Below, one piece after another: positions 1 through 64,000 of a stretch of 64,000 bases of DNA. Both the position numbers and the translations under genes were made by a program. Source of the stretch: Hysterangium stoloniferum (lineage: Eukaryota > Basidiomycota > Agaricomycetes > Hysterangiales > Hysterangiaceae); contig WHVD01000029.1 in the NCBI GenBank assembly GCA_015178975.1, positions 62,001-126,000 of the forward strand, written 5' to 3'. The stretch's first letter is position 1. Each line of letters starts with the position of its first letter. The notes under the pieces were generated by a model. The model was not told where the DNA came from. It ran no database searches and was given only the letters and a program-made list of their open reading frames with translations.

Positions 1-2
1 TG

Positions 3-122
3 GAGGAGCTTTGGGAGTACTGTCAAGTGGAATGGGAGAAGATACCAAAGGAGGTGTGTCAGAACTTGCTAGAAAGTATGCCTAGAAGAGTAGAAGCTGT
101 AATTAAGGCCAAGGAAGGTATA
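3..122 (+). pseudogene. Tc1/mariner transposase, C-terminal fragment (cut by window edge)
   Basis: The frame from base 3 reads EELWEYCQVEWEKIPKEV, then NLLESMPRRVEAVIKAKEG. This is the standard end of Tc1-family transposases, whose C-termini carry a V-x2-L-(I/V)-ESMPRR-x3-VI-x-AKGG pattern. The DDE catalytic core would lie left of the window. The reading stays open past the usual stop (to about 377), so the original stop is lost. It is a different copy from the Tc1 element at 6473-8032, sharing only the family motif. No terminal inverted repeat could be paired within the window. Confidence 0.75.
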
Positions 123-860
123 TTGAAAACCCATGCTCACCCCTCAAAAGACCATCCCTCACCACTACAATTACTATTCAAAAACCATGTTCACTCCCAT
201 AATTGTATCCAACTATTTAATACAACTACATTATTCTCTTCCAACATCATTTCCATGTATCCATCAAACTTTTTTAACAGCCACATTGCCCAATCTATCT
301 GGTATTCCTCTCAAGTGTCACTACAATGTCTTGACTATGTTGAGGATATCTCCATGCATGGTGGATCATTGACCTAAGAGCTGATTGACCAATATGGTGA
401 CTTTTTTATTTTTGAAACTAGGACATATTTTGTGTAAAGATATTATGACCACTCTACAATTGACAATCAATACAGTGCTGCTGCTCACCATTAATTTGCC
501 ATAGTTGCTAGGCATTTCTTTTTTTCTTTGTGTCACATAGTACACTATTTTACAGTCTCCCTTGCACAGGTTCCTATTCTATAATGGCCATGGCACCTAT
601 CTTATCCTCCATCTGCATGCCTATGGTGCTGAACTAGCAACAGTAAGAGTCATTGGTGGGGAGTATTGAGAAGAGAACACCATCCCATGGAAGGAAGTAG
701 CCCTCCTTTGCATAGCTTTGCTGCATAATCATGTCTGCATATCCTTCAGCACAGCCCTCATGTGCTCCATCATATCTGCCATCTTTCAACATCTCCTTCA
801 ACTTTTGACCTCTCAACTTTAGTGCATAATCATTTCCACTTCATTGCATCTGTGCTCAAC
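123..860. other. Gene-less transposon-derived tract
   Basis: I see no supportable gene here. The tract is AT-rich, nearly free of CpG, and lies between a Tc1 fragment and a copia fragment. It may hold the decayed 5' part (gag region) of the copia remnant that follows, but no motif was recognisable. Confidence 0.4.
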
Positions 861-2960
861 ATCTTTGATGCTGTCTACTGTAATGCAGAACAGTCATCCT
901 ATTTTGACCTCCAGCAACTTTTTTATGTGCCATTCAGTGCATTTGTTGTATTATTGCCTCTATTCAAATGCAACACAATCACATGTTAAACCAACTGACA
1001 TTGACACTTGGCATAAATGGCTAGGCCATGTCACATATCCAAGTATTGAACAGATGGATACATAGGTATGAAGCCATTGATGGACTAGACATTACCACCA
1101 CTTCCAAAACCCTGGGAGTGTGAGCATTGCATCATGGGTAAACATACCAGGCAACCTTTTCTAGCTAATGACAACCACAAGAGGGAGGTTGATGGGTGCC
1201 AATACATTGATCTGTGGGGGGGCCATCACAAGTAGCATCAGCTTGTGGCAAATTATATATAATGGAAGTAGTTTATGGGATGTCTGGGGCACTGAAGGGC
1301 ACTTTCTAACAGATAAGCAAACAGAGATAACTTTGGAAGCAATAAGGCATAATATTGTACATGCTGAAAGACAGATGGGAAGAGAATCAGGCACATATGC
1401 ACTCCAGGGGAAGGAGTTCTGCAATGGAAAATGGGATGCTTTTCTTGCCAAAAAAGGAATAAGTCACAAAACAACTACAGCTGACTTGTCAGAATCGAAT
1501 AGAGTAGTTGAATGCAGCCACTGTATCATCATCAAGACAGTGCACATCTTGTTGCATGAATTGAAACTTCCACCTTATGTACATGTGGTGTGAAGCAGCC
1601 TCAACTGTTATGTGAAAAATCTACTTCCAACAACAGAAACATACACACTACACTGTTCAAGTTATGGTGGGGATATAAACCAAACAATTCCCACCATTGA
1701 CCATTTGGATGTATAGCATACATACACCAAGATACCCACTGAAATGGGAAATGGCCACAGCAAACTAGAACCACAAGCAAATAAATGCATTCTGGTTGGA
1801 TATTTTGGCAGGGAGGTGTACCATTTGTATGACAGAGACCCGTGAAGAATTTTCAAGTCAAGAGATGTATTGTTTGAGGAGGGGCTAGGACAAAAGACTA
1901 TTCCAAGGAATGAGGAGAACAGTCACAAAGTGGAGTGGGAAGCAAATGATAGTAGCATTGAGGACACATCACTCACCATCAACACTGAGCAATAGCTGAC
2001 AGTTTCCATACAGCCTGTATTACTATGATGATCCATCCAACATCATATACCAAGCTGAGCAATCCTTGGCCCACAAGAATCTGAAGACATTGAACAAGAA
2101 GCAAGTGAAGCAGGTGTATATTGGGCAACCAATGAAAGGGCACTGATCAATGAAATTTGGGCTTTTGTTGCTGCCACTGAGTTGCCATTTATGAAGCTAC
2201 CAGAACCAACCAACTATTGGGTACAAAATTTGTATGATGAGGCAATGATGTGGCCTGATATTTCAGGAGGCCCAATTGAGAAAGAACTAGCAGTTAGGAG
2301 AGAATGAGAGGTACTGTATGGGTACCTATTGATCCACCAGACAATGCTCAGCTAGTGAAGACACATTGGATGTTTGCTAACAAATACAATGCTGATGAAA
2401 CATCATCATCCACAAGGCTCAATTAGTAGCAAAAGTTTTCACTTAGATTCCTTACATTGAACTTCCTGATGGCATGAAGATTGAAGGGAATAGTGGATAG
2501 CTAAATAGGACATTATACAGAATGATGGATGGGACATACAACTGGGCAGAGACCTTAAATTAAGAAATGGGAGAGTTAGGTTATTATAGATTGAAAGCAG
2601 ACCTGGTCATGCAATCATCACATGCAGATAGTAATACCAGAATAATCAGTACCTATACAGATGACACAACATGAATCTCACCTGCAAAAGAGAAGGCTGA
2701 TCAAGTGAAGGAAGAATTGGGTTGGATGTATAAAATGATGGATTTAGGTGATGCCAGGCATTATTCTTACTCAAGACATGGGGGTCAAAGACACAAAGTA
2801 ATTGCTCATTTATGGCAGATAAACCATATCATGAACCTTTGGGTTCCATTGTGTATACTCAAATAGAAACAAGGCTGGACCTATCATACTTTGTATCAAC
2901 CCTTAGTAAATTTGTCTCTAATCCAGGGTGTGAGGTATCAGTATTATCTCATGAAATTCT
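860..2960 (+). pseudogene. Ty1/copia retrotransposon pol remnant
   Basis: Broken plus-strand frames carry copia pol parts in the usual order. A GAG-pre-integrase segment (DTWHKWLGHVTYPSIEQM, near 1003-1060) is followed by the integrase zinc-binding residues CEHCIMGKHTRQPF near 1108-1160. The integrase core end (KEFCNGKWDAFLAKKGISH, near 1410-1465) comes next. A degraded reverse transcriptase start follows (FVAATELPFMKLPEP, near 2165-2210). The RNase H linker (YHEPLGSIVYTQIETRLDLSY, as short blocks, near 2824-2890) ends at NPG near 2927. Stops and frameshifts occur every 100-400 bp, so it cannot be active. CpG is almost absent and TpG/CpA abundant, as expected of an old methylated copy. It is a different copy from the minus-strand copia at 30-36 kb. 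Confidence 0.8.
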
Positions 2961-3850
2961 CTTAATTTTCTTTGAATTAATTAGTATTTTTTTTCGAATT
3001 TATTGTATTTTAATTATATTTTTGTTGTGAAATCTAAGGCCTAGTTCCTTTAAACTTCACATAATAATAGCATATAGCTCATATAATGCTATTATATCTT
3101 ATTTAATTTATTATATAATTTATTAACTAATTTTTTAGCTTTTATTTACTTAGTTATTGCTTCCTGGCACATTGCCTTGCTCCTATGCTCAAGTCACTGG
3201 CATTTGCTTCCATCCTGGATCTTGGCCTCTGAACCTTCGAGTTCAGGCTTAGATTGGAACCCTTCTCTCAGACATGGGAGTCATAGGATAGAAAAAGGGT
3301 AATAAATAGTTAAACGTGATATCATTACTGACTCAGTGGTGATGTCATAAAATAGTTAAATAGTTAAATAATTAGTTATCAAAATGTATATAAGGAAGGC
3401 CAGAAATCCACAATAAAATAACTTATCACACATATATTTTACAGCACAGCTCAGAAGACAATAATAGCCTTAGTCTGATATACTAACTGCAAGCACCTAC
3501 ACTTGCAGAATCTAGAACTCTTTGTCAGCACTCTTGAACTTAGCTAATCATCTAAGTTCCCCCAGCCTCACAGCTACCCTTTAAGCTTATTAAATACATA
3601 ATAAACCTAATAAGTATTCTTACTGAAATCCCTGCCAACACTTAGATTATTCAAGGCCCATACCTAAGTTAGTGAATTAATCAAGTACAAGCACACAAGA
3701 AATCCAATACAAATTATTTTCTCTATTAGTAAAATATTTAACTCCTTGTTAAATATCTATTAATAGTTACAAATAAGCTTACAAGAAACCAAAGCTCTTA
3801 TATCAAGTCTCTGCCAAGTTACTGCACATATATTCAGCTTCCAGCCCCTA
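2960..3850. repeat. Possible LTR remnant with TATA box
   Basis: This AT-rich stretch lies between the copia end and a gypsy protease fragment. It holds a clear TATA-type core (gtatataaggaaggcc, near 3388-3403), followed by an A-rich leader. That arrangement suits an LTR promoter. I could not define TG...CA ends or a target-site duplication, so the boundaries are arbitrary and the element family is unknown. Confidence 0.3.
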
Positions 3851-4140
3851 TTCTCAAGGAATAGTTCTTGTCCTAGAACTGTTTCATCTAACAAAGGAAA
3901 TAGAATTAAAAGTTGAAGCTTATGTAGTTAAAGGAATGACTACTCCATTTATTTTGGGAAACAATTTTGCTGATCAGTATGTTCTATCTATTATAAGAAA
4001 TGAGAAGGGAGCTGAATTAATATTTGGTTCCTATGATAGGAAAATGAAGGTTGAAAATTCAATTAGGCCAAGGATTTCAAGATCAATGTTAAAGTATGAA
4101 AGAACATGTGATATATATCAAAAGTCCAAAGGAAGAAAAA
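3850..4140 (+). pseudogene. Ty3/gypsy protease-region fragment
   Basis: The plus-strand reading ...ELKVEAYVVKGMTTPFILGNNF then ADQYVLSIIRNEKG is the part of gypsy aspartic protease domains that follows the catalytic Asp. In many Agaricomycete chromovirus-type elements this block reads GMTTP(F/L)ILGNDFADQYS. The catalytic DTG itself is missing. The fragment stops abruptly at about 4140, where a gag fragment begins on the opposite strand, so the two parts no longer lie in element order. Confidence 0.65.
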
Positions 4141-4920
4141 ATGTCCTTATAGGACCTTTACAGTACATCTCTGGCATTTCTAGAACTTTTTCTAGAATAT
4201 TTACACTCATTATCCCAATGCTTAGGACTGCCACAATGTCTACATGGCCTAGCACCTTTGCTTTCAGGAGTAGAACCCTTGGAAATTGTTCTATCATCTC
4301 TTGGGAATTGAGGCTTGCCAATTGTAGGTGAAGCACCAATGAGATTAGTTCTGGCAGGATGGAAGTAGTTCCTCATGCTTGAACCTTGATTAAAACCTGG
4401 AGATTAGATCTAGCAGTCCTTGGTGCATCACACATCATCTCTTCAAGCTGCCTTACTCTTCTGTCTAGTACATTATCATAACTTGGGAATGGAGTATGCT
4501 CCAGTGCTTCTTCATGATATTTGGTTGCTGCTGCAAAGTCTACTAAGTCCTTGTAATGATGTACATCTCTAAGATAGTTGTCCAGAATTTAGGTGCTCCC
4601 ATTCATTACTTCCATCATTATTTTTGAATCACTCATTCTATACACTAGAGTAAGCAACTCAGACTTTCTAATGTAGTAATTGCCTGGTGATTCTATAGTA
4701 TACCCAGCTTCTCTGTAGTGTGCTCAGTTTGCTTGGCTCTTTTATCTATCAAGCCAGGCTCAGTTCATATAGTATGTGCATACTACATCTTGAAGTGTAC
4801 CCCAATCTTGCATTGCTTCTCTTCTATAACTACTTGGTAAGGACCAGAACCATAAATCTGCATCTTTCTCAAGTCTAGTAGGTACAACTTCTTCTAGCTG
4901 GTTATATACTTTTTGTTAAT
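4141..4920 (-). pseudogene. Ty3/gypsy gag fragment with CCHC zinc knuckle
   Basis: Read on the minus strand from about 4920, the translation gives a retrotransposon gag pattern. It includes HYREAGYTIESPGNYYIRKSE, quoted here in blocks: HYREAGYTIES and YYIRKSELLTLVYRMSDS. These are followed by the YHEEALEHTPFPSYDNVLD region and a zinc knuckle [14 protein letters not shown] (C-x2-C-x4-H-x4-C, near 4203-4244). Several stops interrupt it. Gag should lie upstream of, and in line with, protease. Here it points at the protease fragment from the other side, so this is an inverted or composite remnant. Confidence 0.7.
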
Positions 4921-5009
4921 ATCTAAGCTAAAAGGGGGAAGGAAACTCTAGGATAAGAGCTAATAAGGAGGGCCAATGATAGATATCATACTAGTTGGGA
5001 GGTCTGACT

Positions 5010-5090
5010 CTATAATTGCAGTGGAGCTTGGCTTCAACTTATGTGTTGTCCCCTTGTACAAATTGTTAGGGTGCTCCAGTATTTCAAACA
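5010..5090 (-). repeat. LTR fragment carrying the shared LTR 3' block
   Basis: The reverse complement holds a degenerate copy of the block seen near the 3' end of LTR families A, B and C in this window (acataagttgaagccaagc here; AAGCTGAAGCCAAGTCC elsewhere). It also has the G-rich lead-in (caaggggacaac). No LTR ends are recognisable. Confidence 0.45.
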
Positions 5091-5559
5091 GAGCAAATAG
5101 TATGATAGGGATGAAGTTCAACACTTGGCTCAATTGACCAGGGGGCTGAAAATACTAAGAGTCATGTAGTAAGAGTTTGTGGCTTGGCTCTTGGTTTCTC
5201 TCCCATGCACCTCAGCATTTTCACCAGTGTGACATTCAATTTATGGAGATCTATGCAATACTGCAGTCCATATTACATTGGGGACATCTATGAAAACACC
5301 ACCATGTTGTCTTTCATGTCAACAATGATGCTGTCATCTCTGCCCTTACCAGGGAGAGAACCAAAAGCAGGTTCACTATGTCCATTGCACCAGATTGTCA
5401 TGCTAGCAGTATTCCTCAAATTTTCTTCTCCTCTTCTTGACTTCCTTCCTCTTCTAATGCCCTTGCTGATGTTGTTTCCCACTCTGAATTTGCTCAACTA
5501 TTTCATCTTGCTCCTTCTTTGCCTTTACAGAGCTCCAAGACTTCCCTCCACCTCACTGG

Positions 5560-5866
5560 TATCAGGTCCATTCTCACCTCTTCCATACTGTCAGTTTCTT
5601 CATCTGGTATGGGCTCACACCATCAACATGTAAGACCTACAACACAGGCCAGCACTCCTTCTTTGACTTTGTCATCATGTGCCCCAACCTGCAAAACCAG
5701 GATGGCTCCATCCTGCCTGCCTCCAAGATGGCAGTCCTTAAATGGGTCATTCACCTTGGATACTCCAAGTGTATCCTCACCTCTACTATCAAGGCTTACC
5801 TTGGCCACCTCAAATCCCTCCACAATGACTCTGACCTCCCATTTGAGTCTGTCAAAGCCCCCCAGT
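5560..5866 (+). pseudogene. Tyrosine-recombinase-like N-terminal fragment (Crypton/DIRS type)
   Basis: Plus-strand frames give LTPSTCKTYNTGQHSFFDF, then CPNLQNQDGSILPASKMAVL, then a helical segment TIKAYLGHLKSLHNDSDLPF. This pattern (L-x-PST-x-x-TY, LPAS, STIK-x-YL-x-x-L-x-x-H) matches the SAM-like core-binding domain of tyrosine recombinases in fungal Crypton and Ngaro/DIRS elements. The catalytic C-terminal half (R-H-R-Y) is absent because gypsy sequence starts at 5866. It could belong to the same lineage as the DIRS-like remnant at 36.8-41.5 kb. Family assignment is an inference from motif shape. Confidence 0.45.
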
Positions 5867-6472
5867 AAGGGGGACCATGATTTTGGAATATTCACAGATA
5901 AACTGCCAGTAAAAGTTGGCAAACCTGAGGAAAGACTGTATATCTTTAACTTTTCAGGGTTCCAGCCAATCCTTGATGACTTGTACTTTGGTTTCATCCA
6001 TCCAGAGTCCATTGGGTCCCATGATGAAACCCAAATATTCCACAGAGTCTGTGTCAAAAGTACACTTTTTACCATTCATGAAAAGACCATGTTGCCAGAC
6101 TCTTCAGAGAACCTTGCAGACCTGTTCATCATTGTGCCATGGGATCCTCAGAGTAGATAAGAATGTTGTCCAAATAAACAATGATGCATACATCAAGCAT
6201 GTCAGAGAAAATATCATTAATAACACATTGAAAAACAGATGGTGCATTGGTTAGCCCAAAGGGCATCATCAACCATTCAAAAGCTCCATAATGGGGCTGG
6301 AATGTAGTTTACTACTCATCTTCCTCGGCAATCCACACCAAGTGATAGGCATGTTTGAGGTCTATCTTGGTATAGATCTGGGCATTCCATGGAGCCTTGA
6401 GTAGATCAGAAATAAGTGGGAGTGGATACTTATCTTTCCATGTGACAGCATTGAGCTGTGGAAGTCAACATA

Positions 6473-6680
6473 CAGTGACTTACAAAATGTATCCAATGTT
6501 TTTCAGTTTCAACTTGTATAGCTTATACCCCAGTAGATAAAATCATACAAATCACCAAAATATTTGCCAACATGCTCTATCATGTATAGTCCAAGGAACC
6601 ATAAGGTCATTATGTAATATCCATATATGGTAACAATATGAATATTTTAATAGAGAGGGGTCATTGGATACCTTTTGTAA
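6473..6680 (+). repeat. Tc1 element left terminal inverted repeat
   Basis: About 208 bp, pairing with 7830-8032 on the opposite strand with few mismatches. It starts CAGTGACTTACAAAATG next to the TA target site. Confidence 0.88.
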
Positions 6681-6820
6681 CTGACAGGCTTTTGCATGAA
6701 AATCATATGACAATGTTGATTGTTTGCACTTGTATATATTTTTCAACATGTCGTGTGATCATGCTGTGCTAAAGTATAAGAAGAAGGGCTCTCACCACTA
6801 AGATTCTTCTAATTTCAACT

Positions 6821-7825
6821 ATGCATCCTCTGTCCCCTGCTGTCCAGCATGAGATCCTTTCTCCATTTGATGCTGGTCATTCTGCCAAACATATTTCAGT
6901 TTCTACTGGATATAACTTTGCTACTATCTCTAGACTTCACTCTAAACATCATTCCCACCTTTCTAAGTCCTCTGGTGGTCATCCTTCCAAACTCTCTATG
7001 GCCAACATCTGTTTTGCACAACATCTTATCAGCTCTGGGAAGGCTGATACAGCTGTAGATGCAACAAGGGCACTTTGCACTATCACCAACCAGTCACTCA
7101 ATCCTCAAACAGTACATCATGGACTCAAGGCAGCTGGGATGAAGCCTGTGGTAAAGAAGGAAAGGCCTCTTCCTTCTAAGAAGCATAGGAAGGAGGGGAT
7201 GGACTTTGCTTTGATACATCAGAATTGGACTGTGGAGGACTGGAAGACAGTGGTGTGGTCTGATGAGACAAATCAATAGGCTGAGGTCAGATGGTAGGAA
7301 GTGGGTGTGGAAAAAGGCAGGGGAGGGCTTGAGTGACAGGCTGGTTGAGAGAACCCTGAAGTTTGGTGGTGGATCTTTGATGATATGGGGGTGCATGCTG
7401 TGGGGAGGGGTTGGTTATGTATCCAAGATTGATGGAAGGATGGATGGGGATCTCTACATACAGATTCTAGAGTATGACCTGCAAGCCAGCCTCAGGATTA
7501 TGGTAAATCTGCAGATGATGTCATCTCCAGCAGGATAATGACCCCAAGCATACCTGCAAGAAGGCCCAGAATTGGTTCCAAGAAAATGGTTTCAGGGGTT
7601 TCTCATGGCCAGCACAGTCTCCTGACCTGAATCCCATTGAACACTTATGGAATCACCTGAAGAGGAGGTTGGCAGGGTATGAGAATGCATCCCAGGAGAT
7701 GGAAGAGCTTTGGGAGAGGGTAGTGGAGGAATGGTACAAGATTGGTGTGCCAGGATTTGATTGAAAGTATGCCTAGGAGGGTTGCAGATGTATTCAAGGC
7801 AAAGGGTGGCTATACCAAGTACTAA
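6821..7825 (+). pseudogene. Tc1-type transposase, frameshifted
   Basis: Starts MHPLSPAVQHEILSPFDAG, an N-terminal helix-turn-helix region. The DDE core is visible across frames. The first Asp is in VVWSDET (near 7252-7272), the second in QQDNDPKHTCK (near 7530-7560), and the Glu in SPDLNPIEHLW (near 7618-7652). The end reads ESMPRRVADVFKAKGGYTKY with a stop at 7823-7825. A one-base loss near 7275 and a second frame change near 7500 break it, and another shift lies before the C-terminus. All catalytic residues survive, so inactivation is by indels rather than loss of the active site. Length across the frames is about 335 residues, normal for Tc1. Confidence 0.85.
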
Positions 7826-7829
7826 ATAC

Positions 7830-8032
7830 TTACAAAAGGTATCCAATGACCCCTCTTTATTAAATTCATATTGTTACCATATATGGATATTCCATAATGA
7901 CCTCATGGTGCCTTGGACTATACATGATAGAGCATGTTGGAAAATATTTTGGTGATTTGTATGATTTTATCTACTGGGGTATAAGCTATACAAGTTGAAA
8001 CTGAAAAACATTGGATACATTTTGTAAGTCTG
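7830..8032 (-). repeat. Tc1 element right terminal inverted repeat
   Basis: About 203 bp, the inverted partner of 6473-6680. It begins right after the transposase stop codon and ends beside the TA at 8033-8034. Compared with the left repeat it lacks two bases near the tip (CAGACTT against CAGTGACTT). Confidence 0.88.
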
Positions 8033-8052
8033 TATAGTCTAAGGGATCTGTG

Positions 8053-8784
8053 TGTTACAACTGTGTCACAACCCTGTTGCAACCCAATGGTTCCTGATAT
8101 TACTATTACCCACCTACACCAGTCAAGTCATCATATCGGTAACCATCGGAATACTGACACTGATGTATACCTTCATGGCGATCAAACCCCATTTATGCCC
8201 TTGTCAAGTTATACTTGTACCATCTGGTTATGCTTTGATATGTCCCTTTTTATTATGATGATCCATTCTACTCTATGTTTCACATACATATACCCATATA
8301 TACTTTGTAGCTTTTGAACTATTTCCTTTTCTTGTGATTCCACTCTTGGTTAATCACGGCTTCTGATCTTATCATAACCTTCTGGTTCCTAGTCAAGTAT
8401 ATTTGTCACTATTGGACATTCCCGCTCTTACCTTAATTAGTATTTTGAGATGCCGATAACTAGTATTTAAGTCCAACTATAATGTAGCTACAAAGTAATC
8501 AGAATATCGACTCAGAACACTTGTATACATCTCTCATAGTCTCACTCTAAATATCCTGCTCTCTGACTTCCAGTTTCCGACTCTTCGACCCAATCCCCAA
8601 CTTGTCCTTTGGTTTCCAATAGGTTATTTACTGTGAGGTTACCCAATGGGACTAGTATTCACCTGCCTGAAATTTAAGGACACCTGATGGTAACTTGCAA
8701 GAGTACAGCATATAAGCTGAAGCCAAGTCCTTCCATTCAGTCCCCATCAGTTTACCAACATCAGTCAATTTTCTGTTCTTAACA
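8053..8784 (+). repeat. Solo LTR, family A (old copy), TSD ctgtg/ctgtc
   Basis: Starts TGTTACAACTGTGTC and ends GTTCTTAACA. It is flanked by ctgtg (8048-8052) and ctgtc (8785-8789), a 5-bp target-site duplication with one change. It interrupts the gypsy reverse transcriptase just after the Tc1 insertion. Compared with the three other family-A copies it has lost nearly every CpG to TpG or CpA, so it is the oldest of the four. The block ataagctgaagccaagtcc lies about 75 bp before its 3' end. Confidence 0.9.
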
Positions 8785-10089
8785 CTGTCCTTTTTTCTGA
8801 CAAAAAGAATTGGTGCTCTAAAAGAAGACTTTGATGGCCAGATAAAACCTATGGACAGATGTTCATCCAGGAAATCCCAAATAGTGGTTCTGTGGAGGAC
8901 AGCAGGTAAGTATGTCCAAGAGGTGGCCTGGGCCCTGTCTTCAAGATTGATTTTTTTTTTAAGTCATACAGTCTGTGGGGGAGAAGCAGGCCAGCTTTTC
9001 ACTTTCTAAAAACATACATGAAGTCATGCTATTTCTCCAGGATGCCCTCTAGCTCTGTGATGTGCTCAAATTCTAGAGTCACAAAATGTCCAGTTGCTTC
9101 ATCAACTTTCACATTGATTGTGAATGCCTGAGATCCATCCAATTTTGTAGCCCTAACAAAAGCTGCTGCATTAATGAGGGAAATGGATGAGATTACTGTG
9201 GGTTACAGGGAAGCCAAGGATGCCATGGAGGCCATGGGTGCCAAAAAGCTGGGAATGATACAGTTACATTGGGTGCCATGGGCATCTGAAAAGTAATACT
9301 ACCTGTTACCCAGTCAATCAATGGATTGTATTGGGTTAGCCAGTTGTGTCCTAGGATGGCTGTGCAACTTGAGTCCAACTGCATCACATACAAAATGACC
9401 ATCTGAGATGTTCTACATGGGAACTGGATAGATAGGTTGCAAGCCTGGGTGATAACTGAATTACTTGTACCATTGAAAAGTCAGAGTCTGATCAGGTTTA
9501 TCAAATAGGGTGGCAACAAATTTTTTCAAGTGAATTCAATATCTACAAAACAATGAGTCAAGCTGGAATCTAGAAGCACACAAAAAATGGAGTTTGAGAT
9601 CATATCAGAAGTGAATATTACAAATAATGAGTCAGAATTCAAAAGAGCAGATGCATTAAGACAAGTGAACTCATGAATGTGCAGTGAGGCAATGCAACCC
9701 TTAGCCCACATGGAGTCTGGAGGGTTGCCTACTCTTTTTTTGGATCAGAAGCTGGTTTTTCCTTTAACAGGACTCTGTGGAGGAAGTATTGGCTGCATGA
9801 CCTTGGCAGAGTTGTTTTCACTACCAGGCATTCTGGGATGTGATGACTGGGTTTTTTGCACAAAAGACAGAGATTGTTGTCCATAGGATGCTGTCTTTCC
9901 TGTGGGGTGAGTTTGCCATCAGGTCTGAGTTTGCCTATGAGGTCAGGCTTTCTGGTGGACTTTCCAGATTGCTGACCTTTGTTGGTATTGCCAGAGTTGT
10001 TGTTGTTGGAAGACTTCTTGTCATTCTTCCAATCAGATTGCATGGAGTTCAAGTTGCTGGTAGACAGGTTGTTGTTGTTGGTTTTGTTT

Positions 10090-10420
10090 GCTGTGGACTT
10101 GTAACCAAAAAAGGAAAATTCCACGGTGCAATCTTGTACAATGTTACATTGAACGTGGCCAAATGATGGATTCATGGATACTTACCACAAGGACAACACC
10201 GTGCAGCACACACTTAATGGTATGCTGGTTTCCACTCTTGTCATAATCGAAGATAACAACATCTTCTAATGATTTCTCCGCAATGTTCAAAAGGTAATCT
10301 GCATGAGCCAACATGGTCTTGCACTCCAAATGATTGTATTTGATTGGTCGACCCATTTGATTACTAAGTTCTAGCATTATTTCAGGAATTTGAGCTTCAA
10401 ATGCTGCCTACATATTGTAC
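10090..10420 (-). pseudogene. Aldehyde dehydrogenase gene fragment (with intron) inside gypsy gag
   Basis: On the minus strand the frame reads AAFEAQIPEIMLELSNQMG, RPIKYNHLECKTMLAHADYL, LNIAEKSLEDV, TIKCVLHGVVLV, then after an intron IAPWNFPFLVT. This is the N-terminal cofactor-binding part of fungal aldehyde dehydrogenases, where (V/I)-(A/S)-PWN-(F/Y)-P is diagnostic. The intron runs 10190 to 10138 (GTAAGT...TACAAG, 53 bp). Joining its ends restores the frame exactly (GTG|ATT). The catalytic Cys/Glu region is absent. The piece sits between two gag blocks of the gypsy element, in the same orientation. It is not part of normal gag, so it is a captured or inserted host fragment. Confidence 0.75.
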
Positions 10421-11153
10421 TGGAGTCATTCAGTTCGCATTGGTGTTTGTCCCACATTTGTCTATGGAAGTCTTGCAGGCAACTTCTGCTTGACATTCCC
10501 AATAATGTGCATCTGCATTTTGGGCTTTGAGGCCCATTTGGGAAAGTGTCTTGGGTTTGCCATCTTTTCCTTTTGAGACTTCATCTTTGAGGCAGAAAGG
10601 CAGACCAGAGTAAAACTGATGGTGGAGTGCAGAATCACCCCATTGACAACATGCTGCAAGATTATTAAATTGGACAATATAGTCCATAATGTGCTGGTTG
10701 TCCTTCATGTGAAGATTGGTGAGGCTATTCTCTGGTTGGGTTGTATGGGCCAAAATTTGTTTCCAGTTCTTCAACAAACACATTCCAATCTTCAAGCCAT
10801 ATCGGCTCTTCTTCAGTAAGTCTGCTAAAAGCTGGTTCAAACCATTTCAACACAGATGCTGAGAGGTAAGAGAGTGTGTAGTTGACTTTTTGGGAGTCCA
10901 TGGAAAATGTGGTGGGACAATCATGGAAGTTGAAGCAACACTGCATGAGGAAGGTGGACAGTTTATTGGGATTGGAACCCATGAAGGGTTCTGGCATGTT
11001 GACTTTTGACCATGGGGGCTCTTGATCTTTCGTCTTTCTTTCTTTGAGCAGGTGAGTCATAAATTTATCTATAGTACCTGCTAAGACTTCAGAAGTGGGA
11101 TCTACAAGATGCAGTCATTCTGTAGTTGAGAGGTTTTCAACACCTTATTAAAT

Positions 11154-11746
11154 TGTATTGCAGATAGCTACTTGACTATATAGCCTTGTAGACTATTGTA
11201 CTACTAACTGTGAGGAGTATGCTTTTACCACAGTTTCATTGTGGTAAAACACTCCTTTTATTTTATTTATATTTTACACATTCTATTCATATTTTTCTAT
11301 CTTTTATATTCTTCGAATATTGCATCATTTCATTAGTTCGAAGCATTGTGTATACTTGTGGGTGCACTAGGCACCAAATAGAACTCAGACACACTTTTTA
11401 CCCAAGCACCACCACTTGTAAGACATAAACTAGGTCTACTACGAGCGGTGATCAGGGTAACGTGTCAGCTACCATATACATAGGTAGCATTATCTGAACT
11501 ACTGAACACTTCAGGCCTCGAACTATAGCAGTCGAGGCCTCCACTTGAATCATCCTTCTCGAATCATCCTTCCTCCCATTCTACTCATTTCTTCGTATAT
11601 AGAATGGTCAGAACTTATACCACTCTTCACACTAACTCAGAGGTTTATTGTGTTATTGTATTCCTGGTATGTCTTTTTGTATGTCTGAGTTAGTAGTACA
11701 ATAGTCTACAAGTCTATATGGTCAAGTAGCTATCTGTACATACAAT
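11154..11746. repeat. Fold-back of LTR-C sequence, split by a solo LTR
   Basis: The reverse complement of 11154-11208 plus 11632-11641 matches 11682-11746 (gttagtagtacaatagtct and tcaagtagctatct, in blocks). Before the LTR at 11209-11631 arrived, this was a hairpin with ~60-bp arms and a ~45-bp loop. The arms are LTR-C sequence, since the same blocks occur at 48444-48500. Confidence 0.6.
11209..11631 (+). repeat. Solo LTR, family D (short copy), TSD ctaac
   Basis: Begins TGTGAGGAGTATGC and ends CTCTTCACA. It is flanked by ctaac at 11204-11208 and 11632-11636. It shares the cattagttcga...acttgtgggtgcact region with the LTR at 52513-53198. Near its 5' end it carries a perfect-looking hairpin (ggagtatgcttttaccacag against tgtggtaaaacactcc). 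No internal retrotransposon region accompanies it. Confidence 0.8.
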
Positions 11747-11900
11747 CCAATCAGAAAATCAACTTAGTTTCAACTTAGTATCTGCCTCAGTGTATTCTCA
11801 GAACCCATGGGTTTCCCATCCACTCCTGTCTGAAGTTGGACAATGTGATCTTGTAAGGGCACAGCACATAAGCTGAAGCCACATTCTTCCCTGGAACATC
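11640..11900 (+). repeat. LTR family C, truncated
   Basis: Carries the LTR-C series of blocks: the run-in near 11650-11690, tacaatccaatcagaaaatc near 11740-11760, and acataagctgaagcc near 11862-11880. It lacks the proper 3' end (AAGCTTAACA) seen in the complete copy at 48175-48818. Confidence 0.6.
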
Positions 11901-12440
11901 TGTGTGAATCTTCTGCCTGAAATGGGCACAACATTGTACATGTACAATATGGTTCAATGATGAAGAATTCACAATTGGTCCTCTCAACTGCATGCTGAGT
12001 TGGGAGAAGTGAACTTTTACTGCATATGACTCAACACTGAGCTCCATCTGTCATCATCAACTCATTGACCATAGTACTCATCCAGTTGTCTTGTGTGGCC
12101 ATGAAGCCCCCCATCTCCTGACACCAGTACCACCACTCCTACCAACAAAATACCATCAGTGAGTGAAGCTGTTCCTACAGCACCAGCAGGGTGATTCTCA
12201 GGAGCGGTAATTCAATGTTCATAGGAAACTCAAGAAATCAGCCATATTGTATAATAGACAACACCCAGTAAGGTCTGTGGTGTTAGTCCAGTGCCAGAAA
12301 ATGCCATGCAAGTGCTGCAACTACTGCATACCTGCCACATTCCAAAAAATCACATCAAATAAAGTTAAATACCAATGGGGAAATAATATTGAAGTGTTGA
12401 AAAATGCTATATTATATATGTGTGTGTTAAAGTGTAGAAA
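11901..12440. other. Gene-less tract
   Basis: No coding or RNA feature is supportable. The part next to the tRNA-like sequence (12250-12440) could be the body of a tRNA-headed SINE read on the minus strand, but I have no second copy to prove it. Confidence 0.3.
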
Positions 12441-12443
12441 AGT

Positions 12444-12522
12444 GAATGGCCAAACTGGGAATTGAACCTAAGGCTTCTGCATATAGCAAGGGTGTTACCA
12501 ACTACATCACCTGATCCTGGGG
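12444..12522 (-). ncRNA. tRNA-like sequence (tRNA pseudogene or SINE head)
   Basis: The minus strand has an A-box-like tgatgtagttgg (plus 12498-12509) and a B-box-like ggttcaattc (plus 12460-12469), spaced about 30 bp apart. Between them is an anticodon-arm-like stretch (cccttgctatatgcagaagc). RNA polymerase III promoters of tRNA genes have this layout. The acceptor stem does not pair convincingly, so it is more likely a tRNA pseudogene or the head of a SINE than a working tRNA gene. Confidence 0.45.
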
Positions 12523-12529
12523 AACAGTG

Positions 12530-13845
12530 CTAGCATTACACAATCTAACAATATATATAGTATATCTTTACTATTCATAAAATCTTTTAACACAGCTTGA
12601 GCTTATTAAAAGATTGTTATAGTTTGCTGCAATAGTATTATTGGTGCAGTCAACATGTGGCAGGTCTCTGTAGTAAGAATCTGAAATACTAAACATTCAA
12701 CTCAAGGGCACAGGCCCATAGAATCACCCCATTGTTCACTCAAACTACCAATAACCATCCATTACAAACCCTTATATCTCCACCAATAAAACCACACCCT
12801 GCAGTGTCCTTGCTGTATGCCAGCAGCCCTAATTGACATAATACACTAGGCCATATCCTCAGATTACAAGCAGACTTTATTGGCTTTCATGAGGTGCCTG
12901 GTCCTCACAATGGAGAACACTCGGTACATGTTTTTATTTTCTCGATAGAGTTGGCAGTGCTTCGAAAATGAGATAGTGCTATTTCTTATTAGTTGGGTTG
13001 GTGCCAGCAATCGCAGAATACCTTATCACAACAGTATTCTCTGTAGTAGTCATTGCTTTCACGAAGTAGACGTTTGTAACAGGTGTGTATTAAAAGGATA
13101 GAATAGAAGGGGGACTGGGGCACATAATAGTGACCCTAGTGGACAAATAGACCACCACTCAGACACAGACACAGACTGGTTACCAGAAGTAACCAAACTC
13201 AGACAACCACATACTGGACAGAGTCACAGACATAGATAGGGACTATTATGGATACATGTGGGTACTTAGGGTTCTGAACCACAAATTCCAACAGTGTGGT
13301 CTGTGTTATTACACGTTAGTTCATCCAGCTGAAGCTGGTTATCTATATAACAAATCAGGTGAGTTGAAGGAGATGGTTAGCAACAAGGAGCATCTGGGAA
13401 AAGTGGCCTGCCAATGTGTGTATGAGCCGCTTCTTCGACGAACCGCTCCGCAAGATTCTAGTATGAGCTATATATTCTTCAGATACTGTGCGGAGAGCGA
13501 AATTAAGGTGTCACATACACGAGATGAACAATCTAGATATAAGGGATTTTCCTTATTTTTCATGTTTCTAATGTAATGGTATTCAATCAGATTATTTGTA
13601 ACAACACCGTTCGAGTCTACCATTAATACCAGGAATTGTCGTGAAGTTCACCACCGTGATAAATTCGCGATTTTGTTTCAAGTGGTGTAAGAAACTTAGG
13701 GTCAATCTCAGCCTCGAGAAACTGGAGAATGCCGGAAATCGCTTTAAAACGCTGAATAGATCTGGATAATTACACGGAATCGAGCCCCCAAAGCACAAAA
13801 CTCCAAACCCGGATTTATATTGGGGGGGGGGAGAGTGGGGGGAAG
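12530..13845. other. Gene-less tract
   Basis: CpG reappears here, so base composition changes from the transposon region to host-like DNA. Short open frames (for example 13256-13576) show no recognisable domain. A run of G (13822-13831) lies just before the MITE. I see nothing else that can be supported. Confidence 0.4.
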
Positions 13846-14046
13846 CATCAGGGATTTGGAAATATCTACACCCACTATATAGACTCCCTAGCCTTCCTAG
13901 ACTCCCTAGATCTATAGTAAGCTTTTATACCGACTAGTAAATAGGGATCTCCCGAAAGTAGGGTGTCTAGCCGAGGTAGCTAGCTCTCCTAGATGGCTCT
14001 AGACAATATAGACGCCCTACTTACTGATCTTCCCACTTTCCTGATG
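13846..14046. mobile_element. MITE, copy 1 (CATCAGG ends)
   Basis: 201 bp beginning CATCAGGGATTTGGAAA and ending CACTTTCCTGATG, so the tips are inverted repeats of about 8 bp with weaker pairing further in. Two more copies are in this window (41499-41680 complete, 20595-20711 truncated). They share internal blocks such as ctagatctatagtaagctt. It is flanked by ag on both sides, possibly a 2-bp target duplication. It encodes nothing. Confidence 0.75.
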
Positions 14047-14473
14047 AGGTGTATACATGATGCCCTAAAGAACCGTACTAATTGTATGAATTGCAGACTA
14101 TCACGTTGGCGTAATCAATATATGGCCGAATAAATCGATAAATATAAACAATCGCAATGGAAGCACACTTCCCCATTATTTATATATTCAATCCTCCTCA
14201 ACGGACACGAATTATGAATTATAGCTTTACATAAAATTAAATAAAGATTAACCATTAACCGTAACTGAGCCAGCTTTTTTACCAGTGAGTATCATATTTA
14301 CCCAAATAAATTACTCATATGCCATAATAATGCATGTTACATAATAACCTGATCTTTCACCCTCAGCACCTTATTGATGAAATGCGTCTGTTGGCTCTCC
14401 ATTGTTATCATGTTCATAGATTTTATCCCCCGTTGGTTCATGAAAGTAACACATAATCAATCATAAAGAACTC
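14047..14473. other. Region downstream of the ferroxidase gene
   Basis: AT-rich and without coding potential. It presumably includes the 3' untranslated region of the minus-strand ferroxidase gene. No clear polyadenylation signal could be fixed. Confidence 0.35.
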
Positions 14474-17079
14474 TCATTGACGTCCCGTCACAACACCCAA
14501 CCTCTTCACAATACCGCCACGTTCCTTCTTTTTCCGCTCCGCCTCCCTCGCCTCCTCCTCCATCTCCTCGTCGGAAACCAAGCCACCAAACGCATACCAA
14601 GCCACAGTCGCCATTCCCATTAGAACGGTGAGGACACATCCGGCCATCGCGCCAATTCCACGCGGGCGCCACCCTAGAATTTGTGGGAAGGGCCCGGTTG
14701 TCAGGCCAGAGAGATCGGTGGTGGAGAAGTGGCCTGCGGCGTTCCCAGATGCGGGGAGTCCTTGTGCGAGACATTGGGAGGATACGTATGAGGGGAGCTG
14801 GATCGTTGCTTGAGCTTGGATGGGGGCTTCTAAAAGTGTGACGGCGAGACCCGCGTCGAGGTGCCAGCTGTTCGGAAGTGTAAGTCTCGATAAAGACAAA
14901 AATTTTATTTCATCTTACTCAATGTGACCTGAGAAATTGACATCAGTGAGTTTATCAAATTTTCAATCCAATTACACCTACAATGGAAAAACCATGCACC
15001 GGGGTTATCTGCCCTTATCCTCAAGAATGCATTTCCTAGAGATGGCACTTGAACAGTATCACGTCGGATAGGATTGGTTTGGCCTTCAGGCCCAACTGGG
15101 GGGTTGACGGTCGGGTCATCAGACGTAACATCGAAAGATTTATGGACAATTTGGAACTTGTGCCCGTGTAGATGGCTTAAAAAAATCTTTATTAGGCGGA
15201 CGGCGAAAATGAATGCATATGAGAACACAACATACAAGGGATGTTTCCCGGCATCCCAGTTGTGTACACGGATCTCGACAACCTGTGATGGTGTTAGTTA
15301 GGAGTCGGGCATATCGAATAAAGTCGGACTTGCCTCGTTATGTTCAAGGACGAATGACTGTGGGCCATAGACAGCAACATTTGCACTGTCGTTTCCCATA
15401 GTGAGTTGCGTGAGGATGGATGGGACCAATGGGGCGTTGAAGGTCACATTATTGAACATTGCGCTGAGACGAGACAAAATAGGATAAAGAGAATTAACAA
15501 TGCGAAGAAAGGCGGCTTCGTTGACGTATTTACCGGTTAACACCATTGTCCATGGTGTCGAAGAAGACATTAAGCTCAATGACGTGGTCTGGAGGTGGTA
15601 ATTCCGCTTCGACAACAACGGGCACGAGCACAGTGTCATCTACATCGAAGTATGCCTAAGCAACGAGGTAAACAAGCACATCAATGCGAGAACACGACAA
15701 TAATTTAATACTCACATCTACTTCTGAACCGGGCGTGAGGGGTGCATTTGAGTCATAAGTGATCGAGGACGTCGCATTCGGGTTCAGTTCAGGTGGTATT
15801 GTATCGAACATATCGGTACTTAGACATCAATTGTCAGATGACTAGTACTAGAGAATATTATGAAGTACTTACTCCATATTTCCGTGAATGACCCAGTTGG
15901 CGGATGTGTCATTTCTAGCTGTTACGAGGACTGAATAACGTTGGGCAACTGTGAGCGATAAGAGAGACGTTGGATACTCTTCGATGTCAGTCTACGACTG
16001 GAATTAATAGCCATATGGGATATGATTTGCAGAATTACGTACCCCATCCACTTCAATTACTCTCATATCATGCCCATCAATCCAGAAGAAAAAGGCTGCG
16101 AATGCACTAGTGTTGATGACTCTCAAACGGTATGTCCTTCCCGGCTGGAAAGGGAGCGTGGCATTATCATTGAAGCCGACATGAGCGGGGTCAGATGTAG
16201 CATCGGCAATTGGTGGCAGATAGGTCCCGTTTTGTGTAAAGTAGATGAGAGCTGAATCTGTAAGTAAGGTAAGAATGTGTCGTGTACGGTCAGGAAGCCT
16301 AGAAACGCCAACCTGGCACGGGTTCGGCACCGCCTGGGTTGGACTGGCTGAGGAAATGTGCGACAAGAGAACTGTGTTCCTGATGGTACCTTGGGGTTTA
16401 ACATGTTTGAGTATCTTGTAACACAGCCAGAAACAGGGGAATATGGGATATGACAATCAGGAGGAAAAGGAACTGACCAGTCCCCGAGGACAACGGTGAA
16501 TTCGTCGTCGTACTTCGTTGAATATACTTCACCTCCAGAATTCTGATTGTGGACGAGGAATGGCGCACGAAGACCGTCGACATATTGCCCCTTTAAGAAA
16601 ATACAGTATAACTAAAACACGAATACGCTAAAGATCTTGAATACGGCGCGCACCTTAGAATGTGCATGCACCCAGTATGTTCCCCATTGGTCCCAATCTG
16701 AGACGTCGATTTGATATGTGAAAGTTTCTCCGGGGGGAATGCCGCTGATGAAGAAATGAGCACGAAGAGGAATGTATAACGGAAGATTTTACCATTGTGT
16801 GATTCCGACAGCTCCATCCGCCCAACTGGTCTTGTTGAAGAACATCCCATGGTGGTGGAGCGACGTCACCTCGGTAAGAGAGTTGGTCGCGTGTACGATG
16901 AGTGTGTCGTTGCTGCCTATTTCGACTGGAGGTGGTGGCCAAGTACCGTTAACACCAATGACGCGACGAGTAGAGAGACCATCGGGGTTTGCATTGGAAT
17001 ATGTAATATTCCACCAATGTTCTACAACAGCGGCATGAATAGACAACGGCAGAAAGGAGAGGAGGAGGAGTAGGTGCAT
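14474..17079 (-). CDS. FET3: Iron multicopper ferroxidase (Fet3-type), 13 exons, 633 aa
   Basis: Oxidises Fe2+ to Fe3+ at the plasma membrane, handing it to the permease encoded next door. Exons (minus): 17079-16793, 16744-16654, 16590-16478, 16389-16313, 16257-16043, 15991-15873, 15818-15716, 15655-15534, 15463-15334, 15282-15236, 15175-14982, 14928-14919, 14867-14474. They sum to 1902 nt, all phases agree, and no stop interrupts. A signal peptide covers residues 1-16. The four copper motifs are HHHG (75-78), HAH (122-124), HPFHLHGH (433-440) and HCHIDWH (499-505). A single membrane helix lies at about 574-596 with a short charged cytoplasmic tail, as in Fet3. The intron after the exon ending at 15334 uses a GC donor. 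Exon 12 is only 10 nt. Length is normal for the family (about 620-640). Confidence 0.93.
14919..14928 (-). other. 10-nt micro-exon of the ferroxidase gene
   Basis: The minus strand reads ...TTTCTCAG|GTCACATTGA|GTAAGATG.... Intron 14929-14981 (53 bp) lies before it and intron 14868-14918 (51 bp) after. Splicing it in gives CAT-TGT-CAC-ATT-GAC-TGG-CAC, the copper motif HCHIDWH. Skipping it loses H501 and I502 and shifts the frame. Confidence 0.88.
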
Positions 17080-17731
17080 GGATGGTTGTGAATGAGGGAG
17101 TGAGCACGAGCGAAAAATGGATACCCGGTCGTCCTCAGCCTTTAATCTAATCGTCGTTGCCCTGTACCTTCCACCTTATAAAACAGATCATTACCCTCAA
17201 ATCCTTTTATCTGATAGTGACCGAACTTTATCTGATAATCGCATGATCATCCTGTAACCGGTGTCGGAAAATCTGATCTGGGGTTGGCGCGCATGGCCCT
17301 GTGGTCATGTGAATGTCGATCGCTTAGGTGACACGAAAAGCATATGGACACTTTTGCTATACGTAACCATTATGAGGGCATCGATACTGATTTGCCTTAC
17401 TTGAGAAGAATCTAAAGAAAATCCCTCCTTCTACGATGTCCGTGTGCACCAAGGACCATAGATGTTAGTCATCTGACGAGACCGTGTGACAAAATAGTCT
17501 GAACAGGTACGTTTAGACGCCGAAAAATATCGCGTGTCCGATCCGATTCGTCCGAGACATAAGCATAAGTTAATTTTTATCAGATTATAAAATAAAGTTT
17601 ATCAGATCATCTAATTTTTATCAGATAGCTCAATTCCTGCCAACGGGAATTACCTATAACCACCCCAGTTTTGCTCTCCTCAACAACCGCCTCCTCCCTC
17701 CCCTCTCCCTTCTGACAGAGTATTCTTCGCC
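17080..17731. promoter_or_regulatory. Divergent FET3/FTR1 promoter with iron-GATA motifs
   Basis: This 652-bp region lies between the start codons of the ferroxidase (minus) and the permease (plus). It contains four exact ATCTGATAA motifs: 17230-17238 on plus, and 17577-17585, 17599-17607 and 17618-17626 on minus. One near match, ATCTGATAG, is at 17209-17217. The consensus (G/A)ATC(T/A)GATAA is the known site of fungal iron-sensing GATA repressors (Sre1/SreA/Urbs1/Fep1 class). Sites form two clusters, one near each gene, fitting joint repression under iron sufficiency. TATA-like sequences are ccttataaaac (17174-17184) and ttataaaataaag (17586-17598). Confidence 0.8.
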
Positions 17732-19394
17732 ATGGCTCGTAATCTCTTCAGTATTCCCATATTCTTCATCGTCTTCCGAGAAACTTTAGAGGCATCCATT
17801 ATCGTCTCAGTCCTTCTAGGTCTCGTCGAACAAATCGTCAGCACCGGCCCATCTTCACACTCGGCACCCCTTCCCGCTACGACGCCGTCTCTACCACAGG
17901 GTTCCAAGGATGAAAAATCACAAAGCCCAGAGGAAAAACCCGAATCTACCGACTCCAACAGCACAAGTGAAGAAGAAAGCCGCCTCCGAACCGCGAAACT
18001 TATCAAAAAGTTGAGAATGCAGGTTAATTCTTTCCTTCGTCATCAAAATCATCATGCTCTAAATACACCGATCTTATTAGATCTTCTTTGGTGCGATCTC
18101 TGGCTTCTTTATTTCACTTGCTATCGGTGCTGCCTTCATCGCCGTCTGGTTTACCCAGGCATCCGACCTGTGGGCGAAGAGTGAAGATCTTTGGGAGGGC
18201 ATATTCAGCTTAATCGCGTCTGTAGCAGCGTTTTCGTCGCGCTCCACCACCTACTGACGTCATTCCCGGGTAGCGCAATCCTCATCTTCGTCATGGGCAT
18301 CACGATGCTCAAAATGGATCGCGCGAAGGCCAAGTGGAAGGTCAAGTTGCAAAATGCCTTCGAAGGGAAGAGTCAGTGGCGCTTTCATTTTAATTAGAGT
18401 TTTTAATGTTGCTAACACAACGCCACAGACGTAGATGGCGGTGCCAAGACTGGAAAATGGGTTCTATTTGCCCTTCCTTTCATTACTGTGCTCAGAGAAG
18501 GCATGGAAGCCGTCGTCTTTGTTGGAGGCGTAAGTCAGGAGTTACACACTAGTATGGCAATTTGCATTGACACCCGATAGGTCGCCCTCGGTCAATCTGC
18601 CACTGCAATTCCCATCGCCGCTATAGTAGGGATCATCTGTGGTCTTATAATTGGATACGTCATCTATGCCTTCTCGTCCAGAACCAGTAAGTGATTTAAA
18701 TTGTAAGTGAAGCACTTATTTCGACGTTGTAATACAGGTTTGTCGATCTTCCTCATCGTCATGACAAACTTCCTTCTCCTTATCGGTGCGGGTCTTTTCT
18801 CGAAGGCAGTTGGCTTCCTTGAAATACATGCCTTCGTGAAACTGTAAGTTCTCACGGTCCACGTCGGTAAAATGGTTTAAAGCGCCGAGGCTAGGACGCT
18901 CCCAGATTAAAAACCATTTTACTGATATAGCTGATTAACTGCCATTCTCATGCGTTTTTACAGAGTTGGCGCTGAAGTAGACGACACTGGAGGTGATGGC
19001 CCGGGTTCATACCAAGTCACAGGCAATGTGTGGCACCTCGACTGTTGCAATCCCGAAAACCACTTCGATGGCCAAGGCTGGAGTATTTTTGCAGCATTGG
19101 TAATTTTCCCCTTGTTCTTTGAATGTATGCCTGCCCTAATATACATATACCACATCCACAGTTTGGTTGGACAAATAGTGCTTCCCTCGGAACGGTACTT
19201 TCGTACGTCTTTTATTGGTTTGCGGTCATAGCAACGCTTGTGTATTTGAAGTGGAAAGAGGTGAGTCTATCCTATAATATATCTTCTGAACGTGTTTAAT
19301 ATTATTCTAGGGTCGAATTTCTCTCTTCAGTCGGGAGTCGGCCCTCGGAAGGGATCGCAGAATTAGGAGGGAGAATAAGGCGTCTGCAGCTTGA
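17732..19394 (+). CDS. FTR1: High-affinity iron permease (Ftr1-type), 9 exons, 385 aa
   Basis: Plasma-membrane permease that imports Fe3+ made by the ferroxidase partner. Exons: 17732-18022, 18081-18217, 18274-18371, 18429-18529, 18581-18686, 18738-18843, 18964-19099, 19162-19260, 19311-19394 (1158 nt, phases consistent). Two REXXE iron-binding motifs are present: RETLE (16-20) in the first membrane segment and REGME (198-202). The remaining membrane segments include FGAISGFFISLAIGAAFIAV, IFLIVMTNFLLLIGAGLF and SYVFYWFAVIATLVYLKW. A Pro/Ser/Glu-rich hydrophilic loop follows the first segment. The GW-x-IF motif and C-terminal DCCNPE region match basidiomycete Ftr1. The intron after 18217 was chosen so that SLIAAILIFVMG joins in frame. 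It is head-to-head with the ferroxidase gene. Confidence 0.93.
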
Positions 19395-20594
19395 ATAATA
19401 CTAGAGGAAGTTGTTACGACACGATTAGACCAACGGAGATTTATGAACCAATTATGAATCACATTATTTTCACTACATTTTTGATACTCCAAGCTGGCCG
19501 AATATTAGACCCATTAGCTGGTCGGAAAGCCCAAGGAAAGTAGCCTACGATCTTACTTCCTTTCAGAAACTTCCAAGGTCTGTTTTACTAGTAATTTCGG
19601 CACAATAAGATGCATGTTGTCAAAGGAGATAGCTTTGATCGCCAGAACGTTCTTTTTAAGACTCCAGATCTTCTTAACCGTTTAAGGAAAGGGCTTCAAC
19701 GTTTGGAGCTTCCAAGAACAAAACCCATTTTCATCGATGCTCCTCATCCCGTGGCACCATCAGAAGGAAGTATTGCAACCTATCAGACGATACATCTAAC
19801 CACACGTAGCCATGTAGCACAATAAAACTATTTGAGAAGTTGGGCACATCAGAATTCAGAATTTAAACGGACAATTCCGTGACACCGTGGAAGAAGCGGC
19901 TAGTATTACTGCATCACTGGTGTGTATCCTCGCACCAACTTAAGGTTTTGAGGGCCGCTAGATTTCTGGTTGTCGGGATGCCCCAATTCGCTGACAGCAA
20001 TCACTGAGCCCTTATCAGATTACGTTAATCTGATTGAATACATCCATCCCTTTTATGCTTTCTGTTCCTTACTTCGTCTAGCTACTAGTGCGCGAGGTGG
20101 GTATTGGGACCCTGGATGTCAATGAAATATTAACAAATTTCTTCACCAAGTCACAAACAATGATTTAAATATTCTAGTTAAACATGTCCTTTGAATCAAG
20201 TACTTTCTAGATATCATCCCTCTCTTTTTTTTTTTAACAAAAGAAAATCCAATTCATATTTGTTTTGTTATATGCAGCCAAACCGCTCTACCCTCAACTC
20301 AATGCATAATGACAAAAGCCATCAAGGGGCAACATGAGGCAAGGACGGGTCCTGTTGGCCCTCTCCTACACTTTTTCGAGCTACCTTTTTATGGGCTGGA
20401 TGGAAATTTATGGGGTTTTAAGTGAACTGCCCCAGGTTCGAAATGCAGTTGATTGGACATACTTTTGAACTATATTATTCATCACTTAAGGTGTAGACTG
20501 ATTCAAGTTGCACATCGCAGGTCCATAATATGTATATTAGGAATAAATGGCACAGGGTGAAGTATTTTGAGGTAGGAGGGCTTTAGGGCTCCTT
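19395..20594. other. Gene-less tract downstream of FTR1
   Basis: No recognisable gene. A short open frame (19610-19825) has no identifiable domain. An exact ATCTGATAA motif on minus lies at 20012-20020 in the sequence block gagcccttatcagat that recurs at 21725-21739. Confidence 0.4.
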
Positions 20595-20711
20595 CATCAG
20601 GGATCTGGGAATGTCTACACCCATTATGTAGACTCCCTAGCCTCCCTAGATAAGCTGTAATACCGACTAGTAAATAGGGATCTCGCGAAATTATGTCTGT
20701 CTAGCCGTGTT
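20595..20711. mobile_element. MITE, copy 3 (truncated)
   Basis: Matches the left part of the MITE at 13846: CATCAGGGATCTGGGAA, then gtagactccctagcc and accgactagtaaataggga. Similarity stops at about 20711, and the right tip is missing. Confidence 0.65.
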
Positions 20712-21306
20712 CAAGCAGAGTTGACACTTGGTTCGTTACTGGCGGCTCTGCAAGGGAAGACAGGTGTGGTGATGAAGGGCCAACATTTTACAAAGGAAGC
20801 AACTAGAGATTGTCCCGCAATAAGATGACATTGTTCATATAATAGGAGAAGCAGACTTGACAGAACAAGAGACAGCCCTGTTGTAAGCCTTTCTGGGGAA
20901 GCCAAACATGTGTCGAATCCTGTTTAATAGCTAGTTTAAAATATTGTCTACAGCTACTGGGACTGCTGGTGAGAGTATTGAAACGATCAAGATTCAGAAC
21001 AATGTTCCACCGAATATCCCTAATGTCCATCCATCCAGTCCCACACCCTACCAGTCCGACTGTTTCAAGTTTTGAATTACATCTCATCATCAGTAAGCAG
21101 GGGTCAGTTTCCCTTCATATACATATAATGTATCAAAGGGATTTGAAAGGTCATATTCAGTAAAGTACACAGGTCATATGATTTGTTTACGTCGCAATTG
21201 TCACGAATAAAGTTTTGTCGTTGCTTGACAGGTACATTCGGTGAATTGCCGGTGAATTCATAATAGGCGCCCATGTGGGTCCCAAGCCGCCGGGAATACT
21301 ATCACA
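20712..21306. other. Gene-less tract
   Basis: Open frames on both strands here (for example 20803-21090 minus) show no recognisable domain. Nothing else is supportable. Confidence 0.35.
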
Positions 21307-21557
21307 GCGCTGGGCTCCAAATTTTTAATGTTCTAAAATTCATGAAATATATAAAAGATGTCCAAGAATGTTCAATTTTTTGAAAATGTGGGAAATATTA
21401 ATATATTAATGAATTCTCCAAGTATGTTGCCAATTGAATTCATTAGAATATATAAAATTTCCCACACATTTTCAAAACTTTGAACATTCACAGACATATT
21501 GTATATATTCCATGAATTTTAGAACATATTCGAGATTTAAAATTTGGACCCCAGCGC
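21307..21557. mobile_element. Fold-back (palindromic) MITE
   Basis: A 251-bp inverted repeat. The left arm starts gcgctgggctccaaattttt and continues gttctaaaattcatgaaata. The right arm mirrors it (tccatgaattttagaacata...aatttggaccccagcgc). Arms of roughly 110-115 bp pair with scattered mismatches around a small loop near 21425-21435. It encodes nothing and would extrude as a long hairpin. No target duplication is clear. Confidence 0.7.
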
Positions 21558-21580
21558 CTCCATCACCATCACATCACGTC

Positions 21581-21980
21581 TACCGACTTGTCTGGAACGT
21601 CGGGGGAGATTTTCTTAACCAGAACTGGAAAATATTTGATCATAATCGATGAAGCGGAGAAGCTAAAAGTGACAGAAATGTGCTTTAGATTACAATCTGA
21701 TAAGGCCGTAGATTACGTGGGCGCGAGCCCTTATCAGATGACGTTATTCTAATTTAAAGCACCGCATTACATTTTCTGTTCCTCTCTTTACCTAAGTCCG
21801 CTACATAATTCTTGGGTAGGAGATCTATCGACTTGTTTGCGGCCCCTGGGGATTTTTCTTACCAGAACTGGAAGAGATTTGACTGTAAGCGACGGTGAAG
21901 CAGTGGGCCCAAGGGTAATAGAAATATGTTTTCCATCAGATAAATTTTATCTGAGAAGGCTGCAGATCACATGGGATGCA
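21581..21980. repeat. Diverged tandem duplication carrying GATA-type motifs
   Basis: Two units are recognisable: 21581-21725 and 21822-21980. Both have a cgactt-gt start, a gattttctta-ccagaactgga block, then a gcag/gcgg-rich section, agaaatgtg/agaaatatg and a GATA motif. Motifs are ATCTGATAA at 21695-21703, its reverse at 21731-21739, and ATCAGATAA at 21935-21943. The spacer 21728-21812 is related to 20005-20090. I see no convincing coding frame common to both units. Confidence 0.5.
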
Positions 21981-24418
21981 CGAATTCGGGCATTCCGAGA
22001 ACCAAAACGGTGGTTCTGACCCACGCGAATGCTAATGGTAGTCACGGCAATTTATTGACCCTTCTCGCGCATCTCGGAATATTTCCGCTTATGGCTGCTG
22101 CGAGGTTTGACGAGATGGATATCGTAACTGTGAGATGAAATCGCAATGTCAAAGAGCGGCCTAGCATGGCGGCCCGATGTATTGATCCGTTCAGCGGTGT
22201 GGCACATAAACTGCTTTCCCTGTCAAATATCATATCGTGATTGTCACGCACTTGACCCGAAGGAGCCACATTGCATCTCACCCCCACCGGGTAAAAGGCA
22301 AATCGTTTATATTAAATGGGGACGTCAAATTTATACCCCTCATTCAGGTTTGTGCCTATGCACTCGGACAACTTGAACTTGATGATGAATGCACCACAAC
22401 AGGTTCTTGTTGTACGTAGGTCTGGTGTTGCCGTTGTGGTCACTAGACAACATGCATTACGATACTATACCACGATCCTTTCTGCTAAATCTATTATCTG
22501 ACAATTATTGGTATATCACCTATTAGATGAGACAACAAAGAGACCGTAAGATCGAGTGACGAGTCACATCCTGATCTAGTAATTAGCGTATACAACGAGT
22601 GCCAAAATCACAGGAATAATCAAGAATCAATTATAGACGCACGATGAAGCTTTGATTATTTGAACCGTTATGTAACATTTGCCTGTAGAAAGTACGTCGT
22701 CTGCAAGATCATCTGAGAAAAAGAATGCAAGCAACGGCAGGGGTCGGAAAAAATTCGACCCCAGCGATGGTACCTTCCAAGGACTCCCATGCATTTTGTA
22801 ATTAGCAAGGCGCCTCCAACACAGATCAAGTTGCTGTTTCAAGCAATCCTGCTGTATCGATGCAAAGGCACCACTGTCTAGGTACGCTTGGGTACCATCC
22901 TCTCCGCTTTTATTGAAGATTAGATTAATACCCCTACGGGCGGAATTTCAATCTTCAAAAGTTGGTCGTGGTGGTTGGTGTTTGCCCTTGTTAGGCTCAG
23001 AAAGCAATGTAACTTTAGAGTATCGAGTAATAGCTCCGGCTAGATACTTGCGTACTTGTACTGATCATCCGGCGACCCTCCATCGTACTGAAATTAGACA
23101 AGCAAAAGTCCATTATGTGCATTCAAGTTATTTATTGGAGGCTTCAGCATGGTTTATGCTTGTCTTAGTGTTGGAATTGGTGATGAAACCACCCTTTTCC
23201 CAGGGGCTTCACTTTTTCATAGGAGGATGCTAATTGTGGACCATGTTTTCTGAGGTTAATGCATGCCAGAACCAGTGTACACCTAAACTAGCAGCCTACC
23301 TATCATGTCAGAAGGTGATTCACTAACTGACACATTGATTGACAAACAAGTACTATTATTACAAGTCTATTACCCACTTGTAGATTGTGTATTACAATAA
23401 GCCAACTCATACTATTTTTAATACTTAGTTATTTCACAGTAGACTACAGAAAACATGATATCAAATTATTATTGGATTGTCAGAGCAACCCAGAGGAAAA
23501 TAGGTTGTATTATTTGATGTGGCTCTGTGCTGGTTAATATCATAAAATTGAGAAACTATTTTGCGAACAAGTGCAAAGTCAAAGTCATGCAATTTTATTG
23601 CAGTGATAGTTTCAAAAAGGGACCACAGGTTGCCTGCTGGGAATTTCTTTTGATGGTAATTGTTAGAATGTGCACATCATGAATAACAGATTCAAAGACC
23701 ACACCTATTTTTAGGACAACAAAGGCGGTTTGTCCCTTGGCTACCTTCCCTTTGTTTCACCCTTTCCTTTGTTCTGATGCTTATTGTTCTTACTGTTTTG
23801 TTGTTCTACCAAAGATATATACAGTAAGCAGTAGATAGTGCTTGACTTTACCTCAGTCCATTATGCTTCTTTTACAAGACCGAGGTACACTTTCTTTTAT
23901 TATATGTTAGTATGCATTATTCATGTATTTTATAGATACTTTAGGTACATACTTAACACAGTCTGTTATGCTTTTTATATGAGACTCAGATACTTTGGGG
24001 TCTTGATTTCCAACAGTAAGAGGGCATGCATCCATGGTGGCCTCATCATCATTAGCATTGGACCTGTTTTCATCACTAATAACAATGAATTATCCACAGA
24101 GAGTGGGGAATGGTACATGTAATCTTCCTTTTCTCAGAACCTGCCAGTGATCTTGTTGGATCACATGATATTAGACATGTGGACAGAGAAAATGTTGACT
24201 GCATAGGAGGATGACCAAAAACTTTAAAAGTTATTTATCCACTCAAGTATATATATTTATATTGTTTGCTGTAGAATTAATATTTCATCAAATTCAATCC
24301 ATCAGGTGAGACTCTGGAGAATGGGGAAATATTAATATTAATCTTCAATCTGATAAAAGGTAGTCAAACAATCATCTGTAGATTATTCTTTTGGAATAAA
24401 TTCCACAATGTGGATTGG
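21981..24418. other. Gene-less tract with an interspersed repeat
   Basis: No gene is supportable. Bases 23193-23430 are a diverged copy of 49290-49540, sharing blocks such as tcatgtcagaaggtgattca and ttgtagattgtgtattaca. The part after about 23,200 again becomes CpG-poor and transposon-like. One ATCTGATAA motif is at 24348-24356. Confidence 0.4.
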
Positions 24419-25034
24419 TGTTAAGTTGTGTGCATGGAGCTTAGGGTTTCTGGAGAAACCCATGGGAAAGCCAGTAGGACTTGGCTTCAGCCTATAGACT
24501 GTGCCCTTGTGAGATTGTCTTATCCAATTTCAAATGGGTGGAGGGTAATCCCGGGGAGTCTGGGGGGGGTTCATGGGTTGAGAGGTTGGGGGGTCGAGAT
24601 AAATAGGTTGGAGGTCGAGTGATAGATAGGTTGGAGCCCATGGGCTCCAATGAGGTAAAGTGGTGTGTTTCAAAGAGGAGTTTAGAGTGGAAAATGTACT
24701 TGAGATTACTGGGGGGAATCTAAGCTGATTTTCTGACCAGATTGTATATACAATATCTGCCAGACTATATAGACTGTGGAATGAATAACATACCAAATCC
24801 AGTAATAATGAAAACTAAACTAGCAAACATGAAACAAGATAAATAAACACCAAACTTGGTGTTAGGAATGGAATGGAACAGAGCAGAGTCTGAATTGTGA
24901 CAGGTCATTTGACCATAATGGGAATGGGGTTAGAGGGCTGTCAGATTTTCCAAGTGGGGTCTGGTGACTGGTGTGTGGGACAGGGTTGGAGATAGACAGG
25001 AGCAGAGTCCAGTGGGTATTCCAGTGATGGCTGA
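24419..25034 (-). repeat. LTR family B, 5'-truncated
   Basis: In reverse orientation it starts TGTTAAGTTGTGTGC and carries gggtttctggagaaaccc, the aggacttggcttcagcct block and the tracts of the complete B copies. Similarity ends near 25034, before the outer end (CAGTCATAACA). The base before it is attgg, but no matching duplication can be found because the far end is lost. Confidence 0.7.
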
Positions 25035-25049
25035 ACTTGGGCAAAAACA

Positions 25050-28000
25050 TAGCCCCATAAATGTAGATTGAAAAATAATAATAAAGTTTAATAATTTTTT
25101 TGAAAATAAAAGTAAAGCATGAAAAACATAAAAATCAAAGGTGCAGAGAAATCCACTTAGGACTTGAAAACATGTCAGAAACCTGTAAAAGCAAAGAGAG
25201 ACATAGGGCGACAGGGAAAAATGCAAATGAATCCAACATTACACAGGGTCTGTGGAGTGCAGTCAGAGAGAAGATAGTGGTCCGGGTTTGAGTGGGTAAG
25301 CTGTATGAAAGTCAGTAACAATTTCTGTGGCATTACAAAGTTCCATGGCCAAAATCCATGAAGTCTCTTCATCGGTGCCCTTGTAACCTGCCCACTTGAC
25401 CAAGTAAAGCAGTTTACAAGTGTGTCGATGCTTATCAATTTTCGAATCTAAAATTTGTGAGATTTCAAACTTGGGTTCTCCATCAATAATGACTGGAGGA
25501 GGTGGAGATTGCATGTGATCTGGGATAGTGTTAGCAGTACAAGGTTCTAACATAGAAACATGAAATACTGGGTGTACCATGCACATGCTATCCAGAAGCT
25601 GTAGGGTCCAAGAAACTGAACCTACTTGTGCTATTATTTCAAATGGACCTAAATGTTTTTCAGCAAGCTTCTTTGATAGATGGGTAGTCCAGAAGAATTG
25701 AGCTTTGACAAAAATGTGATTGCCAATTTTGAAGTTGGGTGGCAGAATCTGGTGTTTGTCCACTGAATGCTGATATTGCTCTTGGGCAGATGTTATTGCA
25801 GTCCAGAGTTCCTCGTGGAGCTCATGGAGGTCTGTGACAAACTCTTCAGCATGGGCAGAGGTGAGATTTTGTTCTGGATGTACTGTAATATTTGGATTAT
25901 ATCCTTTATTTGCAAAGAATGGGGAAACACCAGTAGTGGCTGAAGGTGCATTGTTGTAAGCAAATTATGCAAGTGGTAACAGGGATTTCCAATTGTCCTA
26001 TTGATAGTTGCAATATACACGGAGATATTGTTCCAATGTCTGATTGACATGCTCGGTTTGTCCATCACCTTCTGGGTGATGTCTGGATGTGAAGTGTAAC
26101 TTCATGTCCAAGGATTTCCCAAGGGATCTAAAGAAGTGAGACACGAACTCTGATCCTTGATTGGAAGTCACATGGGATGGAACTCCATGCTTGGAAAATA
26201 CATGGATAATAAAAAGTTCCGCTAACTGTATGGACGTAATGGTATCATATGTAGGAATGAATATACCTTGTTTTGAGAATCTGTCAACAATGACTAGAAT
26301 GGTGGAAAAGCCTTTGGAGTCCGGTAGGTGTTCAATGAAATCCATAGAGATGGAATTCCACAGGTATTCCAGTACTGGGAGTTGTTTCAAAAGGCCATAT
26401 GGCTTGTGACACTGTGATTTAGAGTGTGGACAAGTAATGCAAGATTTACAATAGTGCTTAAGGAATCCTTAGAGTCCGGGCCAAGTGTATTCTCTTCTTA
26501 TTAATGATAGAGTTTTGTTGAACCCGAAATGTTCCAAGAGTGGATGGTCATGTTTGTACTGAAGGATCCTGATGCGGAGGCCATTGGAGTCCGGTACATA
26601 GATGTGATTGTCAAGTCTAATGAAACCATGCTGGTTGAGAGACCACTGGGGTTGACCAGGGTTCATGGGATTGTCAAGGTGTGCTTTAGTTATCAGGTCT
26701 AGTGGAATTGCCAATAGAATACAGTATCTTGATGTAGCTTCTCAATATCCATAATGATAATTCCACAGACAATGGGATGGATGGGGAAAGTTGCACAGAC
26801 TGATATGGTAAGCTGCTGATTCATGAAAATGAGTTTCAGGTTGTGTGGGTTTACCATGGCATAGTCATTGCTCCCCCCTTTAGGATAGATGTCCCATCAT
26901 CTAGTTAAAGTGTTGGGTTTGCTGCCAAGGTGACCAGGTTGAAAATGGATAATCATATTGAAGGCTGATAGGTATTCAGACCAGTGGGCCTGCCGATGGG
27001 TCAAAGGTTTTGTAGTAGAAAAGTATTCCAGGTTTTTGTGATCTGTGACAATGTTAGGATACATACAGGGCGGGTCTCTGGAGAAACCCACAGAATATCC
27101 AGTAGGACTTGGCTTCAGCTTATAGGCTGCCCCCTCGCTAGATCGTGTTGTCCAATTTCAGATGGACGGACGGGAATCCCGGGGAGTCTGGGTGGGGATC
27201 GTGGGTCGAGGTTGGAGATTGGAGGTCGTGGGTCGTGAGTTGAGATTAGTGAGAGAGATAGATGTGCCGGAGCCCGTGGGCTCTGACTAGTGCGAGCGGT
27301 GTGATTCAAATAGGGTTTTAGAGCGGAAAATGTATTAGATTACTGGGGGGAATCTAAGCCGATTTTCTGACTGGATTGTATGTACAACATCTGCCAGTTT
27401 AAATAGACCGTGGAGTAAATGTCATACTGAATCCAGTAATAATGAAACGAAACGAGCAAAACATAAAACAGGAATAGTAAACACCAAGTTGGTGTTAGGA
27501 ACGGGACGGAACGGAGTGGAGTTCCAAATAGTGACAAATCATAAACCATAACGGGAAATGGAGCAGGAGCGGAGTCCGAATCGTGACAGGTCATTTGACT
27601 AAAATGGGAACGGGGCTCAGTTAGAGAGGTGACGGGTTTTCTGAGTGGGGTCCAGTGACTGATGCGCGGGATGAGGTCAGATATAGACAGAGACGGAGTC
27701 CGGTGGGTTTTCCGGTGACTGAAACACAATGTAATGAAGACGAACATAGATGAGTCTGACGTACGGAGTCCGGTGGGAATTCCGGTGAACTGATAACGGG
27801 TGCGTGTAGGGTGCAGGTGCGTGTAAGTTAGTGCCTGGAGTCTGGCGGGATTTCCAGTCGTAAAAGACAATGTCAATCGGAATTCCCAAGCCTTCCAAAT
27901 AGTGTCACCACATTTTGAAAGCTGAAAAAATTGCCAGCAGTTCCTTATCATGAACATCATAATTGAGCTCTGCTCTGGTGAAAGTCTGGGACAGGAAAGC

Positions 28001-30070
28001 CACTGGGTGGACTTCTCCATCAGTGTCCTGGATAGACAGAATGACTCCAAGTGCATAGTCTGAGGTGTCTGTTTCAACAATGAGCAGAAAGTCCGGTTTC
28101 CAATGCAACAGAATTGGAGCTGAAGAAAAAGAATCTTTCAAAAGATTGAAAGCTTTTTGACACTTATCATTAAAATTCCACGGAGTATCCTTGCACGTAA
28201 GATGGGTAAGGGGAACCATGATGTTGGAATATCCACGGATAAACTGTCAGTAAAAATTGGTAAAGCTGAGGAAAGATTGTATATCTTTGACTTTTCTGGG
28301 TTCTGGCCAATCTTTGATGACTTGTACTTTAGTTTCATCCATGTGGAGTCCACTGGGTCCCATTATGAAGCCCAGGTATTCCATGGAGTCTGTGTCAAAA
28401 GTACATTGTTTTTACCATTCACAAATAAACCATGTTGTCTGAGTCTCCAGAGAACTTCACAGATTTGTTTGTCATGTTCTGTGGGGTCCTTGGAGTAGAT
28501 AAGAATGTTGTCCAAGTAACATCGCGCATGTCAGAGAAAATGTCATTGATAAAATGTTGAAAAACAGATGGAGCATTGGTGAGTCCAAAGGGCATCACCA
28601 ACCACTCAAAAGCCCCATAATGTGTTCTGAAAGTGGTTTTCCATTTGTCTCCCATGGAGATCCAGACCAAATGGTAGGCATGTTTAAGGTCTATTTTGGT
28701 ATAAATCTGGGCATTCTGTGGAGCATCAAGCAGGTCAGATATGAGTGGGAGTGGATACTTATACTTTTTTGTGACAGCATTGAGTCCTCTGAAATCAACA
28801 CATAGTCTAAGGGATCCATCCTTTTTCTTGACAAATATAACAGGTGCTCCAAAAGGAGACTTAGAGGGTCTGATAAAACCTATGGACAAATGTTCATCCA
28901 GGAAATCACAGATTACAGAAAGTTCTGTGGATGAAAGCGGGTAAATATGTCCAAGGGGTGGCTGGGCACCTTCTTCGAGGTTGATTTTTAAGTCATACTC
29001 TCTGTGGGGTGGAAGCCAGTCAGCTTTTCACTTACTAAAAACATCTGTGAAGTTGTGATATTTCTCCAGGAATGCCTTCTAGATCAGTGGTTTGCTCAGA
29101 TACAGATACCGGAGTTGAGAAACGACTGGTTGCTTCATCAATTTTCAAATTGATAGTGAATACCCAAGACCCATCCATTTTTGTAGCCCTAATAAATGCT
29201 GCAGCATTAATGAGAGAAATAGATGGAGGTGCTGTGGGTTCTGGGGAAGCCATGGGTGCTGTAGGGATCACAGGAGTCCTCAAGACTGCAGGTGCTGGGA
29301 AGGCCATGGGTGCTGTGGAGGCTATGTTGGGTACAGTTTTCTTGGAAGCCACAGGTGTCCAGAAAGTTATGCTGTTTGCTACCCAGTCAATCAATGGATT
29401 GTAGCGGGTAAGCCAGTTATGTCCTAGGACAACTGAGCAACTTGAGTCTAACTGGGTCACATAGAAAGTGACCAACTGGGATGTTCCACACAGGAAACAG
29501 ATGGATAAATCACAAGCTTGGGTGATAACTGAATTGCTTGTGCCATCAAAAAGTCAGAGGCCAACTGGAGTTATCAGATAAGTTGACAACAGATTATTTT
29601 GCATGCATTTTGTATCTAAAAAACAATGAGTTGAGCCAGAACTACGAGTGCTGAAAAAAAGAATTTTAGAATCATATTAGACATAAGTTTAATAAAAAAC
29701 GAGTCAGAGTGCAAAAGAGTGGATGCGTTGAGATGGGTAAACTTGTCAATGCGCGGAGAGGCAATGCAACCCCCAACCCATGTGGAGTCTGTGGGGTTGC
29801 TTACTCTTTTTTTTGAGTCAGAAGCCAGTTTGTCCTTCGATGGGGATTCCATGGAGGAAGTCTTGGCTGTTTGACCTTTTGCAGAGTTTGCTTTTGCCAA
29901 TGGACATTCCAGAACTTGATGACTGGGTTTTCTGCACAAGAGACAAAGGTTATTGTCCATATGATGTTGTCTTTCTTGTGGGGTCAGTTTGCCATCAGGT
30001 CCAAGCTTGCCTGTAAGGTTGAGTTTTCCAGTTTGCTTGCCAGACTGTTGACCTTTGTTGTTGCCGTAGC
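25050..30070 (-). mobile_element. Ty3/gypsy chromovirus-type retrotransposon, nearly full coding region
   Basis: Minus-strand order is gag zinc knuckle (NNLCLLCRKPSHQVLEC, near 29905-29960), protease (LGHNWLTRYNPLIDW, near 29390-29430), reverse transcriptase (28130-28889), RNase H (27871-28219 and 26897-27046), integrase (25998-26714) and chromodomain (YLVKWAGY, near 25375-25400). The integrase second Asp reads SNQGSEF where family members have SDRGSEF. Only a few stops interrupt the integrase-chromodomain half, so it is younger than the copy at 5.87-11.06 kb. A solo LTR-B splits RNase H at 27052-27865. The 5' gag and both LTRs are missing. It abuts the copia element at about 30070. Confidence 0.88.
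27052..27865 (-). repeat. Solo LTR, family B, TSD gacaa
   Basis: In reverse orientation it runs from TGTTAGGATACATACAGG to GATTTCCAGTCGTAAAA. It is flanked by gacaa at 27047-27051 and 27866-27870. Removing it and one gacaa restores the RNase H reading [15 protein letters not shown]. The last bases (TAAAA instead of TAACA on the reverse end) carry a point change. Confidence 0.92.
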
Positions 30071-30552
30071 TTTAGGCCTGGGGCCATAGGAATAGACACT
30101 GGTGCAGAGTCCACTTGTCCGAACTGAGATACGATGCGATCAATGAGAGCAGTCTGGGACAATTTGACGAGAGAATTTGGTCTATCCCATTTGACAGCGA
30201 TGCCAACAACAAAACTGATGGTACTGAGATCCGATATGCTCCAGGCTGATTTCATTTGTTGTGTGAATCAGTCATTTTCAGCCTTAGTAGAGGTGATAAA
30301 TAAGAAATCATCGACGTGGACAGCCACAATGATGATTCCAAAGAGGTTTTTTGATAATAGATGCAGGGTTAATTGGGCAATGGAGTAAAACCCCAGCTGA
30401 GCATTTTCTCATGCATTGTGCGATTCCAAATGCGACTGGCCTGTTTCATACCATATAGTCCTCGTACAACTTTCCAGACCCACGATTCTTTTTCTGGCTC
30501 CTCAAAGCCTTCAGGCTGGAACATGAATTGTATTTCATCATCTGGAAGCAGG

Positions 30553-31371
30553 TGTTATGACCAGAAATCCCACCGGACTCCGGGCACTAACTTATACGCA
30601 CCCACACCCTATACACACCTTATCAGTTTACCAGAATTCCCACCAGACTCCATATGTCAGACTTGTCTACATTCAACTTCGTTACGTTGTGTTTCAGCCA
30701 CTGGAAAACCCACTGGACTCCATCTCTGTCTATGTCCGACCTCGTCCTGCGCGTCAGTCACTGGACCCCACTCAGAAAACCCGACATCCCTCTAACAGAG
30801 CCCCATTCCTGTTTTAGTCAAATGACCTGTCATGATTCGGACTCCACTCCCGCTCCGTTTCCCATTATGGTTTATGATTTGTCACTATTCGGACTCCACT
30901 CCATTCTGTCCCATTCCTAACACCAAATTTGGTGTTTACTTTTCCCGTTTTATGTTTTGCTCGTTTCGTTTCATCATTACTGGATTTGGTATGACATTCA
31001 CTGCACGGTCTATTTAAACTGACAGATGTTGTACATACATACAATCCAGTTAGAAAATTGGCTTAGATTCCCCCCAGTAATCTAATACATTTTCTGCTCT
31101 AAACTCCTACTTGAATCACACTGCTCACACTAGTCGGAGCCCATGGGCTCCAGCACATCTATCTCTCTCACCTATATCGACTCACGACCCATGACCTCTG
31201 ACCTATGACCCCTCAACCCATGACCCCCACCTGGACTCCCCCAGGATTCCCATCTGCCTGTCTGAAATTGGACAACACGATCTAGCGAGGGCGCAGCCTA
31301 TAAGCTGAAGCCAATTCCTACTGGATATCCCATGGGTTTCTCCGGAAACCCACCCTGTATGTATCCTAACA
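30553..31371 (+). repeat. Solo LTR, family B, TSD gcagg
   Basis: 819 bp from TGTTATGACCAGAAATCCC to TGTATGTATCCTAACA, flanked by gcagg at 30548-30552 and 31372-31376. It has a TATA-like ctatttaaac (31010-31019), the aatcagaaaatc-type block (31046-31065) and the cctataagctgaagcc block near 31295-31312. It splits the copia reverse transcriptase frame. Confidence 0.93.
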
Positions 31372-34327
31372 GCAGGCCATATAAGAAGGCCATCTTGACA
31401 TCAATTTGTTGGGTGTCCCATCCTAAATTTGCTGCTAAGTGCAGTAAAATGTGCCAGGATTCCATACGAGCTGTAGGTGAGGTTGTCTTATCATAGTCAC
31501 GTCCATATACTTGCTCAAACCCTTTAAAAATGAGCCTTGTTTTCTGATGGTAGGTTTCGCCAGCAGCATTCCTTTTTATATGAAAAAATTTCCCTTTGTG
31601 AACCTTGGTACCAATGGGAATTTCTGAAGGTGGTACGAGTTCATATACTCCCATCTCTTTCAATGATTGAAGTTCCTCTTGATAGCTGGTGTCCCATGCT
31701 TCCTTTTGGGGAGAGCTTTTTGCTTCATCCCATGTAAGAGGGTCTGTTTTGTATGGTGTGGGGCCATTGGACACAGGTACATAAGCTTGAGATAGCAGTT
31801 AATACGTCAGCATCAGACTCTCCTGGATGGCAAAAACTGTTGAGCATGGTGCACAGCTCATCAGCAACGTTAGCATTTGAGAGGTCAATGTCGTGTAACT
31901 GCTGGATGTCTAGGTGGCATTGTTCCCGTTGGGCACAGACACATGTAGCACTCGCTATGGCATCCTGGACTGCAGTCTCCAGCTGTGAAGGATGATTAGG
32001 GGCTTGTGCCGCTATCCAAGTAGAGTACCAAATGCTGTCATTAGGAATAGGTGCTGGGGCATCATCTGGGATGGCCAACTGTGGAGGCATGCATCATTGG
32101 GTGGTAAAAGTGGAGGTGCAATATCATTAGGTTGCAGTATAGGCATGATGGGTTCTGACTCGTCGATTTCTGGTGGTTGAAGGGGTGACATGACTATCTG
32201 TGGGAGTTTGATGTTAGGTGGTGGTAAAGTGGACATGGTGGGTTGAGATGTGTGTAGGTGACCATCATGGCTTTCAAGGAGTTTTACATGGTAAGAAATG
32301 TATATCTGCTTGGTTTTTGGGTCATAACAGCAGTATGCCTTTGCATTTGGTTCGTATCCAAGTAGGATACATTCTATTGATCATTCATATATTTTTAGAT
32401 TATTTTTGTTGAGTATGAGGACGAATGCCTGGCAGCCAGCCTCTCACAGGTAAGAGAGATCTGGTTTGCAACCATACCATAGTTCCCAAGGGGTTCTTCC
32501 TTTGGATTGTTGGGTCGTTGTCTTACCATGTACATGAGCTGCAGTGAGGTAAAATTCTTCCCAAAATTGGGGGGGGGGAATCCTGCATATGATCGCATAG
32601 TCTGGGCTTTGCCCATTAGTGTGCAGTGCATCTGTTCAATGCGGCCTATGTGTGCTAAGCTATAAGGTGCAGTGAACTCATGTGTAGTACCTCAAGATTC
32701 CAGACATTGACGCATTTCATTGGTTTTTAGTTCTCCATTGTCTGTCGTGTAGAGGCCATCTTTCAACCCAGTTTCCATTTCTTGTGCATGCTCCCAGTTT
32801 TGGAGTGCATGAAAGGCATCACTCTTGTTCTTAAGAGGCATAGACCATGGGAAACTTGAGTAGTCATCTACAATATTCATTATATACAATGATCCTGTGT
32901 GGGATGCTACATCATTTGGTCCTGCCAAATCCACCCAGATTTTTCCCAATTGTCTTGTGGCTTTATGCCCATCTCCCTGTGCTCGCACTTTTGGTACTGA
33001 GTTCTTGGTCTGTTTGCCAAGGATGCAAAAATCACATTTGGGAGGAGGCTGGCAGGTAGAGTTTGGCATATCTTTAATAATGCCATTGTTGATCATATCA
33101 GCAATAGATTGGTAGTTTGCATGACCTAGACGGCAGTGCCACGTAGCGATATCAGGGGCACCATGGGTGTAGAGTGTGTGTTCAACTGTGGTAGACTCGA
33201 GTGACAATGAATATAAGTTTTTGTGAGAGAGTAAAGAACTGCATGCAATGGTTGCACCCGAGTTGGTAGTCAGCCAGGATGATTCATTTAAGTGTGCTGA
33301 AATCTTGTAATCCCTGGTAATACATCTAATTTAAATGAGACAGACTGAGGCAGTCGGGATATAAATGACATCACGAAGGGTAATGTGTGCCCCCCTACTG
33401 ACATGAAAGTGGATGTTGCCCAGGCCAATGGCTAATACATAGGACCCCCCAAGTCCTTTGATGGGTCGCAGTGGAATGGGTCGCAAGGTTTTGAAGTCAT
33501 GGGAATCTGGCATGACATGTACACTCGCACCTGTGTTGAGCCAGAAGGGGTGTGTAGTGCAGGAAATAGGTGTTGCGTTGGTCTGGGATATGGGGGAAAT
33601 GGTGGATGCAGTAAGAGCCGTTATGTCCACTGGGTGAGTTTGTAGTTTCCAGTCAATTGTTGCATGTAGGTCCTCTTCCAGAGCAATCCATCCAGCATAT
33701 TCAATTGTATCAGAAATCAGAAGGGGACATGGGAAGAGGAGCATCTCCAACAGCCATGCTGGCAAAGGCAGGGTCAGGTAGTGGTGTATCCATGTAAGCA
33801 GTGAAGACTTGCCCATTCACACTCTTGATGCTAATGGGGATTTTACCTATAGGTGTGGGGTTTGACCCAGATTTATGGCTTTCCTGATTCTTGCATCGCA
33901 TTGCTTTAGACTCTTCAATGGTCCTACTGGCCATGCCTCCCCCAGGTGACATGCAGTAAGTGATAGTGTGTCCTGTCTTCTTGCAATTTGGGTTGATGCA
34001 GGTGACTTTGGAGCATATTGAGTTGAAAGAGCGATTGTGTCAGTGTTGGACATTTGCTTAGTGTCCAAGTCGATAATGCATTGTTCATTTTCAAGCAAGG
34101 TAAGGATGTGGGATGAAGGGTATGGGGTCAAGGCAGAAGAGTCGGATAAATCTCGAGTGATGAGAGAGCACAAGTGAGGAAAATAAGTGAGGGAATTAAG
34201 CAGGGCTATGCATTTGAAGAGATCTTTGGTAAGTTGGCCCATCTCAAATTCCTGGGAGATAGCCTGACAAATAAGAGAGGCTGTTGTGGGCAGGGATGTC
34301 GACTTTGAGCACCGGAGTGAGGGCTTC

Positions 34328-35048
34328 TGTTACGACTGTGTCGCAACCCTTCGCATGCCGACGGTACAATGGTATATCATCGTAGTTATCCTTCTTCAAT
34401 CAAGACGATATCTCGGAGGCCGTCGGTCCCCCAATGCTGACGTATGCCTTCCGGTCAATCAAACCCGACTACGCCTTTCTGTCTGGTTATGCTTTGATAC
34501 GTCCCTTTCATTATGTTGATCTGTTCCACTCTATGTTTCACATATGCCTATCTATATTTGTAGTCCTCGAACGATTTCCTTTTATCGTAATTTCGCTCTC
34601 AGTTATCATCAGCCTCCAAACTAATCATAAACTTCCTGTTCCTAGTCAAGCTTATTGTTAATGCCGTTTTCCACCCTTCTCCCCATTAGTATTTTCTAGA
34701 TGCCTGTTACTTGTATATGAACCTGCTGTAGTTGTAGTTACTAGGCAATCAGAATATCGACTCAGAATACCCTCATATGTCTGTAACAGTCTCATACTAA
34801 GAATCCCCCCATCCGCCTTTGCGTGCGCTCATCCACTCTCGGCCCCGACCCCTGGCCCGACACTCAACTTGTCCTTTGGTCCCGATCAGTATCTCCCTGA
34901 AAGGAACTCTTGAGGATTAGTCTACGCCAGTCTGAAATCTAAGGACACCCTACGGATATTTGCCAGGGCACAGCACATAAGCTGAAGCCAAGTCCTTCCG
35001 ATCGGTCCCCGTCAGCCACCGACATTAGTCAGTTTTTAGTTCTTAACA
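34328..35048 (+). repeat. Solo LTR, family A, TSD gcttc
   Basis: 721 bp from TGTTACGACTGTGTCGC to TTTTAGTTCTTAACA, flanked by gcttc at 34323-34327 and 35049-35053. It is rich in retained CpG, so it is younger than the copy at 8053. It has the block aatcagaatatcgactcag (34747-34765) and acataagctgaagccaagtc near 34976-34995. It interrupts the copia gag. Confidence 0.93.
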
Positions 35049-35892
35049 GCTTCCTGGATACATGTAATATATTGTTGTTGAGCAGGAGAGAGGGAGTGCA
35101 TGATGGATTGCTGGCAATGTGAAGAGACAGTAATATCAAAATTGACTATAGATCAACAAGTCATGTGACCTGGTCATATTGAATAGAATCAACAAAGACA
35201 TGTGATTTGGCCAGTTTATATAGTATATATTGTATCAAAATCATCAGCCACAAAACCTTTCCAATGAGCAGGCCTGACTAAACTATTTGTAGCATACCCA
35301 AAAATGCATATTATGTAATAATACTCTAGACCATGATTCTATACATGTTTAGCTATCCAGTGTGAATTTTTGAAATTTCTTGCTATTTTCTCTCCCCTGG
35401 TAGCAGTCTGCCAATATGCAAACTCCAAACATTGGAAAGGTTTTGTAAGTCACTGTAAGCTGGACCTGGTGAATGGGTCCCTCATTGTGATGGCGAACCA
35501 AGACAGCATCCCAACATGCTTTTGCATCCAGAAGGGGTTCAGCGAAATCCCATTCGGTTTGAGAGAGAGTAGAGAGGATAAGTGCATGGGTAAGGCCATT
35601 GTTGGAGTTCCAATTTTGGGCAGATAAGGTCAGAAGGATCAGGGATGGGGACAGTGCCAAGGGCATAGGAGATCAACCCTATAATTGTAAGGTAGTGTTT
35701 TGCACTACAGTACCACTCCTTATAATTTCCTTCAGACTTGTTGAGTTTAGCCTCTGTATAAGTAAGGGATATCTGCAAGAGAGGGATGGATAAGGGGGTG
35801 ATTGCTAGAGGGTTGGACATGTTGTAGATGAAAAAATGCCTCAAGACACCAGAAAAGGTATTGTGATAGGTGATCTCAATAGGGACACAATA

Positions 35893-35903
35893 GGCCCATA
35901 ACC
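35893..35903 (-). other. Copia primer-binding site (half-tRNA type)
   Basis: On the minus strand the sequence after TTAACA reads GGTTATGGGCC. It is complementary to the anticodon stem-loop of initiator tRNA-Met, the internal priming site used by copia-type elements. It sits about 60 bp before the gag start, right where the 5' LTR should end. Confidence 0.6.
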
Positions 35904-36110
35904 TGTTAAAAGTGATACCCTAGAATGTAGTTCTCAGTCTCGTATATTCGTAGTATAATGGACTGTACAATAGGTACCTAGAATGTAGTTCTAGTACATG
36001 CGAGGTTAGTTAAGGAAATTGTCTATTTGATAAATAGACAGCTCACCTCAGTCTCATATATTCATAGTATAATGGACTGAGGCAAAGCTATAATTGCCAC
36101 CCAATATATA
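35904..36110 (-). repeat. Probable 5' LTR of the copia element, with internal repeats
   Basis: The reverse-oriented LTR should start at TGTTAAAAGTGATACC, beside the primer-binding site. Inside are two copies of a ~32-bp block (cagtctcgtatattcgtag followed by tataatggact; near 35937-35967 and 36049-36080) and two of cctagaatgtagttct. The second block folds on itself (ctcagtc...gactgag). The outer LTR end was not identified. Confidence 0.45.
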
Positions 36111-36830
36111 TATGTGTGTGACAGTCAATGTGACTGTGATTAGTACAGAGGATGTGATGGGGGCAAAAGGAATATTCATTTGCCTGATTTCAGATTTGAT
36201 CGTCCCTAATGCATATAGAAGTATATGTGGTGTCTCTCTTCCTCAACAGATATTATCCCTCACAGTGTTCTGGGTGATCTTTAGCTTCCTATTCACTTGT
36301 TTTAATAATGTGAGCTACTCATTTTATGCATCACCACCTATAGCTCTGCAGCTTCTGCTTTGAAAAATAAATCTCTTTAGAGCACTTTTTAATTAATTTA
36401 CTGAGTGTCTTGGAAAAAATCATCTCATAGTGAACCAAAGGTCATCAACTCCCAAGTAACAAGTGATGTTGATCAAGAGGCCAACTTGCATTAGCAAATT
36501 TGAGTTCAAAATGATGGACAGCTTGATTATGAAGCTGCCATCCACAACAAGTCTCCCATCACCTGGTGGTCAGCAGATCAAATACTTCAAAAGACAACCT
36601 GGAGCTTCTCACTGTAATTCAAGATGTGGGGTAAGGTTTTTTGTTTCCCATCCAGTGTCATTTATGTGGCTATATTGACATGATTTCCTGATATTAGACC
36701 ATCAGTTTATATCAGTGATATCTTTTATTGTGACATTAATTCAGAAAAAATCCAAATATATCCTCAAAGATGCAACATAGCAAAACATGGGCATGATTGA
36801 TAAGCCTTGATCATACCAAGCACTACTGAT
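36111..36830. other. Gene-less transposon-derived tract
   Basis: No recognisable domain. It probably includes the 5' part of the DIRS/Ngaro-like element that follows. It is CpG-poor. Confidence 0.35.
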
Positions 36831-39153
36831 GGTAGCAACCCCTCCTGACATGAATGATCCCAAGTTGGAGCATTTGTATGGGTCTCTATTTTTCCTTGAA
36901 GCATGGGATACAATGACATTCATCAATGAAGATGCCATTCACACTGCCTTTCAGTATTTTGATGTGGATGTGGAGATAGCTAACATCTATATCCAAACTT
37001 CTCTTGAGGAAGTCTCTGGATAGTTGACAAATGCAGATCCTTGTACAACTGTTGGCCGCCATCAACAAGGGTGGACATGACCTATTACTTGTATTGGCAA
37101 ATGACTCTTCTTCTATGTCCAGTAAGTATTTCTCTGTGGATTATTCAAAAGTTCCTCCAATTTACAACTTTGCTGAGATCAGCCAGATAAGCTGGAATTG
37201 GATCCCACACTTATACTAAACTAGGTCTTACATATGGCTTTCAAGAAGGTTTATATTCCTTTGTCCATGTTAACTACCAAATCCTTGCAACAGATCTGTG
37301 GAAATATGAATCTTCAGTATGCTAGAATCTCAGTCAGAAATGGCATGGGTGAATACTTCCTTGACACCACTTGTTTTCCTTTGGAGGCTTCACTTACTTT
37401 CTTATGAGCTTGCACCAATTGGTTGTCCATTATTTGGGACACATGTGGTGAAGCGCAGGCAGTATGTTGGTACAAACATTGTGATAAAATGCAGGCAGAC
37501 CCTGACTTTGCCCTGTGGTTTCTGGTGTGGTTTAAAATAGACAAATCCTTGCACAATTGGAATTCATCATCGCCTACTGTGCCTGACCCCTCTGATGTGT
37601 TTTATATTTTATCTTTCAAGTGACAGTGTGTGTGCCAAGGCCTTCCTGCCCAGTCTGGGGATCCATTACAGTGCCTTGCAGCCTACATGCAGCCTTGCCT
37701 GCCTCATCAGCTCTCATCAGCAACAATATCCTTCACCCTTCACAATCATACATGTCACCTCTTGGGGTCCACAGACTATCTGTATAGCAATGATTCCTTT
37801 CAGCCCTCAGGGACCATGGCAAAGGTGACTGGTCCATGCATCCATTGTGGTGCAAACAACTCACATTTCATGCACTTCTGTCATGCCACATGATCAACCT
37901 GACTGGCCTATCCTTGCTAAGTGGTGGGATGGCCAGTTCCTTCAACAGGGCTCTGGTTTCAAGCTCTGTGTCATGTACAATGCCTGGGGGGCCTGTGAAC
38001 AGTGGGGGCGAGACCCATCCCATACCTGCTCCCTCTGTGGTGACACTGCACATCCTGCATGGAATTGTCCCCATAACTGATTGTTTACATCTCTTACCAA
38101 CACCATATATACCAGATGCTTGGTGTAGAGCTCTGCTTGTTGATGCAGGTTTGTCCACTCATTACCCCATACTCATTTATGACATGATTTATAGTTTGCC
38201 CATTGGCATCCCCCCCTCCTTACATCCACCTAATCTCCCATCTCCCTGCCTTGATCCTACATTCATTTTGCGATGTTGGCAAGATGAAATTTGGTTTGGC
38301 CTGATGTCTGGTCCTTTTTCTATTAACAATGCTCATACAATTTTTGGGGGCCATCTTTGCACTGCCCCTCCTCAGTCTAATTGCTAAGTTTGAGTCAACA
38401 AATTTGCACATGATTTGTCATCTTAGTGGGACAGATCATTTGGGATACTTGACAGAGGATTGGCCCACTAAGTGGTACACTGCTACAGTTCCACAATATG
38501 TGAGCCCATCTTTTCTTCTTGTAGTCCTTGTTTGTATGAGCCTATTTTGCATGATGATGTGAAGCTAATGTTGGCATGTTGATGTTCAGGCACATTGATG
38601 TTCAGCCTCTGGCAATTGATGTTGGATCTTGACAGCTGGTGGATGTTGTTCCCTGGAGTATGTTGACAACCAGTTCTTGCACTATTATTATGCATGCATA
38701 GTTTTTCATACTCACATTCTTCCAGGTTTCCACTTGCCCACCTGGCATGGAAGGGGCTGCCCTGGATGTCAAGCATGCTTTTTGCAATTCACCTATTCTT
38801 CTGGTCCACAAGTGTTACATAGCTTGCATGTTCGAAGATGCAGTTTATGTTAACCATTACATGCCATTTGGGCTCACTTCCACTACTGGCATTCAGGGCA
38901 AGGTTGCAGATGTAACTTGTGATCTGCTCCTTCACCATTTTCTGGCATTTGTAGCAAAGTGGGTGGATGACTTCACTTTATTTAGAGAGCCCTCACACTC
39001 CTTCTCCCATCCAAATGGCACATCCTATGTCACTCATCATTCACGTGCCAATATTCAGCACTATAACCAATCACTGGGCATTCCTTTCCTTGATATCCAA
39101 CTCAAAGGCGAGGATTTGCTTCTACTACTACCTATGCTGGCTTTTTGTGGGAT

Positions 39154-39853
39154 TGTTATGACCGTGTCGCAACCCTATCGGTCCCGAGGTTATCACCACT
39201 TGTCAACGTTTCAAGTCATCCTCTCGGAAACCATTGGCCCCGAAGCTGACGAATGTTTCGCGAAGATCAAACTCCATTTACACCCACGTCAAAATAACTC
39301 GTATTGTCTGGTCAAACTTTGATACGTCCCCTTTATTATGTTGATCCGTACAATCTTATGTTTCGCATATGTCTAGCTATATTTGTAGTCCTTGAACTAT
39401 TTCCTTTTATCGTAATCCCGCTCTCAGTTAATAAACTTCCCGTTCCTAGTCAAGCTTATTGTTAATACCGTGTTCTGCCCTTCTCCCCATTAGTATTTTC
39501 CAGACGCCTGTTACTTGTATATGAACCCACTGTAGTTGTAGTCACTAGGCAATCAGAATATCGACTCAGAATACCCTCATACGCCTGTATCAGTCTCATA
39601 CTAAGAATCCCCCCATCCGCCTTCACGTGCGCTCGCCCGCTCCCGGCCCCGACCCCTTGGCCCGACGCTCGACTTGTCCTTCGATTCCGATTGGTATCAC
39701 GCCGAAAGGTACTCACTAGGATTAGTCTTCGCCCGCCCGAAATTTAAGGACATCCTACGGATATTTGCGAGGGCGCAGCACATAAGCTGAAGCCAAGTCC
39801 TTCCGACCGGTCCCTGTCGGCCACCGACATTAGTCAGTTTTCAGTTCTTAACA
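39154..39853 (+). repeat. Solo LTR, family A, TSD gggat
   Basis: 700 bp from TGTTATGACCGTGTCGC to TTCAGTTCTTAACA, flanked by gggat at 39149-39153 and 39854-39858. It lies in the DIRS-like element in the same orientation. Confidence 0.93.
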
Positions 39854-40116
39854 GGGATGGTCCATGCTGTATGGTTTCTCTACTAGAGACTAAATGCCTT
39901 AAGCAGCAGGCAATGTTTCAACACTTTTTGTATACTGAGGCTACCACAGTTACTAGACCAGAGGCAACATCCCTCCATGACTCACTGCAACACCCTACCT
40001 TTATTCTCACAGCTGGCCATTCCTATCTGGTTACTTTGACTTTCTTCATTTCCTGATTTCCCAACAATTTTGCCTACCATCTTGTCTCTCCTCCTTTAAT
40101 TGCCAGCTTGCACTGG

Positions 40117-40856
40117 TGTTAAGAACTGAAAACTGACTAATGTCGGTGGCCGACAGGGACCGATCAGAAGGACTTGGCTTCAGCTTATGTGCTGCACCCT
40201 CGCAAATATCCGTAGTGTGTTCTTAAATTTTGGATGGGTGAAGACTAATCCTAAAGAGTTCCTTTTGGCGAGATACTGATCGGGACTGAAGGACAAGTCG
40301 AGTGTCAGGCCAAGGGGTCGGGGCTGGGAGTGGGCGAGCGCACGTGAAGGTGGATGAGGGGGTCCTTAGTATGAGACTGTTACAGACGTATGAGGGTATT
40401 CTGAGTTGATATTCTGATTGCCTAGTAACTACAACTACAGAAGGTTCATATACAAGTAACAGGCATCTAGAAAATACTAACAGGGAGAAAGGCGGAAAAC
40501 GGTATTAACAATAAGCTTGACTAGGAACGGGAAGTTTATGATTAGTTTGGAGGCCGAAGAGATAACTGAGAGCGGAATTACAGAAAAAGGAAATAGTTCG
40601 AGGACTACAAATATAGATAGACATATGTGAAACATAGGATAGAACGGATCATGATAATAAAAGGGACGTATCAAAAGTTTAACCAGATAGTATGAGTATA
40701 TTTTGACGTGGGCGTAAACGGAGTTTGATCATTGCAAAAGCATATGTCAGCTTCAGGGACCGATGGTTTCTGATGTGGTGACTTGAATAGTAACTTGAAT
40801 CGTCGATAAGTGGCGATAACCTCGGGGACCGATAGGGTTGCGACACGGTCGTAACA
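40117..40856 (-). repeat. Solo LTR, family A, TSD actgg
   Basis: 740 bp in reverse orientation, from TGTTAAGAACTGAAAAC to GACACGGTCGTAACA, flanked by actgg at 40112-40116 and 40857-40861. It lies 263 bp from the oppositely oriented copy at 39154-39853, so the pair can form a large fold-back. Confidence 0.93.
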
Positions 40857-41498
40857 ACTGGTGGCGTGATGCATTGGTATGTGCAGCCCTGGCTCATTCC
40901 ATCCTACTCTATACAGCCATTGACTTAAAATATCAATGTTGATGCTTCTACATCATGGGGTGTTGACCTAGTTGTTGGATTGCACTGGGTAGCATGTTGT
41001 TTGCTGGAGGGTTGGGCATTGTGTGGGCAGGATATTGGTTGGGCTGAATGCATTGCTCTTGAACTTGCTCTACACTGGCTGTATCAACTTTCCTACTCCA
41101 ACATTGACTTTATTATTCATGGTGACACCGGTGTCATTCATGTGATCTACAATGCAATGACTCTGTCAGGCATGTGGCAGCTTCACTTCTCCCTGCAAAC
41201 AACACTATCCCTCTTTATCTTGCCTCTGCTGACAACTTGGCTAACCCAATTTCCTGGTGGGTTTTCGGGGTGCCGGTTGAGAGGTTACATTCCCAGCTTC
41301 AGCTCCCACCAGAGCTGGCACCTTACCTGCACTATGTCTAGTTCCATTTCTGGAGAATATGTTGGTGCATGTGCAGGAACATCTGAGAAGGAGGAGTTGG
41401 GGCCTCTTCCTCCATTGCCGCACTCAGTTGTTCGCCTTCGAAAAACATTTCGGATTGGATATCATCATCATTCGGGGACAGGTACAATGTGACAGCTA

Positions 41499-41680
41499 CA
41501 TCAGGGATTTGGAAACGTCTACACCCATTATGTAGACTCCTTAGCCTCCCTAGATCTATAGTAAGCTTTTATACCAACTAGTAAATAGGGATATCTCAGT
41601 CTAGCCGAGCTAGCTAGCTCTCCTAGATGGCTCTAGACAATAGAGATGGCATACTTACTGATCTTCCCACTTTCCTGATG
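41499..41680. mobile_element. MITE, copy 2 (CATCAGG ends)
   Basis: 182 bp from CATCAGGGATTTGGAAA to CACTTTCCTGATG, flanked by ta on both sides (41497-41498, 41681-41682). It is about 85-90% identical to the 201-bp copy at 13846 by eye, with a short internal deletion. It sits at the end of the DIRS-like remnant. Confidence 0.75.
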
Positions 41681-42541
41681 TACCCATCATTCCTCACGGA
41701 TGGCCACCGTTCTATATTGCTACAGACCTACCAGCGTCATCGAGCTTTTCACCTGCGCCTTGCGGCATCTACACCCTGTGGATCTTGAGGCCAAACACCC
41801 CCTTCAGAAAGAGTCTCAGATAACGCTGAAGCCTTGATTAGGGCCAAAGTTCGTTCATAATGTCGTTTCTATCAGCGCGGTCCCCATTAATCGAAATTTA
41901 CCTTAAACGAGAATACCTCCTTGGGCCGCTACCCCAAAATGAAGCTATAATAGACACATTGTTACGACAATTTAATAAACCCTTACACCACGTGCACCAC
42001 TCAACCTCGCCCTTCCGGCAAACTGACATCATCCCTTACTTCAAAGATAATCTTAATGGCTTGGCATATAGTAAACAAGGGGGTAATACGTGGTCAAGGT
42101 ATCCCCATTTTTAGTACCTTTCGGAGTATTTTGTAATTAACTATTAAAATGAATGCACGGAAACTAAAAACATCGTGGCGGCATAATTGAGAAGGAGGGC
42201 GATGGAGTGATATAGCATGACCATCGTGCTTTGAAACCTCCGGGCCGAGCAATGAGCTAAATCTGGCCATAAAAGACTTAGTCTCTTCTCTGAATCTGAT
42301 CTAACCCGCTTTACTCCCAGAACATGGCGACGACGTCTGACTGACCCAACTCAGCGCTATTTTACAACCTTCTGAGGTTAAAGCTTGGTATCTTACATAA
42401 CGTAATACAAAGTGTGGGTAATTTTGTGAAATCATGCGACGATATGGAAATACCTCATTGATGAACGACTGATCGTGAGAATGCTGTTATGCCGCTTGGA
42501 GGTGCTAAACCTTGATTATTCTAGAATGCGACATGCTAACA
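41681..42541. other. Gene-less tract
   Basis: Host-like base composition with CpG. A short frame (41860-42114) has no identifiable domain. Nothing is supportable as a gene. Confidence 0.35.
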
Positions 42542-42559
42542 TGTCACGTTATATATCTT

Positions 42560-43087
42560 TTTTTTTTTGATATATTTGTATCCGCTTCAAGCAACAATGG
42601 CTAACTGCGGCTAGGGGGTTAAAAGGCCCCCAGAGAAACTATGCTACGGTGGTACGAAGTCCCGAGTGAGCTACGTGCGTGGAAGGGATTTTAGTAAGCA
42701 AAGGGGGGCATGTAGATATATACATGGTATAGAGCTGAGGCCTTGAGGCCTTGGGCCGAAGCCCCAAGAAAAGCCCGAGATCCTGCTAGCAGGCGTCGAC
42801 AAGGGCTGCAGGCACACCGAAGTTCTTGCATTGCTAGTGCATAGGTGAATGCTGGAGTCGGGGGTGGGTAGGAAGGGTAGACCGCTGCCGGGCAGCAGTC
42901 ATGGTTGGTAGGTGCCAGTGACGTTCCGCAGACGACACTGGTGCGTGGCTGAAGGCTGCCGACTTTGACAGAGCAGTGAATTCAGAGGCCCCCAAACCTG
43001 TTCACTGTCATCCGCCTCTCCGCCCCTCACCACGAGCACTGGGGGCCCCAACCCCAGGCAGGTGGTGGTCACGGAACAAGAGAGCCT
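42560..43087 (-). mobile_element. SINE-like retroposon, copy 1, 18-bp TSD
   Basis: 528-bp insert flanked by tgtcacgttatatatctt at 42542-42559 and 43088-43105. A T run marks its left end, so the element reads on minus with a terminal A tail. It starts aaggctctcttgttccgtga on minus and shares most of its body with 47403-47955 (gaattcactgctctgtcaaa, tccagcattcac, gcactagcaatgcaagaa). No protein is encoded and no retrotransposon domain is present. Long target duplications with an A tail mean LINE-driven integration. Confidence 0.8.
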
Positions 43088-44787
43088 TGTCACGTTATAT
43101 ATCTTATCAAACATGCGAATACAGTATATGACGACACCTTTTCTTCATATACTTGGTCATGACAGCCCCCCGCTGTGATGCCTAAACTTATTGACAGTCG
43201 CCATCCCACCATAACGTGGTCCTAGTGTATTTCAGACGTTCAAACGCCCTCGCAAATTATACTAATAACCAATTTAACGAACCTGGAGAAAAAATGCTTT
43301 ATCATGACAGCACCCGGCTGTCATGGCTAACCCGTCAATAATTGGCGGGAGTAACTGCAATCCCATTTATCGCAGTGCATCATTTTAATGTGGATCAGGA
43401 AAGGTGGAAAAGCTGAAGATCAGTGTTGTTAGTACCTCAATGGTAGGTCGGTGGTCGCGATGGGCAACAACGCCACAGACGCCCAAGGCACGCCTTATTG
43501 ATTCTAGGGATTAATGTTATTTAACGAGCAACACTGCTTTAACGCTATCAGGACGATGGATAGGGCAACACCCATGGAACAAGTCTAGGCCTCGCAAATA
43601 GAAATATGCTGGGGATTTTGAATGTGGATTGTGTTCGTACCTCAATGGTGACTTATTAATCATGGCGCCATCACCAAAGCCTGTTGATGTCCACCAATAG
43701 ATTCACATTGACCATTAGTTCTCCCTCTAAATTACAACGACACACGAATCGTTCAACTTGAATACTACTACCAAGGGACGTTAGTTATAAGATTCGAAGA
43801 ATTTTGATAAAATGGCTTTCCCTCTACCTTTACAAAGAAATAAATGATTGTTCCGAAACCAGTTGGCAGTCTAAAATGAAAAGGGGGTATGGACCCTGAC
43901 TCCAAACCGCTTGTCAAACCTTCCAGCGTCCAGGGACACATCAAACCAAGATCCCGGCATCAATCGAACCATGAGGACACAGAAACCTCGTGCCCATTGC
44001 ACAACCCGACGATTTAACGCCAAAGGCATTCACACCCCAAAAATTTTCGTGTATTATACACTCGCATAAGAATAGGGTAATTGTCAAGTATTGGGTTGGA
44101 GAAGTGGGCTCATCAGCCTAAGTCCTCTATGTACTCCACCTGAATCCGAACATGGTATGTACGAGATGAACCATTTAAAAGGTAGTACTTTGTCATTCTT
44201 ATATTATTCCCGACTACTCCCCAGTTAGTGGATATCATTCATTTTTTTTCAGTCGAGTGTGGTGTGATTGTATATCTAAATCTATTTTTACTTTTTCTTG
44301 TTTTGAGCTCAGCTTGATGCAATAGCGCTATTTTCTGATGCTAATCTTTAATGAATCACCTTAGAAACCGGAACGGTTGTGAAGACCTTGTGGATCCTAT
44401 TGTGATTACATACTCTTAGCCCACATAAAACTTACTAGGCAAAAGATACTAGCTTGCAGAGGGTCGTGGCCCAAATAAAAATATCGGAACATGAAAGCTG
44501 GAATTCGCACCACAAAGGGACCTCTCGATTGGGGGAGTCAAATGGCTGATGGAGGTCAAAGTGGTATCCAAATGCGTATTGTTCTTTCCACACGTCACTC
44601 TGGCGCCACTGAGCTCAAGCACATAAAAGCTTGAACGACCTTGCGTTATTCACGGCACTTAATTCCACCCCATATTGACGACCGCTACAAATTTGCGCCA
44701 GAAACATCACTGTCCGTGTCATTCCACACCGCCACAGACATTTTCACCTAACGAGAAACCCGTCGAGCCATTCGCTTACTTATCCAA

Positions 44788-45891
44788 ATGCCAAAAATCA
44801 AGATCGAATGTCAATATTTCTCTGTGACGCCTTTGCCCCGTGAGAATGTTGCATACACCATCCATGACGACGGGCGGAGGCACAAAGACGAGGAGAAGTA
44901 TTACAACATGGATGTACATCAAATGATGTCAGACATTCACGAATCCAAGCACCGCATGGTTAGGTTGGAGATAGAGATTATTGATCGACTGTCTCCGGCA
45001 TTCGGGAACCACATAGGATTGGCACTTAATAGTTTGCTCCGGAAACTCCCAATATTGACGCACCTATTCGTATCTGGTTGCGACCTTTATGACTATGGGT
45101 TGTTGTCGCCCCGTCCTTTCATCCCATCTCTAGAGGTTTTGAGTTCCGATTTTCTCCCGTCGCAGATATTCCAAACTTTTTTAAGACATAATCCGACTAT
45201 AAGAGCATTCATGAATCCGAATGTAGACACAACCGGGTTCGTCCGTCCTGGAGCGAAATTACCAAAAGCTATTTTACCGATTCTCGACGAGCTTTCGGTG
45301 GACTATTCTCTCATAGAGTACTACCTATCTGGGCGGCCAGTAAAGAACGTAGCAGTATTGAACAGTCGTGGAGTGGAGGCAACGGGACTGGATAAGCTTC
45401 TTCTGCGGCCGCTCAGTCGAAGCCCTGCCGGCGGTGGGATAAGGGGTGTTGGTGGTGTTCTGTATTTCACGCTTGGGTGGCAATGTGTGCTGTCTAAACT
45501 GCACAAGGCGATGCCCAACTTACAGCACTTGACGTTAAAAGCGCTAGGTCCAATGGCGGTGGTTGACGAAACAGTCAGTTTTTCGATTTTCCTACTCGGA
45601 TGATTAAAATATGTCTCTTTGTAGTTCGACTTTTGGATGGAAGAAAAGTGGGGAAATGACTTCAACGTGCTTCTCAAACTCCGAACAATCACCGCAGTCA
45701 CAGACAGGTTCCTTACCCAACGTGATCAGTCCATTATTGTTGGTAGATGGTTAGCTTCTAAGAGTAAAACATTGGAGTCGATAACTTTTGATACGGAAGT
45801 CCGGTCATCATGGCGGAGCTGCAAAACCTGGGACCAAAATGCTCAACCCCTCCCCTGGCAGGTCACGCCACGTGACTTTAGCTCTTTTTAA
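44788..45891 (+). CDS. RNI-like (F-box-type LRR, no F-box seen) protein, paralog 1, 350 aa
   Basis: Exons 44788-45573 and 45625-45891 with a 51-bp intron (GTCAGT...TTGTAG) between DET and FDFW. The protein has leucine-rich repeat-like strands (LPILTHLFVSGCDL, FIPSLEVLSSDFL, MPNLQHLTLKALG, LESITFD). These resemble the C-terminal half of Agaricomycete F-box/RNI proteins. No F-box is visible at the N-terminus, and there is no signal peptide or membrane segment. Function is unknown. RNI surfaces usually bind other proteins. Its paralog at 55849 differs almost only by amino-acid-changing substitutions. The stop codon lies inside the tail of a LINE inserted on the other strand, so the C-terminus may have been altered by that insertion. 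Start chosen at the first in-frame ATG after a conserved leader. Confidence 0.75.
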
Positions 45892-46810
45892 ATACATTTA
45901 TATACCGCGTCGCACAACTAAGGTATAGTGTAGTTAAAAGATGATAATATATTAATATATTCGACAGATGTTATCGAGTCTGGATATTGAGTTGCCGGCT
46001 CCACAACATAGCATTAGTGAGCCGCTGACTCGTTACACTGGAATGTGATGTAGTCGTCGGGAACCTTTACTAATATTATATTATATTACCAATACATAGC
46101 GGTTGGGAACAGGGACTCTAATGGTAGGTAGAGAAATGTATGTAGATGCCGGGGCAAGTAGGGGGGGGTATGAGGGTCAATTGTAAGGAAGGGGGGGGGG
46201 GAGGAAGAGAGGGAGAGATAAAAACCACAGGGGCTACGACTTGCCAAAGGCGTTGGAGGCGTCGATGAACTTCGCTAGGGCGGTGAGCCCTTTGTGGGTC
46301 CTGAGGATGGCGGAGGGGGACAGGTCTTGAGAGGTGGCGAGTAGGTGGCGGTGTTCTTCGTAGAGGGGGCACTCAGCTAATATGTGAAGGCGGGACTGAA
46401 TGGGTGATGTGCCGCAGGGGCAGGATGAGGGGAGGTCGGGGAGAAAACGGTGGTAGTAGGCGCCATAGAATCCATGGCCCGTGATGGCCTGGATGACGCG
46501 GGTGAGTGTGGCGGGGCCTTCCGTATTCCTTGTGGAACTTCGAAAGGTGCGGGGAGGGAGGTTTGTGTAGTGCAATGGCGGCAGCGTTGGTGTGAGGGAG
46601 GCCGAGCCAGTCTTTGCGCCAAAGGTTCAGAGAGCGAACCTTCACGCGCTCCAGGGTCCACGAAACGGTGGAGTGGAGGATTGGGGGATGTGAGTTGACA
46701 GCCTCTTTTGCAAGGGTATCAGCCGGTCGAGGCTGCGAGCGATAGAACATCGCGTTCGCGGATGACTTCTCCCATGTTGTAGGAGATGCTGTTCTGCTCG
46801 AGTTCAAGTG
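45886..46810 (-). pseudogene. LINE 3' end: RNase H, Zn-knuckle and 3' tail
   Basis: On minus, frames give an RNase H end (RPADTLAKEAVN near 46700-46735). A C-terminal zinc motif (CPCGTSPIQSRLHILAECPLY, as blocks CPCG, RLHILAECPLY, near 46370-46430) follows, as in fungal Tad/I-type LINEs. The last coding frame ends at 46234. The 3' untranslated part ends gcgacgcggtatataaatgt followed by atttaaaaa at 45886. The element is 5'-truncated near 46810, the usual state of LINE copies. The frame shift between 46373-46807 and 46234-46575 shows it is dead. Confidence 0.75.
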
Positions 46811-47103
46811 AGACCTCTTACTGCAAACTTACTAGCGCAGTATGGCGCCTATTGAGCAACTCCTAATGATACCGGTGTGATGAGCACGCACAGCATCAGG
46901 CGTACAAGTGTCTTATCGAACCTTTCTTTCCAGCTACAGAAGATGCGCCTACGAGCAGGATTGAAAAAAAAAACATCCTCAGCCAGGGTTGAATATCATT
47001 AGATGGATGTAGCAAACCAATGATGCGTCCCCCAACCTTGCTTGATCATCTGAATCGCTGCTTCCTTGTAGCACAAGAAAACGCCTCAGGGGCATTGATA
47101 TTA

Positions 47104-47387
47104 TAAACCCCATTTTTCGACGGTGGCTTCAGAGTAGATGCGCATTAGGCATCATATCACATCAGCAACACTGGTAACTAACGGCGCGCTATGGCCAATC
47201 CCAGCATTCGATACCATCTGATGTTTAGCCAAGGACGGTGCAATATTTCAGAAGAGCACCATTAATCAACTAGCGATGGGCATACCACATCAAGTCATCC
47301 AAGTTGCTCAACAGCAACTTTGACGAGATGTGTGGTACAGACTTATGCTACGTCGTCGACACGTTTTTATTGAGTATCATGTGGTCG
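47104..47387. other. Short gene-less stretch before SINE copy 2
   Basis: No recognisable gene. Its right end is the target sequence tgtgtatccacgtga into which the SINE-like copy 2 inserted. That target reads into a LINE endonuclease fragment on the other side. Confidence 0.35.
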
Positions 47388-47402
47388 TGTGTATCCACGT
47401 GA

Positions 47403-47955
47403 CAACGGCTCTCTTGTTCCGTGACCACCACCTGCCTCTAGGGTTGGGACCCCCATGCTCGTGGTAAAAGGACAGAGGCGGATGACAGCCAACAGGCTTG
47501 GAGAGCCTCTGAATTCACTGCTCTGTCAAAGTCGGCAGCCTTCAGCCGCACACCAGTGTCGCCTGCAGACCGTCACTGGCACCTCCTAAACCATGACTGC
47601 AGCCTGGCAGCGGTCTTTTCTTCCTACCCACCCCCGACTCCAGCATTCACTTATGCACTAGCAATGCAAGACTTCGGTGTGCCTGCAGCCATCGTTGACG
47701 CCTGTTAGCAGGATCTCGGGTTCTTCCTGGGGCTTCGGCCCAATTGGCATTCACTGGGCAAGTTCAGCACAATCACCTCTCTTTATTCGACCATCCTGCC
47801 AACCACCACTCGCTCCGACGCATCCGTCTACTTCCTCTTCATTCTCCCGTAGATACTATAGTAGCTATGCTCTATACGATGCTACGGAACCGCTATGTAT
47901 CTTAGTTATGCGACGCGGTATATAAATGTATTAAAAAAAATAAAAAAGAATAAAA
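47403..47955 (+). mobile_element. SINE-like retroposon, copy 2, perfect 15-bp TSD
   Basis: 553-bp insert flanked by tgtgtatccacgtga at 47388-47402 and 47956-47970, with an A-rich tail (47930-47955). Its 5' part matches copy 1 on the other strand. Its 3' part (aaccgctatgtat...ttagttatgcgacgcggtat) matches the 3' end of the LINE at 45886-46810. No tRNA-type A or B box was convincing, so the head may derive from another RNA. Confidence 0.82.
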
Positions 47956-47970
47956 TGTGTATCCACGTGA

Positions 47971-48169
47971 TTCCAGAGCTGCGGTGGATTTCTTCGAGTG
48001 GACGGTCACCCAGGGATTCTCCGTACTGAACGACCCAGAGTGCCCCACCCGTAGAGGCCACGCAAACCAATCCGACTCTGTACTCGACCTCACACTACCA
48101 AAGCTATGGCAAGCTGTAATAATGTCCACAAATCCAGCAGTATCATGGAATCATTGGAAGGCTTGCAGT
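47971..48169 (+). pseudogene. LINE endonuclease-domain fragment
   Basis: The plus frame PRDSRAAVDFFEWTVTQGFS, then LNDPECPTRRGHANQSDSVL, then DLTLP matches the apurinic-endonuclease-like N-terminal domain of fungal LINE pol proteins (F-x-x-W-x-x-x-x-G-x-x-LNDP, T-R-x-G, S-V-x-DLT). It is cut on the left by the SINE insertion and on the right by solo LTR-C. It is in the opposite orientation to the LINE 3' end at 45.9-46.8 kb. Confidence 0.6.
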
Positions 48170-48174
48170 GCCAG

Positions 48175-48818
48175 TGAAGGACCAGAAAACCTGCCAGGTC
48201 CTGGATCCCACTCTATATGTATTTATCTCTCTTTCACAGTATGACCCACTGACTGGGCCCTGCCTGGGTATCCCAGATCCCTTAGATGCTTGGATATCTT
48301 GTCCCAATCTATCCCTGAACCTGGTTAACATCTGGTTTATTATGTCCCCTGCACATGTTCCTGTTTTATCCCAGCCTTGTCCCTAGTATGGATACCCCTG
48401 TCTTATTTCCTGTTTGCCCTTTTTGTCTTTTTGTCCAACCAAATTGGTAGTACAATAATCTTTAATTCTATATAGCCTAGCCTATGCATGTACTTACAAT
48501 CCAATCAGAAAATCAACTTAGCATACCTCTAGCACCCTACCAGTTAATTTACAACTTTGTACCAGTGTATTCTTGGAACCTGCAGGTTGTCCCACCTGGC
48601 CCCTCCTGTCATTCTCAAAGTCTTTGGACTTCCCATCTCAACCATCTCTTATATCCCAAACCCCATGGGTGATTTGTTTTACCTTTGTCTGAAATAGGAC
48701 ATAACAATTGTGTGAGGGCACAGCACATATGTAAGCTAAAGCCAAGTCCTATGTGCCTGCCACCTGGAACCTCCATGGGCTTTTTCAAGAACCCTGCCTG
48801 TAAGCCCCAAGCTTAACA
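48175..48818 (+). repeat. Solo LTR, family C, TSD gccag
   Basis: 644 bp from TGAAGGACCAGAAAACC to CCCCAAGCTTAACA, flanked by gccag at 48170-48174 and 48819-48823. A TATA-like ctatatagcc, then aatcagaaaatcaacttag (48503-48521), and gtaagctaaagccaagtcc near 48732-48750 mirror the blocks of families A and B. Confidence 0.88.
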
Positions 48819-48829
48819 GCCAGCTTTTA

Positions 48830-49330
48830 CTAGAGCAATTTATTGCCACATCTAAAACATATGTATATATTGAAAGAAATATGCCTGTTGATGTGTTACT
48901 GCTGCAGAGAAAGCAGTAAGAGCACACCTTTGCTGGCATTCCAAGTGCACAGAATATCCCCCATTTAGGTCAAAAATATTGACAAAGTCAGGGTGACACA
49001 AAATGCTGCATTTTTTTTTCCTTCCATCCAAAACAACTGGCAACACCATACACATACATATATAGGGGCCAAATTAAAAATTTCTGTCTGGAGGTGGTAC
49101 TTCTGCAGTGTTGACAGGGGATCTTGCATATCATATTTTTTTGTGGCATGCATTGTTTTTGGGATGGTTAACATTGCCACAAAAAATGATGAACATTCTG
49201 ATAGAAGTATGTGATGTACTTAAAATTAAATACTGTCAGAGGATCTTGTAATGAAATCTGGGGGCATTGAGATGAAGTTTGGATAAAGATCTCCTAGGGC
49301 AGTTCATCTCCTTTTTCAACTTTTTATATG
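48830..49330 (-). pseudogene. BTB/POZ gene fragment (N-terminal and middle part)
   Basis: On minus it matches the intact BTB gene at 60278-61249. Near 49250-49285 is the N-terminal segment (aagtttggataaagatc on plus; the intact gene has aagtttgggtaaaggtc). At 48880-49190 is the middle (gcagagaaagcagtaagag and gtcagggtgacacaaaatgc). The segment encoding the copper-free BTB core is partly deleted, and stops are frequent. Confidence 0.65.
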
Positions 49331-49334
49331 AAAA

Positions 49335-49545
49335 TGCAAATTGTGGATCATGCCCAGGGAGGTTAATGCATGAGGTTATCCATGTACACCTACATAAACT
49401 ATCAGCAAGGCTATCATGTCAGAAGGTGATTCAATAATTGACACATTGATTAACACATACATACTCTTATTACAAGTCTATTAAACTCTTGTAGATTGTG
49501 TATTACAATAAGTCAACTCGTACAATTTTCAATAGATACTGTATA
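49335..49545. repeat. Interspersed repeat shared with 23193-23430
   Basis: Diverged copy sharing blocks tcatgtcagaaggtgattca, gacacattgatt and ttgtagattgtgtattaca with 23193-23430. No element type can be assigned. Confidence 0.5.
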
Positions 49546-49549
49546 ACAG

Positions 49550-50389
49550 TGTTAGGATACACACACAGGCCGGGTTTCCAGAGAAACCCGCGGGATATCC
49601 GGTAGGACTAGGCTTCAGCTTATAGGCTGTGCCCTCGCTAGATCGTGTTGTCCAATTTTAAACGGACGGATGGGGATCCCGGGAAGTCCGGGCGGGGTTC
49701 ATGGGTCGTAGGTTGTAAGTCGGGGGTCGTGGGTCGTAAGTCGGAGGTCGTGGGTCGTGAGTCGAGATAGTTGAGAGAGATAGATGTGCCAGAGCCCGCG
49801 GGCTCCAACTAGTGTGAGCGATGTGAATTAAGTAAGGTTTTAGAGTGGAAAATGTTATTAGATTACTGGGGGGAATCTAAGCTAATTTTCTGACTGGATT
49901 GTATGTACAACATCTGCCAGTTTATATAGACCATGGAGTGAATGACATACCAAATCCAGTAATGGCGAAACGAAACTAACAAAACATGAAACGGGAATAG
50001 TAAACACCAAATTGGTGTTAGGAACGGAACGGAACAGAGTGGAGTCCGCATTGTGACAAAGCATAACCCATAACAGGAAATGGAGCGGGAGCGGAGTCCT
50101 AAATCGTGACAGGTCATTTGACTAAAATGGGAATGGGGCTCGATTAGAGCGGTGACGGGATTCTAAGCGGGATCCGGTGACTGACGCATGGGACGAAGAT
50201 GGACATAGACAGAGACGGAGTCCGGGGGAAGTCCAGTGACTGATATGTGTCTTAATGAGGTTGAACGTAACTAGTCTTGACGTAATGGAGTCCGGGCGGG
50301 AAATCCTATAAACAGATGATTGGTGCTTGTAGCACGTGGGGGCATATGGGTTAGTGCCCGGAGTCCGGTGGGGTTGTCCAGTCATAACA
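49550..50389 (-). repeat. Solo LTR, family B, TSD aacag
   Basis: 840 bp in reverse orientation from TGTTAGGATACACACACAG to TTGTCCAGTCATAACA, flanked by aacag at 49545-49549 and 50390-50394. Both ends are well preserved. Confidence 0.93.
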
Positions 50390-50499
50390 AACAGTTGCAG
50401 CTTGTCCAAGAAGGCTGGTGTATGCTATATTCGAAATATTAGTATGTTGTATCCTCAAAAGTGCTCCGAATCGAAAGATACCTTGATATTGATCTACAC

Positions 50500-51235
50500 T
50501 TAAATTGTGTGGTGCATGGTGCCAATTTTAGAAGTGGCAGCAAATATTGCACTAGCTGGTCCTGCAAGGTTCCAAACTGTGACAAGATGAACTCGTGGAG
50601 GCCATTGATGCTTGCCATAACCTCGGAATTTTCTAAAGCTAGGGGATGATTCCTTTGGAGTCATTTGTGAGGAAGAAAAGCCTTGAGAAAGTTGCTTGAC
50701 TTTACTTGTTGCTGTGGTTCTCACATGGGTGAAGTGATGTCCAATATTTGCATGTTTATGGACAAACTCCCTGATTGTGAATAAAGACTGGTAAGCTCAG
50801 ATACATTATTGGTTTTGATAACTTTTAACCACTTTGGTGGCAGATGATTATTACATTTCCCTCCCAAAAGTCAACTATTGAGTCACTGATCCATCTATCT
50901 GCCTCACCTTATGAACTAATTAACCAGACCTGACACTCTGACTTGTCATGTGTGTGAAGTGGGGTTAGATTTTAACATCTCAAGCAGGAGGAGCATTGGC
51001 ATCATGCATCGATCAGCTTAAAAAAACCCACAGAAATATAGTGGTAATCAGCAACTACATATTCTGATTCTTTTGAAGATTTATACACTATCTTTGACTT
51101 GTCAAATATCATTCACAGACCAAATTCGAAACAGTCTGAGCATTTTTTCAGTACTCTATATCAAAACAAACAAGGATTTGGAATATTGAGGCAAACCTTC
51201 TCCATAAATTAAGGAAGACAAATTCAAACAATTTA
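50500..51235 (+). pseudogene. BTB/POZ gene fragment (C-terminal part plus 3' flank)
   Basis: The plus frame NSWRPLMLAITSEFSKARG matches the intact protein (KLWRPLMLAITSEFSKRPLG). The following bases, through ccctgattgtgaataaagac, match its C-terminus and stop region. From 50815 to 51235 the sequence follows the 3' flank of the pseudogene at 59615-60045. It lies in opposite orientation to the N-terminal fragment at 48830-49330, from which a solo LTR now separates it. Confidence 0.65.
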
Positions 51236-51824
51236 AATAAAGTCCTAAACATTTCAGTTAATTTTCCGGTACTTATTGATTTCATGAGTTGCAAGTGACA
51301 AAGTGTCAGGCAGAACTAAACAATGATAACTTCAAAGAAATTTTAAAAAATTCAGATAGTATCCCAGAAAATTCACAGGTTTTCTATGTCTGAGGATAAC
51401 GATTGACTCAATGTCTAATTATAAATCTGGCTGCAGTCTCTCAAGTCAGGTAGACAGACCCTGAGCATGTGGTACCAATCCAAAATAACTTGAGAAATAA
51501 CAGGAACTCTGAAGTTTCTGTTTCTTAACACCTGATTGCTACAAAGGGTTTTTTTTGTTTGTGCATAAGCTACTGATCCTTAGTGTCATAGACACACTAC
51601 AGGACACTGTTCTACTTATCACCAGAGCTGTATTGCTCATATGTGGCTTTGACAGACACTTGGCTTGAATCTGACTGTTGGAGACAAATACAACCTGGAC
51701 AATATTATCAGCTCAACTTCCTTCAATCCATTATCAGAGCCTCAGAGGAAGACAAGTGTGATCAGTGAGTATATGCCTCCAAATTTACCCTAACACCACC
51801 TCTTAATTCATCTGCAGGGCTGGT
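51236..51824. other. Gene-less tract
   Basis: AT-rich and without a recognisable domain or repeat. Its right end supplies the ctggt target site of the LTR-B that follows. Confidence 0.35.
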
Positions 51825-53343
51825 TGTTACAACCGGAAATCCCACTGGACTCCAGGCACTAACTTATATGTACCTGCACCCTATACGCACTGATTATCAG
51901 TTTACCGGAATACCCACTGGACTCTGTATGTCAGACCTGTCCACGCTCGACCTTCGTTACTTCATGTACATATCAGTCAGTGGAATACCCACCAGACTCC
52001 ACTCCTGTCTATCTCTGACCCTGTGCCACACACCAGTCACCAGACTCCACTCGGAAAACCCGACAGCTCTCTAACTGAGTCCCATTCCCATTATGGTCAA
52101 ATGACCTGTCACATTTTGGACTCCACTCAACTCTGTTCCATTCCTAACACCAAGTTTGGTGTTTATTTATCTTGTTTCATGTTTGCTAGTTTAGTTTTCA
52201 TTATTACTGGATTTGGTATGTTATACATTCCACAGTCTATATAGTCTGGCAGATGTTGTACATACAATCCAGTCAGAAAATCAGCTTAGATTCCCCTAGT
52301 AATCTCAAGTACATTTTCCGCTCTAATCTCCTCTTTGAAACACACCACTTTACCTCGTTGGAGCCCATGGGCTCTGACCCATCTATCACTCGACCTCTGA
52401 CTTATCTATCTCGACCCCCAACTCATCTCCACCCGACCCCTTGACTTCCACAGACTTCCTGCAGTTGACTCTCCAACCGCTCAACCCACAAACACCACCC
52501 AGACACCCCAGGTGTGAAGGATAGGTCACATAGGAGGTGTGACTAAAGGCTCTAAGGCTTAGCCCTTAGCCGCTTTATAATGCCATTATTTCCTTTATGT
52601 TTTATATTTTTTATTCTCTTTTTATCACTCATAAATACGGGTCATACCCCCTTTTTATTAGTTCGAGAGTCCATGTATGCTTGTGGGCACTCTCACCCAC
52701 AAGAAGTATGCGTATGTCACAGCAGTAGTCACACGATACAAACTCAGACACTTTTCAACCCCGACAACCATCACCTGCACACGCAAGTACTGGTTCGGGG
52801 TCTTGTCTAAAACAAACCTTCTGTCTATCTCTCTTCCTAGATCTACAGTAACTACACTTCGCACTGAAACAGTCGAAGTCAGTTACTATTATTTGACTCG
52901 ACTTCAACCTCTTGCTTCGCGCGGTAAGAATATCCATCGTAGCTCACTTTCTTAGGATATTCTCTCTTTCTCTCGCAATATATACTTTCTCTCCTCTACT
53001 TGGCCATTGGCCTAGCTAGCTACGCAGTCAGATCGTACCGTTAGGTCAATCTGCTCTTGTAATCATCTACCGATCACACCTTAAAGGTCGATCATAATCT
53101 ATATTTTGACTACCTAAAACTACTAGTCAATTGTATTTCATACTATCGCTAGTCGATAACAATTGCACATTGAGTGGTAAACTACTTGACCCTTTACACC
53201 AGGATTCCCGTCCACCCATTTGAAATTGGACAAGACGATCTCGCGAGGGTGCAGCCTATAAGCTGAAGCCAAGTCCTACTGGCTTTCCCATGGGTTTCTC
53301 CAGAAACCCTCCAATAAGCTCTGTGCATGACTCTTATGTAACA
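51825..53343 (+). repeat. Solo LTR, family B, TSD ctggt, split by LTR-D
   Basis: Starts TGTTACAACCGGAAATCCC and ends CTCTTATGTAACA, flanked by ctggt at 51820-51824 and 53344-53348. With the nested LTR-D and its duplication removed it is about 828 bp, the family-B length. The 3' end differs from other B copies and resembles the truncated copy at 24419, so these two form a subgroup. Confidence 0.88.
52513..53198 (+). repeat. Solo LTR, family D, TSD ccagg, nested in LTR-B
   Basis: 686 bp from TGTGAAGGATAGG to TTGACCCTTTACA, flanked by ccagg at 52508-52512 and 53199-53203. It retains CpG (for example cttcgcgcggtaag), so it is recent. It shares attagttcga and cttgtgggcactc with the short copy at 11209-11631. 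Confidence 0.9.
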
Positions 53344-53348
53344 CTGGT

Positions 53349-53757
53349 CACATTCCAATCGGGATAACATCAAAGTGGTTTTAGTTAGGTGAAAATGTAT
53401 GTAACATGCAATATATAATGCCTTCTGAACATACATGATTTCCATCCAATCTATGGCACAGCATTGGTCATGCAAGCTGTGGTACTGGAAAGGGTGCTTC
53501 TTCTTGTATGACACAGCACATCTATCAATGTCACTCACTGATCATCAATTGGGTCCAAATAACTTACTTTTATACACTCTTTCTGTTAAGCTTTCATGGT
53601 GCTGTTCCTAGACCATATAACTTTCTATTTGTCTGAGTGAGGTGACACATTATGCCACACAATTTGGGCAGATTATTACCAAGGTATATTTAGATTCTGA
53701 GCCTTGATGATGATGCTCAATATAGTGACCTTTCTTTCGAACAGTGTACACCACCCT
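53349..53757. other. Gene-less tract
   Basis: No gene is recognisable. It ends at the TAT beside the left inverted-repeat arm of the composite element. Confidence 0.35.
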
Positions 53758-55848
53758 TATCACTGGAAAAACCCCTCTCTCCAAAAGATTTTAGGATCTG
53801 TAGTAGAGCCCCATCTTATATAAACTCCAATAATCTCTATTGGATCCTTATAATAGTTAAAATTGGTTAAGGATCCAAAAGGTAGGTGGAGGGTGATCAG
53901 GTGTACATAGGATTATTTAAGCATCAACCATATCATTAAATATAAACTCCTTCAATTTTGTATAGTCCAATGAGATTCTGTATCCTTTTATCTTTCCTGT
54001 GACTTGTCAGAGGATGATCCAATTAAAAATCCACAAAACTCCTGGATGTAGTTGCAGGATTTAACATCACATAGAACATGTGTGTAATCAATCAATTTAA
54101 AATCCCATTCACATCCCTGACTTTGATGGAATTACAAAATGATATAGAATCTGTTAGATGGTCCACAATTGAGTTAAACTCTCCTTTGTTCCAATATAAA
54201 CTCCCTTCAAATACTTGGTCATGACAGCCCCCCGCTGTGATGCCTAAACTTATTGACAGTCGCCATCCCACCATAACGTGGTCCTAGTGTATTTCAGACG
54301 TTCAAACGCCCTCGCAAATTATACTAATAACCAATTTAACGAACCTGGAGAAAAAATACTTTATCATGACAGCACCCGGCTGTCATGGCTAACCCGTCAA
54401 TAATTGGCGGGAGTAACTGCAATCCCATTTATCGCAGTGCATCATTTTAATGTGGATCAGGAAAGGTGGGAAAGCCGAATATCAGTGTGTTAGTACCTCA
54501 ATGGTAGGTCGGTGGTCGCGATGGGCAACAACGCCACAGACGCCCAAGGCACGCCTTATTGATTCTAGGGATTAATGTTATTTAACGAGCAACACTGCTT
54601 TAACGCTATCAGGACGCATGGATAGGGCAACACCCATGGAACAAGTCTAGGACTCGCAATAGAAATATGCTGGGGACTTTGAATGTGGATTGTGTTCGTA
54701 CCTCAATGGTGACTTATTGATCATGGCGCCATCACCAAAGCCTGTTGATGTCCACCAATAGGTTCACATTGACCATTAGTTCTCCCTCTAAATTACAACG
54801 ACGAACGAATCGTTCAACTTGAATACTACTACCAAGGGACGTTAGTTATATAATTCGAAGAATTCTGATAAATGGCTTTCCCTCTACCTTTACAAAGAAA
54901 TAAATGATTGTTCCGAAACCAGTTGGCAGTCTAAAATGAAAAGGGGGTATGGACCCTGACTCCAAACCGCTTATCAAACCTTCCAGCGTCCAGGGACACA
55001 TCAAACCAAGATCCCGGCATCAATCGAACCATGAGGACACAGAAACCCTCGTGCCCATTGCACAACCCGACGATTTAACGCCAAAGGCATTCACACCCCA
55101 AAAATTTTCGTGTATTATACACTCGCATAAGAATAGGGTAATTGTCAAGTATTGGGTTGGAGAAGTGGGCTCATCAGCCTAAGTCCTCTATGTACTCCAC
55201 CTGAATCCGAACATGGTATGTACGAGATGAACCATTTAAAAGGTAGTATTTTGTCATTCTTATATTATTCCCGACTACTCCCCAGTTAGTGGATATCATT
55301 CATTTTTTTTCAGTCGAGTGTGGTGTGATTGTATATCTAAATCTATTTTTATTTTTTCTTGTTTTGAGCTCAGCTTGATGCAATAGCGCTATTTTCTGAT
55401 GCTAATCTTTAATGAATCACCTTAGAAACCGGAACGGTTGTGAAGACCTTGTGGATCCTATTGTGATTACATACTCTTAGCCCACATAAAACTTACTAGG
55501 CAAAAGATACTAGCTTGCAGAGGGTCGTGGCCCAAATAAAAATATCGGAACATGAAAGCTGGAATTCGCACCACAAAGGGACCTCTCGATTGGGGGAGTC
55601 AAATGGCTGATGGAGGTCAAAGTGGTATTTAAATGCGTATTGTTCTTTCCACGCCTCACTCTGGCGCCACTGAGCTCAAGCACATAAAAGCTTGAACGAC
55701 CTTGCGTTATTCACGGCACTTAATTCCACCCCATATTGACGACCGCTACAAATTTGCGCCAGAAACATCACTGTCCGTGTCATTCCACACCGCCACAGAC
55801 ATTTTCACCTAACGAGAAACCCGTCGAGCCATTCGCTTACTTATCCAA

Positions 55849-56943
55849 ATGCCAAAAATCAAGATCGAATGTCAATATTTCTCTGTGACGCCTTTGTCCC
55901 GTGCGAATGTTGCATACACCATCCGTGACGACGAAAGGCACACTGACGAGGAGAAGTATTACAACATGGGGGTACATCGAATGATGTTAAACATTCTCGC
56001 ATCCAAAGACCACATGTGTAGGTTGGAGATAGAGATTATTGATCGACTGTCTCCGGCATTCGGGAAACAAATAGGATTGGCACTTAATAATTTGCTCCAC
56101 CAACTCCCAATATTGACGCACCTATTCGTATCTGGTTGCGACCTTGATGACTATGGGTTGTTGTCGCCCCGTCCTTTCATCCCATCTCTACAGGTTTTGA
56201 GTTCCGATTTTCTCCCGTCGCAGATATTCCACAGATTTTTAAGACATAATCCGACTATAACAGCATTCATGAATCCGAATGTAGACACAACCGGGTTCGT
56301 CCGTGCTAAAGCGAAATTACCAAAAGCTATTTTACCGATTCTCGAAGAGCTTTCGGTGGACTATTCTCTCATAGAGTACTACCTATCTGGGCGGCCAGTA
56401 AAGAACGTAGCAGTATTGAACAGTCGTGGACTGGAGGCAACGGGACTGGATAAGCTTCTTCTTGTGCCGCTCAGTCGAAGCACTGCCGGCGGTGGGATAA
56501 GGCGTGCTGGTGGTGTTCTGTATTTCACGCTTGGGTGGCCATGTGTGCTGTCTGAACTGCACAAGGCGATGCCCAACTTACAGCACTTGACGTTAAAAGC
56601 GCTAGGTCCAATGGCGGTGGTTGACGAAACAGTCAGTTTTTCGATTTTCCTACTCGGATGATTAAAATATGTCTCTTTGTAGTTCGACTTTTGGATGGAA
56701 GAAAAGTGGGGAAATGACTTCAACGTGCTTCTCAAACTCCGAAAAATCACCGCAGTCACAGACAGGTACCTTACCCAACGTGATCAGTCCATTATTGTTG
56801 GTAGATGGTTAGCTTCTAAGAGTAAAACATTGGAGTCGATAACTTTTGATATGGAAGTCCGGTCATCATGGCCGAGCCGCAAAACCTGGGACCGAAATGC
56901 TCAACCCCTCCCTGACAGGTCACGTGACCTTATCTCTTTTTAA
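55849..56943 (+). CDS. RNI-like protein, paralog 2, 347 aa
   Basis: Exons 55849-56631 and 56683-56943, with an intron identical in sequence to that of paralog 1. It has the same leucine-rich strands and length, one codon shorter near residue 30 and with a different C-terminal end. By hand codon alignment, 39 codons differ by replacement and only 2 silently (AAG/AAA and CTG/CTT). Changes are spread over both exons and are mostly in charged or polar positions such as H/D, K/E, R/T, Q/H. No frame-breaking change is present, so both copies look maintained. No known function. An RNI scaffold suggests ligand or substrate recognition, which is an inference. The stop again lies in the LINE tail. Confidence 0.75.
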
Positions 56944-57840
56944 ATACATTTATATACCGCGTCGCACAACTAAGGTATAGTGTAGTTAAAATATGATAAT
57001 ATATTCGAGATCGAGTCTGGATATTGAGTTGCCGGCTCCACAACATAGCATTAGTGAGCCGCTGACTCGTTACACTGGAATGTGATGTAGTCGTCGGGAA
57101 CCTTTACTAATATTATATTATATTACCAATACATAGCGGTTGGGAACAGGGACTCTAATGGTAGGTAGAGAAATTTATGTAGATGCCGGGGCAAGTAGGG
57201 GGGGGAATGAGGGTCAATTGTAAGGAAGGGGGGGGGAGGAAGAGAGGGAGAGATAAAAACCACAGGGGCTACGACTTGCCAAAGGCGTTGGAGGCGTCGA
57301 TGACTTCGCTAGGGCGGTGAGCCCTTTGTGGGTTCTGAGGATGGCGGAGGGGGACAAATCTTGAGAGGTGGCGAGTAGGTGGCGGTGTTCTTCGTAGAGG
57401 GGGCACTCAGCTAATATGTGAAGGCGGGACTGAATGGGTGATGTGCCGCAGGGGCAGGATGAGGGGAGGTCGGGGAGAAAACGGTGGTAGTAGGCGCCAT
57501 AGAATCCATGGCCCGTGATGGCCTAGATGACGCGGGTGAGTGTGGCGGGGCCTTCCGTATTCCTTGTGGAACTTCGAAAGGTGCGGGGCGGGAGGTTTGT
57601 GTAGTGCAATGGCGGCAGCGTTGGTGTGAGGGAGGCCGAGCCAGTCTTTGCGCCAAAGGTTCAGAGAGTGAGCCTTCACGCCCTCCAGGGTCCACGAAAC
57701 GGTGGAGTGGAGGATGTGTGTTGACAGCCTCTTTTGCAAGGGTATCAGCCGGTCGAGGCTGCGAGCGATAGAACATCGCGTTCGCGGATGACTTCTCCCA
57801 TGTTGTAGGAGATGCTGTTCTGCTCGAGTTCAAGTGAGAC
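56937..57840 (-). pseudogene. LINE 3' end, second copy
   Basis: Copy of 45886-46810 within unit copy 2, with the same RNase H end, zinc motif and 3' tail (gcgacgcggtatataaatgt followed by atttaaaaa). A base lost near 57303 (gatgacttcgc against gatgaacttcgc) and a stop change near 57525 damage it further. Its presence in both units shows that the LINE inserted before the duplication. Confidence 0.75.
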
Positions 57841-58799
57841 CTCTTACTGAAAACTTACTAGCGCAGTATGGCGCCCATTGAGCAACTCCTAATAATACCG
57901 GTGTGATGAGCACGTACAGCATCAGGCGTACAAGTGTCTTATCGAACCTTTCTTTCCAGCTACAGAAGATGCGCCTACGAGCAGGATTGAAAAAAAAACA
58001 TACTCAGCCAGAATTGAATATCATTAGATGGATGTAGCAAACCAATGATGCGTCCCCCAACCTTGCTTGATCATCTGAATTGCTGCTTCCTTGTAGCACA
58101 AGAAAACGCCTCGGGCATTGATATTTATATCATTTTGTAATTCCATCAAAGTCAGGGATGTGAATGGGATTTTAAATTGATTGATTACACACATGTTCTA
58201 CGTGATGTTAAATCCTGCAACTACATCCAGGATTTTTGTGGATTTTTAATTGGATCATCCTCTGACAAGTCACAGGAAAGATAAAGGGATACAGAATCCC
58301 ATTGGACTAAACAAAATTGAAGGAGTTTATATTTAATGATATGGTTGATGTTTAAAGAATCCTATGTACACCTGATCACCCTCCACCTGCCTTTTGGATC
58401 CTTAACCAATTTTAAATATTATAAGGGTCCAATGGAGATTATTGGAGTTTATATAGGATATGGCTTTACTACAGATCCTAAAACATTTTGGAGAGAAGAG
58501 TTTTCCCGGTGTATCAGGCAACCGCGACCGTTATACCGTGTCATCTTACACCAATATAATGACCGGACTTCGATCTGACGAAATCCATTGGAAAATGGCA
58601 TCGTGGACAAACTAAATTTCGAGACAATGGCACAGCTATTTTTAGCTACACAGAGAGTCCCCTTTTGCCACTCGGTCAACCTCCCATTGTTTTTACCTTT
58701 CCTATTGTTCCCCTCACATATATAAACCCCTTCCCTACTGCCAGACTTCAGTCCGTTATATCTATGAGACCTAACTACAACATGTAGCGATATCTTTTC

Positions 58800-59580
58800 T
58801 AACATCGAATCCCATCGGAAGATTTTATTATGAAATCTGGCGGGGGTATTTTGGATAACGATCATTCTCTACCATTATGTTTGTATTCCGACATTCGATT
58901 TTAAAGTCGATCACCTATTTCTACAAGGATCTTCCTCATTTTTCGCGGCGATGTTGGCCATCCCCCCAGCCTGAAGCTGCCTTGGTTTCACCACCAGCTG
59001 AGGCCGTTCCGTCGGTCAATGTCACAGAAAGCAGTGTTGTTACAACTGGCTTTCTATGGTTCATCTACCCAATAATGCACGGATCTAAGGTCGCTCTCGG
59101 CAACAATGCTTGTTGCAGAGAAATATGATATGCAAGGTGCCTTATCAATTCTATACCATCACCTCAAAAGAATTTTGAACTCGGATGTCGTGCATGTGTA
59201 CAATCCCAATGCGCTTGGGGCATCCGCCAAAGACAAGTTCTTACTGCGCTCGCTGCAGCAGCAACGCATCAATAGCCTGGTTGCTTTCTTCAAGTTTATT
59301 CCTTTAAAATATCCGTTTTCGAAGCGGCCTCAAATTCCAATAGCTGGTCCTGCGTGGCTCCCAACAGTGACATGATGATGAACTCATGGACACCATTGAT
59401 GCTTGCCATAACCTCAGAATTTCCTAAATGACCGCTGGGGATAACTCCATTAGGGTCATTTTATAGGCAAGAAAGTCTTAAGAAACCTCCTCGGTTTTCC
59501 TTGTAACTGCGGTTCTCGCATGGATGAAGGTCAAGTATTATCCACTTTGAATGAACTCCCTATTGTGAATAAAAAAGCCT
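58800..59580 (+). pseudogene. BTB/POZ pseudogene, rearranged
   Basis: Plus-strand blocks SPQPEAALVSPPAEAVPSVN, VTESSVVTT, VAEKYDMQGALSIL, LGASAKDKFLLRSLQQQRINSL and a C-terminal PLMLAITSEFPK parallel the intact gene at 60278-61249. The last three blocks are short excerpts. Stops and deletions break it. Its N-terminal segment (58803-58875) lies in the opposite direction to the rest, so the copy carries an internal inversion. With its 3' flank it faces the intact gene tail to tail. Confidence 0.7.
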
Positions 59581-60277
59581 GGTAAGCTCAGATACAACAT
59601 GCATATGATATCATTGGTTTTGATAATTTTTACCCACTCTGGTAGCAGATGATTATTACAATTTCCTTCTCAAAAGAAACTATCGAGTCACTGGTCCATA
59701 TGCCTCGCCTTACTTAATTGACCGAACCTAACACACTGATGTGTCTCGTGTGTGAGGTGGGCTTCGATTTTGAGGTCCGAAGGAGGGGGAACCATTAACA
59801 TCGTGCATGGATCGACTTGAAGACACATGGAGATATGGCGACAATCAGTAACTGTTCTGACTCTTTCGAAGATTCATACATCATCTCTGACTTGTCAAAT
59901 ATCATTCGGGGAAATCTAAAACGGTCTGAGCATTTTTTTCGGTACTTATATATATATAAAAACAAATGAGACTTTGGAAGATGACGGCAAATTTTCCTAA
60001 TAAAGTAAGGCAAAGAAATTCTAACAATTTAGATTGTTTTAAAGTAGTTCAATGCACGATGTTAATGGCCTCCTCCTTCAGACGTCAAAATTTAACCCCA
60101 CCACACACACATGTCAGAGTGTCAGGTCCGGTCAATTAGTTCGTACAGCGAGGCATATAGATGGATGGATCGGTGACTTGATACTTTGTCTTGGGAGGGA
60201 AATTGCAATAGTCATCTGCTGCCAAAGTGGTTAAAAGTTATCAAAACCAATAATGTATCTGAGCTTACCAGACTGTT
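59581..60277. repeat. Inverted 3' flanks of the BTB pair
   Basis: 59615-60045 follows the pseudogene. 60060-60277 is the reverse complement of the start of that flank (for example gttaaaagttatcaaaacca against ttggttttgataatttttac). The two BTB copies thus form a tail-to-tail inverted duplication that includes 3' noncoding sequence. A third copy of the flank is at 50815-51235. Confidence 0.65.
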
Positions 60278-61249
60278 TTATTCACAATTAGGGAGTTCAT
60301 CCATGAACGTGCGAATCTTAGACATTACATCACCTCCATCCATGGGAGAACCACAGGCGCAAGTATAGTTGAAGAACATTCTCAGGACTTCCTTCCCCAC
60401 AAAATGACTCCAAAAGGAATCATCCCCTAGCGGTCGTTTAGAAAATTCAGAGGTTATAGCAAGCATCAATGGCCTCCACAATTTCATCATCTTGTCGCGG
60501 TTGATCTTGTCACGGTTGGAAGCCTCACAGAACCAGTTATTGCAATTTAGTGCCGCTTTTAAAATTGATTTAAAGGGATCATCTTCAAGAAAATAAACCA
60601 GGCTGTCGATACGTTGCTGCCGCAAAGAAAGCAGTAAGAAAGCGTCTTTGGCGGATGCTCCAAGCGCATAAAGGGTATCCGCGTATCTAGGGTCTGTAAT
60701 ATTGGGCAACGTCAGCGTGACACGAAATGCTGCCTTTTTTTCCTCCTTCCATCCAAAACGACTGGCCAGACCATACACATGCACGGGGTCAGAGTCCAGA
60801 AATTCTTTTTTGAGGAGGAATTGCCGTAGAATTGACAGGGCACCTTCTATATCATATTTGTCTGCGGCAAGTATTGTTTCTGAGAGCGTGTCTATGTTGT
60901 CAAAGCTTGGCAATGACACGGGGTATATCAGACACAGAAGCTTAGCCATAACAACACTGCTTTCCGTGACATCGGCCGACGGAATGACGGCATTGGCTGG
61001 CGGTGAGACAAAGGCTGACTCAGGCTGGGGAACGGCCAACATGGCTGCAAAAACTGAGGAAGATGCTTGCAGAAATAGACGATGTACTTGGAATCGAGTG
61101 CCATCGGCAGATTTTATTATGAAATCCGGTGGGGGTGTTGAGAGGAAGTTTGGGTAAAGGTCATTCTCTGCCATTCTGAAAATGGCCAATATCTTGTTGG
61201 GTCGGATTCGGGTCGGGGCTTGCGTGATAATACTGGGTACGCTATTCAA
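60278..61249 (-). CDS. BTB/POZ-domain protein, fungal type, 323 aa
   Basis: Single open frame. An N-terminal BTB/POZ fold is shown by PPPDFIIKSADGTRFQVHRL, then FLQASSSVFAAML (about residues 40-72), the D-x-x-(I/F)-x-S-x-D-x-x-x-F-x-VH-(K/R)-x-x-L pattern. A loop PANAVIPSADVTESS and the helical LCLIYP...ETILAADKYDIEGAL follow. The C-terminal helical part is shared by large BTB families in Agaricomycetes, where BTB mediates dimerisation or cullin binding. No DNA-binding or Kelch domain is present. Two starts are possible. The second Met (61174, MAENDLYPNF) suits the family better because residues 1-25 look non-conserved. It is the only intact member of the three copies here. Confidence 0.8.
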   Translation of the reverse strand: MNSVPSIITQAPTRIRPNKILAIFRMAENDLYPNFLSTPPPDFIIKSADGTRFQVHRLFLQASSSVFAAMLAVPQPESAFVSPPANAVIPSADVTESSVVMAKLLCLIYPVSLPSFDNIDTLSETILAADKYDIEGALSILRQFLLKKEFLDSDPVHVYGLASRFGWKEEKKAAFRVTLTLPNITDPRYADTLYALGASAKDAFLLLSLRQQRIDSLVYFLEDDPFKSILKAALNCNNWFCEASNRDKINRDKMMKLWRPLMLAITSEFSKRPLGDDSFWSHFVGKEVLRMFFNYTCACGSPMDGGDVMSKIRTFMDELPNCE

Positions 61250-61792
61250 AAGAAAGGTCAGTCAGTATATTGTGATATGGTTGTACGAAACTATGGAAAT
61301 ATACTCGCGAATATGTCAGTAGTAGCTGTAACCTCAGCTCTGTAACGGTAAAAGGAGACAAAATTTTCAAACTCAGACCATAACAATAGAGCGTCTATCA
61401 TATGTGGACGCGTTCTACACGTCTCGCCTGACTTCAACATATCAAGCTGTGCTCGAAATATATAATCTGCGCAAGTTGTGTGGCATACGATGCCACCTAC
61501 TAGTCATTGAATGTGTTATTTCTTGTCGTTATTAAACCACTCTGAACGTCCGTCAAGCTTGGAACATGACCCACGTTGTAGATCAGGCTGTTAGGTGAAG
61601 GCGGCGGCCAAGGCATAGTATGACTTATCGTGTTAACAAAACTCGGACCCACGGTGACTTCGATCAAAGTCACGTCCACTAGTTTCCTGGTAGTGGGATC
61701 TCTATGAAGATCTGTGTGGGAACATTATGTAAGGCGCCTATTCTTCATTGGTTGTGACGAAGGGGCGTCGCTGAAAATTGCTCACAGCCCTC
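61250..61792. promoter_or_regulatory. Divergent intergenic region BTB / HIR1
   Basis: 543 bp between the start of the minus-strand BTB gene and the plus-strand HIR1 start codon. It presumably holds both promoters. A reverse CCAAT (attgg, 61748-61752) lies 41 bp before the HIR1 ATG. No other element can be named. Confidence 0.4.
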
Positions 61793-64000
61793 ATGAAGTT
61801 CATCAAGCCAGCATGGGTTATGCACAATGGTCAGTCATTGCGTTGTAGACTACGATATTCTACTGATTTTTTACCCCAAGACTCTGCTGAGAAAGAAAGC
61901 AAGAAAAGGCTTTCGATATTCTCAATACATGTACATCCAGATGGGAGTCGGATAGCGACGGGAGGCTTAGGTGTCTTAGCTCTTCGAAATATCCTCTGGA
62001 AATTGGGTCTAATCAATAACAATGACCAGATGCCAAAATTCGCATATGGTCTACAAAACCCATCTTGCATGAAACTTCGCAAGAAATCGGCGTTCCACCA
62101 CAGCACTTGTCGACTTTAACGATGCACACAGGTCCTGTTCTGACGGTCAGATGGGCTTATTCTGGCAAATGGTTAGCAAGCGGGAGTGACGATGCTATCG
62201 TTATGATTTGGGACTTGGACCCGTATGTCGCTCTCGCTCTCACTAATGGTATCCTATACGAAACTCACGATGAAACGCATGTTGTTAGTACCGGCGGAGG
62301 AAAAGTGTGGGGATCAGATGAGGTGAATGTGGAGGCGTGGAAGGCTTTGAAGCGGCTGCCCGGACATGAAAGCGGCAAGTGAACACGTCTATGACATACG
62401 ACATCTTTGCCGACCAACTGCTCTTAGACGTCACTGACCTTGCATGGTCTCCGGATGATCGATATCTCGCTTCGGTTGGTCTCGACTCAATGGTTATCGT
62501 GTGGTGTGGCCTTTCGCTTCGTGGGTCCTCTCATCACTGACACTCGTCTCTAACTTCTAATGTCCGTTCAGAACAGTTAATTCGGCTAGAGTCCCACCAG
62601 GGTTTCGTCAAGGGCGTTTGTTGGGATCCAGTGGGGGAATTCCTTGCTACTCAGGTGGGAGCAGCTCGCTGTTCGATGATCCGCCTTCAAACCGATGCTA
62701 TTCACTAGTCGGACGATAAAACCGTCAAAATATGGCGGACTACCGATTGGGGACTTGAAGCGAGTATTGACAAACCGTTCAGGGAAAGCCCGGGCAGCAC
62801 TTTCTTCAGACGTCTCAGGTACCTTCTCATTAGTACCAATGCCATTACCATATCTAACCAGACATTACTATCAGCTGGTCGCCTGATGGTGCTCATATCA
62901 CTGCCTCCAACGCAATGAACAATAAAGGAGCCGTTTTTGTAGCGGCTGTCATTGCGCGGCGGACTTGGACGTCCGAAATCTCACTCGTCGGACATGAAAA
63001 CACCGTCGAGGTCGCTGCGTACAATCCCCACATATTCCTGAGGAACCCCGAAGTGTTGAAGACCGGTGTAAGTCTCTAATGATATTAACTTGCGCACGTG
63101 GTTTTATCTGCTAATATGCATTTAGGCTCCAGTAGCAACCAGCAATATCTGCTCTGTCGTCGCGTTGGGAGCAGATGACCGGAGCGTGAGCGTGTGGCAG
63201 ACCAAAAGCGCGCGGCCACTCATTGTCGCTCGTAATGTGTTCGAGCGTCAGATATTAGATCTCAGTTGGTATGTGATACGTTACTTGTTTCTGTTCTGCG
63301 TGCTTCCCGCAACTAACGTGCGATGACACTGCATCTTCAAGGTCTTTCGATGGACTTACGCTCTACGCTTGCTCCTCCGACGGCTCAATCGCCGTCTTCG
63401 ATTTCAAAGTCGACGAGCTGGAAGGCATAGCGCCTACGTCCATCCAACAGACATATCTCCAAAAGTTCGGCTTCAAACCCCCGCCAATACCAACGCGGTT
63501 CCTGCAGGCCCCGCCACCGTCCCAGCACCAGCACCAGCACCACCAACACGGGATGTCTGTCTCGGCTGTTCCGCAGGCGCAAGATGGATTCGGCACACCC
63601 GTGCCCGCGCACGCGAACGGCACTGTAAATCAGCTCATCGCACGACGCGGCGGCAAGAAACGCATAAAGCCCACGTTCCTCGGGTCGCTCACAACCCCTA
63701 CGAACATGTCTGGTGGCATGTCGGCGTCATCGTATGGTCCTCCGTCGTCCACACAGCAGACGATGTCCGGACCAGGTCATCCAGGCTCGAGGTACGACCA
63801 GAGCCAGAGCTATGACGCGGCGGCCGCAAACGCGATCCGTCTCCCGCCGCCGCCGATGCAGTCCGTCAACCAAGGCCTGCATGCGCATGCGCACCCGCAC
63901 TCTGGGCATGCGTCTCAGCACCAGTCGCAACACCCCAACCAATGGGCGCCGCCGCCGGTCCCGTACGCCAGCACCGCGTTGCCGTTCTATGTCCCGCCGC
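61793..64000 (+). CDS. HIR1: HIR1/HIRA-type WD40 histone chaperone, N-terminal 584 aa (runs off window)
   Basis: Subunit of the HIR nucleosome-assembly complex, which deposits H3-H4 with Asf1 independently of replication. Exons: 61793-61829, 61881-61970, 62030-62374, 62428-62520, 62572-62654, 62709-62818, 62875-63067, 63126-63268, 63342-64000 (continuing). The phases agree. The start [13 protein letters not shown] and [19 protein letters not shown] are typical. WD repeats follow: [84 protein letters not shown]. After the propeller comes a His/Gln/Pro-rich linker. A basic KKRIKPTFL motif near 63655-63685 resembles the Asf1-binding B domain. The intron after 62374 has a GC donor. Confidence 0.88.

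Follow-up and report, generated by a model that had tools for sequence, protein, structure and literature searches.

A young duplicated gene pair of Hysterangium stoloniferum with excess amino acid replacements and a possible recognition role

Introduction

In the heterokaryon incompatibility genes het-d and het-e, a recognition domain of WD40 repeats carries positively selected residues in a small duplicated family (PMC1805685), and a NACHT domain accompanies the repeats (PMC4986451). The F-box substrate adaptors of SCF ubiquitin ligases in nematodes and plants, whose C-terminal domains evolve fast, are likewise duplicated genes with a protein-binding domain under positive selection (Thomas 2006, as cited in PMC3984280), and young duplicates among the snake small serum protein genes are reported to have KA/KS values of 1.74 and 1.54 with introns that have changed little (KN 0.065 and 0.049; PMC6609765). 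In one survey no fungal NLR had LRR motifs (PMC4986451), and another describes the fungi it covered as being without LRR-domain receptors, LRR-bearing adenylate cyclases excepted (PMC2939053).

The gene pair described here lies in a window of 64,000 nucleotides (the whole stretch of DNA analysed). Its duplication, its positively selected residues and a putative repeat domain liken it to het-d/het-e, but neither WD40 repeats nor NACHT was found in it by Pfam. It shares duplication and selection with the F-box adaptors, but no F-box was found and database searches showed no relation to them. The snake genes show the same pattern but encode unrelated animal proteins, and the noncoding reference used here is flank and repeat DNA. 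RNI-like and LRR proteins such as RanGAP, SKP2, NXF1 and ribonuclease inhibitor differ in that Pfam found no LRR motif here, where the likeness comes from low-confidence models. A search by title of the literature on selection in fungal F-box or RNI-like proteins yielded nothing on this family, and in the genome paper (PMC7550596) the name Hysterangium occurs a single time and the term F-box never.

Duplicated units and gene models

One 3.9-kb unit is present twice in the H. stoloniferum genome (Table 1), the two copies matching over 3966 columns at 96.5% identity. Dispersed repeats continue beyond both ends of unit A, reaching 43,087 and 47,403, and these same repeats break off at the borders of unit B, 54,207 and 58,125. 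Unit B sits at the tip of a foldback element, which at the junction lacks some 51 bp of its arm and the greater part of its 20-nt loop. Since unit B interrupts this tip, unit A is the source. The segment, gene included, was copied from there into the hairpin tip, perhaps when a break at the palindrome tip was repaired on the template of unit A.

The earlier note had allowed that the differences might be assembly errors. The layout speaks against this: both units are on one 793-kb contig, 11 kb apart, their ends are sharp, their flanks are unrelated, and the uninterrupted form of the repeat broken by unit B is found elsewhere, so that mis-assembly is an unlikely source of the differences. Spread of the gene itself by repeats was also rejected, as only three gene-bearing copies were found despite dispersed-repeat matches in both flanks (the downstream repeat has at least 68 matches across the genome).

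The gene positions first proposed, 44,788–45,891 and 55,849–56,943, are confirmed, and the exon/intron boundaries have been placed. Two proteins are annotated publicly, one of 350 amino acids that is 100% identical to the gene 1 protein and one of 347 that is 86% identical to it.

Table 1. Features of the duplicated units and their surroundings (window positions)
Feature	Position	Strand	Remarks
Unit A, source copy of the duplicated segment	43143..47105	+	alignment to unit B
Distal upstream part of unit A	43143..44040	.	matches dispersed repeats (fragments on C301, C551, C59 at 70-81%); neutral reference, 15/895 differing
Proximal upstream region of gene 1	44041..44787	+	6/747 bases differ from B
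Gene 1 exon 1	44788..45573	+	protein P0001, BU17DRAFT_64708; open frame
Hypervariable N-terminal segment of gene 1	44836..44961	+	codons 17-58; 14/37 replacements and the codon-29 length change
Gene 1 intron	45574..45624	+	51 nt, GT...AG
Gene 1 exon 2	45625..45891	+	final ~14 codons (from about 45848) repeat-derived
Downstream dispersed repeat of unit A	45848..47105	.	supplies stop codon and 3' flank; edge common to C46
Foldback element interrupted by unit B, left arm	53761..54197	+	
Unit B, inserted copy	54205..58129	+	orientation as A, 11 kb from A; alignment; repeats end at its borders
Gene 2 exon 1	55849..56631	+	protein P0002, BU17DRAFT_87599
Gene 2 intron	56632..56682	+	
Gene 2 exon 2	56683..56943	+	
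Foldback element interrupted by unit B, right arm	58123..58518	-	

Divergence between the two genes

The noncoding sequence of the units differs at 44 of 2872 bases (1.5%), exon 1 at 44 of 783 aligned bases and exon 2 at 12 of 261. About 25 differences had been counted by eye in the upstream 1.6 kb, and alignment gives 21 substitutions and five one-base gaps in 1642 aligned bases. The intron is indeed identical (0 of 51 bases differ), an observation of little weight because flank rates predict only 0.4–0.8 differences there and the intron lies inside a difference-free stretch from 45,497 to 45,685.

The first 320 codons of the alignment, which correspond to gene 1 codons 1–321, include 37 replacement and 2 silent codons, which bears out the excess first noticed, and over all 347 aligned codons the counts are 45 and 3. 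Among the 39 codons that differ within the first 320, eight differ at two or more bases. The length change reported near residue 30 is a 3-base change at codon 29; the altered C-terminus reported with it falls at the dispersed-repeat junction from about 45,848 and is to be counted apart from the other changes. When the same 48 base changes were scattered at random (20,000 trials), the mean was 9.8 silent codons, and two or fewer were seen in 0.17% of trials. The lack of stop codons, which the earlier note had also set against neutral decay, is weak evidence, with 1.55 expected and P(0)=0.20.

Compared with the repeat-derived DNA of the unit itself, changes are about 3.2 times as frequent at replacement sites (odds ratio 3.3, p=5e-7; the downstream part of this reference is 46,234–47,105, with 17 of 857 bases differing), and silent sites show no difference from this reference. 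Codon likelihood gives a dN/dS of about 4 for gene 1 against gene 2 (p=0.0015–0.0074), and the signal is retained with single-change codons alone; the p-values are post hoc and not those of a blind scan, since the pair was picked out by its pattern. In this recent pair replacements thus outpace both silent and noncoding change, as in accelerated evolution. The three lines of evidence support the strong diversifying selection first proposed, and it is very probable that the pair has been under positive selection.

The protein

The earlier note's remark that changes favour charged and polar residues holds: charge (D/E versus K/R) is altered in 22 of 37 replacements, and few changes fall on hydrophobic positions (5 of 37 changed positions against 134 of 282 unchanged ones). 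Silent sites and flanks drifted normally; the proteins differ at roughly three to four times that neutral rate, for the most part outside hydrophobic positions. As the changes avoid hydrophobic residues, a folded protein seems to be kept while its surface changes.

The product appears to be intracellular and to be built of repeated strand-helix elements, and its N-terminus, MPKIKIECQYFSV, has by eye no hydrophobic stretch of signal-peptide length. It is probably an RNI/LRR-like solenoid, to judge from the modelling, although that fold is only suggested because the two predicted structures are poor (mean pLDDT 46 and 38). A Foldseek search with a model returned a mixed list with nothing at E≤0.001, and sequence searches of Pfam and solved structures gave no informative match. 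Pfam found no LRR motif and, at E≤10, neither a NACHT or NB-ARC match nor an F-box; the F-box result covers all three proteins (the third is described below), with HMMER filters dropping most matches above about 0.1.

The third copy and the extent of the family

A third, older copy of the gene lies on C65; all three copies have open frames and the same intron. Database searches found no relatives outside H. stoloniferum, and a search with the intron core, allowing up to three mismatches, recovered the three known copies and nothing else. The family is thus small, with three copies in this genome, and has been found in this species only.

Against the third copy dN/dS is 0.91–0.97 when counted and 1.13–1.18 by likelihood. 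The earlier note would have given up its case if dN/dS fell to about 1 or below with more family members; this has come true in part, since the ratio near 1 against the third copy tempers the claim of selection over the longer term, the recent pair itself being at about 4. In blastn comparisons the upstream region aligns with the C65 copy at 78–80% and the codon 17–58 stretch fails to align; 532 of 663 aligned bases are identical in a stretch overlapping the proximal upstream region of gene 1. The gene 1 intron is identical to that of the older copy at 47 of 51 positions, more alike than upstream or coding DNA between these old paralogs, so it may be constrained; for this reason, and because it is too short, it was rejected as a neutral reference.

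The comparison also bears on gene conversion from a distant paralog, which had been named as a possible source of the pattern. Of the 48 bases that differ between the genes within the first 320 codons, the C65 copy agrees with gene 1 at 18, with gene 2 at 15 and with neither at 8, and has a gap at 7; this is no donor pattern, and the C65 copy gives no sign of such conversion.

Origin of the divergence

The solvent face of the protein would be a binding surface under pressure to differ, through antagonistic coevolution with a fast-changing protein partner that might be a nonself determinant, a parasite protein or a mobile-element protein. This mode would resemble that of the repeat domains of adaptors and receptors, without an F-box or nucleotide-binding domain; a recognition role for the pair is suggested by the pattern of its sequence changes. 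The whole statement, that a gene of a small, probably RNI/LRR-like family found in this species only was copied into a foldback tip and carries a binding surface in an arms race, seems to us evenly balanced between right and wrong.

Alternatively, locus A may have highly divergent alleles under balancing selection, unit B having been copied from a chromosome with a different allele. The replacements would then predate the duplication, and free recombination between alleles would give the flanks their young look. The duplication does have the look of a single event of copying into the palindrome tip, and replacements comparable with C65 fall on both lineages (10 of 33 polarise to gene 1, 5 to gene 2 and 18 to neither), which is compatible with two standing alleles. 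However, the assembly yielded no additional copy resembling an allele, and silent coding sites are also at flank level, so that recombination would be needed near every selected codon; this origin is rather unlikely.

It is also rather unlikely that the copies specialised for two fixed partners in a single adaptive burst after duplication (neofunctionalisation), with no arms race. The two recent branches carry the excess and the ratio on the older branch is near 1, as such a burst would have it, but the N-terminal hypervariable stretch is also the most diverged from the older copy, suggesting recurrent change. In addition, tandem-array F-box genes of the same genome are also near 1: among 234 candidates, of which 150 were scored, there are at least 101 F-box-like matches at E≤0.01, and five genes of an array on C522 (of nine F-box hits there) gave dN/dS of 0.64–1.63 in 20 comparisons, three copies on C528 being nearly identical and uninformative.

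The multi-base codons and a change spectrum unlike that of the flanks might point to mutations that strike several bases at once, to hypermutation of the locality or to conversion by a distant paralog, but hypermutation would lift silent sites as well, single-change codons suffice for the signal, the older paralog has a third residue at 18 of the 33 comparable replaced sites, and no other paralog was found; such an artefact is very improbable. Relaxed constraint or pseudogene decay, to which dN/dS near 1 against the older copy could be ascribed, is hardly credible given a ratio significantly above 1 in the recent pair, three open frames with a common intron, and conserved hydrophobic positions.

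Implications

A dN/dS near 4 over a whole gene is unusual and is commonly a sign of conflict or recognition. Since the fungi surveyed are described as without LRR receptors or LRRs in their NLRs, an orphan pair, possibly LRR-like, under such pressure is a concrete and cheap candidate for the use of an LRR scaffold in fungal recognition. It may be the undescribed system for which the earlier note took it, or one orphan gene pair that evolves fast. The boldest form of the arms-race reading, in which a stand-alone LRR/RNI-like recognition protein duplicated into a palindrome tip would be the seed of LRR-based nonself recognition in a mycorrhizal fungus, is a long shot. The pair is young, brings its own neutral reference and was copied in a known direction, so that the number and order of its changes would be directly readable once a few strains are sequenced.

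The duplicated units and the origin of unit B

Contig C212, in the 111-Mb assembly of Hysterangium stoloniferum, contains the window; PMC7550596 describes this species as an ectomycorrhizal member of the Phallomycetidae. The window carries two copies of a 3.9-kb segment, units A and B, each with one gene (genes 1 and 2, respectively) that has a single intron; their products agree in length with two proteins of the public annotation, BU17DRAFT_64708 (350 aa) and BU17DRAFT_87599 (347 aa).

Coordinates of the duplicated units and of other features (window positions unless a contig is named)
Feature	Position	Strand or orientation	Remarks
Unit A	43143-47105	same as unit B	96.5% identity to unit B
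Unit B	54205-58129	same as unit A	96.5% identity to unit A
Gene 1 intron	45574-45624		51 nt
Gene 2 intron	56632-56682		51 nt
Foldback left arm	53761-54197		reaches a few bases inside the 20-nt loop seen in the intact C54 and C312 copies
Foldback right arm	58123-58518		resumes after loss of ~51 bp of arm and the rest of the loop
Intact foldback copies	C54:49455-50367, C312:556319-557213		arms ~437 bp, 20-nt loop
Tc3-like transposase fragment	6773-7276	+	HTH_Tnp_Tc3_2, below Pfam cut-off
Multicopper oxidase piece	16007-16456	-	Pfam Cu-oxidase
FTR1-like iron permease start	17660-18181	+	near the Cu-oxidase piece; slightly under Pfam cut-off
BTB/POZ open frame	60281-61261	-	E=1.2e-9; ~2 kb past unit B
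F-box genes, tandem array	C522:1541900-1560600		pairwise dN/dS 0.64-1.63

The oxidase piece and the permease presumably form a reductive iron-uptake pair.

A foldback element is split by unit B. At either end of unit A, dispersed repeats extend beyond the unit, to 43087 and 47403, but the same repeats stop at the unit B junctions, 54207 and 58125; thus unit A is the source and unit B the insert. The foldback element is present in high copy number, and in the window it has acquired, at its tip, a 3.9-kb copy of DNA from close by. PMC4245961 describes palindromes as double-strand-break hotspots, and the natural reading is that a broken hairpin tip would have been repaired by copying unit A. Other interrupted foldback copies could expose further captured genes.

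Replacement changes between genes 1 and 2

The two units differ by substitution at 15/895 aligned bases in the distal upstream region, 6/747 in the proximal upstream region, 44/783 in exon 1, 0/51 in the intron, 12/261 in exon 2, 6/322 in the 3' flank and 17/857 in the downstream repeat. The earlier note's observation that replacement codons far outnumber silent ones holds, with 37 against 2 in the first 320 codons of the alignment (codons 1-321 of gene 1) and 45 against 3 in all 347. Both length changes in the coding sequence preserve the frame, and one sits in the repeat-derived tail. The altered C-terminus is indeed present, but its last ~14 codons derive from a dispersed repeat (a site on contig C46 that is otherwise dissimilar has the same repeat edge) and so are best excluded from the counts. 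A short open frame of LRR-like look, LPNLRALNVKKFKLHG, adjoins this edge on C46 (minus strand, immediately upstream of 246236), and is perhaps a remnant of another gene.

Counting gives a dN/dS of 2.4-2.6 for the pair. Likelihood estimates from a custom-written codon model are 4.07 over the whole coding length (p=0.0015), 4.21 within the first 320 aligned codons (p=0.0045) and 3.97 in exon 1 (p=0.0074). When an older paralog on contig C65, the C65 copy, serves as outgroup, the two recent branches have a dN/dS of 5.6-6.8 (p=0.0003-0.0011, tested against 1) and the long branch has 1.13-1.18; a free-ratio model does not separate the two short branches (2.2-2.6 and over 300).

Repeat-derived DNA at the two unit ends, in which 32/1752 sites changed, serves as the best internal neutral reference. 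Replacement sites (43/740) changed ~3.2 times as often (odds ratio 3.3, p=5e-7), and silent sites (5/220) show no difference from it (p=0.60). Compared with the noncoding DNA that changed least (6/798 in the proximal upstream region and intron together), replacement sites still have an odds ratio of 8-9; silent sites are somewhat raised in the first 320 codons (odds ratio 3.1, p=0.07), and over the full length their odds ratio is 4.0 (p=0.015). When codons with more than one change are dropped, 29 replacement and 2 silent changes are left (simulation P=0.0097), and the odds ratio against the repeats is 2.2 (p=0.004). Not every argument that had been raised against neutral decay stands: by chance, 1/5 random trials would show no stop codon. 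The argument from the identical intron fails, since identity is expected at the age of the duplication.

As had been proposed, the changes favour charged and polar residues: 22/37 alter charge, and only 5/37 changed positions are hydrophobic in gene 1, compared with 134/282 unchanged ones (p=7e-5). The densest stretch, codons 17-58, holds 14/37. In the better of two low-confidence structure models (mean pLDDT 46; the poorer, 38), predicted helices contain 16 of the changes, which lie on one face (permutation p=0.012), strands contain 5, and the other 16 are outside both.

The older copy

The C65 copy, spliced here at the homologous intron and with a 3' end different from that of the public gene model, encodes a protein 52% identical across the matched stretch. 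Its coding sequence is ~71% identical where alignable, below the identity of the upstream noncoding DNA (532/663) and the intron (47/51); blastn leaves codons 17-58 unaligned, although it matches the DNA immediately upstream at 78-80%. The earlier note held that a dN/dS near or below 1 with more family members would speak against its reading; counting gives 0.91-0.97 against the C65 copy, but the recent pair stays at ~4. The ratio near 1 fits a protein in which some positions are constrained and others fast, and is alone no proof of selection above neutrality. The C65 residue differs at 18/33 replaced and 129/271 unreplaced sites (p=0.47), so hot residues need not coincide at both time scales. 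Read through, the intron encodes a short tail and a stop (both genes 1 and 2 give VSFSIFLLG, and the C65 copy VCFSILLLG); this, together with the intron similarity, makes a retained-intron form or another constraint possible.

Relatives and comparison with known systems

DNA, protein and intron-core searches of the assembly found no fourth copy. Among 5.8 billion proteins, neither a single sequence nor a three-sequence profile found a relative outside H. stoloniferum at E<=10 (3 matches among 2717 and 5772 candidates, respectively). The search depends on a handful of 5-residue words in common, and very distant relatives could escape it. Two accounts report LRR receptors as absent from fungi (PMC2939053; PMC4986451).

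The same evolutionary pattern is described for small serum proteins of snakes (KA/KS 1.74 and 1.54, intron KN 0.065 and 0.049; PMC6609765), F-box adaptors of nematodes and plants (PMC3984280) and Podospora het genes (PMC1805685). The present pair differs from these systems in its protein, an orphan in which neither an F-box nor a NOD domain was found. With the F-box array on C522 at pairwise dN/dS of 0.64-1.63, fast evolution in the H. stoloniferum genome may be wider than this pair.
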